IMG/VR virus record: IMGVR_UViG_3300042935_001483
Coordinates: 1-64,000 of that record
DNA: 64,000 nt
Origin: a virus
Reading direction: 5' to 3' (one strand)
How positions within the stretch are numbered: position 1 is the stretch's first letter; each line of letters starts with the position of its first letter. Positions 1-64,000 of this stretch are shown here, piece after piece. Both the position numbers and the translations under genes were made by a program. The notes below the pieces were generated by a model. It saw nothing but the letters and a program-made list of their open reading frames with translations. It searched no databases and was not told the DNA's origin.

Positions 1-419
1 CTTGTGCCGCTTGAACCACTTGTGCCGTCAGTACCGCTTGTGCCGCTTGAACCGGACGTTCCGGCTGTGCCAGAAGAACCACTTGTGCCGTCAGTACCGC
101 TTGTGCCACTTGATCCACTTGTTCCAGCTGTGCCAGACGAACCACTTGAGCCGTCAGTACCGCTTGTGCCGCTTGTGCCTGACGTTCCACTTGTACCAGA
201 TGTGCCACTTGTTCCGCTAAAACTCAATGCATAACTTGCTGTAAGTGCATATGAAGCACTGATTGCAAAACTTGCGGTGGAAGAAACACTGCTTGTTATG
301 GCAGCATAAAGGTCGGTTGTTGTCCAATATCCAGACGCGCTGTCATATATTGGTACATATCCATGTACCTTGTCAATTAACTTTACTTCTATTGGTTGTC
401 TGCCTACTAGTTTGGACAT
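1..419 (-). CDS. Collagen-like tail fibre protein, N-terminal part (runs off window)
   Basis: The minus-strand frame opens with ATG at 419 (MSKLVGRQPIEV) and stays open to the left edge, so about 139 N-terminal residues are visible. Residues 1-50 form a small head, then comes a SASYALTASYALS segment, then Gly-X-Y triplets rich in Ser/Thr (GTSG, GSSG, GTDG). The same arrangement, and clearly similar DNA across the junction, occurs in the fibre gene at 6178-7176. Collagen-like triplets in phage proteins normally form trimeric shafts, so this is probably a tail fibre or appendage subunit. The C-terminus is outside the window, so the tip domain is unknown. Proline/leucine-rich open frames on the opposite strand are shadows of the repeats. 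Confidence 0.75.
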   Translation of the reverse strand, partial: MSKLVGRQPIEVKLIDKVHGYVPIYDSASGYWTTTDLYAAITSSVSSTASFAISASYALTASYALSFSGTSGTSGTSGTSGTSGTSGTDGSSGSSGTAGTSGSSGTSGTDGTSGSSGTAGTSGSSGTSGTDGTSGSSGT

Positions 420-439
420 TGTGTATGGATACTATGAGG

Positions 440-796
440 TTAATTAATTGCGTTTTCTAATATAGATAATATTACTTGTAATGATCCTGATTCAGTAGAT
501 GTAATTATAAAAGCATCGTATTTTTCAAGAACTATTTTTCCAGATATTGGATTGAGTGAATCACCCGGTGGAATTTTTGCATCTTTTAATAATGCAATAG
601 CATCACTATCTGACAATGATCCACTCTTTAATATTTTCACATCGGTGCTCATGATACTGGACGTTGTATTAGTAATTTGTGCTGAAAGTAAAATAGAAGC
701 AACTTCCAGATTTTCTCTGTATATAAGATTGCTTCCGCTATCTAATGTTTTTGCAATCAAACGAAATTTATTAAGTGGTATAGGATTTGTAGGCAT
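440..796 (-). CDS. Small virion-type protein of unknown function
   Basis: 118 residues starting MPTNPIPLNKFRLIAK. There is no signal peptide or membrane segment. The sequence alternates polar and hydrophobic residues with many Ser/Thr and looks like a small beta-rich structural or fibre-accessory protein. It lies between two fibre genes on the same strand. An ATATTTATA motif sits 6 bases before the ATG, in an 18-base gap after the gene at 815-3007. The family is not recognised, and the structural role is inferred from context only. Confidence 0.6.
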   Translation of the reverse strand: MPTNPIPLNKFRLIAKTLDSGSNLIYRENLEVASILLSAQITNTTSSIMSTDVKILKSGSLSDSDAIALLKDAKIPPGDSLNPISGKIVLEKYDAFIITSTESGSLQVILSILENAIN

Positions 797-802
797 GGTT
801 TA

Positions 803-811
803 TATAAATAT
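803..811 (-). promoter_or_regulatory. ATATTTATA motif upstream of 440-796
   Basis: Coding-strand ATATTTATA, 6 bases before the ATG at 796, with no Shine-Dalgarno sequence between. One of a recurrent family of sites; possibly a late-promoter box giving a near-leaderless message. Confidence 0.4.
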
Positions 812-814
812 ACT

Positions 815-3007
815 TTAAACGCTCTCCAACGCTAAATTTAATGGAACAATTCTCGCGGCCATCGCTTTATCAAATGTTCTGCCTTCAATAGTTCCAGTAG
901 CTTGTTTTATAACAAAACCAGTTCCAGCAAAAAAGTCACCCGTTTCATCACCAGATGTTTGATAAACTCTGCCACCGGCTTCTTCATATACTCTTATATC
1001 TACATTAGTTTCGCCAACACCGCCCTGATTTACGGGTAGTCCAAGGAAGTTCACGCCCGAACCAGCATAAGAAAAGTCATGTGAAGTACTTGTTATAAGT
1101 GAACCAAATAGTTGTAAATATGTTGGTTCTACATCAATTGCTACAGAACGAATTACATCTATGGCTAAATTCAGCATTTGTTCAACTTTTTGTTTGCCAG
1201 ACAATGTCATGGTAGTAAATTTGTTGTCTGGATCATTTATAATATAATCTCGTATATATGAATATGAACTGGTATAATCTTGAGCCATATGCTTGCTGTC
1301 ATTTACTCTAAACGTTGTTACAGCACCTTTTGTGAAACCAGTTGCTGCTGTTAGTGTATATCTTTGGTCATTTGATGTATCTTGGCCCTTGAATTGTCCT
1401 TGTAAAAAGTTACTCAATCTGGACGCTTTTGGCACAAGCAAATCTGCGGACAATGCATCAATAAGCAATCCAGCATCAGAACAATCAAAACCTCCGCTCA
1501 TATATGACGCACTATACCAACCATATGTTTGTAGGTTAGTCATCATATAATTTTTAATTGCCGTTTTTTCAGCTGATAACAATATTGAGCCTGTGATATC
1601 AATTGAAGAACTGATTGGAGTTATGTTTGGCACAATCAAAATACGAGAACCAGACGAACGCAGTCCATAATCACCAAATGTAGTATTTGAATTTAGCAAT
1701 GAAGCATGACCACCATCCATTGCAAAAATACCCACGCGACTAAAGTTTGTAAAGAATGAAACTTGTTGAGCATATCCACGACCACGCACACACAGTCCAA
1801 TACCATTGAATGCAACTTGAGTATAAGCATCCACAATCATGCTTTTCAACGGACTGTATCCACTAAGTACACTGTCATCAACAATCATACCACCGGGTCC
1901 ATTGCCAACAAGAGGATTTGGAGGATTTGCTGTTGGATCGAGTGGAGAATAAAACTTTGCCGCTGGAGTATTGATACAAGAACAATTTTGAATATATGGT
2001 GAAGTTGTGATACTTGCACTTGGAGCAAATGCAAAGAAGAAACCTTTTCTTGGATTTTCTAAGTCATCAATTTCACATCCTTCAAATCTAAGTCCCCAAG
2101 CATATGTACCATTGTTCATCAGGAACAAGTTTTCACCCTTTGTTGCAGATGTTGGACTCACAACAGTTGTTCTTAAATCATTTCCCATCAATGATGTCCA
2201 AGGCGGAACCCAAATTGATGCTGTTTCTGAATAATAACCCGGTGCAATATGAATACTCATTCTGTATTGTGACGGACCGGCATTTGCAGCATACGAAGCA
2301 CTTGCTGCCAATGCCGCCGTTTTGATTGTTCTGAATGTTGTGTTCATTGTCTTACCGTCGTTGGTATCAAGACCCTGCTCAGAAACATAAAATATTTTAT
2401 CAATTTCACCAACATTTCGCAATTTACTACCATCTCCCTCAAGCAAACCCGCGAATGAAATTGATCCAGTGATTGACACACTGCCTGTGAATTGATGAGT
2501 ATCAGAAAGACTACTTCCGAAAATTGTACTGCCAGTTATATATGCAATGCTGCTGGTGACAATATTTACGGTTAATTTATCAACCAATATTGAAGACGCA
2601 GTTATTTGTCCAACATTTATATTTATTCCAGCAATCAACGACTCGGCTTTTGATGCAGTTGATGCATACGATGCACTTAACGCATATGATGCCGAATCAA
2701 CAGAACCGGAAATTGATCCACCCAAAACATATGATGCCGTGAGAGCATAAGCAGAATATGAAGCACTTGCTGCATATGATGCCGAATCAATAGATCCAGA
2801 AATTGATCCACCCAAAACATATGATGCCGTGAGAGCATATGAAGCACTGACCGCGTTTATGTTGGCCGGTAATACGTTAGAACCGGTTATTATACCGTCA
2901 GCATTGGTCTGTATTAATAAATTACTTCCACTAACATACACTTCGGTAAATGCAGTATTTGCTGCATTTCTCTGTGTAAAATAAATATCTTTTGGATTAA
3001 TGCTCAT
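815..3007 (-). CDS. Tail fibre / beta-helix appendage protein with SASYALTASY repeats
   Basis: 730 residues. The N-terminus (MSINPKDIYFTQRN) leads into repeated SASYALTASYVLGGSISGS units at about 55-120, a low-complexity shaft repeat seen in fibres of marine and freshwater T4-like phages. From about 205 (KIFYVSEQGLDTNDGKT) there is a parallel beta-helix-like region with ladders of short turns (residues about 230-460), followed by a mixed C-terminal domain. The start of the helix resembles proteins in which a numbered series of strands is set out after a 'YVS..G.D.NDG' motif. No catalytic residues can be assigned. It sits in the fibre cluster and is probably a receptor-binding or accessory fibre. 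Confidence 0.7.
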   Translation of the reverse strand: MSINPKDIYFTQRNAANTAFTEVYVSGSNLLIQTNADGIITGSNVLPANINAVSASYALTASYVLGGSISGSIDSASYAASASYSAYALTASYVLGGSISGSVDSASYALSASYASTASKAESLIAGININVGQITASSILVDKLTVNIVTSSIAYITGSTIFGSSLSDTHQFTGSVSITGSISFAGLLEGDGSKLRNVGEIDKIFYVSEQGLDTNDGKTMNTTFRTIKTAALAASASYAANAGPSQYRMSIHIAPGYYSETASIWVPPWTSLMGNDLRTTVVSPTSATKGENLFLMNNGTYAWGLRFEGCEIDDLENPRKGFFFAFAPSASITTSPYIQNCSCINTPAAKFYSPLDPTANPPNPLVGNGPGGMIVDDSVLSGYSPLKSMIVDAYTQVAFNGIGLCVRGRGYAQQVSFFTNFSRVGIFAMDGGHASLLNSNTTFGDYGLRSSGSRILIVPNITPISSSIDITGSILLSAEKTAIKNYMMTNLQTYGWYSASYMSGGFDCSDAGLLIDALSADLLVPKASRLSNFLQGQFKGQDTSNDQRYTLTAATGFTKGAVTTFRVNDSKHMAQDYTSSYSYIRDYIINDPDNKFTTMTLSGKQKVEQMLNLAIDVIRSVAIDVEPTYLQLFGSLITSTSHDFSYAGSGVNFLGLPVNQGGVGETNVDIRVYEEAGGRVYQTSGDETGDFFAGTGFVIKQATGTIEGRTFDKAMAARIVPLNLALESV

Positions 3008-3024
3008 TTAGTTTTATATAATTA

Positions 3025-3735
3025 TTAGAATAAAGCCATTTTCGGTAATATTTTGTATAAACTTAGTCTAGATCTTTTCCAGGTTGTTTTATTGACCTTT
3101 ATGTAGAAAAAGCCAACGTCGTATGTTTGGTCGCCCGCTTGAGAACATCCCGTGTCATATGAATTCAAACCAATACCGGCGAGGGGAAGATCAACAAAAG
3201 GAAGACTTGTTGATACACTCGGATCTTCACCGGGTGCGGGAGTATCTAAAAAATTCCACAGTGTAACCGGAGTTCTATACCATATTCCGCCTATTTTAGC
3301 ATAAAAGAAGTCATCATCGTAGCTTCTGTTTCCATCCACTCCACCCAAATAATATGAAGATGTTGGTACTGGAAAGTGCCAAGTAATTTTTCTGAACACC
3401 AACATTGCAAATGCATCATCATATGAAAAAAACTTCCAGCCAGTTTTTGGCATGATTTTATTAGTTTCATCACTATAAAATCCATCAGTGGTTTTTAACC
3501 ATATTTCATGCGGTTTCTTATATTGTATGACTTTAGAAGCTGGTGGAACGGGTATAATGACTGTTCGATATGATAATTTTTCCCAAGCACCGGATTCAAG
3601 ATTTCCACTATAATTTACAAAAAATTCGTTACCTTTTCTAAAAAAGAATATTCCTTTTTTGCCCGCAATTATTCCTTCCGGATTAGTTTCCGTATATAAA
3701 AATTTTTTATTGAATTCGTCTGTTCTTGCACCCAT
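3025..3735 (-). CDS. Fibre-cluster protein with three aromatic repeat units
   Basis: 236 residues, family not recognised. Three units of similar pattern can be seen: an acidic/Tyr stretch, then F-F/A-x-x-hydrophobic, then a Trp/Arg segment (around YDDAFAMLVFRKITW, YDDDFFYAKIGGIWYR and YDVGFFYIKVNKTTW). This suggests a small beta-propeller or beta-sandwich binding module. A similar unit (YWVKSGSVWLE) occurs near the N-terminus of the neighbouring tailspike at 3743-6106. It lies 7 bases downstream of that gene in transcription and is probably co-expressed with it. A tail-tip or chaperone role is only inference. Confidence 0.6.
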   Translation of the reverse strand: MGARTDEFNKKFLYTETNPEGIIAGKKGIFFFRKGNEFFVNYSGNLESGAWEKLSYRTVIIPVPPASKVIQYKKPHEIWLKTTDGFYSDETNKIMPKTGWKFFSYDDAFAMLVFRKITWHFPVPTSSYYLGGVDGNRSYDDDFFYAKIGGIWYRTPVTLWNFLDTPAPGEDPSVSTSLPFVDLPLAGIGLNSYDTGCSQAGDQTYDVGFFYIKVNKTTWKRSRLSLYKILPKMALF

Positions 3736-3742
3736 AATAATA

Positions 3743-6106
3743 TTAGTTGCCTACACTTCCAACCAAATTATTTGAACCGGCATTGGTCACGGAAATATTG
3801 AGAGCATCGTATGCAATATTTCCATACACTTTATTATATATTGAACTTGATTCAAGTAATACATGTGTAGATCCTCCGCGAAATACATTTCCTGTTACTA
3901 TATTAGCAGATCCGCTGTATCCACCAATATAAATTGACGGCGCACTGCCTGCATTAAATAATGTATTTCCGGTAAATGTTCCTTCATATGCATTTGAACC
4001 ATAAACCACGGAACCAGTACCATCTGATATCATAAGATTATTTGATATATAATGGCTTTGTACGTTTTCAAGCAACAGTGCATTGCCAGAATCTCGCGAA
4101 TCGATGTGACTGTCATTGAACGAAAACAACACCATTCTTCCAGCAATTGGTCTGCCCGCCCAATCATTTGAATTAAATGGAGCATTGTAGAATGTTTTAT
4201 TGCCTTTTACATACACGCCATAATTAACAGGCACCATATATATTTGATCAAGGAACAATCCTTCTGTGTTCATTCCAGCTGATGTATAATCTACAGTATT
4301 TACAAATATTCCAGTTTTCCAAAAATTGAACTGCGATTGATTAATTGATCCATTTACGCACATTCTGCGTATTTCCAACCCTGTGCCATTATATGGAGAC
4401 GATCCCGTTTTTCCAATCACCATCGTGTTTGAAATTCTAAAATTCCATGCCGACTCAAGAACAATTCCATTGTTCCAATAATTTGAACCATCGGAATAGA
4501 TATGAACATCATTTATATCAACTGATATATTTGAGTGCTGTGAGTACTGTAAAGTGCCATATGTAACATGTATTGCTGTGCTGGCTTGTCCAGAAGTTTT
4601 GAATGCAAGACTCTTTATTGCTACTTGATAATCGTTCGCCCAACCACTGCCATCATTCATATCAAAGTAAATTGCATTTGCATTTGATGTTTGTTTGATA
4701 ATAGTTATGTTTGAACCTTCACCTTCCAAAGAAATATCACATTGTGGATTTGATGGAATGGTCAATGAACCAGTTATTACAAATGTACCATCCGGAAAAT
4801 ATACTGTTCCAAAGCCAGCAACTTTGACTGCGTTAATTGCAGTTTGTATTGCGGTCGTGTCATTGGTTGTTCCATCTCCAACAGCTCCATAATCTTTAAC
4901 ATTATATACATTATTTGATTTTGCATTTAATGCATATGACGCAGTTCCAATTAATGTTCCGTTATTTATGTATATTGAACCCGTAACAACAGCACTTCCG
5001 CTTATGTTCAATCTTGCACTTGATGCCGCGTTTCCAATGACAACGCTACCAGATGTATTGATTACCATGGAAATGATGTTGCCAGCTTGTATCACTGTTC
5101 CCATACCAGCTTGACCACCGACAAACATACTCAGATTACCCACGCCAACTCTTCCAGTACCAAATCCATTTGTAAAATATCCAAACGCAGTTGAGTTATT
5201 GGTGTCTATGACTCTAAAATTAGCGTTACCGGTTGTAGATGTTATATCCAAAGGATATACAGAAGAACCGGTTATTACAATACTTCCGGTAGTCACAGTC
5301 AATGACCCTGTTACTATTGTATCTCCATTAACATCCAATACCGCATTTGATGTAGTTTTACCAAAACTTCCGCTACCAAAAACATTCAACGAACCGTTGT
5401 CTCTTACCAAAACTGCATTGCTGACAGTACCTGTATTGAACGTGAAACCACTTGGCGTAGTACCCGTAGTGGAACTGAAGTTTACTCTTGAATTTGCCAA
5501 GATTATGGACGCAGCCTGAGTAAAACCGCTGCCACTTATGAAATATATTCCGTCAGCAGCAGAGTCAAATTTTATATATGTTTTTGCTCGTATAGTTGCT
5601 GTTCCAGTGGTTCTCAACGAACCAGAAACATTCAAGCTGCCAGTAACAAAATGTTCATCTAATATACTAGTGCCGATATTTGCCTGTGCTACAATGTTGA
5701 TTTTTGAGCCAGTTATGGCACCAATATTTGCTCTACCAAAAGTTACATTATTTCCCGCGCCAAATTCTTCTCCACCACCATCTGACAGCTGATAACTGCT
5801 TGAAATTGTGCCGCCACTGTTCGAACCAGTCACAACAAGCTCCAACCAAACACTGCCAGATTTTACCCAATATTGACCACTATTATACGATTCCGCACCA
5901 TCATCTCCGCGAACATCGTTTGATGATGTTACCGGTGGATTAAGTATCCATCTTTTTCTTGAAAGTTCATATCCAGCAATTGATGCAGAAACTTTTACGT
6001 TGGATAGTTGCCCACCATACATATCCAATCCTATTATATAACTCGAAGTTGAGAGTGAAACTGCATTCTCAAACATGGACATTTTTGTTGGAAGTGAAGT
6101 AGGCAT
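3743..6106 (-). CDS. Tailspike with pectate-lyase-superfamily beta-helix
   Basis: 787 residues. Residues 1-130 form a head-binding-like region. The middle (about 130-400) is rich in ITGS/VTGS turns. From about 408 comes the hallmark of the Pectate_lyase_3 (glycosyl hydrolase 28-like) superfamily, YNVKDYGAVGDGTTND followed by TAIQTAINA and VYFPDGTFVI. The right-handed beta-helix continues to the C-terminus. Members are common as phage tailspikes that bind or cleave surface polysaccharide. The catalytic residues cannot be assigned by eye. An ATATTTATA motif lies 13 bases before the start. It is followed closely by the gene at 3025-3735. Confidence 0.85.
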   Translation of the reverse strand: MPTSLPTKMSMFENAVSLSTSSYIIGLDMYGGQLSNVKVSASIAGYELSRKRWILNPPVTSSNDVRGDDGAESYNSGQYWVKSGSVWLELVVTGSNSGGTISSSYQLSDGGGEEFGAGNNVTFGRANIGAITGSKINIVAQANIGTSILDEHFVTGSLNVSGSLRTTGTATIRAKTYIKFDSAADGIYFISGSGFTQAASIILANSRVNFSSTTGTTPSGFTFNTGTVSNAVLVRDNGSLNVFGSGSFGKTTSNAVLDVNGDTIVTGSLTVTTGSIVITGSSVYPLDITSTTGNANFRVIDTNNSTAFGYFTNGFGTGRVGVGNLSMFVGGQAGMGTVIQAGNIISMVINTSGSVVIGNAASSARLNISGSAVVTGSIYINNGTLIGTASYALNAKSNNVYNVKDYGAVGDGTTNDTTAIQTAINAVKVAGFGTVYFPDGTFVITGSLTIPSNPQCDISLEGEGSNITIIKQTSNANAIYFDMNDGSGWANDYQVAIKSLAFKTSGQASTAIHVTYGTLQYSQHSNISVDINDVHIYSDGSNYWNNGIVLESAWNFRISNTMVIGKTGSSPYNGTGLEIRRMCVNGSINQSQFNFWKTGIFVNTVDYTSAGMNTEGLFLDQIYMVPVNYGVYVKGNKTFYNAPFNSNDWAGRPIAGRMVLFSFNDSHIDSRDSGNALLLENVQSHYISNNLMISDGTGSVVYGSNAYEGTFTGNTLFNAGSAPSIYIGGYSGSANIVTGNVFRGGSTHVLLESSSIYNKVYGNIAYDALNISVTNAGSNNLVGSVGN

Positions 6107-6119
6107 AAGTTTTATATTA

Positions 6120-6128
6120 TATAAATAT
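6120..6128 (-). promoter_or_regulatory. ATATTTATA motif upstream of the tailspike gene
   Basis: Coding-strand ATATTTATA, 13 bases before the ATG at 6106, in the 71-base gap after the fibre gene at 6178-7176. Confidence 0.4.
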
Positions 6129-6177
6129 CTCCAAGAAACACATATGCTCTGGAATTATTTATAATATTACGAAGAAA

Positions 6178-7176
6178 TTATGTTGACGTGAATCTAAATG
6201 TTAATTGTATTTTAGGAATATCTCCGCCGACACTGTAAAACCCACTTCCCCAAGGTTGTATACCACTACCATATGTAAGTGTTAATATACGGAACTTTGT
6301 GGCATTATAAACCATTGGAAATATTTGTCCACCAACATTATTATTGGTAATAGTACCATTGCAGTTTGGAATTACATAAGGAAGATGTCCCCAAATGCTT
6401 GTTCCAACACCACCTGTGTAAATCTGTTGGCTTGGTAATGTAGTATCAAAACTTAATCCATTTGGTAATGTAATTAAATAATCTCCTGAACCATACAACC
6501 CGCTAAGAGCGGTCTGTATATAAGTCATTACTACTTCCCATTCTTTTGTACCGAGTTGACGATAACTAATATTGTCAGATGTTGTCGTACCCTTTGTAGG
6601 ATTGGTAGTTATTGCAGTTAGTGTAATTGCTCCTGCACTTGTCCAAGCCGGAGTACCAGAAGATCCATTTTGACCGGATGTTCCTGACGAACCGTTTGTT
6701 CCGCCGGTTCCACTGCTGCCGTCTGTTCCACTGGCACCACTACTTCCGTTGGTTCCACTGGTTCCACTGCTGCCGTCTGTTCCACTGGCACCACTACTTC
6801 CGTTGGCTCCGCTTGTGCCACTGCTGCCGCTGGCTCCGGTGTTTCCACTGCTGCCGCTTGTGCCACTGCTGCCGTCTGTTCCACTGGCACCACTACTTCC
6901 GTTGGCTCCGCTGGTTCCACTGCTGCCGTCTGTTCCACTGGCACCACTACTTCCGTTGGCTCCGCTGGTTCCACTGCTGCCGTCTGTTCCACTGGCACCA
7001 CTACTTCCGTTGGCACCACTTGTTCCACTTGTTCCACTATAACTCAAAGCATAACTTGCTGTGATAGCATAACTTGATGAAGCATATGCAAAGCCGCTCA
7101 CGGTCAAATCTCCATTAATTTCGGCATTTCCATTTACAATCAATCCATTAGAAGCTATAAATGCGTTTGGTATCAT
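6178..7176 (-). CDS. Collagen-like tail fibre protein
   Basis: 332 residues. An N-terminal head of about 30 residues is followed by ASSSYAITASYALSYSG, then about 130 residues of Gly-X-Y triplets (GTSG, GANG, GSSG, GASG, GTDG), then a C-terminal domain of about 155 residues starting near PAWTSAGAITLTAI. The C-terminal domain is beta-rich and of a type found at fibre tips. Collagen-like triplets imply a trimer. The triplet tract is built from 54-base DNA units and is GC-rich compared with its surroundings. The ATG at 7176 overlaps the end of the preceding gene by 4 bases, so translation is probably coupled. Confidence 0.8.
   Translation of the reverse strand: MIPNAFIASNGLIVNGNAEINGDLTVSGFAYASSSYAITASYALSYSGTSGTSGANGSSGASGTDGSSGTSGANGSSGASGTDGSSGTSGANGSSGASGTDGSSGTSGSSGNTGASGSSGTSGANGSSGASGTDGSSGTSGTNGSSGASGTDGSSGTGGTNGSSGTSGQNGSSGTPAWTSAGAITLTAITTNPTKGTTTSDNISYRQLGTKEWEVVMTYIQTALSGLYGSGDYLITLPNGLSFDTTLPSQQIYTGGVGTSIWGHLPYVIPNCNGTITNNNVGGQIFPMVYNATKFRILTLTYGSGIQPWGSGFYSVGGDIPKIQLTFRFTST
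6710..7020. repeat. 54-bp tandem repeats encoding collagen-like triplets
   Basis: Five copies of a 54-base unit begin at 6710, 6764, 6863, 6917 and 6971; the second and third are separated by an extra 45 bases. Each unit encodes 18 residues, that is six Gly-X-Y triplets. All spacings are multiples of 9 bases, so copy-number changes keep the frame and the triplet phase. Confidence 0.9.
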
Positions 7177-8492
7177 ACAGCCATCTTTATATATTTAAGT
7201 GTCCATGTTCCAGATAAAGGAGTAGCCAACAAGTGTATGCTACCACCCACATTATTTACAGACAATGATACTGGCACATATCCAATTTGACTTACTTCTG
7301 TTACATAAAAACTGGAAGACACATTGTTCCAACTTGACATAACTTCATTAACTTTGATGTCAGATCCATTAGAAATAGAAACCAACCATCTTGCTGCATT
7401 TCCATCACCAATCAATTGAGAATCTATATCAGCAGAACCAGAAATTGTTACAGAGTTTGCGGTGAATGATCCAGTAGCTCCACCATTATCGCCGCCACCA
7501 ACAATATTCAATACTTCCAATGTACTGTTTTGATTTATAATATTATAAGTTATGGTTGGTGATATCACAGCCGGAATTGTATTACCATCATTAATAGAAA
7601 CAGATGAACCAACCACCCTTTCGGCTGTTCCATTCACAATCTTTTCATGAACATCAAATACAACTTTTCTTGGTGTAAATGCTTTTTGTGTAGTAGTTTT
7701 ATAATTCTCAAATTTTTCCGGAAGCAGATATGCATTACATATTAAGCCAAAAGTAGCTTTGACAATTCTGTCTTGACCAGCATCATTTGTTGTTTCAAAA
7801 TTATAATCGCTGATGCTTGTTCTGAATTTAAATCTATTTTTATCTCCCCAGTAATCTTCAGTAGCAAAATTTATTGCTTCTATGACTGAGTTGCATTGTT
7901 CAACCAATTCTGTCCAGATGATAAATTCGTAATTTATTATCACATGATCTGGCATTGCCACACTATAAATTTCTTTTCGTGGCGCAAATCCGTTCATTAC
8001 TGAAAATTTGTCATATTTATTTTTTTCGCTGAACTTTCTCATCACTGGATATTGAAGATAGCGATTTAATGTTATCAAATTGTCGTTTCTTTGCACAGTG
8101 CTGCGACGAAATGCAATAGCAGGAGTTTGTACTTTTCCATTTTTGTCGCGAAGTGAGCCATCTTTGCGAATAGCTTTCCAGCGTTCCGGAGAAGCATAAT
8201 TTATAGGAACTTTTATCTGTCTGCCAGAATCTACTATCGTTGGACTTATAACATTGTCCATATGACCAAGTATGGCCGCATCAATATCTATGAGTTTGAT
8301 GGCAAAATCTTTTCTATCATCAGTGTCTCTTCGAATATTATGTTCTCTGCCACGATTTGCTTCTGGACCAAATATAGGTGGTCCGGAAATTGATGAAACT
8401 TCCTGTTTCTTGTCCGACATTTCTGGACCAGAACTTACTTTGTTCGGTGGTCTATTTAGTATCGGTTTAACTGTTGGTCCACGCCATGCCAT
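7173..8492 (-). CDS. Tail terminator / sheath-stabilising protein, gp15-like candidate
   Basis: 439 residues. Residues about 60-290 follow the pattern of T4 gp15-type proteins: a short helix with IDAAILGHMDNV, then RQIKVPINYASPERW, then PAIAFRR, then a central MPDHVIINYEFIIWTE strand-helix pair and a later strand with ATFGLICNAYL. In T4, gp15 caps the tail and joins it to the neck. The last 150 residues are a Ser/Thr/Gly-rich beta region with ITGS-like turns resembling the fibre proteins, an extension not present in T4 gp15 (272 residues). It lies next to neck-type genes, as in T4. Assigned by pattern, not by alignment. Confidence 0.5.
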   Translation of the reverse strand: MAWRGPTVKPILNRPPNKVSSGPEMSDKKQEVSSISGPPIFGPEANRGREHNIRRDTDDRKDFAIKLIDIDAAILGHMDNVISPTIVDSGRQIKVPINYASPERWKAIRKDGSLRDKNGKVQTPAIAFRRSTVQRNDNLITLNRYLQYPVMRKFSEKNKYDKFSVMNGFAPRKEIYSVAMPDHVIINYEFIIWTELVEQCNSVIEAINFATEDYWGDKNRFKFRTSISDYNFETTNDAGQDRIVKATFGLICNAYLLPEKFENYKTTTQKAFTPRKVVFDVHEKIVNGTAERVVGSSVSINDGNTIPAVISPTITYNIINQNSTLEVLNIVGGGDNGGATGSFTANSVTISGSADIDSQLIGDGNAARWLVSISNGSDIKVNEVMSSWNNVSSSFYVTEVSQIGYVPVSLSVNNVGGSIHLLATPLSGTWTLKYIKMAV

Positions 8493-8497
8493 AAATA

Positions 8498-8971
8498 TTA
8501 ATTATTTCTCTCCATTATATTGAGTGATGTATATTTTGTGTAGTGAGTATTGCAAATAATGCTATGACTCTTTTCAGCCTGGCCGCCAAGTAGTTGTTCT
8601 TGTATTACATTATCAATTTCATAATATCTATCATTCCAAGATACTACGTCGCCAATTTCTGGATAAAATTCTAATTGACGCAGCATTTTTTCACGCATTT
8701 TGAATATATGATCTTGATTACGACTTGGTCCAAAGTCGTCCATCTCAGCAGTCATTTCAGATCTTTCTATAAGTGCAGATATCTGAATAGCTGGAAAATA
8801 CCATTTACCAGTTTCTGCGGCAGTTTCACCATATATATTTGTTTTTGTTTCATTTGGTGCAATTTTAAATATCTGAATTAGATTTTCAATAATATCGCCC
8901 ATGAGTTCACCGTTGAACTGTGCAATCAAGTTTAAATCTCTCTGTGAGAAATATCTACCTCTTAATCCCAT
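8498..8971 (-). CDS. Neck / head-tail connector protein candidate
   Basis: 157 residues, MGLRGRYFSQRDLNLIAQ. The body has a beta-rich core (WYFPAIQISALIERSEM, then EIGDVVSWNDRYYEIDNV) typical of small head-closure or adaptor proteins, and the position between a gp13-like and a gp15-like gene is where T4 has gp14. Sequence similarity to T4 gp14 (256 residues) is not obvious, so only a connector role is proposed. The first 10 bases overlap the end of the Vsr-like nuclease gene at 8962-9369. Confidence 0.45.
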   Translation of the reverse strand: MGLRGRYFSQRDLNLIAQFNGELMGDIIENLIQIFKIAPNETKTNIYGETAAETGKWYFPAIQISALIERSEMTAEMDDFGPSRNQDHIFKMREKMLRQLEFYPEIGDVVSWNDRYYEIDNVIQEQLLGGQAEKSHSIICNTHYTKYTSLNIMERNN

Positions 8972-9369
8972 ATAAGACCCTTCATTTGTTCTGTTGTAAT
9001 AGGCTCATCTTCTCGGATGCGAATTATTTTGATTCCTTTTTTAAGTGCCATTTCATTCTTCAACTTATCAACCACAATACTTCTTTTTTGAAATGGATAT
9101 TTACACGCCGCTTCATTCTTTGGATGCCAAAATGCTCCGTCAAATTCAAATAAAATATTTTCATCTGGTAAATAAGCATCATAAAATCTACCACCCATTG
9201 GATATTGCGGAACATAATAAACTCCAATTTCTTTGAGCATAGCGTAATATTTTATTTCAAGAGATGTAAAGTTTGCACTTGGCTTTAATGTTTTTTTTAT
9301 ACCAACATGCTTGAGATGTCTTCGTTCATTTTTAGAAAATATCTGATCTAATATAGAAAAAGGTTTCAT
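8962..9369 (-). CDS. Vsr/DUF559-like endonuclease, probable free-standing homing nuclease
   Basis: 135 residues. Key signature: the substrate-strand region QYPMGGRFYDAYLPDENILFE with an acidic residue in DAYLP and a second in FEFDGAFWHP, then KNEMALKKGIKIIRIRED. This is the layout of Vsr/DUF559 PD-(D/E)XK-like nucleases (Y/F-D-x-hydrophobic, hydrophobic-E-x-D-G, W-H, K-x-x-hydrophobic-A-x-x-x-G-hydrophobic-x-hydrophobic-x-R). Very short stand-alone members in T4-like phages are often mobile homing enzymes. It lies 3 bases after the neck-type gene at 9373-10590 and overlaps the next gene by 10 bases, a tight insertion into a structural operon. A structural role is unlikely. Confidence 0.7.
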   Translation of the reverse strand: MKPFSILDQIFSKNERRHLKHVGIKKTLKPSANFTSLEIKYYAMLKEIGVYYVPQYPMGGRFYDAYLPDENILFEFDGAFWHPKNEAACKYPFQKRSIVVDKLKNEMALKKGIKIIRIREDEPITTEQMKGLIWD

Positions 9370-9372
9370 TTT

Positions 9373-10590
9373 TTAACCAATATAAATTCCCATTGGAACA
9401 CGCGTAAGTGTTTCTTGAATTTGTCGAGACTCTTCTGCACGCAATTCCATTTGAGCTTTGCGACCTGTTGCTTCCAAATTTTCTCTCAACTGTGTAATCA
9501 AATCTGTTTTTTCAGCAGATGCTTCTTGTCTCAATTCGGCACCATCCAATGTAACTTCCGCACCAGGTATTGGAATGGTTGAATATTTTTGACGAACACT
9601 TCCCAGCAGTTCTTTGCACAATGCTAAAAAGTATTTACGAATCCATTGCTTGCCAACACTGTTGATGCCACTGTATGGAATATTATTATACGGAACATTA
9701 CTATAATCACCAATAGTATTTGAGCCAATATACGATCCACTTGAATTGTAAAATGAACCGGAGTTATAAATGCCCTGACTATCTCTGTCTTTAACAAGCA
9801 GATATTCAAAATACATCTTAAAATCATATGTAGGAATTGGAAATATTTTAACTTTATTATTTACAAGTTCAAATCCATATCCGGATTTACGTACCAAGTC
9901 ATTGAATTCAATTGCTTGCATACGCAGCAAGTCTTCAAAGATTGGAGTCATCAAAAATTGAGTAGCGGGAGAATAACCAGCAAATCCCATTTCATTAAGA
10001 ACATTACTATAGCTCATGCCCGTCATGCTGAATGGATCATATATACGAGCAGCCGCCGGGGGAGCATTGTGAAAAATTCTGCGAATTTCAATTCTATCAA
10101 AACTTTCACTCACATCTCCCCACAATGCTTGCAGGTCATATGATTGTTGTCCTTGTTGCACATGAACATAACCTTTTTTCCAATCAACATTTCCACCCAC
10201 ACCAAATTCCGTTCCATAACCTTGTGCGAGTTTGATTAGATGTGGCAATCCACTGCCAGCAACATTTGTTTGAGTAAGATTTACATTTGCATTACTGCCC
10301 TGTAATACACCAATATTATTACGAATATTAAATTGATTTACTTGTGCGCCATATTCATTCACAGCTTCTTCAAAACATGCATAAAAATTTACATCTATCA
10401 TTTCAATATCAACAATAGGATAGCCCAAACGAGTTGCTGCCCATTTTGCAGCATTTGGTGCTTCTGTTTTGAACTGCACATCGGTTTCATAAAAACCAAA
10501 TGGAGTGCTTCCGGTTGTGATAGCGGAACCAGAACCGGGCCAGCGGTTTCTATCTTGGTCAATATTGTAATTAATCGATGTATCTGCCAT
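9373..10590 (-). CDS. Neck protein, gp13-like candidate
   Basis: 406 residues from the ATG at 10590 (MADTSINYNIDQDRN); the longer frame adds 13 residues but the ATATTTATA motif sits 4 bases before this ATG, which decides the start. The body has the mix of helices expected of head-completion proteins: a short segment TRLGYPIVDIEMIDVNFYACFEEAVNEYG near residues 55-83, a DLLRMQAIEFND helix near 230-240 and a helical charged C-terminus after 330 (EVTLDGAELRQEASAEK). By position, immediately before connector and gp15-like genes, it fits T4 gp13 (309 residues), but it is longer and the assignment rests on context plus pattern. Confidence 0.5.
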   Translation of the reverse strand: MADTSINYNIDQDRNRWPGSGSAITTGSTPFGFYETDVQFKTEAPNAAKWAATRLGYPIVDIEMIDVNFYACFEEAVNEYGAQVNQFNIRNNIGVLQGSNANVNLTQTNVAGSGLPHLIKLAQGYGTEFGVGGNVDWKKGYVHVQQGQQSYDLQALWGDVSESFDRIEIRRIFHNAPPAAARIYDPFSMTGMSYSNVLNEMGFAGYSPATQFLMTPIFEDLLRMQAIEFNDLVRKSGYGFELVNNKVKIFPIPTYDFKMYFEYLLVKDRDSQGIYNSGSFYNSSGSYIGSNTIGDYSNVPYNNIPYSGINSVGKQWIRKYFLALCKELLGSVRQKYSTIPIPGAEVTLDGAELRQEASAEKTDLITQLRENLEATGRKAQMELRAEESRQIQETLTRVPMGIYIG

Positions 10591-10594
10591 ATTA

Positions 10595-10603
10595 TATAAA
10601 TAT
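10595..10603 (-). promoter_or_regulatory. ATATTTATA motif upstream of the gp13-like gene
   Basis: Coding-strand ATATTTATA, only 4 bases before the ATG at 10590. It faces away from an identical motif on the plus strand at 10664-10672. Confidence 0.45.
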
Positions 10604-10663
10604 GTAGATGCTGTGTGTTTGTGCCGCAATATTTATTATAGAAGGATAATAACCGTCTGGCTT

Positions 10664-10672
10664 ATATTTATA
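10664..10672 (+). promoter_or_regulatory. ATATTTATA motif upstream of the lysozyme gene (plus strand)
   Basis: Here the motif lies on the plus strand, 4 bases before the ATG at 10677. Because this gene is in the opposite direction to all others, it shows that the motif is oriented with the gene: ATATTTATA reads in the coding direction. Confidence 0.5.
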
Positions 10673-10676
10673 ATAT

Positions 10677-11336
10677 ATGAGTATAATAAAGCTGAGAGAT
10701 TTGTTGCATGAAATTCAATTAAAAGAAGCCATGGCAGACCAACCGCCCCCAGTAACGTTTGTTATGCCACCAGCACAACATGCATATGCACAGCCAGCGG
10801 GGGATGGCGCAGGAAAGCCATATACTCAGCATAATATTGATTTCAGTGACACTGGTGACACAGGCAACTTAAATACTCGTGTTGTGAATATAATCAAACA
10901 ATTTGAAAACAACATCAACAATCCAAAGGGTGGATATAACAAGGCCAAGAAATTATGGTTTCCACATAAAAGTGTTGAAGGCGGCAGTGACACAATTGCT
11001 TATGGTCACAAAATTCAACCAAATGAAGATTTTAGCAAAGGTATAACTGACGATGATGCATTAAAATTACTTGAAAAAGACGCCGGTAAAAAGATTGATG
11101 TTGCCAAAAAACATATAGAAAAATTTGATAGTATGCCATTGACTGTAAGAATTGCAACAATCAATGCATTATATCGTGGTGACATGGGACCAAAAACAAT
11201 AAAGTTGTTGAACCAAAACAAGTTTGCTGATGCTGCAAAGGAATATTTAAACCACAGAGAATATCGCAGCACAAACAATCGTGGTGTAAAAAAACGTATG
11301 GACTGGAACGCTGCGGTATTTAAAGCAGCTGGTTAA
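10677..11336 (+). CDS. Lysozyme (T4-type muramidase) with a head-targeting-like N-terminus
   Basis: 219 residues, the only clear plus-strand gene. Residues about 66-215 form a lysozyme domain: Glu77 in IIKQFEN, then SVEGGSDTIAYGHKI (99-113), corresponding to the catalytic Glu and the (D/E)...T-I-G-x-GH segment of T4 lysozyme, then a helical lobe with DDDALKLLEKD and LTVRIATINALYRG. It would cut peptidoglycan. There is no signal peptide. The N-terminus (MSIIKLRDLLHEIQLKE|AMADQ) is an amphipathic helix ending in a perfect L-x-E|A site like the T4 capsid-targeting signal, followed by a Pro/Gln/Ala-rich linker (20-60). This suggests packaging in the head or virion. Its stop is one base from the stop of the convergent nuclease gene. 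Confidence 0.85.
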   Translation: MSIIKLRDLLHEIQLKEAMADQPPPVTFVMPPAQHAYAQPAGDGAGKPYTQHNIDFSDTGDTGNLNTRVVNIIKQFENNINNPKGGYNKAKKLWFPHKSVEGGSDTIAYGHKIQPNEDFSKGITDDDALKLLEKDAGKKIDVAKKHIEKFDSMPLTVRIATINALYRGDMGPKTIKLLNQNKFADAAKEYLNHREYRSTNNRGVKKRMDWNAAVFKAAG

Positions 11337-11337
11337 A

Positions 11338-12132
11338 TTATTTCTTTGTTAAGCTAGACCAATCTTTTTGATCTGCTTTTGACTTTTCCAATTCATTTTG
11401 TTGTTTTTCTGACAATTTTGGATTGAAATTTATTTCAGTCTTGACTTCTATCTCTGATATGGATACAATATATTTATGAAGGTCTTCAACGGGCAGTGGA
11501 GCATTGGGAAACATAAATGCAATAGCTTTATTTGACTTTGCATCTACAATAACTTTCCACATATAATCTGGAATACCAACTTTGTTATTACCAATTTCTT
11601 TATATCCTTTGTTATAAAATGTGCCAGTTATAACATATACATCTTTGCCTTCAATTACCCAATTTCTGACAGCAGTTTCCAATTGTTTCCAAATTCCTCT
11701 ATTATGATTAGGAACTTGAGGAACCATATTAGAAAGAAAGAAACTTTCACTCATAACATCATCATTTTGAGTATTGTCTCCAGCGGGCACAAGATGACCA
11801 CGATCAAATGGATTTCCAGCATAATCACTTAATAATGATTGATGTTGTTTTGCTATTTCTGGATCTGGTCTAAAATCATCTTTACGTTTTGATTTTCCAT
11901 TGATCTTTTCAAGTGTTGGATGTTCTACAACATACTCAGCTGTTTTGGTATCATAACGATAATGTATAGCATAATTCTTTTTGATTATATACTGAGTATC
12001 TTTTACAATTTTGCTGATTGGCGCACCATTCACAACAAATTGAGATGCCTTATCATCAATTGGATTGGCAACCAAAACAGTAACCAATGTTAACAAACAC
12101 AATGAATAGTAATATATTTTCTTCATAAGCAT
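11338..12132 (-). CDS. Secreted DNA/RNA non-specific endonuclease (NucA/Serratia family)
   Basis: 264 residues (ATG at 12132, with a second possible ATG two codons later). The N-terminus KKIYYYSLCLLTLVTVLVANP is a clear signal peptide, cleaved near residue 22. The mature part has the beta-beta-alpha-metal nuclease signature FDRGHLVPAGDN with the catalytic His at 113, and downstream NMVPQVPNHNRGIWKQLE supplying the metal-binding Asn (about 144). These enzymes cut DNA and RNA without sequence preference using Mg2+. Export to the periplasm or outside is expected. It follows the gp23 terminator and is convergent with the lysozyme. Possible roles are degradation of incoming competitor DNA or released DNA, but this is inference. 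Confidence 0.9.
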   Translation of the reverse strand: MLMKKIYYYSLCLLTLVTVLVANPIDDKASQFVVNGAPISKIVKDTQYIIKKNYAIHYRYDTKTAEYVVEHPTLEKINGKSKRKDDFRPDPEIAKQHQSLLSDYAGNPFDRGHLVPAGDNTQNDDVMSESFFLSNMVPQVPNHNRGIWKQLETAVRNWVIEGKDVYVITGTFYNKGYKEIGNNKVGIPDYMWKVIVDAKSNKAIAFMFPNAPLPVEDLHKYIVSISEIEVKTEINFNPKLSEKQQNELEKSKADQKDWSSLTKK

Positions 12133-12168
12133 GGTATAATATATATTATATATACGGTATAAGTTATG

Positions 12169-12300
12169 CTATGATATATTCATTTCATATTTTAGATGAC
12201 CACAATCCCATATACGATCATATCTTAATTTTCTCATTATTTCTGGTTCTGTCATAGATTCTGGCAATCCATATTTTGCTCCTTGATGTGGAATAATTAT
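12169..12300 (-). pseudogene. Possible decayed gene fragment
   Basis: The minus-strand frame ends at a stop codon at 12169-12171 and is preceded by an in-frame TGA just beyond 12300. It codes for 43 protein-like residues (beginning IIPHQGAKYGLPE, ending IWDCGHLKYEMNIS) with no start codon near its beginning; the first in-frame ATG (12255) leaves only 28 residues. It lies between the capsid terminator and the nuclease gene. It could be the tail of a lost gene or a very small gene with an unusual start. Confidence 0.25.
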
Positions 12301-12340
12301 TCACACAAACAGAAAAAACGCAAAATAAATAAACAAAAAA

Positions 12341-12362
12341 AGACCGCCCGAAAGGGCGGTCT
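12341..12362. terminator. Bidirectional intrinsic terminator after the capsid gene
   Basis: Perfect 9-base-pair stem AGACCGCCC/GGGCGGTCT with a GAAA tetraloop, flanked by A-rich DNA on the left and T-rich DNA on the right, so it can end transcripts on either strand. It lies 32 bases after the stop of gp23 and ends the head-module transcript. Confidence 0.95.
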
Positions 12363-12394
12363 TTTTATAAAATCTCTTTTTAAGAGATGAACTA

Positions 12395-14008
12395 TTAAAC
12401 TTCGTTGAGGTTGCCGATGATGATTTTGCCGTAAAACTCAGGTCTTATCATCTTCTTGGCATAACGTGTCATTACGCCACGACGTGGTGTAAAGTTCACT
12501 GGGTCATACACCAACGGTGTTTGAATCAGTGGGATGTATGGAGCGTACACAGCGCCGGTTTCTAGGAAGTTTGTTCCACGGAAACCTACCAACATAACAT
12601 TGTCTGTCATGTATGGGTTCTTGTATACTGTCCAACGGTTGCTCAGAGCGCCAACTTTGGCCACACCCATTGCGAACTTGGCTTGGTCGCCGTCCGTGTT
12701 GGTGCTGAAGCCTGGAATGGATTCAATGATTGTAGCAACGTCTGGGGAGCAAACTAGGAAGTTTGCACCACCGCGCAGTGTCAATTGGTGAATCTTGTTC
12801 GAGACCTTTTGGATCTTGTTGCCCAAGGTTTGGAACCATGTGCTCTTGACATATGCAGTGCGGTTGGCAGCTGTGTCCTTGAACAGACGGGTTGTCACGT
12901 CATATTCAGATCCAATGCGTGCAGACCAGAAGTCGGTTGTGGTCGCCGGAGCATTGGTGATCAACATGTCAAGGATTTCTAGGTCGATTTCCATTGAAAC
13001 ATATTCCGATAGAAGAGCCGTCAATTCGGCTTCAGCATCGATGCTGTGGTATGCATTCAAGTCTTGGGCCAATTCTGGTGTCCAGACGGCTTTCAGCTTG
13101 CGGGTCTTAGCTACAATAGCTTCGCTCTTCAGTTCCAAGTTAACTTCTGGAATTCCGATGTCGTCTGCAACACCTGTGGTGTTTGGCAATCCGTCACCTT
13201 TATCTTCGAAGTCGCCACGACTTGCGTCGCCCGGTTGTTTGTGATATCCAACTAGAGAGTTTCCACTGATGGCTGATCCAGAAACGTAAAAGATTACGCT
13301 TGTACCAGAAACTCGTGTAAACGCAGGATAGAAATCGACGATGCCCGAACCAGAAACGGTAAACGCACGAGCGCCATTGGCGTCGAAATTTGTTCCACTC
13401 AACGATACAGTAACGGATTGGATTCCGCCGTTTGACAATGAAGCACTCAGTTCTTCAGTGAAGTTGATGTTTTCCCAAGTTGGAGCATTTGCTGTGCTAA
13501 GAGAACCTGTGACCATAGCTGGTGTTGCGAGAACATCATTGATGGTGTAACCGAAACGACCTTGGCCATATAGACCGTTGGTTGCGCTGTCGGTAGAACC
13601 CAATTTAGTACCTGTTCCACCGAACAAAGAATTGTCCTTGAAACTTGGCTTGCCAGATTGGCCAGAACCATACTTGAAGTCCAGATAGAACACCAGACCA
13701 GAAGGAAGATTCATTGGTTGAACCGACACGAATTCCTTCGCGGCGATTTCTGCGAAAACACGACGAACTAGTGGGAGAGCAACGCCAGCCCATTGTTCGG
13801 AGTTCGATGAAGTACCCGTGCGGGTTGCTTCGTCGATCAGTTGTTTTGCTTGATTTTCCAGAAGGATGGACATGTGTGACTTTTCCATGTCGCTCTTGAT
13901 GCCTTCTAGAAGTCCGGTCTTTTCCCACTTGGAGACAAGACCGCGAGTTTCGGTCATGAGCTTAACCATTGGATTGGTTGTCTCAGTTAGTAATGATTTA
14001 ATTGACAT
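12395..14008 (-). CDS. 23: Major capsid protein gp23
   Basis: 537 residues, close to T4 gp23 (521). The N-terminal 60 residues are helical and charged (SIKSLLTETTNPMVKLMTETRG...), and the best prohead-protease site is QLIDE|ATRTG after Glu60, at nearly the same place as the T4 cut after residue 65. Then follow conserved capsid segments (EQWAGVALPLVRRVFAEIAAKEFVSVQPM, about 71-99) and, near the end, PRRGVMTRYAKKMIRPEFYG. It forms the hexamers of the head shell with an HK97-like fold. A good AGGA lies before the ATG. Codons are noticeably GC-richer than in the flanking genes, as expected of the most highly expressed gene. It is the last gene before a strong terminator. Confidence 0.95.
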   Translation of the reverse strand: MSIKSLLTETTNPMVKLMTETRGLVSKWEKTGLLEGIKSDMEKSHMSILLENQAKQLIDEATRTGTSSNSEQWAGVALPLVRRVFAEIAAKEFVSVQPMNLPSGLVFYLDFKYGSGQSGKPSFKDNSLFGGTGTKLGSTDSATNGLYGQGRFGYTINDVLATPAMVTGSLSTANAPTWENINFTEELSASLSNGGIQSVTVSLSGTNFDANGARAFTVSGSGIVDFYPAFTRVSGTSVIFYVSGSAISGNSLVGYHKQPGDASRGDFEDKGDGLPNTTGVADDIGIPEVNLELKSEAIVAKTRKLKAVWTPELAQDLNAYHSIDAEAELTALLSEYVSMEIDLEILDMLITNAPATTTDFWSARIGSEYDVTTRLFKDTAANRTAYVKSTWFQTLGNKIQKVSNKIHQLTLRGGANFLVCSPDVATIIESIPGFSTNTDGDQAKFAMGVAKVGALSNRWTVYKNPYMTDNVMLVGFRGTNFLETGAVYAPYIPLIQTPLVYDPVNFTPRRGVMTRYAKKMIRPEFYGKIIIGNLNEV

Positions 14009-14040
14009 AATATTATCCTGTAATTTTTGTTGTTGATTTT

Positions 14041-15426
14041 TTAACTGCGAATACCCGCCAACTTCTTAAAGCGGTTGGCCATTTCGGCACCTTCTGTAAG
14101 AACTATTGGTTTTGTAGGCTTTGTTGATGCAATTGGTTTGCTGGCAAGTCCTTCGGTGATGGTTTTGACTGTACCAGACATTTGCTTCTTTACAGGAGCA
14201 GCTTGTACGGTCTTTTTTCCACCGAAATTAAATGATTCGGCCAGTGTAGCATAAACAAGCTTTGCTTCACGAATTGATTTCGTGAGATCAAAGCTTTCGA
14301 TTACTTTCATTTTTTGCTCATTGTTTAGGCTGGTCTGTTTGAACAATTTGTTCGTGTAGAGAAGCTTTGCATTGAGCAGGTTCACTTCATTGATCTGGGT
14401 CCGTAGATATTCGACTGCGCTACGGTATTCTGCTAGTTCCTTTTTCAACGAAATATTTTCTTTGACGGTTTCTTTTTCTTCATCGTCGTCTTTTGATTTA
14501 CCAGCTTTCTTAGCTTGGTAATCGGCCAGACCTTTTGGAAGTTTGCCTTCTTCGATTTCCTCGTCATCGGCATCTTCGTCCGTTTCGGATAGAAGTTCGT
14601 TCAGGTCAATTTCTTCTTCGGCTCCTGTTTCGTGGGCTTCTGGGGTTTCTGCACCGTGCATTTCTTGCATGCCATTATCGTTATTTAAGCCGTCTTCCAA
14701 TTCCTTTAGGATTTCATCCAAAGAAGCTTCATCAACTTCTTCGTTTTCCTTCAAGGCTGCTGTGTCATTGTCATATCCACCGTTGGATACTTCATTTCCT
14801 TGACCTTGTGGATCATCAGTCTTGTGACCAGTTGTGGTCTTGGTGTAGTCTGAAGACGCTTTTGCGTTTTTCTTGGTAGCTGATAAAGAACCCTTGGTTC
14901 CGCCGATTGCGGTTCCAACTGACTTTACCATATTTTTACCCGGATCTTCGGTATTGTGACCCTTGGTGGTCTTCTTGTAATCACCAGAAGCCTTTTCGCC
15001 TTCAGCCATATATCCAGCGTCTTCGCCAATTTCGCCTTCAAGTTCGGACAATTCAGCTTCGTCACCAACAGGTGTGGACGACATCTCAGCCGATGGTTCT
15101 TCAACTGGAGCACCCATAGCTGCGTCTTGAGCAGCATCGGCGTGACCTTCTGGTGCGCCGCCCGCTGCCATAGCCATATCTTGCGCGGCATCGGCGTGAA
15201 CTTCACCACCACCCATATCGTCGGTTGGCAATGGAGCTTCCGGTGCTGGGGCTTGTGTGGTTTCGGGAGCTTCTTCGTCCCCTTCAATTTCTTGCTTTAG
15301 CTTTTCAGCTAGCATGCTTTGTATTTTTGGTGTGAATGCTTCTTCCAATGCAGCTTTGGCATTGGCTAGGGCAGTAGCACGCACCGCTTTTGCGTCTGCG
15401 ATAGCTTGTTTTAATAGATCTGACAT
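14041..15426 (-). CDS. 22: Prohead scaffold (core) protein, gp22-like
   Basis: 461 residues, very acidic and low in complexity in the middle (Ala/Glu/Asp/Pro/Gly), helical at both ends, placed directly upstream of gp23 as gp22 is in T4 (269 residues). It contains internal duplications: HADAAQD occurs twice, and the block ASGDYKKTTKGHNTEDP is repeated as ASSDYTKTTTGHKTDDP. Several likely gp21-type cut sites are present (ALEE|AF near 30, and VLTE|GAEMANRFKKLAGI at the C-terminus). The core protein fills the prohead and is cut into peptides during maturation. It shares higher GC content with gp23 and lies 32 bases upstream of it. Confidence 0.75.
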   Translation of the reverse strand: MSDLLKQAIADAKAVRATALANAKAALEEAFTPKIQSMLAEKLKQEIEGDEEAPETTQAPAPEAPLPTDDMGGGEVHADAAQDMAMAAGGAPEGHADAAQDAAMGAPVEEPSAEMSSTPVGDEAELSELEGEIGEDAGYMAEGEKASGDYKKTTKGHNTEDPGKNMVKSVGTAIGGTKGSLSATKKNAKASSDYTKTTTGHKTDDPQGQGNEVSNGGYDNDTAALKENEEVDEASLDEILKELEDGLNNDNGMQEMHGAETPEAHETGAEEEIDLNELLSETDEDADDEEIEEGKLPKGLADYQAKKAGKSKDDDEEKETVKENISLKKELAEYRSAVEYLRTQINEVNLLNAKLLYTNKLFKQTSLNNEQKMKVIESFDLTKSIREAKLVYATLAESFNFGGKKTVQAAPVKKQMSGTVKTITEGLASKPIASTKPTKPIVLTEGAEMANRFKKLAGIRS

Positions 15427-15517
15427 AATAGTTTTTATCTTTTTGGTTGATGAAACTATTAGAGTTTCAAGATGGTTGTTATTATCTTCGCATCAAAGAA
15501 TGACGCATTTTATAATA

Positions 15518-15526
15518 AATAAATAT
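15518..15526 (-). promoter_or_regulatory. ATATTTATT motif upstream of the scaffold-capsid pair
   Basis: Coding-strand ATATTTATT, about 91 bases before the scaffold ATG, in the 144-base gap after the gene at 15571-16020. It could drive scaffold and capsid expression; unlike most sites it leaves a real leader. Confidence 0.35.
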
Positions 15527-15570
15527 ATAGATATGTACGAAAAATATAAATTATTTACTTATTTTATAAT

Positions 15571-16020
15571 TTATTCAGCCTTTTTAATTTTGGAAATTGC
15601 AGGTGCAAGTCCCTCATTGAGATCATTAATCTCAAAATAACGACCCAGTAAATGCCCACCATCTTCATACAAAGACTCCATGCGCTGCTGCATAACATGT
15701 GCATCTTTGGCCAACTTATTAAATTCTTCCGAAACTTTGCGAAGTTGTTTCATATTTTCAGAAACAGTTCGTTTATCAAACCAATCCTCGGTTTCTGTCA
15801 TAGTAAATTTTTCAGCAGATTCTGTAATTTTTGCCAGAGTGTGCGCAATTTCCATTAAATTATATTCGCGGCGAAGTTGACCACCATATTCATTATATCG
15901 ACCAATGGACTCAAGTGCGACTTTCTTCTCTTCATTACTCCATTCGGTTTCTTGATGAACACTATTTGATTGCTCGTCAGCAATTCTTTCAATTAAATAT
16001 TTGAGTTTGAGTGTATTCAT
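15571..16020 (-). CDS. Head-module protein of unknown function
   Basis: 149 residues, predominantly helical and charged. The N-terminus MNTLKLKYLIERIADE|QSN resembles the recurrent amphipathic helix with a terminal Glu found in other head-module proteins of this phage, so it may be a core component cut by the protease. No enzyme motif is visible. It lies 10 bases after the gene at 16030-16752 and before the scaffold gene, in the transcript that makes the prohead core. Function unknown; packaging in the prohead is inferred. Confidence 0.6.
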   Translation of the reverse strand: MNTLKLKYLIERIADEQSNSVHQETEWSNEEKKVALESIGRYNEYGGQLRREYNLMEIAHTLAKITESAEKFTMTETEDWFDKRTVSENMKQLRKVSEEFNKLAKDAHVMQQRMESLYEDGGHLLGRYFEINDLNEGLAPAISKIKKAE

Positions 16021-16029
16021 AATTATATA

Positions 16030-16752
16030 TTATTCAGGAACTTCTTCTGTATTTTCGGGAGTTTCTTCAGCCAATGATTCCATCTTTTCAATTAGTTCTG
16101 GCATGCCATCAACTGTCATATGAAGCGCAGAGTCTGCTTTGAATGCATCAACATCTTTTTTTGTTTTGATATTGAGCCCAGCCATCATCTCTGGAACAAT
16201 AGCATCAAGAGTATTTTTCATAACCGCCGGTGCTACAAGTTTGTTTAATAAAAATGTTATTCCACCTTGAGATGCAAGTCTTATATATCCATGTTTTTTA
16301 AGCTCTTTTTCAGCGGCGGAAGTTTCGGCTTTTGATTTTTCAAGTTCGGCCTTTGCCTTTGTTGCGTCCTGCTTTGCTTTTTCAACATCTTCTGGGGAAG
16401 TATCGTCAACTGGCTTCTCGGATGGTTCTGCAACAGGATTTGGTTTTTTTTCAATTCCACCGGACTTTTTGTTCAATGGCGGCAGAGATTTCTTGGAATC
16501 TTGGTCGCCAGCCGGTGCTTCATCTTTACCTCCTAGTGGTGGTAATCCGCCAGCATCTTCTTCACCAGCATCATCTGCTGGATTCTTTTTTTCATCACCT
16601 TCTTTTTTCAAAGTTTTCTTTGCAACTTTTTTATTTTTCTTGGCTTCTTCAAGAATATTCCAATCAACGCCTGTTATACGACCTTGAGTAGCTTTTTGAG
16701 ATATACCAGAGATAAGTTGTTTTAGAAATGGATTTGTGATTTTGTTGCTCAT
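16030..16752 (-). CDS. Prohead core-type protein, charged
   Basis: 240 residues from the ATG at 16752 (MSNKITNPFLKQLISGISQ); an ATATTTATA motif 5 bases upstream and the stop of the preceding gene at 16794 decide this start over a longer frame. Residues 30-130 are low-complexity Lys/Glu/Asp/Pro with AGGLPPLGG and KSLPPLNKK; 120-150 form a Lys/Ala/Glu coiled-coil-like helix; a more hydrophobic part follows (GITFLLNKLVAPAVMKNTL). The AGGLPPL motif recurs in the C-terminal tail of the portal protein. Composition and position suggest a scaffold/core protein. There is a possible gp21 cut site at WNILEE|AKK. Confidence 0.6.
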   Translation of the reverse strand: MSNKITNPFLKQLISGISQKATQGRITGVDWNILEEAKKNKKVAKKTLKKEGDEKKNPADDAGEEDAGGLPPLGGKDEAPAGDQDSKKSLPPLNKKSGGIEKKPNPVAEPSEKPVDDTSPEDVEKAKQDATKAKAELEKSKAETSAAEKELKKHGYIRLASQGGITFLLNKLVAPAVMKNTLDAIVPEMMAGLNIKTKKDVDAFKADSALHMTVDGMPELIEKMESLAEETPENTEEVPE

Positions 16753-16757
16753 ATTGT

Positions 16758-16766
16758 TATAAATAT
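16758..16766 (-). promoter_or_regulatory. ATATTTATA motif upstream of 16030-16752
   Basis: Coding-strand ATATTTATA, 5 bases before the ATG at 16752. Confidence 0.4.
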
Positions 16767-16793
16767 ATATCAATTTATGTAAATTGTGTAAAA

Positions 16794-17945
16794 TTAGTTT
16801 CTTGGTTCCCAATAACGACCTTTTCCAAATATTCTTTCAGCAGAACTAACTACGCTTTTTTCACGGTCACTTGCAACGGAAACAACTCGTGGATCAAACC
16901 GGTGCTTGTATCCCCATTTGCCACTCTTGAATTGAGTCAAACCATATTGTGTAGCAATTGATTCTTTACCAGACGGAACATTGAAGAATGTAATACCAGC
17001 CATCTTCGGTTTGTTGGAGTATTGTCCTCGTTCTTCTCTGTCTTCTTTATCATATGCAGAACTGCCAAGTTTTTCTTCTTCACCTTCTTGCATATACAAT
17101 TGATCATCTTGAATTTTTTCATGGACCAATTCATTATTTTGATCATCCAACTCTTCAATTTCTTTATCGCTGAGTGGTGTACCATCCATATAATTTGCAG
17201 CAGAAATATAAGCATCAGAAAAATCTGGATAATCTCTACGATCAACTCCGTCAATTTCAATTGATTTTTCATCAACTTCTTTGCCATTTAGCATAAGAGG
17301 TGTTGATTTATTTTCTTTGATCATCTTCTTTGCGATGTTGGAAAGATTGCGACCCTCATACATGTCATCGCCATCGCCATATTTTTTTTCTAAAACATCA
17401 ACTACTTTATAGAACAAATTTTCTTGTTTTTTGTTTCCCATTGAATTCCAAAATGCTTGAAGCTTTTTGTTTTTTGGATCGTTTATGACAAATTCTTCGA
17501 AGTCATCATAAGATATGTTTTCTGGAGAATCTACATCAACATAGTTCATCCAATCTTCTGCTTTTTTTGCAAGAGATTTTATCAACTTGGCTTCATTACC
17601 ACCAGCAGGAGCCTTGGTTGGAGTTGCCGTTTTTGATGAAAGTTTGTAATTTACTGGAGTTGGTTGGTCGTCACCGTAATAATCTGGGTCTGCTTTCAGT
17701 GCCTTATTATACAAATATGTTGACACCATATCATGTATTTCGTTCTTCTGCTTGCTGCTCAACTTGTTCCAAAAATTTAGAATCTTCTTGTTGTTGGAAT
17801 CTTCAATTGCAGATTGTAGACCGGAAATATCAATGTCGTGTGCAGCATCAAGACCAATCATATCTTGGTACTTGGTGGCCTCTCTAGCAAGATATTGCAC
17901 AATCTTTTTGATTGCTGTTTCGTTTGGTATTGTTGCTTCGTTCAT
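16794..17945 (-). CDS. Head-module protein with tandem duplicated helical domain
   Basis: 383 residues, family not recognised. Residues about 11-90 and 118-190 are two copies of a helical unit; each ends with KKIL/KKLQ-x-FWN (FWN at 58-60 and 165-167) and a Lys-rich helix. At 200-212 comes NLSNIAKKMIKEN, nearly the same as the N-terminus of the neighbouring gene product (NLTDIAKKIIKED, 18580-19122), so a targeting-type signal is embedded in the middle. The C-terminal third (about 310-383) is a compact basic region (ITFFNVPSGKES, FGKGRYWEPRN). It lies 6 bases after the prohead protease gene. A prohead cargo or core role is inferred. Confidence 0.6.
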   Translation of the reverse strand: MNEATIPNETAIKKIVQYLAREATKYQDMIGLDAAHDIDISGLQSAIEDSNNKKILNFWNKLSSKQKNEIHDMVSTYLYNKALKADPDYYGDDQPTPVNYKLSSKTATPTKAPAGGNEAKLIKSLAKKAEDWMNYVDVDSPENISYDDFEEFVINDPKNKKLQAFWNSMGNKKQENLFYKVVDVLEKKYGDGDDMYEGRNLSNIAKKMIKENKSTPLMLNGKEVDEKSIEIDGVDRRDYPDFSDAYISAANYMDGTPLSDKEIEELDDQNNELVHEKIQDDQLYMQEGEEEKLGSSAYDKEDREERGQYSNKPKMAGITFFNVPSGKESIATQYGLTQFKSGKWGYKHRFDPRVVSVASDREKSVVSSAERIFGKGRYWEPRN

Positions 17946-17951
17946 AATTTT

Positions 17952-18578
17952 TTAACGGGTTTCTGATAATATATCACGAATGATATTTTCAATTTTTAGA
18001 TATTTGTTGATGTCTTTGCGATCTTGATTGCCGCCAATCAATTGTTTTTCACGATTGATGCCTTCGGCAAGATTCATATAAGCACCGCGTGTGCTTGGTG
18101 AAGATACAAGGTCAAAGCACAATAGTTCAAAGTCGTCTTGTACTTCAACAGTGTTTTCATTCACATTGCGAACACTTCCCAAACCGCGACTGCTAATACC
18201 AATGCGAATATTGTTTCTAATCAAATCTCTTGCAATATTACCACTTGGTGTAGTTAGAATTTCAATTGTACCAACCACAGTATCACCTTCCCAGTGACAT
18301 TCTGTGACATTGTGGCATACATTCTTTAGATTGATGATACTGGATTCTGGATGATCAAGTTCACCCAGAGCACGACGTTCTTTGATGATTTGTTGATATT
18401 TTTCAACTTCACGCTCTAATACTTCGCGTGGATATACACGACCATTATGATTCTTTTCACCGGCTTTTTGTAATGGACCTTTGAGAACCAATGGACCACC
18501 AGTATTTGCTTTTGCTTCTGTAAGCATCTGCGGAGTAATATCAAATGGTATAAAATCTACTAATAGTTGTTTGCTCAT
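17952..18578 (-). CDS. 21: Prohead core protease gp21
   Basis: 208 residues from the ATG at 18578 (MSKQLLVDFIPF), close to T4 gp21 (212); a longer frame would overlap the preceding gene. Serine-protease motifs are clear: NGRVYPREVLEREV, LGELDHPESS (His76) and IGISSRGLGSV (Ser129/130), with an Asp region FDLVSSPS near 156. This is the herpesvirus-assemblin-like fold of prohead proteases that cut scaffold and targeting peptides at (L/I)-x-E sites. Its own C-terminus (IIRDILSE|TR) has such a site, as expected for self-cleavage. It lies within the head module between small possible substrates. Confidence 0.95.
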   Translation of the reverse strand: MSKQLLVDFIPFDITPQMLTEAKANTGGPLVLKGPLQKAGEKNHNGRVYPREVLEREVEKYQQIIKERRALGELDHPESSIINLKNVCHNVTECHWEGDTVVGTIEILTTPSGNIARDLIRNNIRIGISSRGLGSVRNVNENTVEVQDDFELLCFDLVSSPSTRGAYMNLAEGINREKQLIGGNQDRKDINKYLKIENIIRDILSETR

Positions 18579-18579
18579 A

Positions 18580-19122
18580 TTATTTACTTTGTATAATGTT
18601 TCGTTTAGAAGCAATACCCATGGTTTGTGGATATTGAATACCACCAACTTGACCACGAGTCAAACTTGCTGGAGCTTGTGATTTTGCTTGAGGAGCATCA
18701 TTTACTTGTATTTGTGAATCATCCAAATAATATTCATTTTCTGATTCATTGCCTTCTTTTCCGATGAATACAATATAATATTTGTCTTTCATATAACGAA
18801 CCTCAATGTTATTGACATAAACGTTATATTCTTTTTCAATTTGACCAACACTGCCTTTGGATGCTTTTACAACTGCATTCTTTTTTAGAAATGATTTCTT
18901 TAGTTCATCGGCCAGTTTTTTTACAGCAGCATCTTCTTGCTTTTCCAATTCCGTCTTGAAGTTCTTGAACTGATTTGAAATGTCAATCATTTTGGCATTT
19001 GGTGTAGCAGGAGGCGTGACCGCAGTTGGCGCACGGCCAGTTGACATAGCACCAGCAGCAGATGGATTGTTGCCCCATGTGTCTTCTTTGATAATCTTTT
19101 TAGCAATGTCTGTTAGATTCAT
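18580..19122 (-). CDS. Small head-module protein with targeting-like N-terminus
   Basis: 180 residues from the ATG at 19122 (MNLTDIAKKIIKE|DTWGN), chosen because it begins just after the stop of the upstream gene (19128) and because the N-terminal helix matches a segment inside the product of 16794-17945. Residues 15-45 are an Ala/Thr/Pro linker, 50-90 a Lys-rich helix, 90-140 a beta region (YNVYVNNIEVRYMKDKYYIVFIG), and the end is Gln/Ala-rich. No catalytic motif is visible. It is probably a core or cargo protein cut after IKE. Confidence 0.6.
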   Translation of the reverse strand: MNLTDIAKKIIKEDTWGNNPSAAGAMSTGRAPTAVTPPATPNAKMIDISNQFKNFKTELEKQEDAAVKKLADELKKSFLKKNAVVKASKGSVGQIEKEYNVYVNNIEVRYMKDKYYIVFIGKEGNESENEYYLDDSQIQVNDAPQAKSQAPASLTRGQVGGIQYPQTMGIASKRNIIQSK

Positions 19123-19127
19123 AAATT

Positions 19128-19619
19128 TTATTTTTTTCCCATTCTGTTGATTCTTTTGGCAATTTCTTTCAATCGACCGTGAATTTCTTTCATGTCTGGT
19201 TGAGTACGTGCCCACAAACTTGTGGCTGGAACATCTGCTTCTGTCTTTAGACGTTCGCAGATGTTTAATAGATATTCAACTTCACCAAGCATCTTCTTTG
19301 CTTGATTGATGCCATATGAAATTTTGGCATGATTTTTCATCATATCACTATCTTTAAAATTACGATAGCGGCTGCGACCTTCCATAATACCAATATCACG
19401 ACGCAATGTTAGTGTTTCACCTTCGCCAACTGTTGTATCATCTGTGTCTTCTTTGCCTACAACTTTGCCACCTGGCATACTATGTTCAGCAGATTTCTTT
19501 TTGCTTTTGTGACCACGAAATGCTGCTGGTGTTTGATAACCAGCAACAGCACCCGTTGATGTCATTTCTTCAATGACTTCTTCAACAAGCTCGCGAAGTA
19601 TTTCTTTGGTGTCTTTCAT
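19128..19619 (-). CDS. Small head-module protein with targeting-like N-terminus
   Basis: 163 residues. The N-terminus MKDTKEILRELVEEVIEE|MTS is an acidic amphipathic helix ending with an I-E-E type site. After a Gly/Ser/Lys linker (25-75) comes a helical domain (KISYGINQAKKMLGEVEYLL; KEIHGRLKEIAKRINRM). No known enzyme motif. It sits between equally small genes in the head operon. The inferred role is prohead core or packaged protein. Confidence 0.6.
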   Translation of the reverse strand: MKDTKEILRELVEEVIEEMTSTGAVAGYQTPAAFRGHKSKKKSAEHSMPGGKVVGKEDTDDTTVGEGETLTLRRDIGIMEGRSRYRNFKDSDMMKNHAKISYGINQAKKMLGEVEYLLNICERLKTEADVPATSLWARTQPDMKEIHGRLKEIAKRINRMGKK

Positions 19620-19622
19620 ATT

Positions 19623-19931
19623 TTATTTTCCAATATATCCAACAAATGCATGATCTGATGGAGCATTGTTTACAATATACCAAGCTGATGTGTCTGAAAC
19701 CTTGATTCCCATCTCTCTAACATCTTCTCCTTGCATTAATGTTGCTTTTGTCCAATTATTTGCCATTGATATATCGCATCCACCATCTTTGACAAGTTTA
19801 TACGGCTTTAAACTATACAACTCTTTAGAATCAACAAAATAGATGTATTTTCCAACAACCTTTTGTGGCTGTGTGGATTCATAATCATTTATTGTTTCTC
19901 TGATTAGTTGTTTTAGTTCTGATTTTTTCAT
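19623..19931 (-). CDS. Small head-module protein with targeting-like N-terminus
   Basis: 102 residues. MKKSELKQLIRETINDYE|ST is almost the same as the starts of the products of 47587-48120 (MKRSELKQLIKEVIQE) and 63034-63486 (MKKNELVDIIRTIVKEE). The remaining 80 residues form a beta-rich domain (YIYFVDSKELYSL; SAWYIVNNAPSDHAFVGYIG). Function unknown. The repeated N-terminus on otherwise unrelated proteins strongly suggests a transferable targeting signal. Confidence 0.6.
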   Translation of the reverse strand: MKKSELKQLIRETINDYESTQPQKVVGKYIYFVDSKELYSLKPYKLVKDGGCDISMANNWTKATLMQGEDVREMGIKVSDTSAWYIVNNAPSDHAFVGYIGK

Positions 19932-19935
19932 AATT

Positions 19936-20811
19936 TTATTTTAGGTTTTTTAGTTCTTTTACAAGTTCATAGCTCAACATTAGAGCCATGATTTGATTTT
20001 CTTTGACTAATGTACCCTTGGATATCTTGTCCAATTGATTTAATGTTTCATCAAGTTTGATGCGAACAACATCATTGTTCACATATGATTTAAGTTCATT
20101 GATTTCTTTGCGAACAATTGGAACTTCATTGTTGATATATTGACGCAACGAGTTTGTGTTGCTGATATTATTGATATATTCACGAATAAGAATTTTTTGC
20201 TTTTCATCCAATCCTTTATATTTTTCATTGAATGAATCAACAAGCAATTTATAAGCAAGCAAACGAACATCTTCATTTTGTTGCTGATATACTTTGACCA
20301 AATCTTTCTTTTCATCTTCACTAACCAAACGAGTTGGTGTTTTTGGCGCAGCAATGCTTTCTACAATACATGTACGAGCTTTGAAAATTTCACGAGGATC
20401 ACAATCAACTGAATTTACACTTTCTTCAAATACTTTATAAATGCTCGCAAGCAATTTATAATTTGAAATACTACCTTTGAGAAAATCATCCAATGGATAG
20501 TTTTCACGAATTTCTTTTATCAAATTATACTTTTGTAGATTTAATGCACGTTCATCCAACTTTGTTCTGGTACGAATAATTTGTTCAAGTAGTCTATCGG
20601 CAGAAGTTTGATCCTTGGTCTTATCTTCCATGATTATGCGATATAATCTATTTTCTCTACCAAGTTCAGTAGATTCTGAAAAATAATCACGCAATATTGC
20701 ATTGGCCTTTGAATCTTCCTGACCATTTAGAATGTCGGCGGTTACTTGACGCACCAACAGTTCAAATAGTATTCCGGCATTCTTATACTTAGAGTGTTTC
20801 AGCTTCTTCAT
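19936..20811 (-). CDS. Conserved helical head-module protein
   Basis: 291 residues, almost entirely helical. It starts MKKLKHSKYKNAGILFELLVRQV, a form I associate with conserved uncharacterised proteins near the portal gene of T4-like phages of aquatic bacteria. No catalytic motif, signal peptide or membrane segment is seen. An ATATTTATA motif lies 14 bases before the ATG. It follows the portal gene and begins the chain of small core genes. It may be a core or packaging accessory factor; this is from position only. Confidence 0.6.
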   Translation of the reverse strand: MKKLKHSKYKNAGILFELLVRQVTADILNGQEDSKANAILRDYFSESTELGRENRLYRIIMEDKTKDQTSADRLLEQIIRTRTKLDERALNLQKYNLIKEIRENYPLDDFLKGSISNYKLLASIYKVFEESVNSVDCDPREIFKARTCIVESIAAPKTPTRLVSEDEKKDLVKVYQQQNEDVRLLAYKLLVDSFNEKYKGLDEKQKILIREYINNISNTNSLRQYINNEVPIVRKEINELKSYVNNDVVRIKLDETLNQLDKISKGTLVKENQIMALMLSYELVKELKNLK

Positions 20812-20825
20812 ACGGTTTTATTATT

Positions 20826-20834
20826 TATAAATAT
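20826..20834 (-). promoter_or_regulatory. ATATTTATA motif upstream of 19936-20811
   Basis: Coding-strand ATATTTATA, 14 bases before the ATG at 20811, in the 49-base gap after the portal gene. Confidence 0.4.
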
Positions 20835-20860
20835 GTGTGTGGGTGATAAAAACTCATATT

Positions 20861-22807
20861 TTAGAGTGGTTTATCATCATCAATTATATTAGACTCATCC
20901 ATAATAGATTTTTTTTCGGTTATTATTTTCTTGTTTTTATTATTATACTTGTCCATCAATGACTTTTTTATACGTTTCAAATCTTCGTCCATGCTCAACG
21001 CACCGCCTCTGTATATATGAGTCGTTCTGCGGTCTGACTTGGACTTTTCTTTGTTTTGTCCGTTGCCAAGAATATCTTCGCCGCGTGTTTTTGTGAATGT
21101 GTCACTATATTCTTCTTTTTTTCCTTCTTGACTTGGGCGAATTCCTAGTTCGCGCTCTTTGCGAGTTTCTTCATCCAGAATTGGTTCATCTGCGTTCTTT
21201 TCTTCTTCCAGTGGAGGCAAGCCACCAGCGTTTTCGCCGCCAGAGTCTCCACCTCCACCACCAGAGTCTTCACCGCCGCCGAGGTCTGGAAGTTCACCAC
21301 CTCCACCGCCCATATCTCCACCGCCACCCCCGCCACCTTCTTCACTTGAGGCAAATGCTGGATCACTTCCTTCTTCCTCAATTTGTTTAAATCTCCAAAC
21401 ATCTTTTTTATCCTGCACAACATCTTTTTTGATATATTCAATCTCATCCTCAGACAGTTTGAATACATTTTCATATATCCAATTTCTACTAAACATGGTA
21501 CTTTCCATCATGTCCGTGGACAGATTAATTTTATTTTTCCAAATTTCCAACTTTTCTTGTTCAAAAATTGTGGATGGATTACTTAGTTCCAGTTCAAAAT
21601 CAACAAGCGATGAATCTTGATATCCTTGTACATACAAATGTACAATGGCAATTTTAGTAAGTTCTGAAACTAAAATGCGCTGTATACGACCAATGGTGCG
21701 TGAGAATCGAACATCTTCAGCAGCCAACGTGGCTTTGCCAGATAATCCTTCTTCATATCCCAGAAACGCCTTTGGAATCTTTAGCGCCGCCATCATTTTA
21801 TTACGAACATATTCCAAGTCATCTATACCAGTAAATTCCATACCTGGCAATGTATCGATTTTCGTTCCACTGTCGCTGCCACGAACCGGTAGATAAAAAT
21901 CTTCAACCATGTTGTTTAAATTGAAACGAAGATTATAATCTCCAGTTCTCTCGTCAATATACGGCATCTTTTTTACCTGTCCCATTATTTTTTGCATCGT
22001 GGCATCAATATCCGCCGGTGGAATATTACCCACGTCTATGGAAAAAATACGCTTTTCTGGCGCACGCATGATACGATGAATCAACATGGCATCTTCCATG
22101 AGACTCAATTGCTTCCACACACGACGTGCTGGCTCAATCATGCTCTTGCCATATGGTAAGAAATTACTATCGCTCAACAATCTAAAATGAGCAATTTCAA
22201 AGTTTTCATATTCCATACCACCACCCATGCCATCATGTTGATATTTGACATAGTTTAGATTTTTTGGATCGCTACCTTCAATGCGAGTCAATTCATATGG
22301 ACTGATTGGATGTACAAGAAATACACCATATTCTGGTGATATTTCCAACCTCAAGAAAAAATCTCCATACTTACACATGTTTCTTGTCCAACTCCACATG
22401 TTGAATTCAACATTCAAAATATCATAAAACAAATTTTCTAAAATCTTTTTAATATTTTCATTATTAGATTTAATGGTGAGAACTTTGCCATATTCTGACG
22501 GGACGAGGCACTCATCTGAGTAAATGTCCAATGCAGATGCAATGATTGGGTCCATGTCCATAACATCATAATCTCTGAACAGTTCCAAACGACTTGCTTG
22601 ATATGCCATAGACATATCGCGATTATGCAAATTGTATGTACTGCTTCTTAATCTATTAAAACGATCACGCAAACTATTCCTATCCGTTGCATACTGAATT
22701 TCATCGGTATCTATTATCTTAAGCTTCTTGCCACCCACATTACGAACAATAACGTCCGTGCTGAACATTTTCTTCAGTCTACCAAATAAATCTTTTGTGT
22801 TTGCCAT
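20861..22807 (-). CDS. 20: Portal vertex protein gp20
   Basis: 648 residues; T4 gp20 has 524. The core matches gp20-type portals: YQASRLELFRDYDVMDMDPIIASALDIYSDEC, HPISPYELTRIEGSD, YGKSMIEPARRVWKQLSLMEDAMLIHRI with RAPEKRIF, and MAALKIPKAFLGYEEGLSGKATLA. It forms the dodecameric ring through which DNA is packaged. From about residue 485 there is an extra tail of about 160 residues, with Gly-rich acidic tracts (GGGGGGGD) and AGGLPPLEEE, not found in T4. The same AGGLPPL occurs in the core-type protein 16030-16752, suggesting contact. An ATATTTATA motif is 25 bases before the ATG. Confidence 0.95.
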   Translation of the reverse strand: MANTKDLFGRLKKMFSTDVIVRNVGGKKLKIIDTDEIQYATDRNSLRDRFNRLRSSTYNLHNRDMSMAYQASRLELFRDYDVMDMDPIIASALDIYSDECLVPSEYGKVLTIKSNNENIKKILENLFYDILNVEFNMWSWTRNMCKYGDFFLRLEISPEYGVFLVHPISPYELTRIEGSDPKNLNYVKYQHDGMGGGMEYENFEIAHFRLLSDSNFLPYGKSMIEPARRVWKQLSLMEDAMLIHRIMRAPEKRIFSIDVGNIPPADIDATMQKIMGQVKKMPYIDERTGDYNLRFNLNNMVEDFYLPVRGSDSGTKIDTLPGMEFTGIDDLEYVRNKMMAALKIPKAFLGYEEGLSGKATLAAEDVRFSRTIGRIQRILVSELTKIAIVHLYVQGYQDSSLVDFELELSNPSTIFEQEKLEIWKNKINLSTDMMESTMFSRNWIYENVFKLSEDEIEYIKKDVVQDKKDVWRFKQIEEEGSDPAFASSEEGGGGGGGDMGGGGGELPDLGGGEDSGGGGGDSGGENAGGLPPLEEEKNADEPILDEETRKERELGIRPSQEGKKEEYSDTFTKTRGEDILGNGQNKEKSKSDRRTTHIYRGGALSMDEDLKRIKKSLMDKYNNKNKKIITEKKSIMDESNIIDDDKPL

Positions 22808-22832
22808 AGTCTATATATATGAGAGCATAAAG

Positions 22833-22841
22833 TATAAATAT
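22833..22841 (-). promoter_or_regulatory. ATATTTATA motif upstream of the portal gene
   Basis: Coding-strand ATATTTATA, 25 bases before the ATG at 22807, in the 62-base gap after the terminase gene. Confidence 0.4.
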
Positions 22842-22869
22842 AAAGCCATTATATTTTTATAAAAATATA

Positions 22870-24525
22870 TTAATGCAATAACCATGTGAGATCTTCTGCC
22901 TTTGAACCATGAATACTGGGTCCGCCAATATGCATTTGCCACGGATTGTTGTATACTCCAAATGGATTGACACTTTTTCCTGCATTTATAAGCTTTATGT
23001 TATTGTATGCCTGTTGCGATTGGCTGGTGCCTATTCGATCAACAATTGCCATGGTTGCGGCATTTGATTCTTTTCTAAGACGCAATGCAACATCTCTGAT
23101 CCACAATCCAATTCCAATTGCCATTACAAGATCGTCATTATATCCGTCCATTGCTTCGGCTTTTGCGGAAACAGCACCAGACTTCCATATAAAGACTTGA
23201 AGTTCCTCAATAAGACGCTTGCTGTGTACGATAACTTCTTTATTTCTAAAATAACTTTCCAACTTTGATATAACAAGCGGTCTGGTTTTATTTGATGTCG
23301 TAAATCCGGGAGTCATTTTTTTCTCCAACGCGTTTATTTTGTTGGTCATTTGCGTTTCTACATCGACATATTGCAAATCTGAAGAACTGTAAAATAAGTT
23401 TGGATAATTATTATCTAACACTTCTTGTATCACAGCCCATCCAACATTGGCATTTTCTATAACAAGTAGCGCGTTGTTGTACTCGGTTGCCATCGTCATC
23501 AATGCTCTGGCATATTCCTTTGTTGGAATTTTTCCTTTATATTCTGCAACTTGTTCCATTGTTTCTATATCAAATATCTGGGCGGCACTAAAGTCCGACG
23601 CATCTCCACGAGCAACGTCCGCACTAACCATATATGATTTACCGGCAACTGGATACTTGAATATCCAATAACCTTTGTCGATTCCACGCTTTTCTATTGG
23701 ATCAATTGCGTGATTTTTTTCATACCATTGAAGTAGTGAAATATCAATAACGGTATTACCTGATGTGCTAAATTCACAATCGCATTCTTGTGCTGCACCT
23801 TTTTCTCCAGACAACTTTGTTTGATCGTCACGCCATTTTTGGTTGCGTTCTGGATGATGATGCCAAGGCAAACTGATACGATTCATGTTGTTTAGTCCAG
23901 ATTCGCTTTCTGTCCACATTTTGTGAAACCAATTACCTACGCCATTTGGTGTAGATAGCACAACCGCTTTACCACCAGTAGCCAAAGTGTATTGAGAAGA
24001 CAACCATATTTCGTCAATATTGTCGATGAACGCGGCTTCGTCGATTATCAACAAAGATGCGGCACCTGAACGACCGGCTGTACCTGCCGATGAAATAGCA
24101 ACAATCTTTGAACCGTTGGATAGTTTCAATGACAGTCGATTGTCTTCTGATTCTTTCAGTTTCAACCAACTTGGTAGATTGTCATTGGCAAAACGAACCT
24201 TGGTTACAATTGCTTTGGATGTTTCTTGCGTGATACTTAAACAAATGATTTCTTTGTTTTCATGAAACGTCATGAGCCACAATGAATACGCAGCAACCAG
24301 TGTAGTAATACCCATCTGACGACTTTTGAGAATAATGTTTTGGTCATACTTGATCAAGTCGGCCAAAGTTTTGTCTTGAAATGGATAAGTAAGAAATGGC
24401 AGTGTGCCGCGAATAGGATGTTGAATTTTCACATACTTCTTCATGAAGTATATCGGATCTTTCAAGCACTTGACATATTCTATCTTGATTATGTCCTTTA
24501 AATTTTGAGTGCTAGACTCAGACAT
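22870..24525 (-). CDS. 17: Terminase large subunit gp17
   Basis: 551 residues; T4 gp17 has 610. ATPase motifs: Walker A-like LKSRQMGITT (66-75), Walker B LLIIDEAAF (158-166, with Asp162-Glu163) and coupling motif VLSTPNG (189-194). Nuclease motifs of the RNase-H-like domain follow: MVSADVARGD (Asp303) and, later, VIENANVGWAV and GYNDDLVMAIGIG. The motor cuts concatemers and pumps DNA through the portal. The gene overlaps the small gene 24518-24904 by 8 bases and precedes the portal gene directly; the T4 genes 18 and 19 that would lie between are absent here. Confidence 0.95.
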   Translation of the reverse strand: MSESSTQNLKDIIKIEYVKCLKDPIYFMKKYVKIQHPIRGTLPFLTYPFQDKTLADLIKYDQNIILKSRQMGITTLVAAYSLWLMTFHENKEIICLSITQETSKAIVTKVRFANDNLPSWLKLKESEDNRLSLKLSNGSKIVAISSAGTAGRSGAASLLIIDEAAFIDNIDEIWLSSQYTLATGGKAVVLSTPNGVGNWFHKMWTESESGLNNMNRISLPWHHHPERNQKWRDDQTKLSGEKGAAQECDCEFSTSGNTVIDISLLQWYEKNHAIDPIEKRGIDKGYWIFKYPVAGKSYMVSADVARGDASDFSAAQIFDIETMEQVAEYKGKIPTKEYARALMTMATEYNNALLVIENANVGWAVIQEVLDNNYPNLFYSSSDLQYVDVETQMTNKINALEKKMTPGFTTSNKTRPLVISKLESYFRNKEVIVHSKRLIEELQVFIWKSGAVSAKAEAMDGYNDDLVMAIGIGLWIRDVALRLRKESNAATMAIVDRIGTSQSQQAYNNIKLINAGKSVNPFGVYNNPWQMHIGGPSIHGSKAEDLTWLLH

Positions 24526-24904
24526 AACCCATCTCCGTGTAATATTTATATAATGGATCTGAGTATCGTATATATACTACATTTGGTATATTTTGATTTA
24601 CGTACTTTTTAAATTGATCGGCGGATATGTCTAATATTTTTCCCTCCACATTTACCCAATCATGATTAACTTGATACTCATCAAATTCTTCATCCTCTTC
24701 TGATCTGTATTTCCATGCACCGGGTTCATCAAGTGTGAATATTCCCATTACATGATTGGATCGTATTCCTTTTTTATTCAAATCGGAAACCAGTTCTTGT
24801 GACATAAATTCACACTTACCATTTGAGGACGGAAATTTTTTTTTAACTTTTTCGGCAATAGCTAAAATAATTTGATCTGAAGGTATAAACTGCTGCAATT
24901 CCAT
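24518..24904 (-). CDS. Small papain-like / transglutaminase-like fold protein candidate
   Basis: 128 residues. A possible Cys-His-Asp triad can be read: Cys31 at the start of a helix (GKCEFMSQELVSDL), His81 in VNHDWVNVEGKILD, and Asp92 in KILDISADQF. This order and spacing, with strand WVNVEGKILDIS after the His, is typical of transglutaminase-like/papain-fold proteins in phages. No signal peptide. It overlaps terminase by 8 bases and so is probably translationally coupled. Activity (protease, amidase or transferase) is not provable here and the protein could be an inactive fold member. Confidence 0.5.
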   Translation of the reverse strand: MELQQFIPSDQIILAIAEKVKKKFPSSNGKCEFMSQELVSDLNKKGIRSNHVMGIFTLDEPGAWKYRSEEDEEFDEYQVNHDWVNVEGKILDISADQFKKYVNQNIPNVVYIRYSDPLYKYYTEMGYV

Positions 24905-24923
24905 ATCCTATATATATTGCGTA

Positions 24924-27044
24924 TCAAATTATTTTGTCTATCATTTTTATAACATCCTTTGGATATATCTCTTTAGTACATTCAAAATCTTTATTTCTGG
25001 GGCACCAGTTCCAATCGGATTTGTCAAATATACAACTCGCATCATTCCAACATCCATGACACACGTTTTTATTGATAACTCTATAAGGATTTTTGAATTC
25101 GGCAAACTCCTCGCTAAATCCACTGATAAGTATAACTTTTTGATGAACTCCCCATGCCAGCCAAGATAATCCAGATCCAAGTCCAATAAAAAACTCCGCA
25201 CCCGCAACCTGAGACATTCTTTCTTCCAACGGAAATTTTCCAGTCTTATCGATGACACCCGCTGGCATATAATTCATTTTACCACCAGACCCAAAACTGT
25301 TGTGTAAATCTATGCACCACACTTCATATCCTTTGGATTTGATATAATCTACAACAAGGTTCCAGCCATTAGGATTGTTCCAATATTTTGCCTGTGTAGT
25401 GCTTTGTGTTGCAATACATACATATTTTTTATTATGCTTCAAAGGGGTTATATTCAAAGATGGTGGAATTTCCATATCGGGCAATCCAAGTATATTTGCC
25501 GCCACCAACGCAAGCGATAAATGCTTTGGATTTTTTTTCATATTACCGTCCCAATTTTCTTGATCATAATAACCAATATAATACGTGGAGTAATAATTGT
25601 CATCGCTGTCGTTTGTTCTTGAGAACTTTATATTTTTGTAGTTTTTGCTGAATAATTCAACCAGTTCCGTATTAAAAACAACACACGTAAGTTCGCAATT
25701 GTGTTTTTTCTGGAAGGCATCGGTTGTGCCAATATATGAAATAATATCTCCCAAGCTATTGGTATCAAATACCACTTTTATCGACTTTTTAGCTAAATCC
25801 AAAACGCGGGTTTCAATAAGCATTTCCCAATTTTCATTCACAACTTCATAAACTTCAATTTTCCATTTTACAAAATATCTTTTATTTGAAACGGACCACA
25901 TATTATTTCCCAGTGTCGTTTCGTATATGACACTATTTGTATCCATATCATAAAACTTGACTTTATATTTTTTATTGACTGGTCCAAGTATTTCTACTTT
26001 TGGTCCACGCAAAAACGATATATTTATTTTATTTTTTGGTTCTTTTAGTGTTTGTTGAGAAGTTTGATAATGATTTATTATTCCATTGGCAAATATCTGT
26101 TCGCGATATTCACTATACAATTTTGCAAGTTCATTTACTCTGATTCCATATGAATTGGAATTTGCAGTATTTAACGCATCCTGTTGATATTGGTCAAAAC
26201 TATCCACTACAGTTTTTATTCCGGCGACTGCATTATCAAGATTTCTATCAGTCACATACATTCCTTTATACGATGCGTCCTCGAACGTACCAACAATCGG
26301 CAAACCGCATGACATTGCCTCAAGCAGTGTTAGGTTTGGATGTCCGGCCTCTAATTCTGAAAAATGGAGGAATATATCATTTTCGTTATAAAGATCAACA
26401 AGCCATTTTTCATCAAGGTCGAATAACTTTGTGAGACCTGTATATCCGTTAATTTCCGGAGACATTGTTTTAAAAAAATTCTTGTTGTTGCTGGGTCCGG
26501 CTATAGTAATAGGCAACGCTAGTTTCATTGCCGACTCAATAGCTATTTTGAAACCTTTTCGGTCTATGCTTTGATCATATGCATATCCGTTATTTGCAAC
26601 ACACAACAGTCTTGGCACATGTCGTCTCTGATGACCATTGAACTTAAATATATCCGTGTTAACAGCGTGACTGAAGTAACGAAGCTTCTTGCTTCCAAAA
26701 TATGGAATAAGATATTTGCAAGGAGACAATGAAAATACGCTGTTTTCAATTGCTTGTAAATTTTTTCTAAATACATCGGAATCTTTACCATACAAATATG
26801 CATGATGATCATGAATACTAAAAATATAAGGAATGCCGCGCTCATGGCATATAATTGCCAAATTGGCTACGTGCACATGAACAACCATACTTTCGTCATA
26901 TTTTATATCATCGAGATATTTGATTTCACTGCGAATGCCAACTTTTAAAATTTCTTGGTGATAGTCCCAAATTATCTTTTCAACAGCGCCCCAACCATTT
27001 GGTGGAATAGGAAGTATGCCAGGATTTACATTAATTACTTTCAT
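24924..27044 (-). CDS. GT4 glycosyltransferase fused to autotransporter-heptosyltransferase-like (BAHT/TibC) enzyme
   Basis: 706 residues, two enzymes in one chain. Residues 1-310: GT4 (GT-B fold) glycosyltransferase, with HVHVANLAIICHERGIPYIFSIHDHH and the donor-site segment SELEAGHPNLTLLEAMSCGLPIVG. Residues about 325-410: a beta-domain (KVEILGPVNKKYKVKFYD, then NNMWSVSNKRYFVKWKIEV). Residues about 420-706: GT-B domain with GLGSGLSWLAWGV (621-633) and a cysteine cluster C662-x2-C665-x15-C681-x7-C689. The last two regions match the autotransporter strand-loop-strand O-heptosyltransferase family (TibC/AAH), whose cysteines bind iron. Those enzymes add heptose to Ser in beta-helix repeats; this phage makes beta-helix spikes. 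First of the sugar genes next to the head module. Confidence 0.85.
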   Translation of the reverse strand: MKVINVNPGILPIPPNGWGAVEKIIWDYHQEILKVGIRSEIKYLDDIKYDESMVVHVHVANLAIICHERGIPYIFSIHDHHAYLYGKDSDVFRKNLQAIENSVFSLSPCKYLIPYFGSKKLRYFSHAVNTDIFKFNGHQRRHVPRLLCVANNGYAYDQSIDRKGFKIAIESAMKLALPITIAGPSNNKNFFKTMSPEINGYTGLTKLFDLDEKWLVDLYNENDIFLHFSELEAGHPNLTLLEAMSCGLPIVGTFEDASYKGMYVTDRNLDNAVAGIKTVVDSFDQYQQDALNTANSNSYGIRVNELAKLYSEYREQIFANGIINHYQTSQQTLKEPKNKINISFLRGPKVEILGPVNKKYKVKFYDMDTNSVIYETTLGNNMWSVSNKRYFVKWKIEVYEVVNENWEMLIETRVLDLAKKSIKVVFDTNSLGDIISYIGTTDAFQKKHNCELTCVVFNTELVELFSKNYKNIKFSRTNDSDDNYYSTYYIGYYDQENWDGNMKKNPKHLSLALVAANILGLPDMEIPPSLNITPLKHNKKYVCIATQSTTQAKYWNNPNGWNLVVDYIKSKGYEVWCIDLHNSFGSGGKMNYMPAGVIDKTGKFPLEERMSQVAGAEFFIGLGSGLSWLAWGVHQKVILISGFSEEFAEFKNPYRVINKNVCHGCWNDASCIFDKSDWNWCPRNKDFECTKEIYPKDVIKMIDKII

Positions 27045-27139
27045 ATTATTTTAATTTTATAAAACTTTTATTTGAATCTGCAAATATTTCTAATTTATCA
27101 TGATGAAACTTATTTGACCCAATTTCAATCAAAAACTTA

Positions 27140-28903
27140 TCATTTTCTTATTAGATTGATATATGATATACAATCCGCAACATGCTCTCTATATAAAAAC
27201 TTATCATCTTCATATACAGAAATGGATTTAACATCCGAAAAAACTTCATTCCACGCCCAGCCATTCGCTACTTCTGTATTGTGAATAAATTCGTATTTTC
27301 CACCATCAATCTTTTCTACAACTATTTTTCTAAACGTAGATCCGGAGTGATATGAGTGCGTGTAAACGGCATACGATGATCCGCGATTGAATGTATTAGT
27401 TTCTTTATTGTGTTCGTTGATATAATAAAGTCGAGTAGTGCACTTTCCGTATTTGGGATCAAAACTGCTGATAGATGTTTCTGTATTCCAACGTGTGTCT
27501 GGAAAGTCCAATGTCATGGCATTTTCATCAAACTTTATTAAAAACTTTGAGTCATTATTTCTTTTTAAACTTTCATATACATAAACTTCAACTATACGGA
27601 ACTTATTGTCATCGTGATATTGTCTTAGATAATTCACATAATCTTGCTCGTTGGATAATCTCGGAACTTTGGATAAAAATTCATCTATGTTGCAATAAAA
27701 ATAATGAAACGACATATCCGGTGGATTATTACCTTCGTTGTAATAAAACAACCCGTGTTTATTTTCATTTGCGCACACATATGGAACCTGCTTTATATAT
27801 TCTCTCGATTTTTCTCCAAATAGATCATCAACTTCAAATCTTTGAAAATGTGTATATCCTTGCGACTTTGCGTATAATAATGCATTAAAAAGATTTATCA
27901 TCACAGACAGTCCGTGCTTTTGTAATACTGGAACAACGTCGTGTATATAAAATCCATCAGCGAGAGATTTCCAAAAATCTACAAGACCAACATCGTCATA
28001 CTTTTCTTGAAATAGTTGATTGCGACTATCATACAAATAAAACTTTACATATTTTAAAATCTCCTTGTCTACCACGGTATTGGATACAAGCAATACTTCG
28101 TGACCATCTTCTTTCATCCAATTTATCGTATTCAATAATTTGGATCGAATTGAGTCGTTATATACAAAACTATCAACTATGGTAATAACCTTGTGTTGAA
28201 ATCTTGCATATCTTTTTTTCAACTCCGATTTAATAATATTTTTATTTTCCAACTTTTCTTCGGCTGGCGTCATAGAAAACATTCCATTTTTATGTATTCT
28301 ATACATTCCCGCACAATGATTGGTATCGCAATAACCTTTACCGTATTTTAATATTTCAAAGTTAAAAACCCAGTCGGGATATATAATGTCTTTGAATATC
28401 TCTCTTCTGAATTCTGTTTTTTTAAATACTCGCGCAAATGACACATAGTTTTCAACAAGTAAATCTTTTAACTCAATATCTGGTTTGGCACTCACTATCC
28501 AATGGTTTTCGGGCGACACAACTCCATTTTCAAGATATCTACAACCGGAGCAGTATAAGGCATATGATGGATTTTCATCCAAATACTTAATAGAACGCTG
28601 ATAATATCCATCGTCTGTGAGATAATCGTCGCCATCTATATGTGCGATATATTTACCCTTGGCTTCATTGACCAATATAAGAAGATTTTCGACTGCACCC
28701 ACATTCGTGGAAGAGTCCAATATTCTGACATTGGTATTTGCTTTGTATTTTTCATGTAGCAATTCAAATGTACCATCATTTGTGCCGTCATCTCTGATCA
28801 ACACTTCAAATCCAAAGTCGGTTTTTTGTGACAATATACTATCAATACATTGTGAAATGAAATCTTTAAACTTATATGATGTGATTATGACGGATAGTTT
28901 CAT
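27140..28903 (-). CDS. GT2 glycosyltransferase with second GT-like domain
   Basis: 587 residues. Residues 1-220 are a family-2 GT-A glycosyltransferase: SVIITSYKFKDFISQCIDSILSQ, LIRDDGTNDGT, YIAHIDGDDYLT (the metal-binding D-x-D). From about 235 (KVITIVDSFVYND) begins a second domain with its own acidic FEVDDLFG motif near 365 and a beta-rich C-terminus (about 480-587). The enzyme probably transfers sugars from nucleotide donors to a glycan chain. It overlaps the upstream gene by 4 bases (ATGA), as do most genes in this cassette. The 95-base gap to the next gene (24924-27044) shows no clear site. Confidence 0.8.
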   Translation of the reverse strand: MKLSVIITSYKFKDFISQCIDSILSQKTDFGFEVLIRDDGTNDGTFELLHEKYKANTNVRILDSSTNVGAVENLLILVNEAKGKYIAHIDGDDYLTDDGYYQRSIKYLDENPSYALYCSGCRYLENGVVSPENHWIVSAKPDIELKDLLVENYVSFARVFKKTEFRREIFKDIIYPDWVFNFEILKYGKGYCDTNHCAGMYRIHKNGMFSMTPAEEKLENKNIIKSELKKRYARFQHKVITIVDSFVYNDSIRSKLLNTINWMKEDGHEVLLVSNTVVDKEILKYVKFYLYDSRNQLFQEKYDDVGLVDFWKSLADGFYIHDVVPVLQKHGLSVMINLFNALLYAKSQGYTHFQRFEVDDLFGEKSREYIKQVPYVCANENKHGLFYYNEGNNPPDMSFHYFYCNIDEFLSKVPRLSNEQDYVNYLRQYHDDNKFRIVEVYVYESLKRNNDSKFLIKFDENAMTLDFPDTRWNTETSISSFDPKYGKCTTRLYYINEHNKETNTFNRGSSYAVYTHSYHSGSTFRKIVVEKIDGGKYEFIHNTEVANGWAWNEVFSDVKSISVYEDDKFLYREHVADCISYINLIRK

Positions 28904-30207
28904 GGTTGTTTATATAATTTTGGATCAAAGTAATGCATATACCAATCCGATACATTTTCATTATATAGGCTGGCCCAGCGATGTGGTTTTCTACCCAGCC
29001 ATCTTTCAGCTTCGGCTCTTTCCATATTTACTTCTATCATTTTTGCGGTGATATTGTCAAGTGTATTTATATACTTTGCACTCGCCCACCAGAAATTGCC
29101 AGAATAATAGTTTGTAAGTACTTTATCCAAAAACTCAAATTTCTCAACATACAATGCTCCACACACATCGTGTTTTCCTGTAACAATTTCAGTGTGACAT
29201 TTTTTCCATTGTTCTATGTTAAAATATTCAAGACATTCTCTCCAAGACTCTATGTTGCGATCATACGATCGAGATGTTCCTTTTGCGTGATAATACACTA
29301 CGGATGCATTTGGATTGTTGGCACAATAATTCTGTAGATGAATAAGTGTGGGAAACTCATACATGTTTTTTGTATAACGATATACTTCTATCTTTCTGTC
29401 TATATCATATTTGTCCAACAGCCCAATAAAACTATGATATACGTCATCCTTATCAACATTGACTCCATAAACAATTTTATCCGCGCGCTTGTATAGACCA
29501 GAATTGCTCAGTTTTAAAAGCTGGCTATTAACAATGTCATACCAATGATTGGTAAGATAGTTATGCGAAAAAACTCCAATTGGCGTATTTTTTAATACTC
29601 CAATACCTCCCCATTGTGAATAATCGTTTTTTCCAACTATTTCATGAAATTTGTTCTGCCTGCTATAATCGGAGTGTTTTGACGTAGATACAAATTCGTG
29701 AACATCGTTATATGTGTCTTTTATTTCTTTCCAAAGAATATCCACATTTATGTCGTATTGGCGATTAAGGTCGCTCGAGATGATGTCATGAAATCCTATA
29801 TGCCCATCATATGCCAAAAATTGCTTGTATTTGTCATAATCATTTTTTGCCCCATTATATGAATGGTCGCCATCAATAAAGATAAAATCAAATTTAATTC
29901 CAAGACTTTTGATATATTCCAATGTATCATTACTCTTGGAATCCGAAATAATATATTGGTATGTAGGATGCTTCTGTTTAAGTCTATCAAAATTGATATG
30001 GTGTTTGATGTCTATTGTTATTACCGTATCAAATAACTGACAAAATCCGGCAGTGGTTCCACCATAATTTGAACCTATTTCAAGAGCATAACGCTTGTTC
30101 TTTCTATCATCAAGCAGTGAAAGCAGTTGTTTATATTCTTCTGGCTTTTGTTCAATATTGAACCCAAGGCACTCTGTCCATATATCTTGGAATGTTTGTT
30201 TGTTCAT
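28900..30207 (-). CDS. SAM-dependent methyltransferase fused to a glycosyltransferase-like domain
   Basis: 435 residues. Residues about 35-200 form a class I methyltransferase (Methyltransf_24 type): YALEIGSNYGGTTAGF is the SAM-binding loop, VITIDI follows, then DFIFIDGDHSYNGAKNDY and DGHIGFHDI. From about 215 onward a second domain (VYYHAKGTSR near 310, CGALYVEKFEFLDKVL, GNFWWASAKYI, AEAERWLG) resembles a conserved GT-like domain found in multi-domain surface-polysaccharide proteins. It may methylate a sugar and attach or modify a neighbouring residue. Four-base overlaps link it to genes on both sides. Confidence 0.75.
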   Translation of the reverse strand: MNKQTFQDIWTECLGFNIEQKPEEYKQLLSLLDDRKNKRYALEIGSNYGGTTAGFCQLFDTVITIDIKHHINFDRLKQKHPTYQYIISDSKSNDTLEYIKSLGIKFDFIFIDGDHSYNGAKNDYDKYKQFLAYDGHIGFHDIISSDLNRQYDINVDILWKEIKDTYNDVHEFVSTSKHSDYSRQNKFHEIVGKNDYSQWGGIGVLKNTPIGVFSHNYLTNHWYDIVNSQLLKLSNSGLYKRADKIVYGVNVDKDDVYHSFIGLLDKYDIDRKIEVYRYTKNMYEFPTLIHLQNYCANNPNASVVYYHAKGTSRSYDRNIESWRECLEYFNIEQWKKCHTEIVTGKHDVCGALYVEKFEFLDKVLTNYYSGNFWWASAKYINTLDNITAKMIEVNMERAEAERWLGRKPHRWASLYNENVSDWYMHYFDPKLYKQP

Positions 30208-31004
30208 CTTGCTGAGTTGTTGATTTTGTATGCGCTAAGTTCTGGATCTTGACCAGTGTGTAGAGAAGTAAAATACTTGCACATCATGCTTTTGTACCCC
30301 ATATTTTTCCATCGTATTGCAAACTCCAACTCAACGCTTGTTTTTTCACGATCATATGTTGTGGAAAAATCTCCCACGGAAAGCAGCTTCTTGACATGAT
30401 GTACTCCAGGTCGCAAAGAAAAATACGGCCAATTAATATAATACATCCACCAATCTAGTCCAGTATGCATAGCCATAACATCATCCAAGAATAATAAATC
30501 ATTCATTGGCCTGTTGTCAAGATAAATCGTCTCCCAAAAGTTCCCTATTATTTTCTTTGGCATCATATCAACTGGAAAATTTTTCCAACTTTGACAATAG
30601 CCCATATAAGCATACTCTGGATATTGTTCCATAATATCTATAGCTTCACCTATATTAAACATATTATAAAACTGATGATCATCTTCCAAATGAAATACAT
30701 AATCGGCATTTGAACTTTCTATGCCATTTCTCCAGAAGTTCAATACTCTCGCATGTCTATAGTTGTCCGGAAATGTATCCTTCTCAAAAAATCTGAATAT
30801 CAAATTGGCACTTGGTATATGCTTATGATAATACTCAATCGCCGTTGATCTTTCGTGTGGCTGCGAAGAGTCGTCATAATAGTGTATTTCATCTATTATA
30901 TTCTTATCTTGGCAGAATATACCAAAACTTTGTATTGCGGCTTTAAGAAGATTTATTCTTTTGCACGCTGTCGTAGTAAGTATGACTTTTTTTCCTTTAT
31001 ACAT
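30204..31004 (-). CDS. GT-A fold glycosyltransferase
   Basis: 266 residues. The start KVILTTTACKRINLLKAAIQSF is a family-2 type first strand and helix; the acidic nucleotide-sugar motif is VFHLEDDHQF at about 103-112, and a Trp-rich acceptor region (LDWWMYYINWPYFS) and basic C-terminus follow. There is no membrane segment, so it is cytoplasmic. Overlaps its upstream neighbour by 8 bases and its downstream one by 4. The sugar specificity cannot be read. Confidence 0.75.
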   Translation of the reverse strand: MYKGKKVILTTTACKRINLLKAAIQSFGIFCQDKNIIDEIHYYDDSSQPHERSTAIEYYHKHIPSANLIFRFFEKDTFPDNYRHARVLNFWRNGIESSNADYVFHLEDDHQFYNMFNIGEAIDIMEQYPEYAYMGYCQSWKNFPVDMMPKKIIGNFWETIYLDNRPMNDLLFLDDVMAMHTGLDWWMYYINWPYFSLRPGVHHVKKLLSVGDFSTTYDREKTSVELEFAIRWKNMGYKSMMCKYFTSLHTGQDPELSAYKINNSAR

Positions 31005-31554
31005 CTGTCAAATAAACATTTTTTCTTTTCTTTATAAATTTAGCTGGGCAACCCGCCACAACATCAAAATGAGAAGTAGATTTTGTAATCAGCGAGTGTG
31101 CGCCCACAGACGTGGCATGCTCCAAAACAACATTTGGAAGTATTACTGTATAACATCCAACCAACGCATGTTTTTTTAACTCTATGTTTCCAGTAACCAC
31201 CTTTTTGTACTTATCATCTATCACAGAATTGGCCATATAGCCGTCTGTATAATCATCATTTGCGGTATAAAGAATGCAGCGACCAGAAGTGCAACAGCAA
31301 TCTCCCAGAGTTATATTTCCGGAATTGCCATAAAAATAACATCCCGCCGAAATATGTACGCTATTTCCAATCTTGATTTTGTGATTTTTTCCGGCAATCA
31401 ATACGCATTGAGTATCTATGCGAACATTGTCTCCTATGATTATATTCTGGGCATTATGAATGATGACATCATTTGCAATATATACATTTTTACCAAAAGT
31501 CATACCAGACTCACTCATTTCATCCTCTGTATAGTTTTGAAATTTTCTAATCAT
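30997..31554 (-). CDS. Hexapeptide-repeat acetyltransferase
   Basis: 185 residues of left-handed beta-helix: a run of imperfect [LIV]-G-x4 hexapeptides (NIIIGDNVRIDTQCVLIAG, KIKIGNSVHISAGC, NITLGDCC, then VGCYTVILPNVVLEHATSVGAHSLITKS) with the typical ending VVAGCPAKFIKKR. Such trimeric enzymes transfer acetyl (sometimes other acyl) groups from CoA to sugar hydroxyls or amino groups; here a sugar modifier in the glycan cassette. The inserted loop with a His equivalent (about 90-110) is partly replaced by TANDDYTDG. Translationally coupled to both neighbours. Confidence 0.85.
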   Translation of the reverse strand: MIRKFQNYTEDEMSESGMTFGKNVYIANDVIIHNAQNIIIGDNVRIDTQCVLIAGKNHKIKIGNSVHISAGCYFYGNSGNITLGDCCCTSGRCILYTANDDYTDGYMANSVIDDKYKKVVTGNIELKKHALVGCYTVILPNVVLEHATSVGAHSLITKSTSHFDVVAGCPAKFIKKRKNVYLTDV

Positions 31555-32438
31555 GTGCCATTAAGTTTTCGGTAGTATACTTTGCAGGAATGAATATACT
31601 CTATGTTCCGATTTGTTTCCAGAAAATTTTTAAGATCATCCTCCGTTTTTATAAGCGACGGATTGCAATTCAGACCATTGTCGTTGATTTTCCATTTATA
31701 TTGATACAACCCAAATATTAATGAAATCAACTGATCTGTGCTAAAATGTGATATATGTTTGAAAAAATTATTTGGCTCCGCCGCCTTGTATTTACCAACA
31801 ATTGATCCCAATTCTTTAGATAAACGTTTTATTGTCGGTATATTGTACAAAAACATCTGACGAAGCTTTTCTGTTTTTATTATAGAATTTGCAGTAAATG
31901 AAAAACGCATGTCGCCTTTTCCTGCCTCTTTTGTATCAAATCCCATCTCGCCTCCAATTTTTTCAAACTCCTGCATGAAAAGAAAAAAGTTGCTAACTCT
32001 TTCCGGATAATCATTTCCAAATGCATCCCAAAATGGAGCATATGCCCATATGGCTTTCATTTCACTTCTGTCATTTGGAATTATAATATCAACGTCCTTT
32101 AGCATGCTTTGATCTATTGGCTTGGAAAAAATGCAATCTGGCTCGGCAAACATAACATACTCTGTTTCTGACATCATAGATGGCATCAAAAAGCTATAAT
32201 AAAAATTGTCTATGAGGTCATCTGTCTGATCAACCGGAAATGACGGATATGTCAATTTTTTATTGGGTGTGTAAACATTTACACCAAGCTCATTGCATAT
32301 TCTCTGAAAATCGAAAGAATGCATTGCATTGACTGCGATAATATTGTTGCCATTAAATTTCTTAAAATCGGATAAAGATCGTCTGCTTGCTTCAAGGTTG
32401 GCATCATCACCCACTAAAATTAATGTAATTTTGCTCAT
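31551..32438 (-). CDS. Putative GT-A fold glycosyltransferase
   Basis: 295 residues. MSKITLILVGDDANLEASRRSL starts a Rossmann-like strand and helix; the acidic motif YVMFAEPDCIFSKP (about 94-107) is at the place of the D-x-D donor-binding site in GT-A enzymes. No membrane segment. It is less typical than its neighbours and could be a galactosyltransferase-like or uncharacterised family member. Four-base overlap with genes on both sides suggests it works in the same pathway. Confidence 0.6.
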   Translation of the reverse strand: MSKITLILVGDDANLEASRRSLSDFKKFNGNNIIAVNAMHSFDFQRICNELGVNVYTPNKKLTYPSFPVDQTDDLIDNFYYSFLMPSMMSETEYVMFAEPDCIFSKPIDQSMLKDVDIIIPNDRSEMKAIWAYAPFWDAFGNDYPERVSNFFLFMQEFEKIGGEMGFDTKEAGKGDMRFSFTANSIIKTEKLRQMFLYNIPTIKRLSKELGSIVGKYKAAEPNNFFKHISHFSTDQLISLIFGLYQYKWKINDNGLNCNPSLIKTEDDLKNFLETNRNIEYIHSCKVYYRKLNGT

Positions 32439-33064
32439 TGCTTATATACATCAAATTTGGATAAGTCTGGATATGGTAGCTCCAAATCTTCATTATGCTT
32501 TGGTGTACCATCCATGTTATAAAATTGATTCATAAGAAGAACTCCACGCGCCGCCAATTCTGGCATCATATAAAAATTCCAACCTAGCATATCCAGATTA
32601 TCATCATGATATGAACACTCACGTCTGCCACTGTATCTGGCACGCTTAAACCAATGATATGCATGAAGATCGTCTGTGAGAATAGCACCACCCTTGCTTA
32701 ATTTGAAGTGCTTATATGGGCCAGTAAAAGATATGCACATGAACGAATTTGGAATATACATGTTGGCAGTAAAGCGCAATGCGCTGTCCCATGTGCGCGT
32801 GGGCTTGAGCTGATATGCACCCTTGATGGTCTTGCCTTCTACCGGTTCAAAGTTTACCTTTCCACCAGCATGTATGATCTCACATGGTACACTTGGGTAC
32901 GTGCGGGAAGGAATGCCAATAGACTGGCCTTTTATATTTTGATAATATAATGACAAAAACAAAGCATTGCTTTGATTATCCACGGTGACTGCATATGGAG
33001 CACCAGTATATTTTGCTAATTTTTCCTCAAACTCTTCTGTTATTCTGTATACTCCGTTTGCCAT
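32435..33064 (-). CDS. Short DegT/DnrJ/EryC1-type sugar aminotransferase
   Basis: 209 residues; family members have about 370. Visible motifs: FEEKLAKYTGAPYAVTVDNQSNAL (PLP phosphate-binding region), SIGIPSRTYPSVPCEIIHAGG, then SFTGPYKHFKLSKGGAILTDD, where Lys118 aligns with the PLP-binding Lys, and LGWNFYMMPELAARGVLLM, matching the GYN-x-R-M-x-E-x-Q-A-A segment. Almost the whole C-terminal small domain is missing. The protein may be a miniature enzyme making a 4-amino-sugar (substrate for the acetyltransferase at 30997-31554), or a degenerate remnant, but the frame is intact and coupled to its neighbours. Confidence 0.75.
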   Translation of the reverse strand: MANGVYRITEEFEEKLAKYTGAPYAVTVDNQSNALFLSLYYQNIKGQSIGIPSRTYPSVPCEIIHAGGKVNFEPVEGKTIKGAYQLKPTRTWDSALRFTANMYIPNSFMCISFTGPYKHFKLSKGGAILTDDLHAYHWFKRARYSGRRECSYHDDNLDMLGWNFYMMPELAARGVLLMNQFYNMDGTPKHNEDLELPYPDLSKFDVYKQ

Positions 33065-33070
33065 AATATT

Positions 33071-35005
33071 TTATTTGGTTGCGACTATAAATCCCCCACC
33101 GGCGTGCAGATGCTTTATGGTATATTTGAATCCAGACCCGCGCAACAATGCCAATAATATTGCAACTTCTTTGTCTATGGTTTGACCACCCTGCAAGTGA
33201 TATTCAACCAATATTGTTCCAATTTTATCCAGATCTTCTTTCTGCATGCTATCAAAAAATGGATATTCGCCACCTTCTATGTCCATTTTCATCAAATCTA
33301 TATGATCAATATTATTTTCCTTGATAAAAGTGCGAAATGAAATTCCTTGTATTTTGTGAGAAACAACCAAACTATTTTGATGATTTTTCTTGATTGATCC
33401 TATGGTAGAATTGCTAGGATCTATGAAAAACTCCAATTCACCATCTTTATCACACAATGCTTTGTCTATTATAATCAATTCATCCGATGTATATGTATCT
33501 CTCAATGTTTTCAATGCTTGTGTGTTTGGTTCTATTGCATATATCTTTTTGCATTTGGCTACATACTTGATATATTCAACCCAAATACCAGCGTTGGCAC
33601 CAACATCAACAACGGTATTAAACTCTTTTCCTTTCAAATATTCATTGTATTCACCGTCTACAAAAAACTCCATATAGTTATTATATGTTGGGGTGATATT
33701 ATTCTTTGTTTTCAGTACTGGCTTTTCTACATTGACAGTTCGTATTCTGAAATCTTTGGAGTGTAATAAATTTTCTCCACTATATACCTCAACAGTCATT
33801 CCACCAAAACGGATATCTGTTTCAAAATCTCTATAACTCTTGTGTACAGGAATAATCCAATAAGTTAGATTGGCGTTCAAAATTTCATGTTGTGCTGCAT
33901 ACAACACCGTTTTTGAGTCTATGTCCTTTACAGACACAATTGCATTTTTAATATCGTGTTTGGATACATATTCAATCTTGTTTTCCGAACGGTCGTATCC
34001 TATCTTGATATCTTCTTGTTTTTCTATAAATTCTGGCATAATATTGTTTGGTTTAATTTTTAAAGAGTTTAGTATTTTTGAGCAGTTGTCTTGCATACTT
34101 TCAAAATTGAGATAGTTTATATTTTCGTATTTGTCATACATTCCAAGATACACTGGTAGATTATATATCAACGACGCAACATTGAACGATATAGCTTCTC
34201 TAATCACAAGAGGACTTGTTTCTTTATCATGTATGGTTCCTCGCGAAGTGAATAGAAAAAGATCCGCAATTTGATAAAAATTTTCAACATCTTTACGTTC
34301 GTTCCACCACACACAATTGCTCGGAAAATCTTTCATCAATGGTTCCCAATAAAACTTAAAATTATCCGCCTGATTGCCGATGAAATGAAACTGGACTGGA
34401 TAGTCCTTCAACATCTTAGCATACTTAATTATCTCAGCTTGATTTTTTCTTGGAGTAAATAATCCAACATTTATAATATGTTTCTTATTTGGGTCAAGTC
34501 CAAGTACCTTCAACGCTTCCGCTCGAGGCTTTCTTGGCTTAATTACTATTGGATATTCACACACATCCATTGCTACATCCAATGATTTCAAAGATTCAAG
34601 TTGATACTTGCTTACGAACAGTATCTTATCAGGGAAAAATGTTTTATTTCTTGCGTCGAAACTGCTGTCGTGGGATGTTTCAATTATTTTGTATTTTCTG
34701 TTTTTGTCATACAATTTTACTGCCAAATTGCCATCCATGAAATATTCTGGCATTTCTTCCAAATGAACAATTTCCGGATTTATTCGGTCTATGATATTCG
34801 GAAGATTCATTTTATCTTCACCAAGTTCTATGAATCTGTTTCCAAGAATCTCCTTTATTTGGTTTCTTTGAACAGTAAAGCCGCCATGATTTGAGTATTC
34901 AACACAATAAATTTCATGATCTTTGTGTAAAACTTGTATTTTCTTAAGCAAGAACTGGGGACATCCACCGGTTGAAAGGTGAGGTGCTATATAAAGAATC
35001 TTCAT
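33071..35005 (-). CDS. GT4 glycosyltransferase fused to FkbM-type methyltransferase
   Basis: 644 residues. Residues 1-310: GT-B glycosyltransferase (KILYIAPHLSTGGCPQFLL; HIINVGLFTPRKNQAEIIKYAKML; LFLFTSRG and ETSPLVIREAISFNV near 255-285). Residues about 330-430: a beta-rich linker similar in style to the mid-domain of the gene at 24924-27044. Residues about 450-644: FkbM methyltransferase (NTVVDVGANAGIWVEYI, YAIEPNTQALKTL, LMKMDIEGGEYPFF). FkbM enzymes O-methylate sugars. It is the first gene of the cassette in transcription order and so is the likely beginning of its message, but no motif of the common type is found before its ATG. Confidence 0.85.
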   Translation of the reverse strand: MKILYIAPHLSTGGCPQFLLKKIQVLHKDHEIYCVEYSNHGGFTVQRNQIKEILGNRFIELGEDKMNLPNIIDRINPEIVHLEEMPEYFMDGNLAVKLYDKNRKYKIIETSHDSSFDARNKTFFPDKILFVSKYQLESLKSLDVAMDVCEYPIVIKPRKPRAEALKVLGLDPNKKHIINVGLFTPRKNQAEIIKYAKMLKDYPVQFHFIGNQADNFKFYWEPLMKDFPSNCVWWNERKDVENFYQIADLFLFTSRGTIHDKETSPLVIREAISFNVASLIYNLPVYLGMYDKYENINYLNFESMQDNCSKILNSLKIKPNNIMPEFIEKQEDIKIGYDRSENKIEYVSKHDIKNAIVSVKDIDSKTVLYAAQHEILNANLTYWIIPVHKSYRDFETDIRFGGMTVEVYSGENLLHSKDFRIRTVNVEKPVLKTKNNITPTYNNYMEFFVDGEYNEYLKGKEFNTVVDVGANAGIWVEYIKYVAKCKKIYAIEPNTQALKTLRDTYTSDELIIIDKALCDKDGELEFFIDPSNSTIGSIKKNHQNSLVVSHKIQGISFRTFIKENNIDHIDLMKMDIEGGEYPFFDSMQKEDLDKIGTILVEYHLQGGQTIDKEVAILLALLRGSGFKYTIKHLHAGGGFIVATK

Positions 35006-35035
35006 AACCGTATATTAGGATATTTATTTATTATG

Positions 35036-35677
35036 TCAATTTTTTTCTTTTAAAATTTCATTTATTTTTTCGTTCACTTTTTTCAATTCTTTTTCGGCGG
35101 TTTTTATTTTTTTAAGGCAAGTGGACCAATCTTTTTGAATACGTTCTTTCAATTCTCCTCTCGCTTCATTGCTCCATTCCTCCACCATGCCGGTTTGGTT
35201 TGCCCACGTGAGAATTTTTGAATCATCACTTTCAAGATAATCCTTACTTTCTCGTAGTTTTTGTTTAATGTCGGCTAAATATGAAATTTCGTTCTCAATC
35301 ATTTTTTTAGTTTCATACAATTTGAATTGTCCTTTTATTCTAAGAGATGTTTCTTCTTCGGAAACACAATCAAGACATTTTTTGGTTTTATGAAACATCT
35401 TTCTGTCTTGCTTCGTACCCCATCGTATTTCTCTTCCACAGCAAGAGCATTTATCATCAACCTCGTCTCGTATTATATCCATCACTCGCGTAACAGAGCG
35501 TGGGCCGGTCGCAGTTTGTATCCACTGCTTGCCGCTCGAATCGGACCATTTTTCTCCCTCTTTACGGATTATATATTTGTCATGATCTCCGGTATATCCG
35601 ACTTGTAAAAATGGTCGCTCATTATTCAAATATGAGCGAACTATATCTATGTTTGATGTATTTTTTGCGTGTTTCAT
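35036..35677 (-). CDS. Conserved phage protein with treble-clef-like cysteines, unknown function
   Basis: 213 residues from the ATG at 35677 (MKHAKNTSNIDIVRSYL), supported by AAAGG eight bases upstream. Sequence order: N-terminal GEKWSDSSGKQWIQ segment, then RVMDIIRDEVDDKCSCCGREIRWGTKQD with a second pair KKCLDC, a probable zinc-binding site, then a long charged helix. I associate this arrangement with a conserved T4-like phage family of unknown function. No nuclease motif is obvious. It lies between the sugar cassette and the multi-enzyme protein. Confidence 0.6.
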   Translation of the reverse strand: MKHAKNTSNIDIVRSYLNNERPFLQVGYTGDHDKYIIRKEGEKWSDSSGKQWIQTATGPRSVTRVMDIIRDEVDDKCSCCGREIRWGTKQDRKMFHKTKKCLDCVSEEETSLRIKGQFKLYETKKMIENEISYLADIKQKLRESKDYLESDDSKILTWANQTGMVEEWSNEARGELKERIQKDWSTCLKKIKTAEKELKKVNEKINEILKEKN

Positions 35678-35734
35678 ATATAACCTTTTACATATATATG
35701 CGTAAACTCGCACAATAATTGGACAAGAATATTA

Positions 35735-38700
35735 TTATATGGATATTCCCAATATAGTTTTAGCCGCTTTTTGAATTGGAGCATATTCTTCTGGTTCCAA
35801 CCCCGCTTGAGCAAGACCTTCCTTGGCTCTTTCCAGTGCTTTTACTTGAACATCTTTTGGTAGAGTCTTCATGAGTGTCAGCAATCCAACATAACTTCTA
35901 AAGTTTTCAATATCTTGACCACTTGGCTTGCGTTTAAAAATAAGCTCAAATACTTTATTTACGCTGTTGATACGATCTTCCGGTTTGCTTTCGCTGGCAG
36001 CAATGTCGGTATAAACATCTACTTTTTTACCTTGATAGTCCATGTTCTTGGCTACAAGACGATATGCCTTGCGCACACCGGCATGACCAGAACCGCTTGT
36101 ATTGAGTGTATATTCTGCCGGTAGAGCGTGTGTAACATTGACTGATACAACACTCTTGCCTTTGGCATCAACCAAACTCTTCAACTGACCAGATTGTATC
36201 TTGAGTGCAGTTGAGTTGGTGACATATACTGCATTTGGTAGTGCGGTTGCTGCTCGTGTCAGACCACGCAACAAAATGGCTCCTGCCAATCCTTTGATTC
36301 CGGTGGTCAAATCTTGCCATGGAGAATCTTTGATAAACTTGTTCCATTCAGATGGTTTTTCAAATCCCTGTGGATCAAGTGTCATTTCATCTCCTTCAAA
36401 GTCAATTTGTACTACTTGTTTTACTGGAGCATAATACCACAATGTGACTGTTTGACCGGCCAAAGCACGTTGATTTTTTGTACGACCAACATAATAAAAA
36501 TTCTTACTTACTTTATTTTTTGATGTTGCATTCCATTCAACTTTCTTGTCATCAATGCTATCTAAGTATGCTTCCATTGTGTCCAACTTTTCTTTTGGCA
36601 CAATCACATCAATATCTCCAAAAGCGGACTTGTATTTAGCCAAATCTTTATATTTTTCATCGCCGCTCATTAGATACTGAGAACTTCCATTGAAAACAAA
36701 TCCGTTTTCAATATATGGATTATTTTTCTTCCAAAAACCCACCTTACTATTTAGTGCATAAACAAGTTCTTTCACATCACCAGATACAGCGGAACGAATG
36801 TCTTTACCGTGTGGATCAACAATCTTGAGTTTGGTGGTGGCTTGGGCTGGTTGACCATTTACGGTCTTTGACGTTTTGTCATCTACAGCAGCAACAGATT
36901 GACCAGATTCATTCAATAATGCAATTTCTTCTCTGATCAGTTGCATTGCCAATTCCATGCCAAGATTAGCATCATGTTTTATCTTTTCAATATTTTTCAT
37001 AGCTTCTGGTGTTGCTGCTTTTTCTAATTTTTTTGCAGTGCTTGCTGATTTCATATTTTTTATGAATGTATCTAGCACATATTTTACAAATTCTTCTCTG
37101 GATTTAAATGTTGTTCCATTCTTTGATACAACAACTCCTTTATCAAATGCTCTATTATTATCAAGTGCTTTACTCAAAGCAACCACGGTTTCGCATTTTT
37201 TCTTTAATGATGGATCATTTGCATCCAATCCATAATAGCCTTGTAATGCTGATGAATTTATTTTTGAAACACCAGCAAGGTTGCCATAGAACTTCAATAT
37301 ATCCAAAAATACTTGATTTGGATTAAAGAACACATGCTTTGAGTTTGTTTTGATCAGAGATGACGCAACCTTATTATCTATCGTATTTACATACGGATTG
37401 GTATTTGATCCCAACACAACATTAAGAGCATCGGATAATGCACTCAATAGATTTCCAGTAACAAATCCTTTTAGTCCTTTTTCTGGAGTTGTTCTAATTT
37501 TTGTCCAGTCCGATGATACTTTATACGACAAAACCAAATCAACTTGAATTTTTTCACCACCAACGTTGAATATTAAATATCCTGTACCAAAGTCTTTATC
37601 TTGAAAGTTTGGATATATATAACTTGGTTTTTTTTCTTGAATAAATTGAATAATCTTTTCCGAATATTTTTTATTAGATGCTAGTTGTGATGTTCTATCA
37701 TTGGTTTCTTCTGGTAATATAATTTGAATATCTATATCACCATATTCTACATCATCTTTTTCCAAATCTTGTTTATAATACATTGCTGAACCTACTGGTC
37801 CATTGGATTCTATTGGAGGAAGATTTGAATATGCATTAAATTCTGATACAAATTTATCCATTGCACTCAAAATATTTGATACTTTCTTTGGAGTTATAAT
37901 AGTTGATTGTGTAGCAGTGGATCTCCAACCACCTTCACCAAACATTTCTTTTTCCATTTCATTTATAACTTCCTCAGCAAAGTTTATATATGGATTAACT
38001 TCTGATACCGGCGCTGGCTTGTTTGCTATGAGAGTATTCCAAATTTCTTCTTTATCTTTGTTGCCGACCGGTGGAAGATTTTTCAAGAATGATTCTTTAT
38101 CATTGTTCATCAAAAATTCACGCATTTTTGTGCCACTTACATTCACTGTGGTAGTTCTTTCAACACCAATTTTTTTAATTTTATTAGCAGCCAACAACTC
38201 TGGGTATTTTTTTAAATCTTCGTCTTTAAAATTTATTTCAACATCATCTTTGTCAGAATACAAATTTATGGTTGGCATATCTGCGGCGTCTTGAGTCAAT
38301 CTTTGTTCCAACCATCCAAGTTCATGCATAATAGCTCGAACAGGAGAATCAACAAATTTTACTTTTACATTTTTTGGCAAAGATGGAATAAACACATCAC
38401 TCCATAGTTTCACAAAGTCATCTCCCTTTATAGGAAACTCACCCTTCTTTATTCTATCAGAAGATGATGTATAAACAATGACTCGATCATTTTCATTGGC
38501 TGCTTTTTCAATAAGCTTCCAGTGACCAATGTGCAATGGCTTGCCAGCAATTGGAATAAGACCAAGAGTTTTGTTGGTTGATCCCAACAAACCTTGTTTG
38601 GATGTCATCAAACGAATTGTATCATGAATATCATCTTTTATTTGAACAATGTTCTTTTTGTCACCAGCAATTTGTTGTAGAGCATCAAAGAACTTATTTA

Positions 38701-39655
38701 ACTTTGGTTGATTCTTGGCAACATAAAAATTTGAATCTGAAATAACATCTTCTTCGGATTTTCCTTCAGTACCAATTGCAGCAAAAATATTTTGTATCAA
38801 TGCTCTGATTTGTTGAAAGTATGCTGAAGCGGCTTCTGGTTCAAGTTTATATGCGTCCTTCTTTGCACCACGAACTCCAGCATCATATTGATCGGCTTGC
38901 ACCAACTTGAAGAACTCTCCATTATCAAGCTTCATTACCACACCTTCTGTTGTGCCACCCAATGTAGATGGAACAGCAAGAATAGCCTCAGAAAATTTTG
39001 TTACAACATCGGTCGGATTGGTCCAGTCAGTATTTGTTAGTTTTGATCCAAACAAAGGATTTTTTAACAGATTTTCTTTAGTCAATTTTCCTTGAAAGAA
39101 GATGGGAAATGATGATATTTCCAACAAGTCTGCCATCTTTTTCACAGATTCATAATCTGTTATTTCTTGTTTTGGAATGGTGTGCAAATCTCCACCAACC
39201 ACACGATACTGCACTTGACCATAACTTCTCAAAAACAAGCCACCCTTGTTGACATATGTACGAGTTAATGTATCTTTGTTTTGAGCAAACTCAACACTAA
39301 ACTCAGTACTCTTTGGAATGCTGTTAATCTTATTGTTTATCTTGGACAAATGATCAAATATCATGGAATATTGACCAATACCAACAGAAGATTGAGATAT
39401 ATCACCTTTTTCTTTATCATTCAAATGCGCAAACTCTTTGGCATACAATACAGTTCCTTTATATGCCACAACCCAATTCTTGGTATAATCTGCTTTATCA
39501 ACTTGCTGTGTACGTACCAATGTTAGTTTTGTTCCATCTACCTTTTCGGTGATGACCATGTTCTGACTTAGTATTTCATTGGCTCTTTTTAGACGCAGTG
39601 ACTCTGTTTTTGGTTCAAAAATATACTTTTTTAGGTTTTTTATAGAAATGTCCAT
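35735..39655 (-). CDS. Multi-enzyme protein: ligase-like, HIGH-motif nucleotidylyltransferase and two Pol-beta-type nucleotidyltransferases
   Basis: 1306 residues from the ATG at 39655; a GTG 24 bases upstream lies before the TATA-type motif (39669-39677), so the ATG is preferred. Four modules: (1) 1-270, RNA/DNA-ligase-like, with TEKVDG (Lys38), FSVEFAQ, EGVVMK (237-242) and EFFKLVQ (Lys250); (2) 362-545, nucleotidylyltransferase of the NMNAT/cytidylyltransferase class, GKPLHIGH (371-378) and VSGTKMREFL (506-515); (3) 612-870, NTase with GS (622-623), DID (640-642) and Asp706; (4) 985-1200, NTase with GSS (990-992), DID (1014-1016) and Asp1085. Helices ending INE (566) and QLIREEIALLNE (905-916) precede modules 3 and 4, like the head-targeting signals. 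Possible packaged RNA-repair/nucleotide polyprotein. Confidence 0.85.
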   Translation of the reverse strand: MDISIKNLKKYIFEPKTESLRLKRANEILSQNMVITEKVDGTKLTLVRTQQVDKADYTKNWVVAYKGTVLYAKEFAHLNDKEKGDISQSSVGIGQYSMIFDHLSKINNKINSIPKSTEFSVEFAQNKDTLTRTYVNKGGLFLRSYGQVQYRVVGGDLHTIPKQEITDYESVKKMADLLEISSFPIFFQGKLTKENLLKNPLFGSKLTNTDWTNPTDVVTKFSEAILAVPSTLGGTTEGVVMKLDNGEFFKLVQADQYDAGVRGAKKDAYKLEPEAASAYFQQIRALIQNIFAAIGTEGKSEEDVISDSNFYVAKNQPKLNKFFDALQQIAGDKKNIVQIKDDIHDTIRLMTSKQGLLGSTNKTLGLIPIAGKPLHIGHWKLIEKAANENDRVIVYTSSSDRIKKGEFPIKGDDFVKLWSDVFIPSLPKNVKVKFVDSPVRAIMHELGWLEQRLTQDAADMPTINLYSDKDDVEINFKDEDLKKYPELLAANKIKKIGVERTTTVNVSGTKMREFLMNNDKESFLKNLPPVGNKDKEEIWNTLIANKPAPVSEVNPYINFAEEVINEMEKEMFGEGGWRSTATQSTIITPKKVSNILSAMDKFVSEFNAYSNLPPIESNGPVGSAMYYKQDLEKDDVEYGDIDIQIILPEETNDRTSQLASNKKYSEKIIQFIQEKKPSYIYPNFQDKDFGTGYLIFNVGGEKIQVDLVLSYKVSSDWTKIRTTPEKGLKGFVTGNLLSALSDALNVVLGSNTNPYVNTIDNKVASSLIKTNSKHVFFNPNQVFLDILKFYGNLAGVSKINSSALQGYYGLDANDPSLKKKCETVVALSKALDNNRAFDKGVVVSKNGTTFKSREEFVKYVLDTFIKNMKSASTAKKLEKAATPEAMKNIEKIKHDANLGMELAMQLIREEIALLNESGQSVAAVDDKTSKTVNGQPAQATTKLKIVDPHGKDIRSAVSGDVKELVYALNSKVGFWKKNNPYIENGFVFNGSSQYLMSGDEKYKDLAKYKSAFGDIDVIVPKEKLDTMEAYLDSIDDKKVEWNATSKNKVSKNFYYVGRTKNQRALAGQTVTLWYYAPVKQVVQIDFEGDEMTLDPQGFEKPSEWNKFIKDSPWQDLTTGIKGLAGAILLRGLTRAATALPNAVYVTNSTALKIQSGQLKSLVDAKGKSVVSVNVTHALPAEYTLNTSGSGHAGVRKAYRLVAKNMDYQGKKVDVYTDIAASESKPEDRINSVNKVFELIFKRKPSGQDIENFRSYVGLLTLMKTLPKDVQVKALERAKEGLAQAGLEPEEYAPIQKAAKTILGISI

Positions 39656-39668
39656 GCTTATAAGTATA

Positions 39669-39677
39669 TATAAATAC
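39669..39677 (-). promoter_or_regulatory. GTATTTATA motif upstream of the multi-enzyme gene
   Basis: Coding-strand GTATTTATA, 13 bases before the ATG at 39655, a one-base variant of the common motif. Its position supports the ATG over the upstream GTG. Confidence 0.35.
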
Positions 39678-39712
39678 ACAAATATAGCTTCAAAAATAAA
39701 GGATACGTTATA

Positions 39713-41980
39713 TTAGTAAGGATAATATCCTCCGTCAATAATACTTGATGTGAATGAAGTGCCACTCGTACCAGCCGTACCAGTAAACCCACTTGTTCCG
39801 GACGTGCCAGTAAATCCGCTCGTACCAGTAAACCCGCTCGTACCAGCCGTACCACTTAGTCCACTGGTGCCAGCTATATCTGTCATTATTCCACCCGTCA
39901 ATACCAATCCATTTGGATCAATAAATACATTATTCTTGAGCGGCATGAATTTTTTATTATAAGTAAATGTATATGAATTTTCTCCATATGCTAGACCACC
40001 TTTGACATCATACAACTCAGCTTCTATTTCATACAATTCGTTTGCCGTGGACGGTTTTATAGGAACCTTGATTGCAAAACTGTCCACCGAATAATCGATA
40101 TTCATATGTGGTTTTAAATCAATTGAAGATATATACCAATTTCCATACGAAGGCACCAGTATTATTGTTCCAAAAGTTTCTGTGTCCGAAAAGAACGTAT
40201 TCTCATACAGCTCATTTGCGCCATAACTATATGAATTATCCACATATCCAATCAAAGTTTTGTTTTTTCCACTAATATAATAAACATAAAGTTTGGATGA
40301 ATCCACGTTGGTTGGAAATGCTTTCACTTTCATACTAAATCTATAAAGTGAATTGGCACGCAGTTTGATAGAATTGCTGTCATGCGCAGTTCCACTCAAT
40401 AGATTTTCTTGAGAATTGGTATATGCAGAAAGTGGTGATATTCCCGTTATTCCCATATATGACGCCGTTGGCATAGGAGCATAATTTATGAAGGCATCTG
40501 CGTTACCATACCAATATGAACTTGGTAGTAGATTATAAGAAACATATGTAGAATTTAAAGACGCGGCGTCTGTATTATCTTTGTATATAACATAATCGAA
40601 AAGATTGGAATTATCACCATGTCCTATGACAGCACCATCTATCAAAAGAGTATTGTCTTGGTAAAATGTACATCCACCAGAAATAAACCAGTGCTTGTTC
40701 ATAAACGCTTGACTATAAAATCCAGAGGGATTTCCCCTGATCGCATTATCAAATTTATTGGATATTATAGAACTATCGGCATATATCCTACCCTGTGTTA
40801 AAAGCCGCTTGGATTCTGGCGTATCAAGTTTTCTACCATATATCTTGTATGAATCCAATGCACCACACAAAACTCTGGTATTGTTAAACTCTATATTTAC
40901 CAACGATGCCATATAAGTTGAACCAGATATCGTAGCTCTTGGAATCTCTATGGGAATGTTGTTATAAAATATTTCAAATTCACCATCAGTGATACTCAGT
41001 GCATAAAAATTATTTTTATGAAAAACTGTTTGTTTATAAGGATTGTCATTTACTGCAAATCCTTTAATTTTTACCAAATTATTTTTTGAATACGGAGAAT
41101 CTTCATTTGTTCTATTAATAAGTTCAAATACGGTGGTGAATGGTATATTAATCAACAATGAATTTTCATTAACTACTTTTTTTATTGTGGCTATAAAGTC
41201 TGTATTTAATGTTCCTTGATATGGATCTTGATATTCGTCATATTTAAATTTTGTAATTGTTGGATTTTTTAAACGAATTGATTGTCCTTCCATCGATGAA
41301 CTAAACTTGGTTCCTGATTTCCAATGAAGTTGATATATGGCGTCATCAAACTGATAATCATAATCTCCATTATCATTGTGCTTTGGAGATACTGCTACAG
41401 AAGAAAAATTTCCGGATGCCAGTGAGTATGATAATGTTGGATATTTTGCCACTGCATATATTTCCGAACGAATTCGGGTATATGGAGAATCAAAAAATCG
41501 GACTTCCGAATCAGTTTTTCTTGTTGTGTCTATCAAGAAATTTCTATTCCAAATTACCTCGGAAGTTGTCAGCAATCCCATAGACGGTGCAGACACAAGT
41601 GGGAGTTTTTGGTCCACGCTCACTTTGTATGCTTGATCTTTGTAATAAGCAATACTGCCCGTGTAATCAGCCAAATCTACCCCAATAGCTCGTATTTTTA
41701 TATTTCCTATTCCATTTAACGTTGCTTTTTCTATATTTACAAAATAAAGCTTTCCTGTATTGGTTTGTTCAAAAAACCTGGCATTTGTGGGTTTTATTTC
41801 ACTGCAATGAAGCTCGTTTCCATTCGGATCATATGCTTTTACAAATATAGGTTTATTTGGAACAATTAAATTCGTGGGGTTTATTGTGAACGAATTCCGC
41901 CCAGCATTCAACGTTTCGCTGATGTTTGTCAGGAAAAAATATGAATTTGAGTTATATTCCGAATCTAATATTTGTGACAT
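39713..41980 (-). CDS. Large fibre/appendage protein with collagen-like C-terminus
   Basis: 755 residues. The N-terminal half is a beta-rich virion-type structure (SYFFLTNISETLNAGRNSF, then many Tyr/Asn-rich strands). Residues about 430-540 contain a possible carbohydrate- or ligand-binding segment, and 560-680 another beta-sandwich. The C-terminus (about 700-745) has GTSG/GFTG collagen-like triplets and ends GGYYPY, so the trimer shaft lies at the end, the reverse of the fibres at 1-419 and 6178-7176. Probably a tail or head decoration fibre. An ATATTTATC motif is 18 bases before the ATG. Confidence 0.7.
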   Translation of the reverse strand: MSQILDSEYNSNSYFFLTNISETLNAGRNSFTINPTNLIVPNKPIFVKAYDPNGNELHCSEIKPTNARFFEQTNTGKLYFVNIEKATLNGIGNIKIRAIGVDLADYTGSIAYYKDQAYKVSVDQKLPLVSAPSMGLLTTSEVIWNRNFLIDTTRKTDSEVRFFDSPYTRIRSEIYAVAKYPTLSYSLASGNFSSVAVSPKHNDNGDYDYQFDDAIYQLHWKSGTKFSSSMEGQSIRLKNPTITKFKYDEYQDPYQGTLNTDFIATIKKVVNENSLLINIPFTTVFELINRTNEDSPYSKNNLVKIKGFAVNDNPYKQTVFHKNNFYALSITDGEFEIFYNNIPIEIPRATISGSTYMASLVNIEFNNTRVLCGALDSYKIYGRKLDTPESKRLLTQGRIYADSSIISNKFDNAIRGNPSGFYSQAFMNKHWFISGGCTFYQDNTLLIDGAVIGHGDNSNLFDYVIYKDNTDAASLNSTYVSYNLLPSSYWYGNADAFINYAPMPTASYMGITGISPLSAYTNSQENLLSGTAHDSNSIKLRANSLYRFSMKVKAFPTNVDSSKLYVYYISGKNKTLIGYVDNSYSYGANELYENTFFSDTETFGTIILVPSYGNWYISSIDLKPHMNIDYSVDSFAIKVPIKPSTANELYEIEAELYDVKGGLAYGENSYTFTYNKKFMPLKNNVFIDPNGLVLTGGIMTDIAGTSGLSGTAGTSGFTGTSGFTGTSGTSGFTGTAGTSGTSFTSSIIDGGYYPY

Positions 41981-41998
41981 AGGATATATACGCCTATG

Positions 41999-42007
41999 GA
42001 TAAATAT
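41999..42007 (-). promoter_or_regulatory. ATATTTATC motif upstream of 39713-41980
   Basis: Coding-strand ATATTTATC, 18 bases before the ATG at 41980, in the 43-base gap after the small gene 42024-42302. Confidence 0.35.
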
Positions 42008-42023
42008 CTATTAGACCGTGTTA

Positions 42024-42302
42024 TCAGAGACCCATATCGGCCAAATACTCCCTAAATTGCTTGTATAGTTCTAATTCTCTCGGGTCTCCCCCAAACTTGT
42101 ATGGAGTATGTTTTAGATGGTAATAAAGACTGCCCTCTGAAAGCCATTGCAATCTTTGCCATGCTTCGGCTTTATTTCCTATTCCAGATAGAAGAGGCTC
42201 CTTACCATCAAACCACGAATAATATTTCAAAGGTATTTTGTACACCGGTACGGGTGACTTGTTCTTGGCCACAATTTCTTTCAATAAATCTTTTAATTGC
42301 AT
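42024..42302 (-). CDS. Small protein with targeting-like N-terminus
   Basis: 92 residues from the ATG at 42302 (MQLKDLLKEIVAKNKS), chosen to follow the stop of the Mre11-Rad50 fusion (42322) and because an ATATTTATT motif lies 7 bases upstream. The N-terminal helix LKDLLKEI fits the recurrent signal but lacks a clear I/L-x-E end. The remainder (YYSWFDGKEPLL, NKAEAWQRLQWLSEG, LYKQFREYLADMGL) is compact and aromatic-rich. Family not recognised. Confidence 0.55.
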   Translation of the reverse strand: MQLKDLLKEIVAKNKSPVPVYKIPLKYYSWFDGKEPLLSGIGNKAEAWQRLQWLSEGSLYYHLKHTPYKFGGDPRELELYKQFREYLADMGL

Positions 42303-42309
42303 GATATTC

Positions 42310-42318
42310 AATAAATAT
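42310..42318 (-). promoter_or_regulatory. ATATTTATT motif upstream of 42024-42302
   Basis: Coding-strand ATATTTATT, 7 bases before the ATG at 42302, just after the stop of the fusion gene. Confidence 0.35.
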
Positions 42319-42321
42319 GAC

Positions 42322-45300
42322 TTAGATGCTATTATCAATCTTGCTAAAACCGTTTTCCTTCTTGATTTCCAGTTGTTTGTCTACCATGTCTCTCATGGCA
42401 TCAAGATGGCTTATTATAATAATGAAATCGAAGCTGCTCTTTAGATAGTCAAACAATGTATGTAGCATAGGAAGATTTGACGCATCCAAAGCCGACATTC
42501 CTTCATCAACTACCAAAAAGTTGGAACGCGGTAGATTGCTAATGTTGATCAAAGATACTCGCAAAGCCAAAGCACTAACAAACTTTTCCATACCAGAACA
42601 TAGTTCCAATGGCCATTTTTTGTCATCATATTTGATATATACATTGACATTCTTACCATCTGTTTCAATACCCATACTAAACTCAACCATCTGAGACAAT
42701 ATATTATTCACATCTTGTTCAATTCTTGGAATGGCGTCTGAAATAATTTTATATGGCACGCCATCTTTTCCAATAGAAGTTAAATAATATTGATAAGCAG
42801 CAAGTTCGTTTTCATGCTCTTCTATTTTCTTGATTTGTTCTTCGATATTTTTTATTTGGTCTGTCAATGACACTTTACGACTATACGCATCCACATATTC
42901 TCGTTCAATATTCTTTAGCTTTGACACAATGATAGTATTTTCATCCTTTAGTTTGGATAAAACAACCTCAACAATCTTGTTGCTTTCTACAATTTCTTTG
43001 GATTTTTCATACAACTCAACCAGATTATCAATATCAACTATTCTATTGGAGTTTTTAGAAATTAAATTATTGAGATTAGATTTTTCCAATTCTTTCTTGG
43101 AAATAAATGCTGTGAGTGTATTGATAGTTTCTTTGAGCAGCACACTTTGTTCATATTGAGCCACAAATGGTTCAACTTCTATAATCTGTGTTTTGATGGT
43201 TGATATGGCGTCAAACAATTCTCTTGCATCAGTTTTGTCGGATTCCAAACTATTTTTGGCAGATATAGCATCTTTTACAAACGCATTATCACAGCAATAT
43301 TCACAATTTGGATCATATTTGTGGTTGGATAGATGTTCTATCTTCTTGAGTTTTTCTTTGACCACGACCTTAAATTTTTCCAATTCTTGCTCAAGACGAG
43401 TTTTTTGACGAACAAAACTTGCATGCTTGTCTGATTTTTCTTTTAGATCGTCTGGAAATGCAGATAGTTTATTGGAAGCATCCACATATTCTTTTTTCTT
43501 TGACTCTGTGTTTGTGTCAATAACCGAAATAGCATCAACAGCTTGACTATTTTTTGTTTCTAAAGTTTCGCGCTCTTTTTTTAGAGCAACTACATTTGTT
43601 GGCACATTTTCAAGTTTTATAATCTTGGCTTGTTGTTCAACGATTTTATTATCAAGTTCATTCTTCTTTGATGAATATTGATCGCGCTGACCAGTCAAAT
43701 CAATGAGTTTGGACTCTGCCAATCCCAAATCATTTTTATTGGACTCAATTTTGACTTGATTGTTTTCTTTGTTGAATGACTTGATGGCACCTGTTAGTTC
43801 TTTTAGTTTGTCATTGCCCTTGGCTACAAGTTTATCAAACACATTCAGACCAATGAACTGACACAACAAATCCTTGCGTTCAGTTTGACCCATTTCAACA
43901 AATGACCCTTGATTGCCTTGTAATGCAAGTGAAGTTAGTACAAAGTCATCATAATCACCGATATAATCACGAATGATTTCATTTGTGCTTCTGCGAGCTT
44001 CACTATTGAGGCTAATTTTTTCTTCTTTCTCCATCTTATAGAAGTTTACATCAACTTTTACATTGCCCTTTTTATCTCTGATGCCTTTGCGTTCAATAAC
44101 ATATTGTATGTCATTTATCTCAAATGTAAACTTGCCATGAAAAGACATTTTTTGTGAGTTCATCACATGAGTTGCTTTGAATGCTCTGGCACTTTTATCA
44201 AATGCTGTAAAGCATAATGCATCCATCAATGATGATTTTCCGCTCGCATTGTTTGCAAACAATCCATACACAGATTCTAGTTTGGTAAAGTCAATAACAT
44301 TGTTTTCACCATAACTAAACATATTACTAAACTCAAACTTGATTGGCTTCCAACGAATATTGCGTGAAGTGTCATCTTTGCTCAAATCCGCATTGAGTTC
44401 TTTATTGATTTTATGAACAGATGCAAGTGTGTCATCATCCATAATATCTGGATATTTAGATTTGAGTGCTTCACTAATAAGTTTATTTTGATAATCAACA
44501 TTGCCAATCTGACTCAAGTTGGCAGCAGCTTGAACACTTACAACTTTAGAAGCATCGTCGCCATCAACTCGCATATAAATAATATCGCTGATTTCATGCG
44601 TCTTTTTGATTTCATTTACCACCTTTTTTAGTTCAGTAGCAATGGTTTCTTTGCAACGCACACGAAGTTTTGGCTTCTTGGGCATTGTGCTTATATCAGT
44701 CATCAACTTGCCGTCATCAATATCAATAGTAAAATAACCATAATCATTTGGTATTTCTACATGCTTGTATGCTTTGTTCTTTACGTCCCACAAAGAAAAT
44801 CCATGACCAAGCAATGCTTCACCGTGATTTTGTTGTATGCACGAACCAGCATAACGAATGATTGGCTTTTCCGCTGCCGGATCATACATTTGCAGATTTT
44901 GTGCCATGTGTATATCTCCAAGCAGTGCCATGTCATGACCATCAAACATATCGTTCGTGATACTCTTGTTGGTTACTGTATAACCCACATCAGTTTTGGC
45001 GTCAAATACACCACCATGATACAGAGCAATCTTTGTATCAAACTCGGTCTTGATTTTCTTGGTCACATCTTTCATTTTTATAAATGAAGTATGGTCGGTG
45101 AAAATAGACATGTTATTTATAAGAATATTAGCAAATGAATACAACTTGCTTTCTTTTAGATAATAAAGATTGTCGTGCGCCAAATTTTCTACAATAGGAG
45201 TCAAACTATCTAATCTCGTTGTGTTTGTGAGCAAACAATCATGATTACCAGCAATAACAATCGTAGGACGCAAATCAGATAAACTCTTTAGAAGGTCGCT

Positions 45301-45528
45301 CATGAGTTGAACACATTCGGGCGAAAGGTCAACTTTGCTGTGTGTGAGGTCTCCCGCTATAACAACCAATGTGTTTACTGGTGTCTTTTTAACCTCTTCA
45401 TACACCTTCCCAAACACTTCACGATATTCTTCATGGCGTTTGGTCAAACGAATATGAATGTCCGCCATATGAACAATATAATCCACTCTGGTTAGATTGG
45501 TGTTTAGTTTCTCAAATGTATCTATCAT
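42322..45528 (-). CDS. 47-46: Single-chain Mre11-Rad50 (gp47-gp46, SbcD-SbcC) fusion
   Basis: 1068 residues. Residues 1-300: Mre11/SbcD nuclease with phosphoesterase motifs MADIHI (21-26), AGDLTHS (57-63) and AGNHD (92-96). Residues 390-1068: Rad50/SbcC ATPase with Walker A ANNASGKSS (424-432), Q-loop LALQGNQGSF (533-542), long coiled coils, zinc hook CEYC (741-744), ABC signature LCSGMEKF and Walker B FLVVDEGMSALD. T4 has gene 47 (339 residues) and 46 (560 residues) apart; here one open frame covers both with no stop. It resects DNA ends for recombination-dependent replication. Overlaps the homing endonuclease gene by 4 bases. Confidence 0.95.
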   Translation of the reverse strand: MIDTFEKLNTNLTRVDYIVHMADIHIRLTKRHEEYREVFGKVYEEVKKTPVNTLVVIAGDLTHSKVDLSPECVQLMSDLLKSLSDLRPTIVIAGNHDCLLTNTTRLDSLTPIVENLAHDNLYYLKESKLYSFANILINNMSIFTDHTSFIKMKDVTKKIKTEFDTKIALYHGGVFDAKTDVGYTVTNKSITNDMFDGHDMALLGDIHMAQNLQMYDPAAEKPIIRYAGSCIQQNHGEALLGHGFSLWDVKNKAYKHVEIPNDYGYFTIDIDDGKLMTDISTMPKKPKLRVRCKETIATELKKVVNEIKKTHEISDIIYMRVDGDDASKVVSVQAAANLSQIGNVDYQNKLISEALKSKYPDIMDDDTLASVHKINKELNADLSKDDTSRNIRWKPIKFEFSNMFSYGENNVIDFTKLESVYGLFANNASGKSSLMDALCFTAFDKSARAFKATHVMNSQKMSFHGKFTFEINDIQYVIERKGIRDKKGNVKVDVNFYKMEKEEKISLNSEARRSTNEIIRDYIGDYDDFVLTSLALQGNQGSFVEMGQTERKDLLCQFIGLNVFDKLVAKGNDKLKELTGAIKSFNKENNQVKIESNKNDLGLAESKLIDLTGQRDQYSSKKNELDNKIVEQQAKIIKLENVPTNVVALKKERETLETKNSQAVDAISVIDTNTESKKKEYVDASNKLSAFPDDLKEKSDKHASFVRQKTRLEQELEKFKVVVKEKLKKIEHLSNHKYDPNCEYCCDNAFVKDAISAKNSLESDKTDARELFDAISTIKTQIIEVEPFVAQYEQSVLLKETINTLTAFISKKELEKSNLNNLISKNSNRIVDIDNLVELYEKSKEIVESNKIVEVVLSKLKDENTIIVSKLKNIEREYVDAYSRKVSLTDQIKNIEEQIKKIEEHENELAAYQYYLTSIGKDGVPYKIISDAIPRIEQDVNNILSQMVEFSMGIETDGKNVNVYIKYDDKKWPLELCSGMEKFVSALALRVSLINISNLPRSNFLVVDEGMSALDASNLPMLHTLFDYLKSSFDFIIIISHLDAMRDMVDKQLEIKKENGFSKIDNSI

Positions 45529-46460
45529 AAAGTTTTTAGTTCGGCTATAAGATTTGGCTCGTCAAATGTGGTTTCTTTCACCCGAAAGAACTTACATTTT
45601 AGGCACTCTTCTATTTGTTGTTGTCTTATTGTATCTTTTTCTTTTAGCGTTCCATCCACATTATAATGATGCGGTTCGTCCCACTCAATCACTATATTGC
45701 GGGTTGGTTCGTAATAGTCAATCCAATATCCAAGTTTTGCGAGGAAATGTTCTCCGCCATTCATTGCGTGCTTTCCATCCCACCCAAGTGCGGAGTTTAT
45801 ATTATCAAATACTTTACACGCGGATTTATTATATGATGGGACTATTTGATGGCCATTGTATTTGTCTTCCGCTATTTCTTTTATTCTTTTCAACCGAAGC
45901 TTTGTTTTGCCTTCTTCCGATATTATTGGACCGGGAATATTTTTTAGTTTTCTTGTTTCGCTTATTTTCTTTCGAGTTTCTAATGTATGATTTTTTCCAT
46001 ACATTCCGTTATTCTCTCCCGCGTTGATTTCTTTTAGCCGTTCTATGGTTGCCAATGAGTGTTTTTTTCCCAGCATTGGATGTGTATATTTTTTATGTCT
46101 TTTTACAAGACCGGCGCTGACATTTTTTCTCTGCGCTTCGGTCATTTTTACTCCACCTCTGTATGGAGGTTTATATCCAGCATCCATTCTTTTTTTGGCA
46201 TGACAAGAACCGCATAAAGATTTTCTCTTTTTTCCGATTTGGTATCCACGCTTTGACTCGTATATCAACATCTTATTACACTTTGGGCAGTGTCTTATTC
46301 TTTTCTTTTGATCCCCAATAACGACCCATTCGGTTTTCACAGATAAGTGCTCTATGACGACTATAGTATAGTTTTGCTCGCTTCCGATTGTCTTCTCGGA
46401 TTGACTCTGCGGTTCTTGTTTTTTTTCTTCCCATGATGATGTTGTGTTTGTATTGTTCAT
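45525..46460 (-). CDS. Homing endonuclease: zinc ribbon, NUMOD3 repeats and EDxHD/Vsr-like nuclease
   Basis: 311 residues. Residues about 58-90 contain two CxxC pairs (CPKC, CGSC), probably a zinc ribbon. Two NUMOD3 DNA-binding repeats follow (HPMLGKKHSLATIERL and NNGMYGKNHTLETRKKI). The C-terminal domain (about 230-311) has YWIDYYEPTRNIVIEWDEPHHY and later RQQQIEECLKCKFFRVKE, the pattern of the EDxHD homing nucleases related to Vsr (as in I-Bth0305I). It is free-standing, wedged between recombination nuclease and primase genes, and overlaps the fusion gene by 4 bases. Probably a mobile element that copies itself by cutting intron- or insert-less alleles. ATATTTATG motif 5 bases before the ATG. 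Confidence 0.85.
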   Translation of the reverse strand: MNNTNTTSSWEEKKQEPQSQSEKTIGSEQNYTIVVIEHLSVKTEWVVIGDQKKRIRHCPKCNKMLIYESKRGYQIGKKRKSLCGSCHAKKRMDAGYKPPYRGGVKMTEAQRKNVSAGLVKRHKKYTHPMLGKKHSLATIERLKEINAGENNGMYGKNHTLETRKKISETRKLKNIPGPIISEEGKTKLRLKRIKEIAEDKYNGHQIVPSYNKSACKVFDNINSALGWDGKHAMNGGEHFLAKLGYWIDYYEPTRNIVIEWDEPHHYNVDGTLKEKDTIRQQQIEECLKCKFFRVKETTFDEPNLIAELKTL

Positions 46461-46465
46461 ATAAA

Positions 46466-46474
46466 CATAAATAT
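46466..46474 (-). promoter_or_regulatory. ATATTTATG motif upstream of the homing endonuclease
   Basis: Coding-strand ATATTTATG, 5 bases before the ATG at 46460. Confidence 0.35.
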
Positions 46475-46517
46475 ATGTTGTTAGAACAAAAAGTGTTAGA
46501 ACATACTTATTATATTA

Positions 46518-47489
46518 TTATTCCAATCTTAGCATGGTCAGTGCTCTAAAGTCAAGCACTTCTGTTTTTCTAATCTTTTCCATTGTTGCAGCAAAACCCA
46601 AAACATTTGGATCTTTGCCTTGCAGTTGTATCAACTTGGATACTTTACCAATAGAGTTTATATATTCTGCGATGCGAATTGCATTATTCAATGCATCATC
46701 ATCCAACACAATATTCACTTCTGGACATTTGCTTTGTACAATTGTTGCTTTTAGTTTTGCGCTCAAAGTTTTTCCAAAAAGTGGAATTGCATTTCTTTTT
46801 ATTGAGATGGCATCTAAAGCACCCTCACATAAATAAATTGGAAAATCAAAATCAACAAGGTTTTCAAATCCTACAATATTTTTACTAAACTCGCTGTTTT
46901 TGTATTTGTAGCCATCATCATAATAACTGCGACAACTATAAAAGTTTAAGTTGTTATTTTTATCATATGACGGAAATACAAGTCGGTTAGCAAATGGTCC
47001 TTTGCTGCAATATCCAATGTTGTATTTTATAATATCACAAAATGATAGTTTGCGTTTTTTTGCATAGTTTAATGCAACACGATATTCTATACTAGCATCA
47101 TTTTCCGCCAAACTTTTAAATTCATCTGGCAAACATAATATTTCACCACTATCTTCATATACTTTATTTGAAGTTAGTGAAGCAATCTTTTTATCAAACT
47201 CTGATAAACTATTTTTAGAAACATGTGCTCCTACAAGAGATTCCAACTTGTTGAACTGTTCTTGCGTGGCTTGTGCAAGTTTCAACAACCAATATAATCC
47301 TCTGCCTTTTATATTACATGTCCAACAATGCCAAGCATTTGGAGCATCAAGACACACTTCCAATTTTCGCTTGCGATGATGACATTTTGGACAATGATAT
47401 TGTAAATTATTTCCTTTACGCAGTCGTCCTGTGTCTTTTAGAACATTATTTACTAAAATTGTGAGTTCTGATGTTTTTAGCGACGACAT
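46518..47489 (-). CDS. DNA primase (DnaG/gp61 type)
   Basis: 323 residues. N-terminal zinc ribbon CPKC (33-36) with CWTC (55-58), then a linker, then the RNA-polymerase/TOPRIM core: RLVFPSYDKNNNLNFYSCR, IYLCEGALDAISI (the catalytic Glu of TOPRIM) and NIVLDDDALNNA (acidic metal cluster). It makes RNA primers for lagging-strand synthesis; T4 gp61 is 342 residues. No helicase part is present. Located 45-50 bases after the terminator at 47535-47560, so it starts a new transcript, though no ATATTTATA motif is seen before its ATG. Confidence 0.9.
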   Translation of the reverse strand: MSSLKTSELTILVNNVLKDTGRLRKGNNLQYHCPKCHHRKRKLEVCLDAPNAWHCWTCNIKGRGLYWLLKLAQATQEQFNKLESLVGAHVSKNSLSEFDKKIASLTSNKVYEDSGEILCLPDEFKSLAENDASIEYRVALNYAKKRKLSFCDIIKYNIGYCSKGPFANRLVFPSYDKNNNLNFYSCRSYYDDGYKYKNSEFSKNIVGFENLVDFDFPIYLCEGALDAISIKRNAIPLFGKTLSAKLKATIVQSKCPEVNIVLDDDALNNAIRIAEYINSIGKVSKLIQLQGKDPNVLGFAATMEKIRKTEVLDFRALTMLRLE

Positions 47490-47534
47490 TTACACTGTCA
47501 CTATACACAGAACATTCAATCAGTCAACCAATAA

Positions 47535-47560
47535 AAAACCCGCCAAATACGGCGGGTTTT
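47535..47560. terminator. Intrinsic terminator between 47587-48120 and primase
   Basis: 10-base-pair stem AAAACCCGCC/GGCGGGTTTT with a six-base loop, with an A-run on the left that is a T-run for minus-strand transcription. It ends the transcript of the gene at 47587-48120 and separates it from primase. It could also act on plus-strand transcripts. Confidence 0.9.
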
Positions 47561-47586
47561 GTAATTTATAATCTTTCAAGCTTGTT

Positions 47587-48120
47587 TTATGCTCGGCTGT
47601 CAATTGACATATCTTCTGGTATGGCTTTTTTAAATTTTTTTATAAAGTCCACATAAATTTTTTCAAGATTGTCTAATTGTTTGTTTTCTTCATTTGAAAG
47701 CATAAAATCTCCTTCAGTATCTATCTTTTGTTCCAGCACCATCATAAAGTGAGCGAATTTATGCCTGACATCGCCCGCTTCTGAATATAATTTTTTGATT
47801 TCGGGCCTCTTATCCGGAGATGACTGCGCGTATGCGCCTCGAATGAATTCTACAATCTCGCGGGATGATTCCATTATTTGCTTCATATACCTGACGCCCT
47901 CCTGTGCGCGACCCCTGTCATTCGAGTCAAACCCGGAGCTGATTGCATTTTTTGCTTTTAAAAATAATGATTTTGCAGTTTTCCCCACAGCCTTGATATC
48001 ATCTTTAAAATCGTCAGCGCCATATTCGTTAATTGCGTTTGACTGGCGGTGTTTGATTGCCGATCTGGTTTGCTCTTGAATCACTTCTTTAATCAACTGT
48101 TTTAATTCGCTTCTTTTCAT
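47587..48120 (-). CDS. Helical protein with targeting-like N-terminus
   Basis: 177 residues. MKRSELKQLIKEVIQE|QTRS is almost the same as the N-terminus of the 19623-19931 product. The rest is charged and helical (SSREIVEFIRGAYAQSSPDKR; RHKFAHFMMVLEQKI) with no enzyme motif. It stands alone ahead of a terminator, between RuvC-like resolvase and primase, away from the head module, which strengthens the idea that the N-terminus is a portable signal rather than shared ancestry. Function unknown, possibly a packaged protein. Confidence 0.6.
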   Translation of the reverse strand: MKRSELKQLIKEVIQEQTRSAIKHRQSNAINEYGADDFKDDIKAVGKTAKSLFLKAKNAISSGFDSNDRGRAQEGVRYMKQIMESSREIVEFIRGAYAQSSPDKRPEIKKLYSEAGDVRHKFAHFMMVLEQKIDTEGDFMLSNEENKQLDNLEKIYVDFIKKFKKAIPEDMSIDSRA

Positions 48121-48151
48121 AATATTATGTTTGTTTGTTAAATGTTATATC

Positions 48152-48160
48152 AATAAATAT
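48152..48160 (-). promoter_or_regulatory. ATATTTATT motif upstream of 47587-48120
   Basis: Coding-strand ATATTTATT, 31 bases before the ATG at 48120, in the 79-base gap after the resolvase gene. Confidence 0.3.
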
Positions 48161-48199
48161 ATGATAATATCAAAAAAATCAAAAAAAACGAAATATATA

Positions 48200-48691
48200 T
48201 CAACCCGCCAAACTTAATACTATAGCATCTCTAACATCTTCCATTCTTTTTTCTTCATTGCCCTTTTTATTAAGAATAGTCCAAGGCTTCATGTCATATA
48301 GTTTCTCAACTTGTTCTTTTACAAACACTTTTGACTTTATTCCTTTGATTCTTGCTATGCCAAATGCTTTCTTTCGCGCCGTTTGAGCATGTATGCTTTC
48401 TACTTTCAATTTATAATGGTTTTCTAATATATAACCAACAACTGCCTTGTTTTTCACAAGTTTGATTATAACTTGTTGCGAAGTGCCTCCGCCAGCAAAT
48501 CCAAACAAGCTTTCTTCAATCATTATTTTCTCAAAAGTTTGATCTTTTAAAGCAGTTATAATAAGTTCTGCTTTAGCAGCATACTCAATCACATCAGAAA
48601 TATCAACAAACCCAGCACCAATAATAATCTTATTTTCTGATACAGCCCAACCACAAGTTGTGGTGGATAAATCCAATCCCAATACTTTCAT
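48200..48691 (-). CDS. RuvC-like Holliday junction resolvase
   Basis: 163 residues. RNase-H-like fold with acidic residues in the right places: LGLDLSTTTCGWAV (Asp7), KIMIEESLFG (Glu59/60) and MEDVRDAIVLSLAG (Asp152/155), the order of the RuvC active site. A helical middle (KNKAVVGYILENHYKLKVESI) is also typical. It cuts branched DNA, resolving recombination or packaging intermediates. T4 uses the unrelated endonuclease VII (gp49) for this, so it may be a replacement. Next to a small structural gene and upstream of a packaged-type protein gene. Confidence 0.85.
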   Translation of the reverse strand: MKVLGLDLSTTTCGWAVSENKIIIGAGFVDISDVIEYAAKAELIITALKDQTFEKIMIEESLFGFAGGGTSQQVIIKLVKNKAVVGYILENHYKLKVESIHAQTARKKAFGIARIKGIKSKVFVKEQVEKLYDMKPWTILNKKGNEEKRMEDVRDAIVLSLAG

Positions 48692-48711
48692 ATAACCTTT
48701 TTTTATTTTAA

Positions 48712-49038
48712 TTAATAATAATTACGATTATCGTGATTGTATGCATTTTGAGCATATCTCAGCGAATATCCATTGAATGATGTGACTCTTAGTGGAGCAT
48801 ATACTAAAAATTGACTTGGCTGGAATGTGCGTTCATACTGCGTATCCGCATTACGACGTGTTGTCATATAATTTGGAGCACCTGCCTGTTTGCCCAGACC
48901 CCAAGCCATGCTGTTTATAGTATTTCGTGTAAGATGTGAGCGTATACCAGATGGTTGACTGGTGCGAATATTTTTATATAGATCAAGCAGCGATTCTGTT
49001 GATGATGGTCTTGGCGTCGGTCTTAGTATTTCTGGCAT
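48712..49038 (-). CDS. Small virion-type protein, unknown
   Basis: 108 residues, basic, Asn/Tyr/Arg-rich (MPEILRPTPRPSSTESLLD, ending NAYNHDNRNYY). No motif recognised. A good Shine-Dalgarno AGGAG lies before the ATG, and an ATATTTATA motif 24 bases upstream, in the gap after the large propeller gene. Position suggests a small tail or baseplate component; the link is only by context. Confidence 0.55.
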   Translation of the reverse strand: MPEILRPTPRPSSTESLLDLYKNIRTSQPSGIRSHLTRNTINSMAWGLGKQAGAPNYMTTRRNADTQYERTFQPSQFLVYAPLRVTSFNGYSLRYAQNAYNHDNRNYY

Positions 49039-49062
49039 AATGATATTCTCCTATTTGTTTAT

Positions 49063-49071
49063 TATAAATAT
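49063..49071 (-). promoter_or_regulatory. ATATTTATA motif upstream of 48712-49038
   Basis: Coding-strand ATATTTATA, 24 bases before the ATG at 49038, with AGGAG between. Confidence 0.4.
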
Positions 49072-49075
49072 AATG

Positions 49076-52000
49076 TCATGTATCAAAACGAACAATGATA
49101 TTAACGGGCCAATCTATTAAATTTTTAACAGGTCTGCCCAATTTTCCAACCGCCACAAGCTCATTTCCATCATATAATCCAACAGTTGTTATAAATGGTG
49201 CCAGATATGAACCGGTGGGATCATATGATGAACTATATTCATATTCCAAGAAATGTGGATTGACCTTGTGAATATCAGTATGGCAATATGGATTGAGATA
49301 ATCATTTATATCCCTTACATATTTTCTTGTTGAGGCCGGTGATAATAAAGGTATCAGATTTTGTGGAACAAGTCGTTCTAAATAATATAATGCAAGTATG
49401 TTCGCATCATTCATGTTGATTTTACCGTCGCCATCTATATCAAGCAATTCCGTGTCAACAAGATTGCTCTGGATATAGTCATATGCAGTTTTTGTGAAAG
49501 CATTGAATGAAGAACTTGCAATATAAGCTGCACTGCCTGTTTGTTCCTGAAGCAGTACGTCTTCGGATTCAAGTTGTAGAAGATCATCTCCCCACCAACT
49601 GTTATCAGCGTTTGAATTTTGTTCAAGTACTACACCATTATCGTCGAAAATAAATTCTTCAAAGAATTTTCTTTTTTGAAAAAATCTCATTATCAAATCA
49701 ACGTCAAGAAAATCAAACACACCATCTTGGTTTACGTCAAACATTAATGGAGTTTTTACCAATGATGTTGGATTTGTACTATAATTAAATTCGCCGGGTC
49801 GAATAGATGTCAGATATTCGTGTTCATAAATTGTATGTGACCCTTGATACGTTAGGTCAAACCCACCCGATCCGGTTTTTGTAAATATATCACGGTAATT
49901 TGACCCCGTGTGAGTAAGTGCGAAATATCCATTTTTGTAAAATACATTTCCTATAAGCGGATTGTCCTCAAGATTTGTGACGTTGTAAACATACACAGAA
50001 CCGGAGCAATTTGCCGGAAAATCAACAAGGTTGTTTGGATCGTACACCGAAGCCGTGGCGCTCGCAGTTGCAAAATGAACAACCGGTGCACCCACAACCA
50101 TGAAATCTGAGCATAAGCAAACTGAATATCCATAAATATTTGATGGCTTATTTGCTTCTTTGTTGCGTCGTATGGTTTCTGTCAATTGCCATGTTTCATT
50201 TACATCACTGTATTTGTATATGGCAACTCTACCCAGCACTCCATTTGGATCATCCGATGAACTTGCTTGGTATAATAAATCGTCTATGATATATTCACCA
50301 TCGAAGTAATCAACATTTCTTCCCACTTTGTCGGACCAAGAAGTGATCGCGCTATATAATCCTCCCAGAGACACGGACTTCCCAAAATTATTATTATACT
50401 GATATTTTCTATCGCCAAATGTTTTCAATACTTGCCAATATCCCAAAGAACCGCAGCGATAGTCATTTCTATAAAAATACGCAGAACCCAGACTGGTCGG
50501 TGATCCTGTATATGAAGCATATGGAATAAATGCCTTGTCGCGAAGACATCCAATTACAAGGTTTTTTCCACCAATCGCAACCGACGTACCAAATCCATCG
50601 TCCGATATTGATACACCCGTCACGTCAATTGAATAGAATTGAGAAGACATATCCAAGTCACCATATGTACCATCTCTTCTGAATGTTTTTGCTTCTCCCC
50701 AAGAAGCCGTTGGACAATCGCCGACGGAAGATGAGTAATAAGAGCATGTAAACAATGTTGCATACCCATTTCCAGTCTTGTTTGTTCCAACAAACAAGCT
50801 GCCAGAATCAAGTGCAACGCACCATCCAAAGTTGTCTCCCAATGATAAAACACTGGAAGTGAGGATGGCTTCATATTCCCAACTATAACTTCCAGACCAA
50901 GCGCCATTTTCAACTCGATAATATGAACTTGATACTCTTCTTGTATCTGTAGAATTTGGATCATAAGATGCCGACATTGATCCGCTTAGAAGTTCGATGC
51001 TTGAACTTGTATATGCCATCGACGAGTATGTCCAAGGAATTGGTCTTTCGCTGTATATAATCAAAGAACCGGATTCTGATATAATTTCGTCGCACAAGTC
51101 CGTTTCCGGAGATAATGTTTGCCAAAAAGAACTTGTTTCAATTGCATCGCATCCACTGCTCATGTATTGTTTTCGTCTGAAGATATACACGGCACCCGAA
51201 CCGCTGACTCCCGGTGCGCCTATGGCGAGGGTATCTCTGTCCAATGAAACCGATTTACCAAAATTATCTCCATTTGAATTTCCTTGTATAATATTTATCA
51301 ACCCCCAATTATCGGTTCCGCCTTTGTATTTATCATACACAAACACATATCCTGGATATGAACCGGTTGGAAAACATATTGAACCGGACGATGACCCAAC
51401 TGCCAAAAAGTTATCACGGACAGACACAGACTGTCCAAATGTGTCAGTAAAATACGAACCACTATTTTGCAAATTCTCCACAGTGTATGGAAATGTCTTG
51501 TCTATATCAAAGTCTTGCAAGAATCCAACGTCTCTCAACGGCGATGTAAATTTCTTTATTGGTCTGTGAATTCCCAAATTATCATCATATTTGAATATGG
51601 CCGCATAGCCTTGACTTCCCGTATTCAAATTATATTTGTCTATAGATGAACCGGCCACAACATATTTATACCACGAGCTGACTGCTTCTCCGAAGTGTTC
51701 ATTGTCCGATTGAAATGTATCAACCAACGAACTTGAATCGTATAAATAATCGGATGTACCGGTGTACGAAACATTCATACCAAGTTTGAGATATTCTTTT
51801 GCGGTATCAACATCTATATGCTTGGATTCTCCGTCTAATAAATTCAAATAAAATTCCCCACTTGAAGTGTTCCAATACGGTCGAGGATATATGTTCCTCA
51901 TTGCACTCAAATACGTGTAATCAGAGAAATGTGATCCCGAGATATAAAGATTGGTATATCCATCATCTTTGATGATATATGTGGCATGTGGATTGGAATT

Positions 52001-52438
52001 GTCCACTATTTCAACGGTTTCCGGTCTTATTTTTTCACCAAAATTTGTTTGATTTAGTGCCAAAGTAACAACTCTATCGTGTATATTTCTTACTTCCTTT
52101 TTTCCAGTTGCCGTGTCGGTTACAATACTTTCAACACCAAACAACTCCATAAAATTTTTCTTGTTACGATAAAACATGGAGTCTGTGAGGCTGTATATAT
52201 TTCTGGCATATTTTCCAGATGGATTAATCAATTCAACTGACGCTGTATAATATGAACTCCCAGATGGATAAAATATGGAAGTATTTTTTATTCCCTCATT
52301 AACTTCGCACAGACTATCATAATAAGTATTAAATCCATATGCATCCTTATGACCAAGATGTACACTCTGAACGCTCCAGTGTTTGAAAGTCTTAAATGGT
52401 CTTACTGTGATATCTCCTGCGGAGAACTGCTTTATCAT
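49076..52438 (-). CDS. Seven-bladed FG-GAP propeller protein with two dockerin-type loops
   Basis: 1120 residues. Residues 1-230 contain an N-terminal region starting MIKQFSAGDI, like the paralogue at 52569-53678. Seven FG-GAP-type blades begin near 249, 334, 393, 537, 616, 685 and 769 (for example DNFGKSVSLDRDTLAIGAP, DNFGWCVALDSGSLFVGT), enough for an integrin-alpha-like beta-propeller. Two Ca2+-loop sequences follow: DVNQDGVFDFLD (901-912) and DIDGDGKINMND (1000-1011), each with a helix like dockerin type I/EF-hand. The last 60 residues repeat the paralogue's C-terminus. Likely a large adhesive tail or baseplate protein. ATATTTATC motif 5 bases before the ATG. Confidence 0.8.
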   Translation of the reverse strand: MIKQFSAGDITVRPFKTFKHWSVQSVHLGHKDAYGFNTYYDSLCEVNEGIKNTSIFYPSGSSYYTASVELINPSGKYARNIYSLTDSMFYRNKKNFMELFGVESIVTDTATGKKEVRNIHDRVVTLALNQTNFGEKIRPETVEIVDNSNPHATYIIKDDGYTNLYISGSHFSDYTYLSAMRNIYPRPYWNTSSGEFYLNLLDGESKHIDVDTAKEYLKLGMNVSYTGTSDYLYDSSSLVDTFQSDNEHFGEAVSSWYKYVVAGSSIDKYNLNTGSQGYAAIFKYDDNLGIHRPIKKFTSPLRDVGFLQDFDIDKTFPYTVENLQNSGSYFTDTFGQSVSVRDNFLAVGSSSGSICFPTGSYPGYVFVYDKYKGGTDNWGLINIIQGNSNGDNFGKSVSLDRDTLAIGAPGVSGSGAVYIFRRKQYMSSGCDAIETSSFWQTLSPETDLCDEIISESGSLIIYSERPIPWTYSSMAYTSSSIELLSGSMSASYDPNSTDTRRVSSSYYRVENGAWSGSYSWEYEAILTSSVLSLGDNFGWCVALDSGSLFVGTNKTGNGYATLFTCSYYSSSVGDCPTASWGEAKTFRRDGTYGDLDMSSQFYSIDVTGVSISDDGFGTSVAIGGKNLVIGCLRDKAFIPYASYTGSPTSLGSAYFYRNDYRCGSLGYWQVLKTFGDRKYQYNNNFGKSVSLGGLYSAITSWSDKVGRNVDYFDGEYIIDDLLYQASSSDDPNGVLGRVAIYKYSDVNETWQLTETIRRNKEANKPSNIYGYSVCLCSDFMVVGAPVVHFATASATASVYDPNNLVDFPANCSGSVYVYNVTNLEDNPLIGNVFYKNGYFALTHTGSNYRDIFTKTGSGGFDLTYQGSHTIYEHEYLTSIRPGEFNYSTNPTSLVKTPLMFDVNQDGVFDFLDVDLIMRFFQKRKFFEEFIFDDNGVVLEQNSNADNSWWGDDLLQLESEDVLLQEQTGSAAYIASSSFNAFTKTAYDYIQSNLVDTELLDIDGDGKINMNDANILALYYLERLVPQNLIPLLSPASTRKYVRDINDYLNPYCHTDIHKVNPHFLEYEYSSSYDPTGSYLAPFITTVGLYDGNELVAVGKLGRPVKNLIDWPVNIIVRFDT

Positions 52439-52443
52439 ATATA

Positions 52444-52452
52444 GATAAATAT
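52444..52452 (-). promoter_or_regulatory. ATATTTATC motif upstream of the propeller gene
   Basis: Coding-strand ATATTTATC, 5 bases before the ATG at 52438. The rest of the 130-base gap to 52568 holds no gene that I can see. Confidence 0.35.
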
Positions 52453-52568
52453 AATCAATGTTTGAGTATTCACTTGCCGATGGAGCGAGTTTTTACAATT
52501 GACAACATTTCTTTATAACCCATCCCAAAACACACTACTTAAACAATGTAAAATTTAACTTTTATTAG

Positions 52569-53678
52569 TTAAACATCTATCTTAATTTTTATAAGGCACT
52601 CGTTGGTAAAGTCTTTTAACAACGGCTGACTCAGTTTTGCAACAGCAACCAAGTCGTTTGTTTCATTATATAGACCAACCGAGGTTACATATACTTTTGG
52701 ATTGGTATAAAAATCGGTGAATCTCAATTTACCATACTCCGAACTAGATTTGTCAGATATAATAAATGTTGGATTGTTGCTGTAATTATACTCTTGGTTC
52801 TTTACTCTCACAAAATAATGACGAGCGGGAACATATTCAGTTACTCTCGCTTTCATTGGCAACGCAGCCGCACCCTGTTTTATAGATGCGAAGAGAACAT
52901 TCTGCATTCGTGCAAATCCATCACCCCAATAGTTTGAAGTATAATCGTTCAAGGATATTCCGCCAACATTTCCAACCAACGACTGAAGAACTGTCGGGTT
53001 CAATATGATTATTCCCAAGTCTGGGTATATAGATCCAATTGCTTCGTAATTTTTTGTTGTGGACAAAGATCCGCTTTCAATCGAACCTCGTATAAGATTA
53101 TAACGCTTTCCACCAGTCTGCACACCAGTTTCCGGATTAATTCTGGAATCATCGATCAGTGTAATTTTTCCATTTGCTCCACTGGACCCACTTAGTGTAA
53201 ATTCAAATTGACCAGGATCTAAACGATCTTTGTATTTTGTGCCTCTAAATGAAATTGCGTAAATATCATCAGAATCAATCTGTGTCTGGTTTCCGTTATT
53301 ATCCGATTTAACAAATGTAAATTTAGAATCACCGGGTGCTAACAGTAAATTTCGGTATTGATTGTATATTGCCTTTGTTGGATATATCAAACTTCCCTGT
53401 GACGCGTTTTTGTCGAATGTTGAAGAACCCGATCCTGCGGAGTGACCATACGTAATCGAAAAATATACGTCGGAACTGGCGGACGCTACTGGATAATCAT
53501 AAACGTTGGTATAATACAGTCCATTTAACGGTTCATACAGCGATGATGACTGCGTCGTTTGAATACTGCTGGTATAAAACTGAGACCAGTTCGTTTCGCC
53601 GTCGCTCCACATTCCAGTGGACACTGGTTGGGATCTTCCCGCCACTATGTCCGTTTGATCAAATTGCTTGAAGATCAT
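52569..53678 (-). CDS. Virion protein paralogous to the ends of the propeller protein
   Basis: 369 residues. N-terminus MIFKQFDQTDI resembles MIKQFSAGDI of the 49076-52438 product, and the C-terminal 90 residues (EYNYSNNPT, then TSVGLYNETNDLVAVAKLSQP) match its C-terminus (NYSTNPT, then TTVGLYDGNELVAVGKLGRP). The middle, 90-280, is a beta-rich domain without the propeller. This looks like the simpler relative of the larger protein, both part of the tail or baseplate. Exact function unknown. Confidence 0.65.
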   Translation of the reverse strand: MIFKQFDQTDIVAGRSQPVSTGMWSDGETNWSQFYTSSIQTTQSSSLYEPLNGLYYTNVYDYPVASASSDVYFSITYGHSAGSGSSTFDKNASQGSLIYPTKAIYNQYRNLLLAPGDSKFTFVKSDNNGNQTQIDSDDIYAISFRGTKYKDRLDPGQFEFTLSGSSGANGKITLIDDSRINPETGVQTGGKRYNLIRGSIESGSLSTTKNYEAIGSIYPDLGIIILNPTVLQSLVGNVGGISLNDYTSNYWGDGFARMQNVLFASIKQGAAALPMKARVTEYVPARHYFVRVKNQEYNYSNNPTFIISDKSSSEYGKLRFTDFYTNPKVYVTSVGLYNETNDLVAVAKLSQPLLKDFTNECLIKIKIDV

Positions 53679-53688
53679 ATGATTTTAA

Positions 53689-54318
53689 TTAATTTCTCAC
53701 GTTAACAGTGACTGGGATCGAAATTGACCCGCCACTCTCGTTGCCAATGATTGTTAGAGTAGTTCCAGTTGTAGTGGTCAATGACATATTTGGTACAAAT
53801 CTAAATCTTAATCCAAGTGCCACTTGTGCAGTTGTGGACGAAACATCCCCGATGAATGTTGGAATTGTTGCAGTTGTTGCAGTCTGAAGCTGCTCTCCAA
53901 CAATAGTGCCAACGGTTTTATTAGCTAAAATTGCAGTGTATCCAAGTGTAGTGTTGTATGCTGGATTTGTGCTTGGAACAACAACAACCTCTCCTTTGTA
54001 ATCATTGTCAACGTTGATGGAACTTTGACCAAGACTGATAACTGGGATTGAAGTCTGTCCAGAAGGCAATGTTACTAGCTTATATTTTAAAGCTTGAGTT
54101 TCATCTGTGAATGCTTCAAACACCGGAGTATTACGAACGGCGAGGTCATAATATGCCGATCCCTGTGGGTGATTTGGTTGATACAAACTATAATCAATTT
54201 CATCATCCGAAAGAGCATACGATGTGATATTAAGACCGCCTTTTGCCGCCAGCAATTCTCTGCCCTTTTTTGTGAGAACCGCATCCACAGTGATTGTCTG
54301 ATTATTGATATACGCCAT
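53689..54318 (-). CDS. Structural virion protein
   Basis: 209 residues. N-terminus VDAVLTKKGRELLAAKGGLNITSYALSDDEIDY is a pattern I recognise from structural proteins of T4-like phages, without a firm functional name. The rest is beta-rich and Thr-rich. Shine-Dalgarno AGGAAAG and an ATATTTATT motif (16 bases upstream) precede the ATG. It lies in the baseplate/tail-tip gene run between the gp7-like gene and the propeller paralogue. Confidence 0.65.
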   Translation of the reverse strand: MAYINNQTITVDAVLTKKGRELLAAKGGLNITSYALSDDEIDYSLYQPNHPQGSAYYDLAVRNTPVFEAFTDETQALKYKLVTLPSGQTSIPVISLGQSSINVDNDYKGEVVVVPSTNPAYNTTLGYTAILANKTVGTIVGEQLQTATTATIPTFIGDVSSTTAQVALGLRFRFVPNMSLTTTTGTTLTIIGNESGGSISIPVTVNVRN

Positions 54319-54334
54319 ATAGTGTTACTTTCCT

Positions 54335-54343
54335 AATAAATAT
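54335..54343 (-). promoter_or_regulatory. ATATTTATT motif upstream of 53689-54318
   Basis: Coding-strand ATATTTATT, 16 bases before the ATG at 54318, with AGGAAAG between. Confidence 0.35.
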
Positions 54344-54371
54344 ATACGCCATTCTCTTTTTTCTTATTTTT

Positions 54372-57300
54372 TTATATAGTTTTCACAATAACCGCATCAG
54401 TATTGTCGGTCAATCCAGTCTTTGGATCTACAGTAGTTTTTTTATTTTGACTACTACGTTTCCATTTATAATTGGTTTGGACTTTGGTTATTGGATTTGT
54501 TTGATATGCGTTAATTTCTTTTTGAGAAAACTGCAATTTGCTATATTTGTGATGAGTTTCCATGTAACCATTCAATAATTTGGAGCTTGTTGGATAGTAT
54601 TCCATGGAGTAAATCTTGCGATAATTTAGACCAGAAGCCAGCGGCGCAAATAAATCGCCCGAACCATGTGTGGAAAATATATTAAATATCGACGATGTGG
54701 GAGCTTCTGATATAAATTGAATATTATACACCGTTCGTTCATATATTGAACTTGAATAATTCCCAGCAAAAAAACTTCCACTGAAATGCCCGTATATATA
54801 GCCTTCAAACGATTGAACACCACCATCAACATCAAAATATCCAGAATATGTAACTGGACATCCATTTTGGAACATACTTCCCGATATAATAATTCCTGGA
54901 TTTACAATCGTACCATTCGTAATTGCACCGTATATTGGATCTATGTAAGGATACTGCACTACATCCAATCCATTTACCGAACCGGATATTATTCCCATAA
55001 GGTTATGAGAATTGGTTGTAGCATAATCTTGCCAACCGCGCATACCGGCATCAAAATATAAACTTCCGCTGAAATATGTTTTTGGTATAGATTGGCCTCT
55101 TGGAGAAACCGATGCAGTCATTGGATATCTGTCCACAACCGGCAATTTTGCAATATTAACCTTATAATAAGTGTTTGTGATTGTTTCCGTTTTTCCCGAA
55201 AAATCATTCACTATCTGGTTTTCATTCAATTGAGAATATGGAGCAACGTATTTTTGCGACACTTGATATTTTTTCGTGTATGGTATTACATCCGCCCTAT
55301 AATAATTTCCATTATAATATGTCAATCCGTTATTTCCATAAATTTCAAAACCATATTGATCTTGTTCCGCCGGAAAAAATACTTGATTTACATCCGAATA
55401 TGTTGCAATTCCTCTGTATTCCTGTCCCAATATTCCAACTCTATCCGGATCTTTTACAACGCTAATTTTACTTTTTGAATAAGTTTCGCCAGTTTTTTGA
55501 TCTATGTTCTCTTTCACCAGCGGCTTCAATTGTAACTTTGGTCTTTCCAGTATGCTCGGTTCAATCAATATACCGTCCACTAATTTTGCTCTGGCCGGAA
55601 TTATCCCTTTTATATATTTGAACATTGCCTTGTCAAAATAGAATCGAACAATATTCATGAAGAATGTGAAATCAATATTTCCAAATCCTTGGTCGTAATA
55701 TATCTGTCTAAATCTTTCAAATTTATCGTAAGAATTTTTGTAAACGGATGCCGGATCTCCAATCAAATCTCCCAATGGAAATTCACCAAAGAACTTAATG
55801 ATTTCCGTATTTTGCATTTCCGACGGAGAGAAAAATATTCCAAGCTTGTTTGAATCTGTACTTATCAGTTCACTCGTCATATATGACGCTCGTGTATCTG
55901 GAGAAAGATTTGTGGAAAGTTCTTGTTCCACATAATTAATTTTATTACTTCTGAATTTACTGGACCCATAATCGGGAATTTTCATTATCATTCGCACGTC
56001 CTTGCGAGAAAACTGATATGGAAACGACGGGCCTTCGGATGGGTCGCAATATGACAATCTCTCCAATTTACCAAAAGATTCTGGAAAGTTTGCGGCTCCA
56101 AATGTTGGAAAATCTTTTCTAAATGATAAATTATTCAAGTTCACCGCGTATGATTCGGTAGTATAAAGATCGACTGGTCGCTCAAATGATATTCTATACA
56201 AATTATCAGAAATCATTTCCATAGGATCTTCGAGGTCATATGCATTTCTGTGAAGTGTGTGTGCCTCAAAACGTGCGGTCGATAATGGAGTTTCCCATAC
56301 TCGTATATCGTCAATATTTCCAAAAAAAGCCTCTGGGTCGATATTTAAAGACGCAGTACTTTGATTGTAATTTCCTATATACAGATACTCACCAGTACCA
56401 AAAGAATTATTGAAACTTCCACTCACGAACATACTGGAAGTTACACTGTAAGTTATTCTATCATCTTCCGATTTTTGAAGAAGTAGGTCATATCTGGTTG
56501 GATATTCATCCAAATTTATAGTTGCATTGAAATGAACATCAACATCGTTTCTCTTTACCATTGCGTGGTAAGAATTTCCATCAAATATTGGGGCGCGTGA
56601 TGTAACGGCGGTCTTAACATTTCCATACCCATCATCTATACTGAAAAATAATTTCCCCCAATCATTTCCTCTGTCGCGAACAGCACCAACCACCCAATTA
56701 TCAGAACAATTTGCCAATCTAAAAACCGTACCAGATTCACTTGTTTTTGCTGGATCAAATCTGAAATTGAATTCAATTGTCTTTGCACTACCGGTCCAAT
56801 TAAGAACGAAATACTCAAAACTTCCGCTGAAATATGGCTCGTATTTTACTTCTTCCACGATATGTTCTGTAGTATCGGTAAGATTGCTAGTATTTAATAT
56901 TCCGCCATATTCTTTTATTTTAATGATATTCTTTGGAACGCCAAAGCATGAAATTAATGCATTCAATGATGCTTCCGTCCCCTTCGCTTTGTATATGAAA
57001 GGAAGACTATTCAATAATCTTTTCCATATTATTTGGTTTCTTTGTTCTTCGGAAAGATTTCTGGCTTGAGAATAAAATTCAGATTCTGGGTCAAAATCGT
57101 TTTTTGAGAATGACGCCAGAATAAGCGGAAGGTTATCTTTTGATATTTCCGCATCCCACCCAAGTGAACGAAGCATATCTCCAACAATATCCAAGGATAT
57201 TCCAAAATTTGGAGAACTTGAATAATTATTTTTTTCAGTTAACTGTTTTATAGTCAATGAAATATTATCAAAAAAATGACCAACCATGGCCACAAACTTT

Positions 57301-59102
57301 ATATAATCGGCATTGTTGCTTGCGTCCTCTATAATGAACTGTGGCAAATTATTTATCAATGAGCCTCCATTATTTTTATCATAGAATGATGCCGACGTGT
57401 ATCCATCAACTCCCTCTCCATGTTTTATATACCAACCGGGATTTTCATACAAAAATATTTCATATCCATCCATTCCAGCCTCCAACTCATCTATTTGAGA
57501 ATTTGCATCAGATTTTTCTTTTAAATAAAATGCATCATTTGGATTTGAAACAAGTTTGGCGTTAATGGTGTCTATTTCATAATACAAAGAATCGATTTGC
57601 TTTCTTTTACCACCAAATGCTTGAAGTCTAATATCCGCCGAAGAAAAATTTACAAAATTTTCAAAGTTTCTGTAATTTGTAGTATCAATCAGTTGGTTTT
57701 CACGCGAACTTATCTTCTTTGCCAATTCATTGTATGCACTTCCGGTGACAGAAATTAGTTCATCCATCGACAAAGCTTGCGTGGAATTTCCCTCATTTTC
57801 TATTTTTACAAGAAAATTTGGTCCTCTCAACGGTATTGTTTTAATTTCTACTTTTGAAAAATAAAATAAATTCTGTACAATTGGCAAGAATCCGAAATCA
57901 CATGTGATCCACGCCTCTGCACCCAAGTCAAAATTTTGTGGCAATGGATCTATTATTTTAAGTGCTAAATAATCATAGAACCTTGGATCTTGAGTTGGAA
58001 TCAATTTTTGATTGATTATTGATATTTTTTGACCATTTGTAAAATTTAAGTAATACTTAAAATACCCAGATAAATCTATATTTCGCTTGAGTTCTGCCTC
58101 ATAAATCGCGGGATAAAATATTTCGTTATAAAATATAGTTTGTAAAAATTCAACAATTTGAGGAAAACTATCTGGACGTTTGTTTGTGATATTGTTGAGT
58201 TCTCTATCAACAATAAACAAAAACAAACTGTAATAATAATCCTGTATAATTTGGAATGTAACTCCAGCTTCATAATTCTGATACATCCAATTATTGAACT
58301 GATTATATATTCCAAGAATATTATTGTTGGCAATTTGTCTATTTGATTTGTAATTTCCGGTTGATACTCCGTAATATATGTCGGTCAAAAAGTTTATTAC
58401 GTCAACGTCCGTTTTGAGTCCATAATTATACTTCAGAGCAGCCGATCCACTTGGATTGGATTCCATCACTAGATTATAAATGTTGTATATTTGGGGATTG
58501 GAAATATTCGTTGATATTTCTTCAACAACATCTTTCAATTGAAGTCGACTGTTGGAAAATATATCATATTCTCGATTTATTTCCGAATCGGTACCTCTCA
58601 GCGTTTGAGGTATCAATGTTATTTCTTGTCTTCCGGTAGAAATAGTATTGATGATAAGTCTCTCGCCGTTTTGTTTTTCATTTCCAACAATATTTCTATT
58701 TAATTCAACATATAGCTTATAATTCCCATCCTGCACTCCAATAGAATTCAAGCATCTGCTTACATCAAATAGCAGTGACTTTTGGTCGCTACCAACAATG
58801 AAAAAATCACTATTATATTTCTTGTATGAGTATTGATTATACTGATTAAAAGAATCATAATATGACGCGGTGTGTTTTGTGTAAGAACCACTGGAATAAA
58901 TGGTTGTGGAAGCAACAAATTCACCACTTAGCTCATATACGCCAACATTTATGATGTCTTTTTCCGATTTACCGAACGGAAAATTGCTGGAAGTTTGATT
59001 TTCTGTGTAAAAAATAATGTCCGACTGGGACAAGGTAGATCCATGACCCAAAGATTTCGAGGGATATGATATGAATTGCAAACTATTATTCAAATTTTCC
59101 AT
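54372..59102 (-). CDS. Large baseplate/tail-tip protein, gp7-like, with LamG domain
   Basis: 1576 residues, the longest gene here. N-terminal 1-500 is helical/mixed. Around 690-725 is LPFIYKAKGTEASLNALISCFGVPKNIIKI, the conserved segment of gp7/tail-protein-I-type proteins that tie wedges to the tail tip. Residues about 770-970 form a LamG/concanavalin-like domain (TIEFNFRFDP, AIFDG-like turn, LYIGNYN, FFGNIDDIRVWETPLS). The remaining 600 residues are long beta-rich and Tyr/Ser-rich. Much larger than T4 gp7 (1032). In T4 gp7 is the wedge initiator. Here the name rests on the conserved segment and the gp25-gp6 neighbourhood. Confidence 0.65.
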   Translation of the reverse strand: MENLNNSLQFISYPSKSLGHGSTLSQSDIIFYTENQTSSNFPFGKSEKDIINVGVYELSGEFVASTTIYSSGSYTKHTASYYDSFNQYNQYSYKKYNSDFFIVGSDQKSLLFDVSRCLNSIGVQDGNYKLYVELNRNIVGNEKQNGERLIINTISTGRQEITLIPQTLRGTDSEINREYDIFSNSRLQLKDVVEEISTNISNPQIYNIYNLVMESNPSGSAALKYNYGLKTDVDVINFLTDIYYGVSTGNYKSNRQIANNNILGIYNQFNNWMYQNYEAGVTFQIIQDYYYSLFLFIVDRELNNITNKRPDSFPQIVEFLQTIFYNEIFYPAIYEAELKRNIDLSGYFKYYLNFTNGQKISIINQKLIPTQDPRFYDYLALKIIDPLPQNFDLGAEAWITCDFGFLPIVQNLFYFSKVEIKTIPLRGPNFLVKIENEGNSTQALSMDELISVTGSAYNELAKKISSRENQLIDTTNYRNFENFVNFSSADIRLQAFGGKRKQIDSLYYEIDTINAKLVSNPNDAFYLKEKSDANSQIDELEAGMDGYEIFLYENPGWYIKHGEGVDGYTSASFYDKNNGGSLINNLPQFIIEDASNNADYIKFVAMVGHFFDNISLTIKQLTEKNNYSSSPNFGISLDIVGDMLRSLGWDAEISKDNLPLILASFSKNDFDPESEFYSQARNLSEEQRNQIIWKRLLNSLPFIYKAKGTEASLNALISCFGVPKNIIKIKEYGGILNTSNLTDTTEHIVEEVKYEPYFSGSFEYFVLNWTGSAKTIEFNFRFDPAKTSESGTVFRLANCSDNWVVGAVRDRGNDWGKLFFSIDDGYGNVKTAVTSRAPIFDGNSYHAMVKRNDVDVHFNATINLDEYPTRYDLLLQKSEDDRITYSVTSSMFVSGSFNNSFGTGEYLYIGNYNQSTASLNIDPEAFFGNIDDIRVWETPLSTARFEAHTLHRNAYDLEDPMEMISDNLYRISFERPVDLYTTESYAVNLNNLSFRKDFPTFGAANFPESFGKLERLSYCDPSEGPSFPYQFSRKDVRMIMKIPDYGSSKFRSNKINYVEQELSTNLSPDTRASYMTSELISTDSNKLGIFFSPSEMQNTEIIKFFGEFPLGDLIGDPASVYKNSYDKFERFRQIYYDQGFGNIDFTFFMNIVRFYFDKAMFKYIKGIIPARAKLVDGILIEPSILERPKLQLKPLVKENIDQKTGETYSKSKISVVKDPDRVGILGQEYRGIATYSDVNQVFFPAEQDQYGFEIYGNNGLTYYNGNYYRADVIPYTKKYQVSQKYVAPYSQLNENQIVNDFSGKTETITNTYYKVNIAKLPVVDRYPMTASVSPRGQSIPKTYFSGSLYFDAGMRGWQDYATTNSHNLMGIISGSVNGLDVVQYPYIDPIYGAITNGTIVNPGIIISGSMFQNGCPVTYSGYFDVDGGVQSFEGYIYGHFSGSFFAGNYSSSIYERTVYNIQFISEAPTSSIFNIFSTHGSGDLFAPLASGLNYRKIYSMEYYPTSSKLLNGYMETHHKYSKLQFSQKEINAYQTNPITKVQTNYKWKRSSQNKKTTVDPKTGLTDNTDAVIVKTI

Positions 59103-59107
59103 ATAAC

Positions 59108-59329
59108 TTATAATTCGTAAAATGTAGGATCAATCTTCGTCTCTACTTTAGTTGGAATATACACAGCATTTATCAACTCTATTGTAATAGATGAACTATA
59201 TATCTGATCAGGAGCATTCTGTATTATCAAATTTCCACTACTATCAATATTTGGAATGATCGAACCGCTGCGAGTTAGTTTTTCTATGTCGGTTTGATTG
59301 TATCCTTGCAAAGTTGGGTTTGGATTCAT
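59108..59329 (-). CDS. Small baseplate-region protein
   Basis: 73 residues, overlapping the upstream gene by 4 bases (ATGA) and preceding the gp7-like gene by 5 bases. Contents: MNPNPTLQGYNQTDIEKLTRSGSIIPN, then a short strand region SSITIELINAVYIPTKVE. Too short to assign; translational coupling suggests a small partner of the adjacent tail-tip proteins. Confidence 0.6.
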   Translation of the reverse strand: MNPNPTLQGYNQTDIEKLTRSGSIIPNIDSSGNLIIQNAPDQIYSSSITIELINAVYIPTKVETKIDPTFYEL

Positions 59330-60612
59330 CTTGAAATCTTAAATGGTGTTGGGATATCAAATGTCATTATAGACCCGCTTTGCTCTGTTCTTATTTGAAC
59401 CTTGTAGTATCTTTCCGACGGTAGACCAGTTGTGTCTAGCATGAAATAATTTCCATTTGAATCAAAGCTCAAACGAGTAAAATTATCATATGGCAATATA
59501 TTTTCCTCGCTCTCGGCGTCCTTTATTTGATAAAAGCTAGATGATGGTAGATAGTACTGTGATAAATAATCGGAAAGTTTGTTCGTAAATGTCTTTTGAG
59601 GATATCTTTTTCTGGGACTAACATCCAGTCTGATGATTGATCCAAACTTATATTCCGTGGCCATGTTTTTTATGCCAACTACGGCATCTCGAATTTGAAT
59701 TGGGCTGGCACTTCCTGTATCAAATCCTGGTGACTCCCAACTTAAAACAGAGTCATCCCACGCAACATCCAGATATGGTGAATATATAGTATTTGTTTCT
59801 TTGCTGAAGAATTTCAAAGTTCCATATTCAACAGAACTTGATTCATCGCTGTGCATCAAAATTAAACCATTATTTTCAATTTCTTCATTTAACCACCCAA
59901 GCACCATGCTAGTTACTTCCATTTTAACATCGCTTGTTTGATAATCAAAGTCCTGTTTGGCACTATAGCTTCCAGAAATATATATATGTGTGTCAATGGC
60001 TGAACCGGATTTTTTGGTATTGCTGTCTATCCACCACACACCGCCGCCACTGCAATCCGTAAATGACCCCGTACTCCACCACTTTTCAATCTGATCCGCT
60101 CTACTGAATTTCCAATTTACACCATCCGGTGAGGTTGATCCGTCATATTTATAACCGGTGCCCATATCCCAAGATTGAGAAATTGGATAAGCAAATAATG
60201 TGTATTTTGTTGGAACTTCAACGGACTCACATATTTTCAGATTGAGGTAAAATTTAGGGTTTATTATTTCGTTATTTGTTATTGCGGTTGCAACATCGTC
60301 CAAATCAAAACGAAGTAGTGCTCTTGAAACAACCGAACTCATTGTGTTGGTGTATCTTGGTTCGTATGAACTGGAAATGACAACAGAACTGGTTGACTCC
60401 GGATTAAATGATCCCGAAAATGAACCACTCAACAATTCGCAACTTGATGCCGTGTATCCGACCAGTTCCGTATATTGAACTACGCTGGAGCATCCGTTGG
60501 TAGATATTCGCTTTTCCACTTCAAGCAGTTCGTCCAATCCTGTATTTTTATACATATAGGCTGGAAGATTGCTTATGTATGCGTCTTTAGTTGGATATAA
60601 AAAGTAGTGCAT
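59326..60612 (-). CDS. DNRLRE-like virion protein
   Basis: 428 residues. The start YFLYPTKDAYISN and the body (ALLRFDLDDVATAI; YFLNLKICESVEVPTKYTLFAYPISQSWDMG; SDVKMEVTSMVLGWLNEEIENNGLILM; LKFFSKETNTIYSPYLDVAWDD) follow the DNRLRE / carbohydrate-binding-module pattern used in surface-attachment proteins. Residues 45-90 contain SCELLSGSFSGSFNPEST, similar to a segment inside the propeller protein (SIELLSGSMSASYDPNST). In this position, between gp6 and the gp7-like gene, it is probably a baseplate component. ATATTTATA motif 18 bases upstream. Confidence 0.7.
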   Translation of the reverse strand: MHYFLYPTKDAYISNLPAYMYKNTGLDELLEVEKRISTNGCSSVVQYTELVGYTASSCELLSGSFSGSFNPESTSSVVISSSYEPRYTNTMSSVVSRALLRFDLDDVATAITNNEIINPKFYLNLKICESVEVPTKYTLFAYPISQSWDMGTGYKYDGSTSPDGVNWKFSRADQIEKWWSTGSFTDCSGGGVWWIDSNTKKSGSAIDTHIYISGSYSAKQDFDYQTSDVKMEVTSMVLGWLNEEIENNGLILMHSDESSSVEYGTLKFFSKETNTIYSPYLDVAWDDSVLSWESPGFDTGSASPIQIRDAVVGIKNMATEYKFGSIIRLDVSPRKRYPQKTFTNKLSDYLSQYYLPSSSFYQIKDAESEENILPYDNFTRLSFDSNGNYFMLDTTGLPSERYYKVQIRTEQSGSIMTFDIPTPFKISR

Positions 60613-60630
60613 GTGCTATATTATTCACAT

Positions 60631-60639
60631 TATAAATAT
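60631..60639 (-). promoter_or_regulatory. ATATTTATA motif upstream of 59326-60612
   Basis: Coding-strand ATATTTATA, 18 bases before the ATG at 60612, in the 56-base gap after gp6. Confidence 0.4.
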
Positions 60640-60668
60640 ACGCCGCCTCAAATAAATTTGAGCTATAT

Positions 60669-62624
60669 TTACGCTACACGCCCCACTATATCTTTTGATG
60701 GAAAACGGACTTCAAATACACTTGGATCAATTGATGGATATATAACTCCATCAACAGTGGCTTTTCCTATATTATACTCATGCGGAGAATAATCCCCATC
60801 TTTTAATGTTAAATTCTTGACATTCAAATATGTCACAGATTGTACTCCATCCACTTTTGCGATTTCCAATTGAAGGCGACTTAAATTAATAGGTTGACAG
60901 AATTTAATGTTATTAATATCAAAAAATTGTTGAACCAATGTTAAACAATTTGCCAGAACTTCTCGTTTATTATAATTCTTGTATACAATTACCGTAAAAT
61001 CTATTCCTATATTTATGATATATCCATCAATCATATTTACACTGTCTGTCAACATTCTATATTGATTTAGATAATTTTTCAAATTTTGGCGAATAGCTTC
61101 GTTTGATGTGATTAACCGCTGGTTGTTGTCATAACATAAGATATAAAGATTTATAGCGAACTGATTATTTTTATCTGGGTTGACTTTGTTAATTGTGCCC
61201 GGAGAAAAACGGCCCGATTGAGTTTCCGTCGGAGTCGCTTGTATGTTTGCCATATCAAGTTGCGTATCAGTTACTGCATAAACTTTTGCTATAGATCCAT
61301 ATTTTGATGGCATTGCAAATGTTCTTACCTCGTAATCTCCCTGAGTAACAACTCTGTTTTGTGCGGCGAAATAAGCAAGTGCGTTATTTCTTATTTCATC
61401 GTTTGTTTCGGCGCTTCTTCCACCCGACGCGGAAATGGGATTATTTACTTTGACGGAACGGCGTACGAGATTTGTAAGATCCAATTCAAGCTTTCCTATC
61501 TCGGTCAAATCTCCGAAAAATTCCACCGAGCTAATATTTTTTATGGAGTTGGAATTTATATTGCTAGTTATTCCTCCACCAACAACATATCTAATTGTCA
61601 GGGTGGTGTTTGATGGAGCCTGCCCGAATGACTTTGACGACAGAAAGTTAGATGGATCATATGCAATATTCTCAGCTCTGAATGTGGTAGGCTTACTAAC
61701 GGTGAATGCGTTTGGAACAATGAGTTCGTCTTCTTTGATACTTGTGCCAGACCCAAATTCCAAAAATGTGGTATTGTCGGCACCAACTCCTGTCACAAAT
61801 CTTTTTGCCGTGCGCAAATATCTCAACAAAAACGGAGAAGTATCTCTGTATACCGATAGAGTATTATCGTTTTTATAAATATTCTCGTAGTTGACTGGTA
61901 CAAGATCTTGTGCGAGATAATCCGTTTCATGCCAGCGATTTCCATCGGAATCGTATATATCCATTACCTCAATTACATTTGGTTCGTCCAAATATACTTT
62001 TAAGAATGGAGACGGATTTCCAATAGACACCGTTTTTGTAACAATTCTACCAGAAAATGCATCAACCGTCTTTTTTAACACAAAAAAATCGGGTTGACCG
62101 GCTGCATTGCGTTGAAACACGGATACCTCCAGTGGATCGTTTTTTGTATCCACTGTAAAATCTACAGGAGAATTTGTTAAAAATGATATTCCGCTATCAC
62201 TGGTAGTTGACATACCAGCTTTTATGATTTGAGAATAGTTTAGGTCGGGAACCATTTGACCGCCTGTGTTCATCTTCGATGGCACAAGTTGATATACATC
62301 CAACTTTGTGACTGATGGTGATATTGGCTTCATCTTATATCCCATCGATCTAGCGGCATCGATTATGTTCTTACGTTCTTCCGAATTAACCAACATAGAT
62401 TCTTTAAATTGATAATCTATATAATACGACAACACATCTCCAACATATGCAGCCATTTCAATAAACATCATGCCCGCAGAAGCATCGCTAAAATCCTTGT
62501 ATGTGTTTGGATAGTATGTTTTAGCAAAATCCATCAACGATTGTTTCAACTGAGTGAAATCTTTATTGAGATATTTTACATCTTTTTTATCCGGCTGAAA
62601 TGATTTTGGTGTATCTAGTATCAT
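60669..62624 (-). CDS. 6: Baseplate wedge protein gp6 (baseplate J family)
   Basis: 651 residues (T4 gp6 660). Typical N-terminus: DFSDASAGMMFIEMAAYVGDVLSYYIDYQFKESML, then SMGYKMKPISPSVTKLDVYQLVP. The mid-region SASGGRSAETNDEIRNNALAYFAAQNRVVTQGDYE is the baseplate-J signature, with VRTFAMPSKYGSIAKVYAV following. C-terminal FCQPINLSRLQLEIAKVDGVQSVTYLNV also fits. It forms the dodecameric ring of the baseplate inner wedges. Overlaps gp25 by 4 bases. Confidence 0.95.
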   Translation of the reverse strand: MILDTPKSFQPDKKDVKYLNKDFTQLKQSLMDFAKTYYPNTYKDFSDASAGMMFIEMAAYVGDVLSYYIDYQFKESMLVNSEERKNIIDAARSMGYKMKPISPSVTKLDVYQLVPSKMNTGGQMVPDLNYSQIIKAGMSTTSDSGISFLTNSPVDFTVDTKNDPLEVSVFQRNAAGQPDFFVLKKTVDAFSGRIVTKTVSIGNPSPFLKVYLDEPNVIEVMDIYDSDGNRWHETDYLAQDLVPVNYENIYKNDNTLSVYRDTSPFLLRYLRTAKRFVTGVGADNTTFLEFGSGTSIKEDELIVPNAFTVSKPTTFRAENIAYDPSNFLSSKSFGQAPSNTTLTIRYVVGGGITSNINSNSIKNISSVEFFGDLTEIGKLELDLTNLVRRSVKVNNPISASGGRSAETNDEIRNNALAYFAAQNRVVTQGDYEVRTFAMPSKYGSIAKVYAVTDTQLDMANIQATPTETQSGRFSPGTINKVNPDKNNQFAINLYILCYDNNQRLITSNEAIRQNLKNYLNQYRMLTDSVNMIDGYIINIGIDFTVIVYKNYNKREVLANCLTLVQQFFDINNIKFCQPINLSRLQLEIAKVDGVQSVTYLNVKNLTLKDGDYSPHEYNIGKATVDGVIYPSIDPSVFEVRFPSKDIVGRVA

Positions 62625-63031
62625 ATATTTCCAGAATTTACGGCAACTTCGATGGTTTGTGTTTTGTTGATACCCGCACTTGGTACCGTGAATAATACTT
62701 TTACTCCAACTTTGTTTTTGTCTTTGTATTCCGCGCTACTGGTATAAATTTGAATGTCTTGAATTTTTACATAACTCATCCATTTTGCAATATCTCTTTG
62801 TATGGAATTTTTTACCATAGGGGTAATATCATCTGTATAATTTTCAAATAAGATGTTCCACAAACCAGATCCAAATTCCGGATTCATTCTACGCTCGCCT
62901 TTTCTCGTTCTCAAAAGTACATTAAGGTTGCTTTTTATCTGTTCGAGAATGTCATAGCTTGAATTAAAAAATCCCTGCGGCCCATGAGTTATAGGCAATA
63001 ATATTCCATATGTCTGTGACGGAGTTACCAT
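62621..63031 (-). CDS. 25: Baseplate wedge subunit gp25
   Basis: 136 residues (T4 gp25 132). Shows the gp25/GpW-like motif RKGERRMNPEFGSGLWNILFEN, then helix and strand DITPMVKNSIQRDIAKWMSYVKIQDIQI and DKNKVGVKVLFTV. It forms part of the sheath-baseplate junction, starting sheath polymerisation. Adjacent to gp6, as is usual. It lies 2 bases after the small gene at 63034-63486. Confidence 0.95.
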   Translation of the reverse strand: MVTPSQTYGILLPITHGPQGFFNSSYDILEQIKSNLNVLLRTRKGERRMNPEFGSGLWNILFENYTDDITPMVKNSIQRDIAKWMSYVKIQDIQIYTSSAEYKDKNKVGVKVLFTVPSAGINKTQTIEVAVNSGNI

Positions 63032-63033
63032 TT

Positions 63034-63486
63034 TTATACCGGACGTTTTGCTGTTGCCTTGGCGTCAACAGCCTTTAGTAATTTGGAATAATCGCGCGAC
63101 AGTGCATTCGCAACTGCCGCCATTTCTTTATTTTCATTCAATGTTTCAATTGGAAGAGTTTTGATGACATCCATTGCCGATGGTGCGGATGCTTCTTCAT
63201 ATGGAACTCCGCCGACAGTTTCATTCAGAATCTGATTGAGGATTGGATTTTTTGCAAACATCTTCATAGGCGGTGGAGTTTGTTGCTTTGCCGGACCATC
63301 AAACTTTACATTAAAATTTGTAGTTTTTGTTGGTATCGAAGCCATCGGCCTTTTGGACTCTAATATGGCGTCTGAATTCTGAGTTATTTTTTCAGCCAAT
63401 ACTTCCATCAGAAGTTGTGGAAGTGCATTATTAACTTCTTCTTTTACGATAGTTCTTATAATATCTACTAGTTCGTTCTTTTTCAT
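63034..63486 (-). CDS. Protein with targeting-like N-terminus, baseplate region
   Basis: 150 residues. MKKNELVDIIRTIVKEE|VNNALPQLLMEVLAE is a member of the recurrent N-terminal helix family (compare 19623-19931 and 47587-48120). Middle is Pro/Lys-rich (KFDGPAKQQTPPPMKMF), C-terminal part helical (VIKTLPIETLNENKEMAAVANALSRDY). No enzyme motif. A Shine-Dalgarno AAGGAA and an ATATTTATA motif precede it. Placed next to gp25 but with the head-type signal, so its virion location is unclear. Confidence 0.55.
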   Translation of the reverse strand: MKKNELVDIIRTIVKEEVNNALPQLLMEVLAEKITQNSDAILESKRPMASIPTKTTNFNVKFDGPAKQQTPPPMKMFAKNPILNQILNETVGGVPYEEASAPSAMDVIKTLPIETLNENKEMAAVANALSRDYSKLLKAVDAKATAKRPV

Positions 63487-63501
63487 ATATATGGTTCCTT
63501 A

Positions 63502-63510
63502 TATAAATAT
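63502..63510 (-). promoter_or_regulatory. ATATTTATA motif upstream of 63034-63486
   Basis: Coding-strand ATATTTATA, 15 bases before the ATG at 63486, with AAGGAA between. Confidence 0.4.
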
Positions 63511-63526
63511 ACAATATTTTTAATTA

Positions 63527-64000
63527 TTATCCGGTTGGTGGAAAGGTATATGTCTTTTGTTGAGAATTTTGACTTATAAATTCCGATTGATTTATCTCCA
63601 CTTTTGCCTGAAGTTCAGATGTTATGGACGGAAATGCATCTCCTAACGTGGGTATACCGGATTTTGGTACTTCGGGCGCAATTTCTGTCACGTTACCTTC
63701 TTCATCAGTTTCCGTTCTGGGCGGGTTTGATATTTTAAAGTTCAATTCAAATTGCCCCTGTGCGGCTCCCAGAACCCCGCCAATTTGGTCTTTTAAGTCT
63801 CCTATCTTTTCATTTATTCCAGTTTTATCCACAGCATCATTTACTTGATCCATTACTTGACCAACAATATCGTCTGCAATTTGGCTCAAGAGATGTTTCA
63901 ATATTTCGCTTGGACTGTTTTTCATAAGTGCCCTGATAATGGATAGTGCTGCCAACGCCATACCCATATTAATTTTCAAACCTGGAATAAACGGGGGACA
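63527..64000 (-). CDS. Virion-type protein, C-terminal part (runs off window)
   Basis: The minus-strand frame has no stop up to the window edge; the first start-like codon (TTG at 63979) is probably internal, because the frame continues upstream as FIPGLKINMGMALAALSII. About 158 residues are visible: a helical hydrophobic stretch (MALAALSIIRALMKNSPSEILKHLLSQIADDIVGQVMDQVND), then a Gly/Glu/Thr-rich part (RTETDEEGNVTEIAPEVPKSGIP) ending TYTFPPTG. Family not recognised; upstream of gp25 it is probably a tail or baseplate component. Confidence 0.6.
   Translation of the reverse strand, partial: CPPFIPGLKINMGMALAALSIIRALMKNSPSEILKHLLSQIADDIVGQVMDQVNDAVDKTGINEKIGDLKDQIGGVLGAAQGQFELNFKISNPPRTETDEEGNVTEIAPEVPKSGIPTLGDAFPSITSELQAKVEINQSEFISQNSQQKTYTFPPTG

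Follow-up and report, generated by a model that had tools for sequence, protein, structure and literature searches.

The internal proteins of phage T4 and its Alt protein share with the locus described here a hydrophobic-x-Glu sequence that ends a leader or linker before the mature start, a gp21-type protease and, in many relatives of the locus, a gene position near the head genes. In the T4 proteins the sequence closes an N-terminal leader, whereas the polyprotein presented here has none and carries its sites between fused enzymes. The specificity of T4 gp21 is given as L/I-X-E in a passage of PMC9026906. Phage RNA repair by Rnl1/Rnl2 and RlaP, as treated in section 3.4.9 of PMC7824862, likewise sets an RNA-ligase fold beside a Pol-beta nucleotidyltransferase (NTase), and phosphoesterase or kinase genes are found near some relatives' loci. 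It differs from our locus, in which PF10127 does not match module D, the ligase is joined to a HIGH adenylyltransferase and the gene is linked to the head. The polyvalent proteins of Iyer et al. 2017 (PMC5512222) also unite multiple enzyme domains within a single injected polypeptide, which passages of that article liken to polyproteins. Those passages describe release by embedded peptidases, while here the prohead protease is the candidate, and they do not feature the domain set of the present polyprotein. Among the papers listed by searches of the open-licence literature, none was recognised as describing this polyprotein or its architecture. On our reading it would unite two kinds already known, the T4 internal proteins and the pairing of a phage RNA ligase with a Pol-beta NTase, in families without annotated function.

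The window analysed is a stretch of 64,000 nucleotides (positions 1 to 64,000 of IMG/VR virus record IMGVR_UViG_3300042935_001483). The polyprotein gene and its partner are organised as follows.

35735..39655, minus strand: polyprotein ORF, 1306 aa, ATG at 39655, stop at 35735-35737, no internal stop
38600..39655, minus strand: module A, residues 1-352, RNA-ligase-type nucleotidyltransferase (nucleophile K38; PF09414, Foldseek, invariant columns)
37934..38599, minus strand: module B and linker, residues 353-574, HIGH-superfamily nucleotidylyltransferase (fold at 361-549)
36908..37933, minus strand: module C, residues 575-916, Pol-beta-type nucleotidyltransferase (Foldseek, VIA, motifs)
35738..36907, minus strand: module D, residues 917-1306, predicted Pol-beta-type nucleotidyltransferase (phrog_19290, E=1e-23; motifs)
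35036..35713, minus strand: conserved downstream partner ORF, 225 aa, no assigned function, the next ORF on the downstream side in 19 of 21 tabulated polyprotein loci

The four nucleotidyl-transfer modules A, B, C and D (1 to 4) thus lie in a single intact ORF, as the earlier note had proposed, and all the motifs that it quoted are present. Structure models (mean pLDDT 91.8 for residues 1-566 and 80.9 for residues 564-1306) support an RNA-ligase fold for A, a HIGH-superfamily fold for B and a Pol-beta fold for C, while D is assigned by its motifs. The same domain order was found elsewhere: relatives show the four modules in one frame, with identities of 64-97% for full-length proteins and 59-98% for fragments. 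The catalytic residues, intact in the ORF, are invariant or nearly invariant in alignments that include distant relatives, and dN/dS is 0.05-0.27 throughout the modules that allowed its calculation. The ORF and its motif set are therefore not a product of chance, given the relatives, the shared module order, the invariant residues, the low dN/dS and the models. A PDB sequence search with P0001 as a single sequence gave no match, and NCBIfam and PADLOC searches gave nothing decisive. The sole PDB match of alignments A3 and A6, ribosomal S20 at E>0.1, was dismissed as chance. Foldseek against viral models returned mostly unnamed proteins, plus a 1096-aa phage protein named "ParB/Sulfiredoxin".

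RNA ligases are characterised by motif I (KxDG, with the covalent Lys), an acidic motif III, motif IV (EG) and motif V (KxK). Module A carries TEKVDG at residues 36-41 and EGVVMK at residues 237-242; K38, D40, G41, E122, E237, G238 and K250 are invariant in the A5 alignment (32 rows), and its motif V has one Lys, the second Lys of KxK being absent. PF09414 (RNA_ligase) matches the window protein at E=2e-4, under the curated cut-off, and 15 of the 32 A5 members at E<=0.01. The best Foldseek match is T4 RNA ligase 2 (2hvr, E=6e-8) with an rmsd of 23.7, so that the domain placement differs; 1s68 is matched at E=1e-5 (TMt 0.45). The motifs and the predicted fold support the reading of module A as a putative Rnl2-like RNA ligase.

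Module D belongs to phrog_19290, a family without annotated function. It features GS at residues 990-991, GDID at 1013-1016 (D1014 and D1016) and QIDFE at 1083-1087 (third Asp D1085). In the A6 alignment of this module (34 rows, some partial) GDxD and QxDxE are invariant and GS is nearly so. The PDB matches listed for the model of residues 564-1306 mostly cover module C, and the Pol-beta-type assignment of D is proposed from the invariant motifs. PF10127 (RlaP) matched no module D in five records at E<=1 and is not among the 20 families matched by the 34 A6 members; the CCA-enzyme family PF01743 had no match in five relatives.

Relatives also exist in which modules A+B and module D are encoded by separate genes, the D gene being the upstream one of the two in 21 of the 25 unfused loci. 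This two-gene form (phrog_27149 and phrog_19290, neither given a function by PHROGs) is widespread in T4-like phages and was found in cultured Vibrio and Campylobacter phages. The start could be read in 23 stand-alone D proteins: ten (about seven of them independent, and a Firehammervirus protein among them) have a leader whose final Glu directly precedes the conserved GGN, twelve begin ATG-GGN and one has no standard start codon there. Cleavage of the leaders would therefore yield the start of the leaderless proteins. A [LIVMFY]xE[GAS] motif is found in the leader of 13 of 21 stand-alone A proteins. Among stretches made up of the first 25 residues, 23 of 166 have it in one such phage and 35 of 359 in a second. 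The deep fused relatives L135 (ILSE/SLDVSI) and L138 (LLE/DLDVSI) retain an N-terminal leader as well. Packaging would not be universal, as 13 of the 23 D proteins and 8 of the 21 A proteins have no leader or motif. In a virion gel of the Campylobacter phage CP220, neither homologue is among the 11 identified proteins, as judged by number and mass.

The head genes of the window are the following.

12395..14008, minus strand: major capsid protein (MCP; phrog_138, E=7e-74)
14041..15426, minus strand: scaffold-like protein, 461 aa, assigned by position and site density, no family match
17952..18656, minus strand: gp21-type prohead protease (Peptidase_S77, PF03420, E=3e-25)
20861..22807, minus strand: portal protein (phrog_213, E=5e-69)
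22870..24525, minus strand: terminase large subunit, found within 2.5 kb after the polyprotein in 14 of 21 fused loci tabulated

Sequences of the gp21 type are dense in the scaffold-like protein and present in the N-terminal region of the capsid proteins. Nine [LIVMF]xE/[GAS] sites fall within the 461 aa of the scaffold-like protein, whereas ORFs of a 297-kb relative have 3.45 per 1000, and the MCP has LI(D/K)E/A at residue 60 and LLE/G at residue 35, both present in all five aligned MCPs, one of which is identical to that of the window. In relative L059 the unfused pair is found one small ORF behind gp23. A link of the polyprotein to the head proteins is supported by the capsid-targeting-like leaders of its relatives and by the gene position beside terminase and portal. 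Three [LIVMF]xE/[GAS] sites occur in the polyprotein, two of which fall between modules.

37931..37936, minus strand: candidate prohead-protease site E574/G575 (MFGE/GGWR), [LIVMF]xE/[GAS] kept in all 14 rows aligned, that of the window among them
36905..36910, minus strand: candidate prohead-protease site E916/S917 (LLNE/SGQS), [LIVMF]xE/[GAS] kept in all 16 rows aligned, that of the window among them

The third site, at residue 223 inside module A, is kept in 5 of 12 rows. Both junction sites are in segments of low pLDDT (residues 564-577 and 913-921). The sequence at E574 is outside a strict L/I-X-E, with Phe in place of Leu/Ile three residues before the cut. The earlier note had rightly expected gp21-type motifs between the modules, placing the cuts after INE (residues 564-566) and LNE (residues 914-916). 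Its second position coincides with the conserved 916 motif, while E566 is not conserved, INE being absent at that position from two relatives. The cut sites are thus likely E574 and E916, not E566. An N-terminal helix of the same style, also suggested, is not borne out, because MDISIKN begins the ligase fold and lines up with the sequence just behind the leaders of relatives. Of the features of a T4-type internal protein with a capsid targeting sequence (CTS), a gp21-type protease and hydrophobic-x-Glu at the module starts are present and the N-terminal element is absent, the window protein beginning MDISIKN without a leader. Any targeting signal would therefore need to be internal. Pfam revealed no embedded peptidase in the polyprotein.

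We give about an even chance to the polyprotein being an RNA-repair kit that is packaged in the head, processed by the gp21-type protease and injected to undo RNA cleavage by the host. It would be taken into the prohead core during head assembly, and the gp21-type protease of the phage would cut after E574 and E916 to yield three enzymes: one that joins a Rnl2-like RNA ligase to a HIGH-type adenylyltransferase, and two different Pol-beta-type nucleotidyltransferases. These enzymes would reach the cell together with the DNA and work before phage gene expression. RNA ends are their most likely target, the Pol-beta enzymes possibly restoring or tailing 3′ ends and the ligase sealing them. In this way tRNA, or any other RNA that nucleases of host defence have cut, might be mended at once. 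We infer packaging, cleavage, injection and RNA as the substrate. A general class of virion-delivered RNA repair, in which a ligase-adenylyltransferase and two nucleotidyltransferases are released by the head-maturation protease at internal propeptides and reverse suicide-nuclease RNA damage from the first minute, is put forward more tentatively, at somewhat below even chances. Phage RNA repair is usually pictured as expressed after infection starts; if our reading is true, a head-borne kit would act before a translation block, and processing a polyprotein would be a second task of the head protease. It also provides a functional hypothesis for two phage families of unknown function, phrog_27149 and phrog_19290.

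The alternative that survives best, which we nonetheless consider unlikely, is an RNA-repair enzyme of four domains that stays uncut in the cytoplasm and is produced late in infection, with linkers that are flexible joints and an LxE/GG that is a relic of fused leader-bearing genes. The window protein has no N-terminal leader and leaders are missing from many unfused relatives, as this alternative would have it. A linker test using as profile ten N-terminal tags of the 297-kb relative (the commonest tag of this phage group) was also negative: the profile fails to single out the junctions and gives a higher score at a non-junction stretch, junction 1 reaching 4.5 bits (equalled or exceeded by 107 of 71,207 internal windows elsewhere) and junction 2 falling outside the top eight of the polyprotein. 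However, both junction motifs are conserved although linker 1 varies elsewhere (dN/dS 0.15-0.99 for this otherwise relaxed linker; 0.03-0.38, less clearly relaxed, for linker 2), and 14 of 21 loci have the gene beside those of terminase and portal.

A little less probable again is a protein that is packaged and cut as in the preferred reading but acts in protein nucleotidylation for host take-over, or in NAD/CoA-type cofactor chemistry by the HIGH module. Module B has HIGH at residues 375-378 and SGTKMR at 507-512, H378 and S507 being invariant in the A5 alignment; HxGH has decayed to TKEH, TKAH or similar in many unfused relatives. The profile of the module is nearest NMNAT and PPAT (best E=7e-8 to solved structures), passages of PMC5512222 count the Pol-beta NTases of injected polyvalent proteins among the protein modifiers, and T4 heads contain the cleaved ADP-ribosyltransferase Alt according to a table of PMC9026906. 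NadM/NadR-type NMN adenylyltransferases share the HIGH fold and the HxGH and SxTxxR motifs, but module B is fused to a ligase and is equally near NadD and PPAT (VIA Z up to 12.7 for NadD, 12.6 for PPAT and 12.0 for NadM, effectively tied). Its likeness to NMNAT is only generic. The nadR model gives 18.3 bits against a cut-off of 341, and PF16581 (HIGH_NTase1_ass) is matched by one of the 32 A5 members. NAPRTase was not found in four of five relatives searched, the 297-kb relative included, and is present in one. Of the RNA repair or cofactor kit that the earlier note had envisaged, NAD repair is therefore not sustained. The RNA-repair theme is retained: 21 of 25 loci link the RNA-ligase fold with a Pol-beta NTase, and the unfused pair has a calcineurin-like phosphoesterase (metallophosphoesterase) nearby in 8 of 25 and a P-loop kinase in 5 of 25.

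Module C has G622/S623, D640/D642 and the third Asp D706, the three Asp being invariant in the A3 alignment. It is matched by Foldseek to DNA Pol beta at E=9e-4, and residues 574-822 align with Pol beta by VIA at Z 10.7 (rmsd 4.3, 185 aligned). The module is dispensable among relatives, as it is missing from five of them, L135 and L138 included, and mostly deleted (617-860) in another. A packaged DNA-repair kit, whose ligase and Pol-beta-like polymerase would close gaps or nicks in the incoming genome, is improbable: the best structural matches of module C are the DNA polymerases beta, lambda and mu, but the first four Foldseek ligase matches of module A are RNA or tRNA ligases, just one of the 50 matches listed bears the title DNA ligase, at rank 27, and relatives can do without module C. 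Modules C and D were also considered as duplicates; hhalign gave no significant similarity (probability 1%, E=0.05) and duplication is not claimed.

A tblastn search with module C against 50,697 phage records (E limit 0.1) gave no match. The single match in a scan of genome contigs is a 5.8-kb contig of a Cloacimonadota MAG, and full-length copies 97% identical to the polyprotein are found in other viral contigs. The 297-kb relative encodes 36 tRNAs and a tmRNA, and its RNA ligase and RlaP of canonical type (the latter a separate ORF matched by PF10127) come in addition to the kit, which would therefore be partly redundant in that phage.

The window is contained in a 70,439-base virus record of a phage whose major capsid, portal and terminase genes are T4-like head genes and which also encodes a gp21-type protease (Peptidase_S77, E=3e-25); all of these lie in the window. 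The capsid protein of this phage is most similar, among phages, to those of a Microcystis phage (58.6%), an uncultured phage (57%) and Flavobacterium phages (55%). The polyprotein ORF described in the earlier note is intact, and all the motifs quoted for it are found in the product. The features of the window considered here are:

35735-39655, minus strand, polyprotein of 1306 codons (ATG at 39655, stop at 35735)
35036-35713, partner ORF of the polyprotein (225 aa, conserved), immediately downstream of it
24924-35005, block with glycosyltransferase-like genes that separates the polyprotein from the terminase
42322-45528, single ORF with SbcD-like and SbcC-like family matches, i.e., a fused SbcCD

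Comparison of the window with five relatives revealed purifying selection on every module (dN/dS 0.05-0.27 where computable). Linker 1, near residue 574, is relaxed (0.15-0.99) and linker 2, near residue 916, less so (0.03-0.38).

The module folds were assessed with two AlphaFold models, of residues 1-566 (mean pLDDT 91.8, pTM 0.87) and 564-1306 (mean pLDDT 80.9, pTM 0.51), which support the folds of modules A (RNA ligase), B (HIGH-type nucleotidylyltransferase) and C (Pol beta). The top structural match of module A (1-352) is T4 RNA ligase 2 (E=6e-8), followed by a fungal tRNA ligase (3e-6); a Naegleria RNA ligase is also matched (2e-4). The rmsd of 23.7 over 376 columns to T4 RNA ligase 2 indicates that domain placement differs. 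Across 32 aligned A+B sequences, with identity down to ~25%, the residues K38, D40, G41, E122, E237, G238 and K250 do not vary. In the module B model (fold 361-549) NadD, PPAT and NadM tie at Z about 12, the profile match is NMNAT (E=7e-8), and the HxGH motif is reduced in many unfused relatives. Structural matches of the module C model are DNA polymerases beta, lambda and mu (best Z 10.7 over 185 residues, rmsd 4.3). Module D is a putative Pol-beta-type nucleotidyltransferase, judged by motifs conserved in 34 aligned relatives, some of them partial: GDxD and QxDxE are invariant and G-S nearly so.

The whole polyprotein has three [LIVMF]xE|[GAS] sites. The two found between modules, MFGE574|GGWR and LLNE916|SGQS, are kept in 14/14 and 16/16 aligned rows, respectively (counts include the window and omit rows lacking the region; several rows are closely related), while the third, at residue 223 within module A, is kept in 5/12. 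The 564-1306 model has low confidence around both junction sites (564-577 and 913-921). In T4, gp21 cleaves after L/I-X-E, and the internal proteins have targeting propeptides of 10-19 residues (PMC9026906). Site 916 fits L-x-E; at site 574 the corresponding residue is Phe in the window, and either Phe or Leu in relatives. In the phage group of the window, [LIVMF]xE|[GAS] sites are also dense in the scaffold-like protein (9 in 461 aa; Poisson P about 4e-5 against a background of 3.45 sites per 1000 taken from the 297-kb relative). In capsid proteins LI(D/K)E|A is present near residue 60 in 5/5 aligned, one being a copy of the window's, with further sites at LLE|G near 35 and, once, far downstream. 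A profile of the commonest N-terminal tag of the 297-kb relative does not recognise the junctions, which counts against processing. Similar helical tags (MKKSELKxLIKEVIEE-like) begin otherwise unrelated ORFs, and are also internal to ORFs 24101 and 50931; they are possibly the targeting tag of this phage group.

297-kb relative G001 (pieces L149-L163), tag-bearing ORFs: 22974, 23600, 24101, 95738, 139632, 140143, 233029, 248387, 274387, 278426
Window, tag-bearing ORFs: 19623, 47587, 63034

Other T4-like phages carry A+B in a single gene of about 480-640 aa, which matched phrog_27149 in both cases tested; a separate gene of about 400 aa (phrog_19290) encodes D. Neither family has an annotated function. 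D is upstream of A in 21/25 unfused loci, some of them near copies; the remaining four comprise two loci that start where their contig does and two from Campylobacter phages, whose D gene lies elsewhere. Two adjoining module D paralogues were seen in L081 and L146, the L081 record having a third elsewhere. Excluding two of the 25 stand-alone D ORFs that have no start, GGN is found near the N-terminus of all 23 scored. It follows a Glu-ended leader in 10 (about 7 independent) and the ATG directly in 12, and one has no standard start codon. The residue two before the final Glu is mostly Ile or Leu (Met in L071, Phe in L061). Cleavage after this Glu would thus yield the N-terminus of leaderless D. 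For stand-alone A, [LIVMFY]xE[GAS] occurs in the leader of 13/21 ORFs, against 23/166 and 35/359 for the N-terminal 25 residues of every called ORF in a phage with an unfused pair (G002) and in the 297-kb relative, respectively. Many unfused homologues, including A-B proteins of Vibrio and Campylobacter phages, have no leader, which counts against this reading.

The 14 fused A+B sequences form one side of a branch (support 100/99) in a tree of 32, and A-B-D and A-B-C-D forms are both present among them. In L027 module C is missing, with a gap that extends almost from one linker to the other; residues 617-860 are absent from L021, which retains remnants of C. Two deep fused relatives keep a leader ahead of the ligase start (L135, ILSE|S; L138, LLE|D). 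The window polyprotein has no leader of its own, which counts against packaging. Its N-terminus begins the ligase fold, and the N-terminal helix of the earlier note is rejected. The remainder of that interpretation stands in part: candidate cut sites between modules are supported, but at 574 and 916, since E566 is not conserved among relatives. Also counting against packaging, homologues are not among the 11 named proteins of the CP220 virion gel, so far as they can be judged by number and mass, nor named by locus tag in the main text of the CP21 paper. The polyprotein would combine two known kinds, T4 internal proteins and the phage RNA ligase with Pol-beta nucleotidyltransferase. We regard the chances as even that it is packaged in the head, cut by the protease and injected for RNA repair.

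A 35036-type ORF is directly downstream of the polyprotein in 19/21 fused loci (L027 and L139 share a single contig, and some of the other loci are near copies). This 225-aa partner has weak phrog_4152 and LmuB matches and no family beyond these. The terminase follows within 2.5 kb in 14/21, then the portal where the contig reaches. In five further loci (L141, L016, L007, L054, L057) a 33071-type gene follows the partner ORF, as in the window; L133 has another gene order and L052 ends. Genes of the window block sit upstream of the polyprotein in L013, L010, L008 and L005; the block has therefore moved. The unfused pair of L059 is behind gp23, separated by one small ORF.

Near the unfused pair, a calcineurin-like phosphoesterase (8/25 loci) and a P-loop kinase (5/25; Zeta_toxin/AAA_33, with a weak polynucleotide-kinase match) could prepare RNA ends. 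No NAPRTase was found in the 297-kb relative, leaving an NAD-salvage role without its usual partner there; one of five relatives searched has one. The 297-kb relative has 36 tRNA genes and one tmRNA gene (pieces L153, L154, L158) and elsewhere encodes an RNA ligase and an RlaP, both canonical. The polyprotein is therefore a second, distinct set. This may reflect specialisation for early, injected action, or else it argues against RNA repair. At G001 101835-106638 the RlaP ORF lies near the tRNA cluster, with ORFs judged by eye to be macro-domain-like and metallophosphoesterase-like close by.
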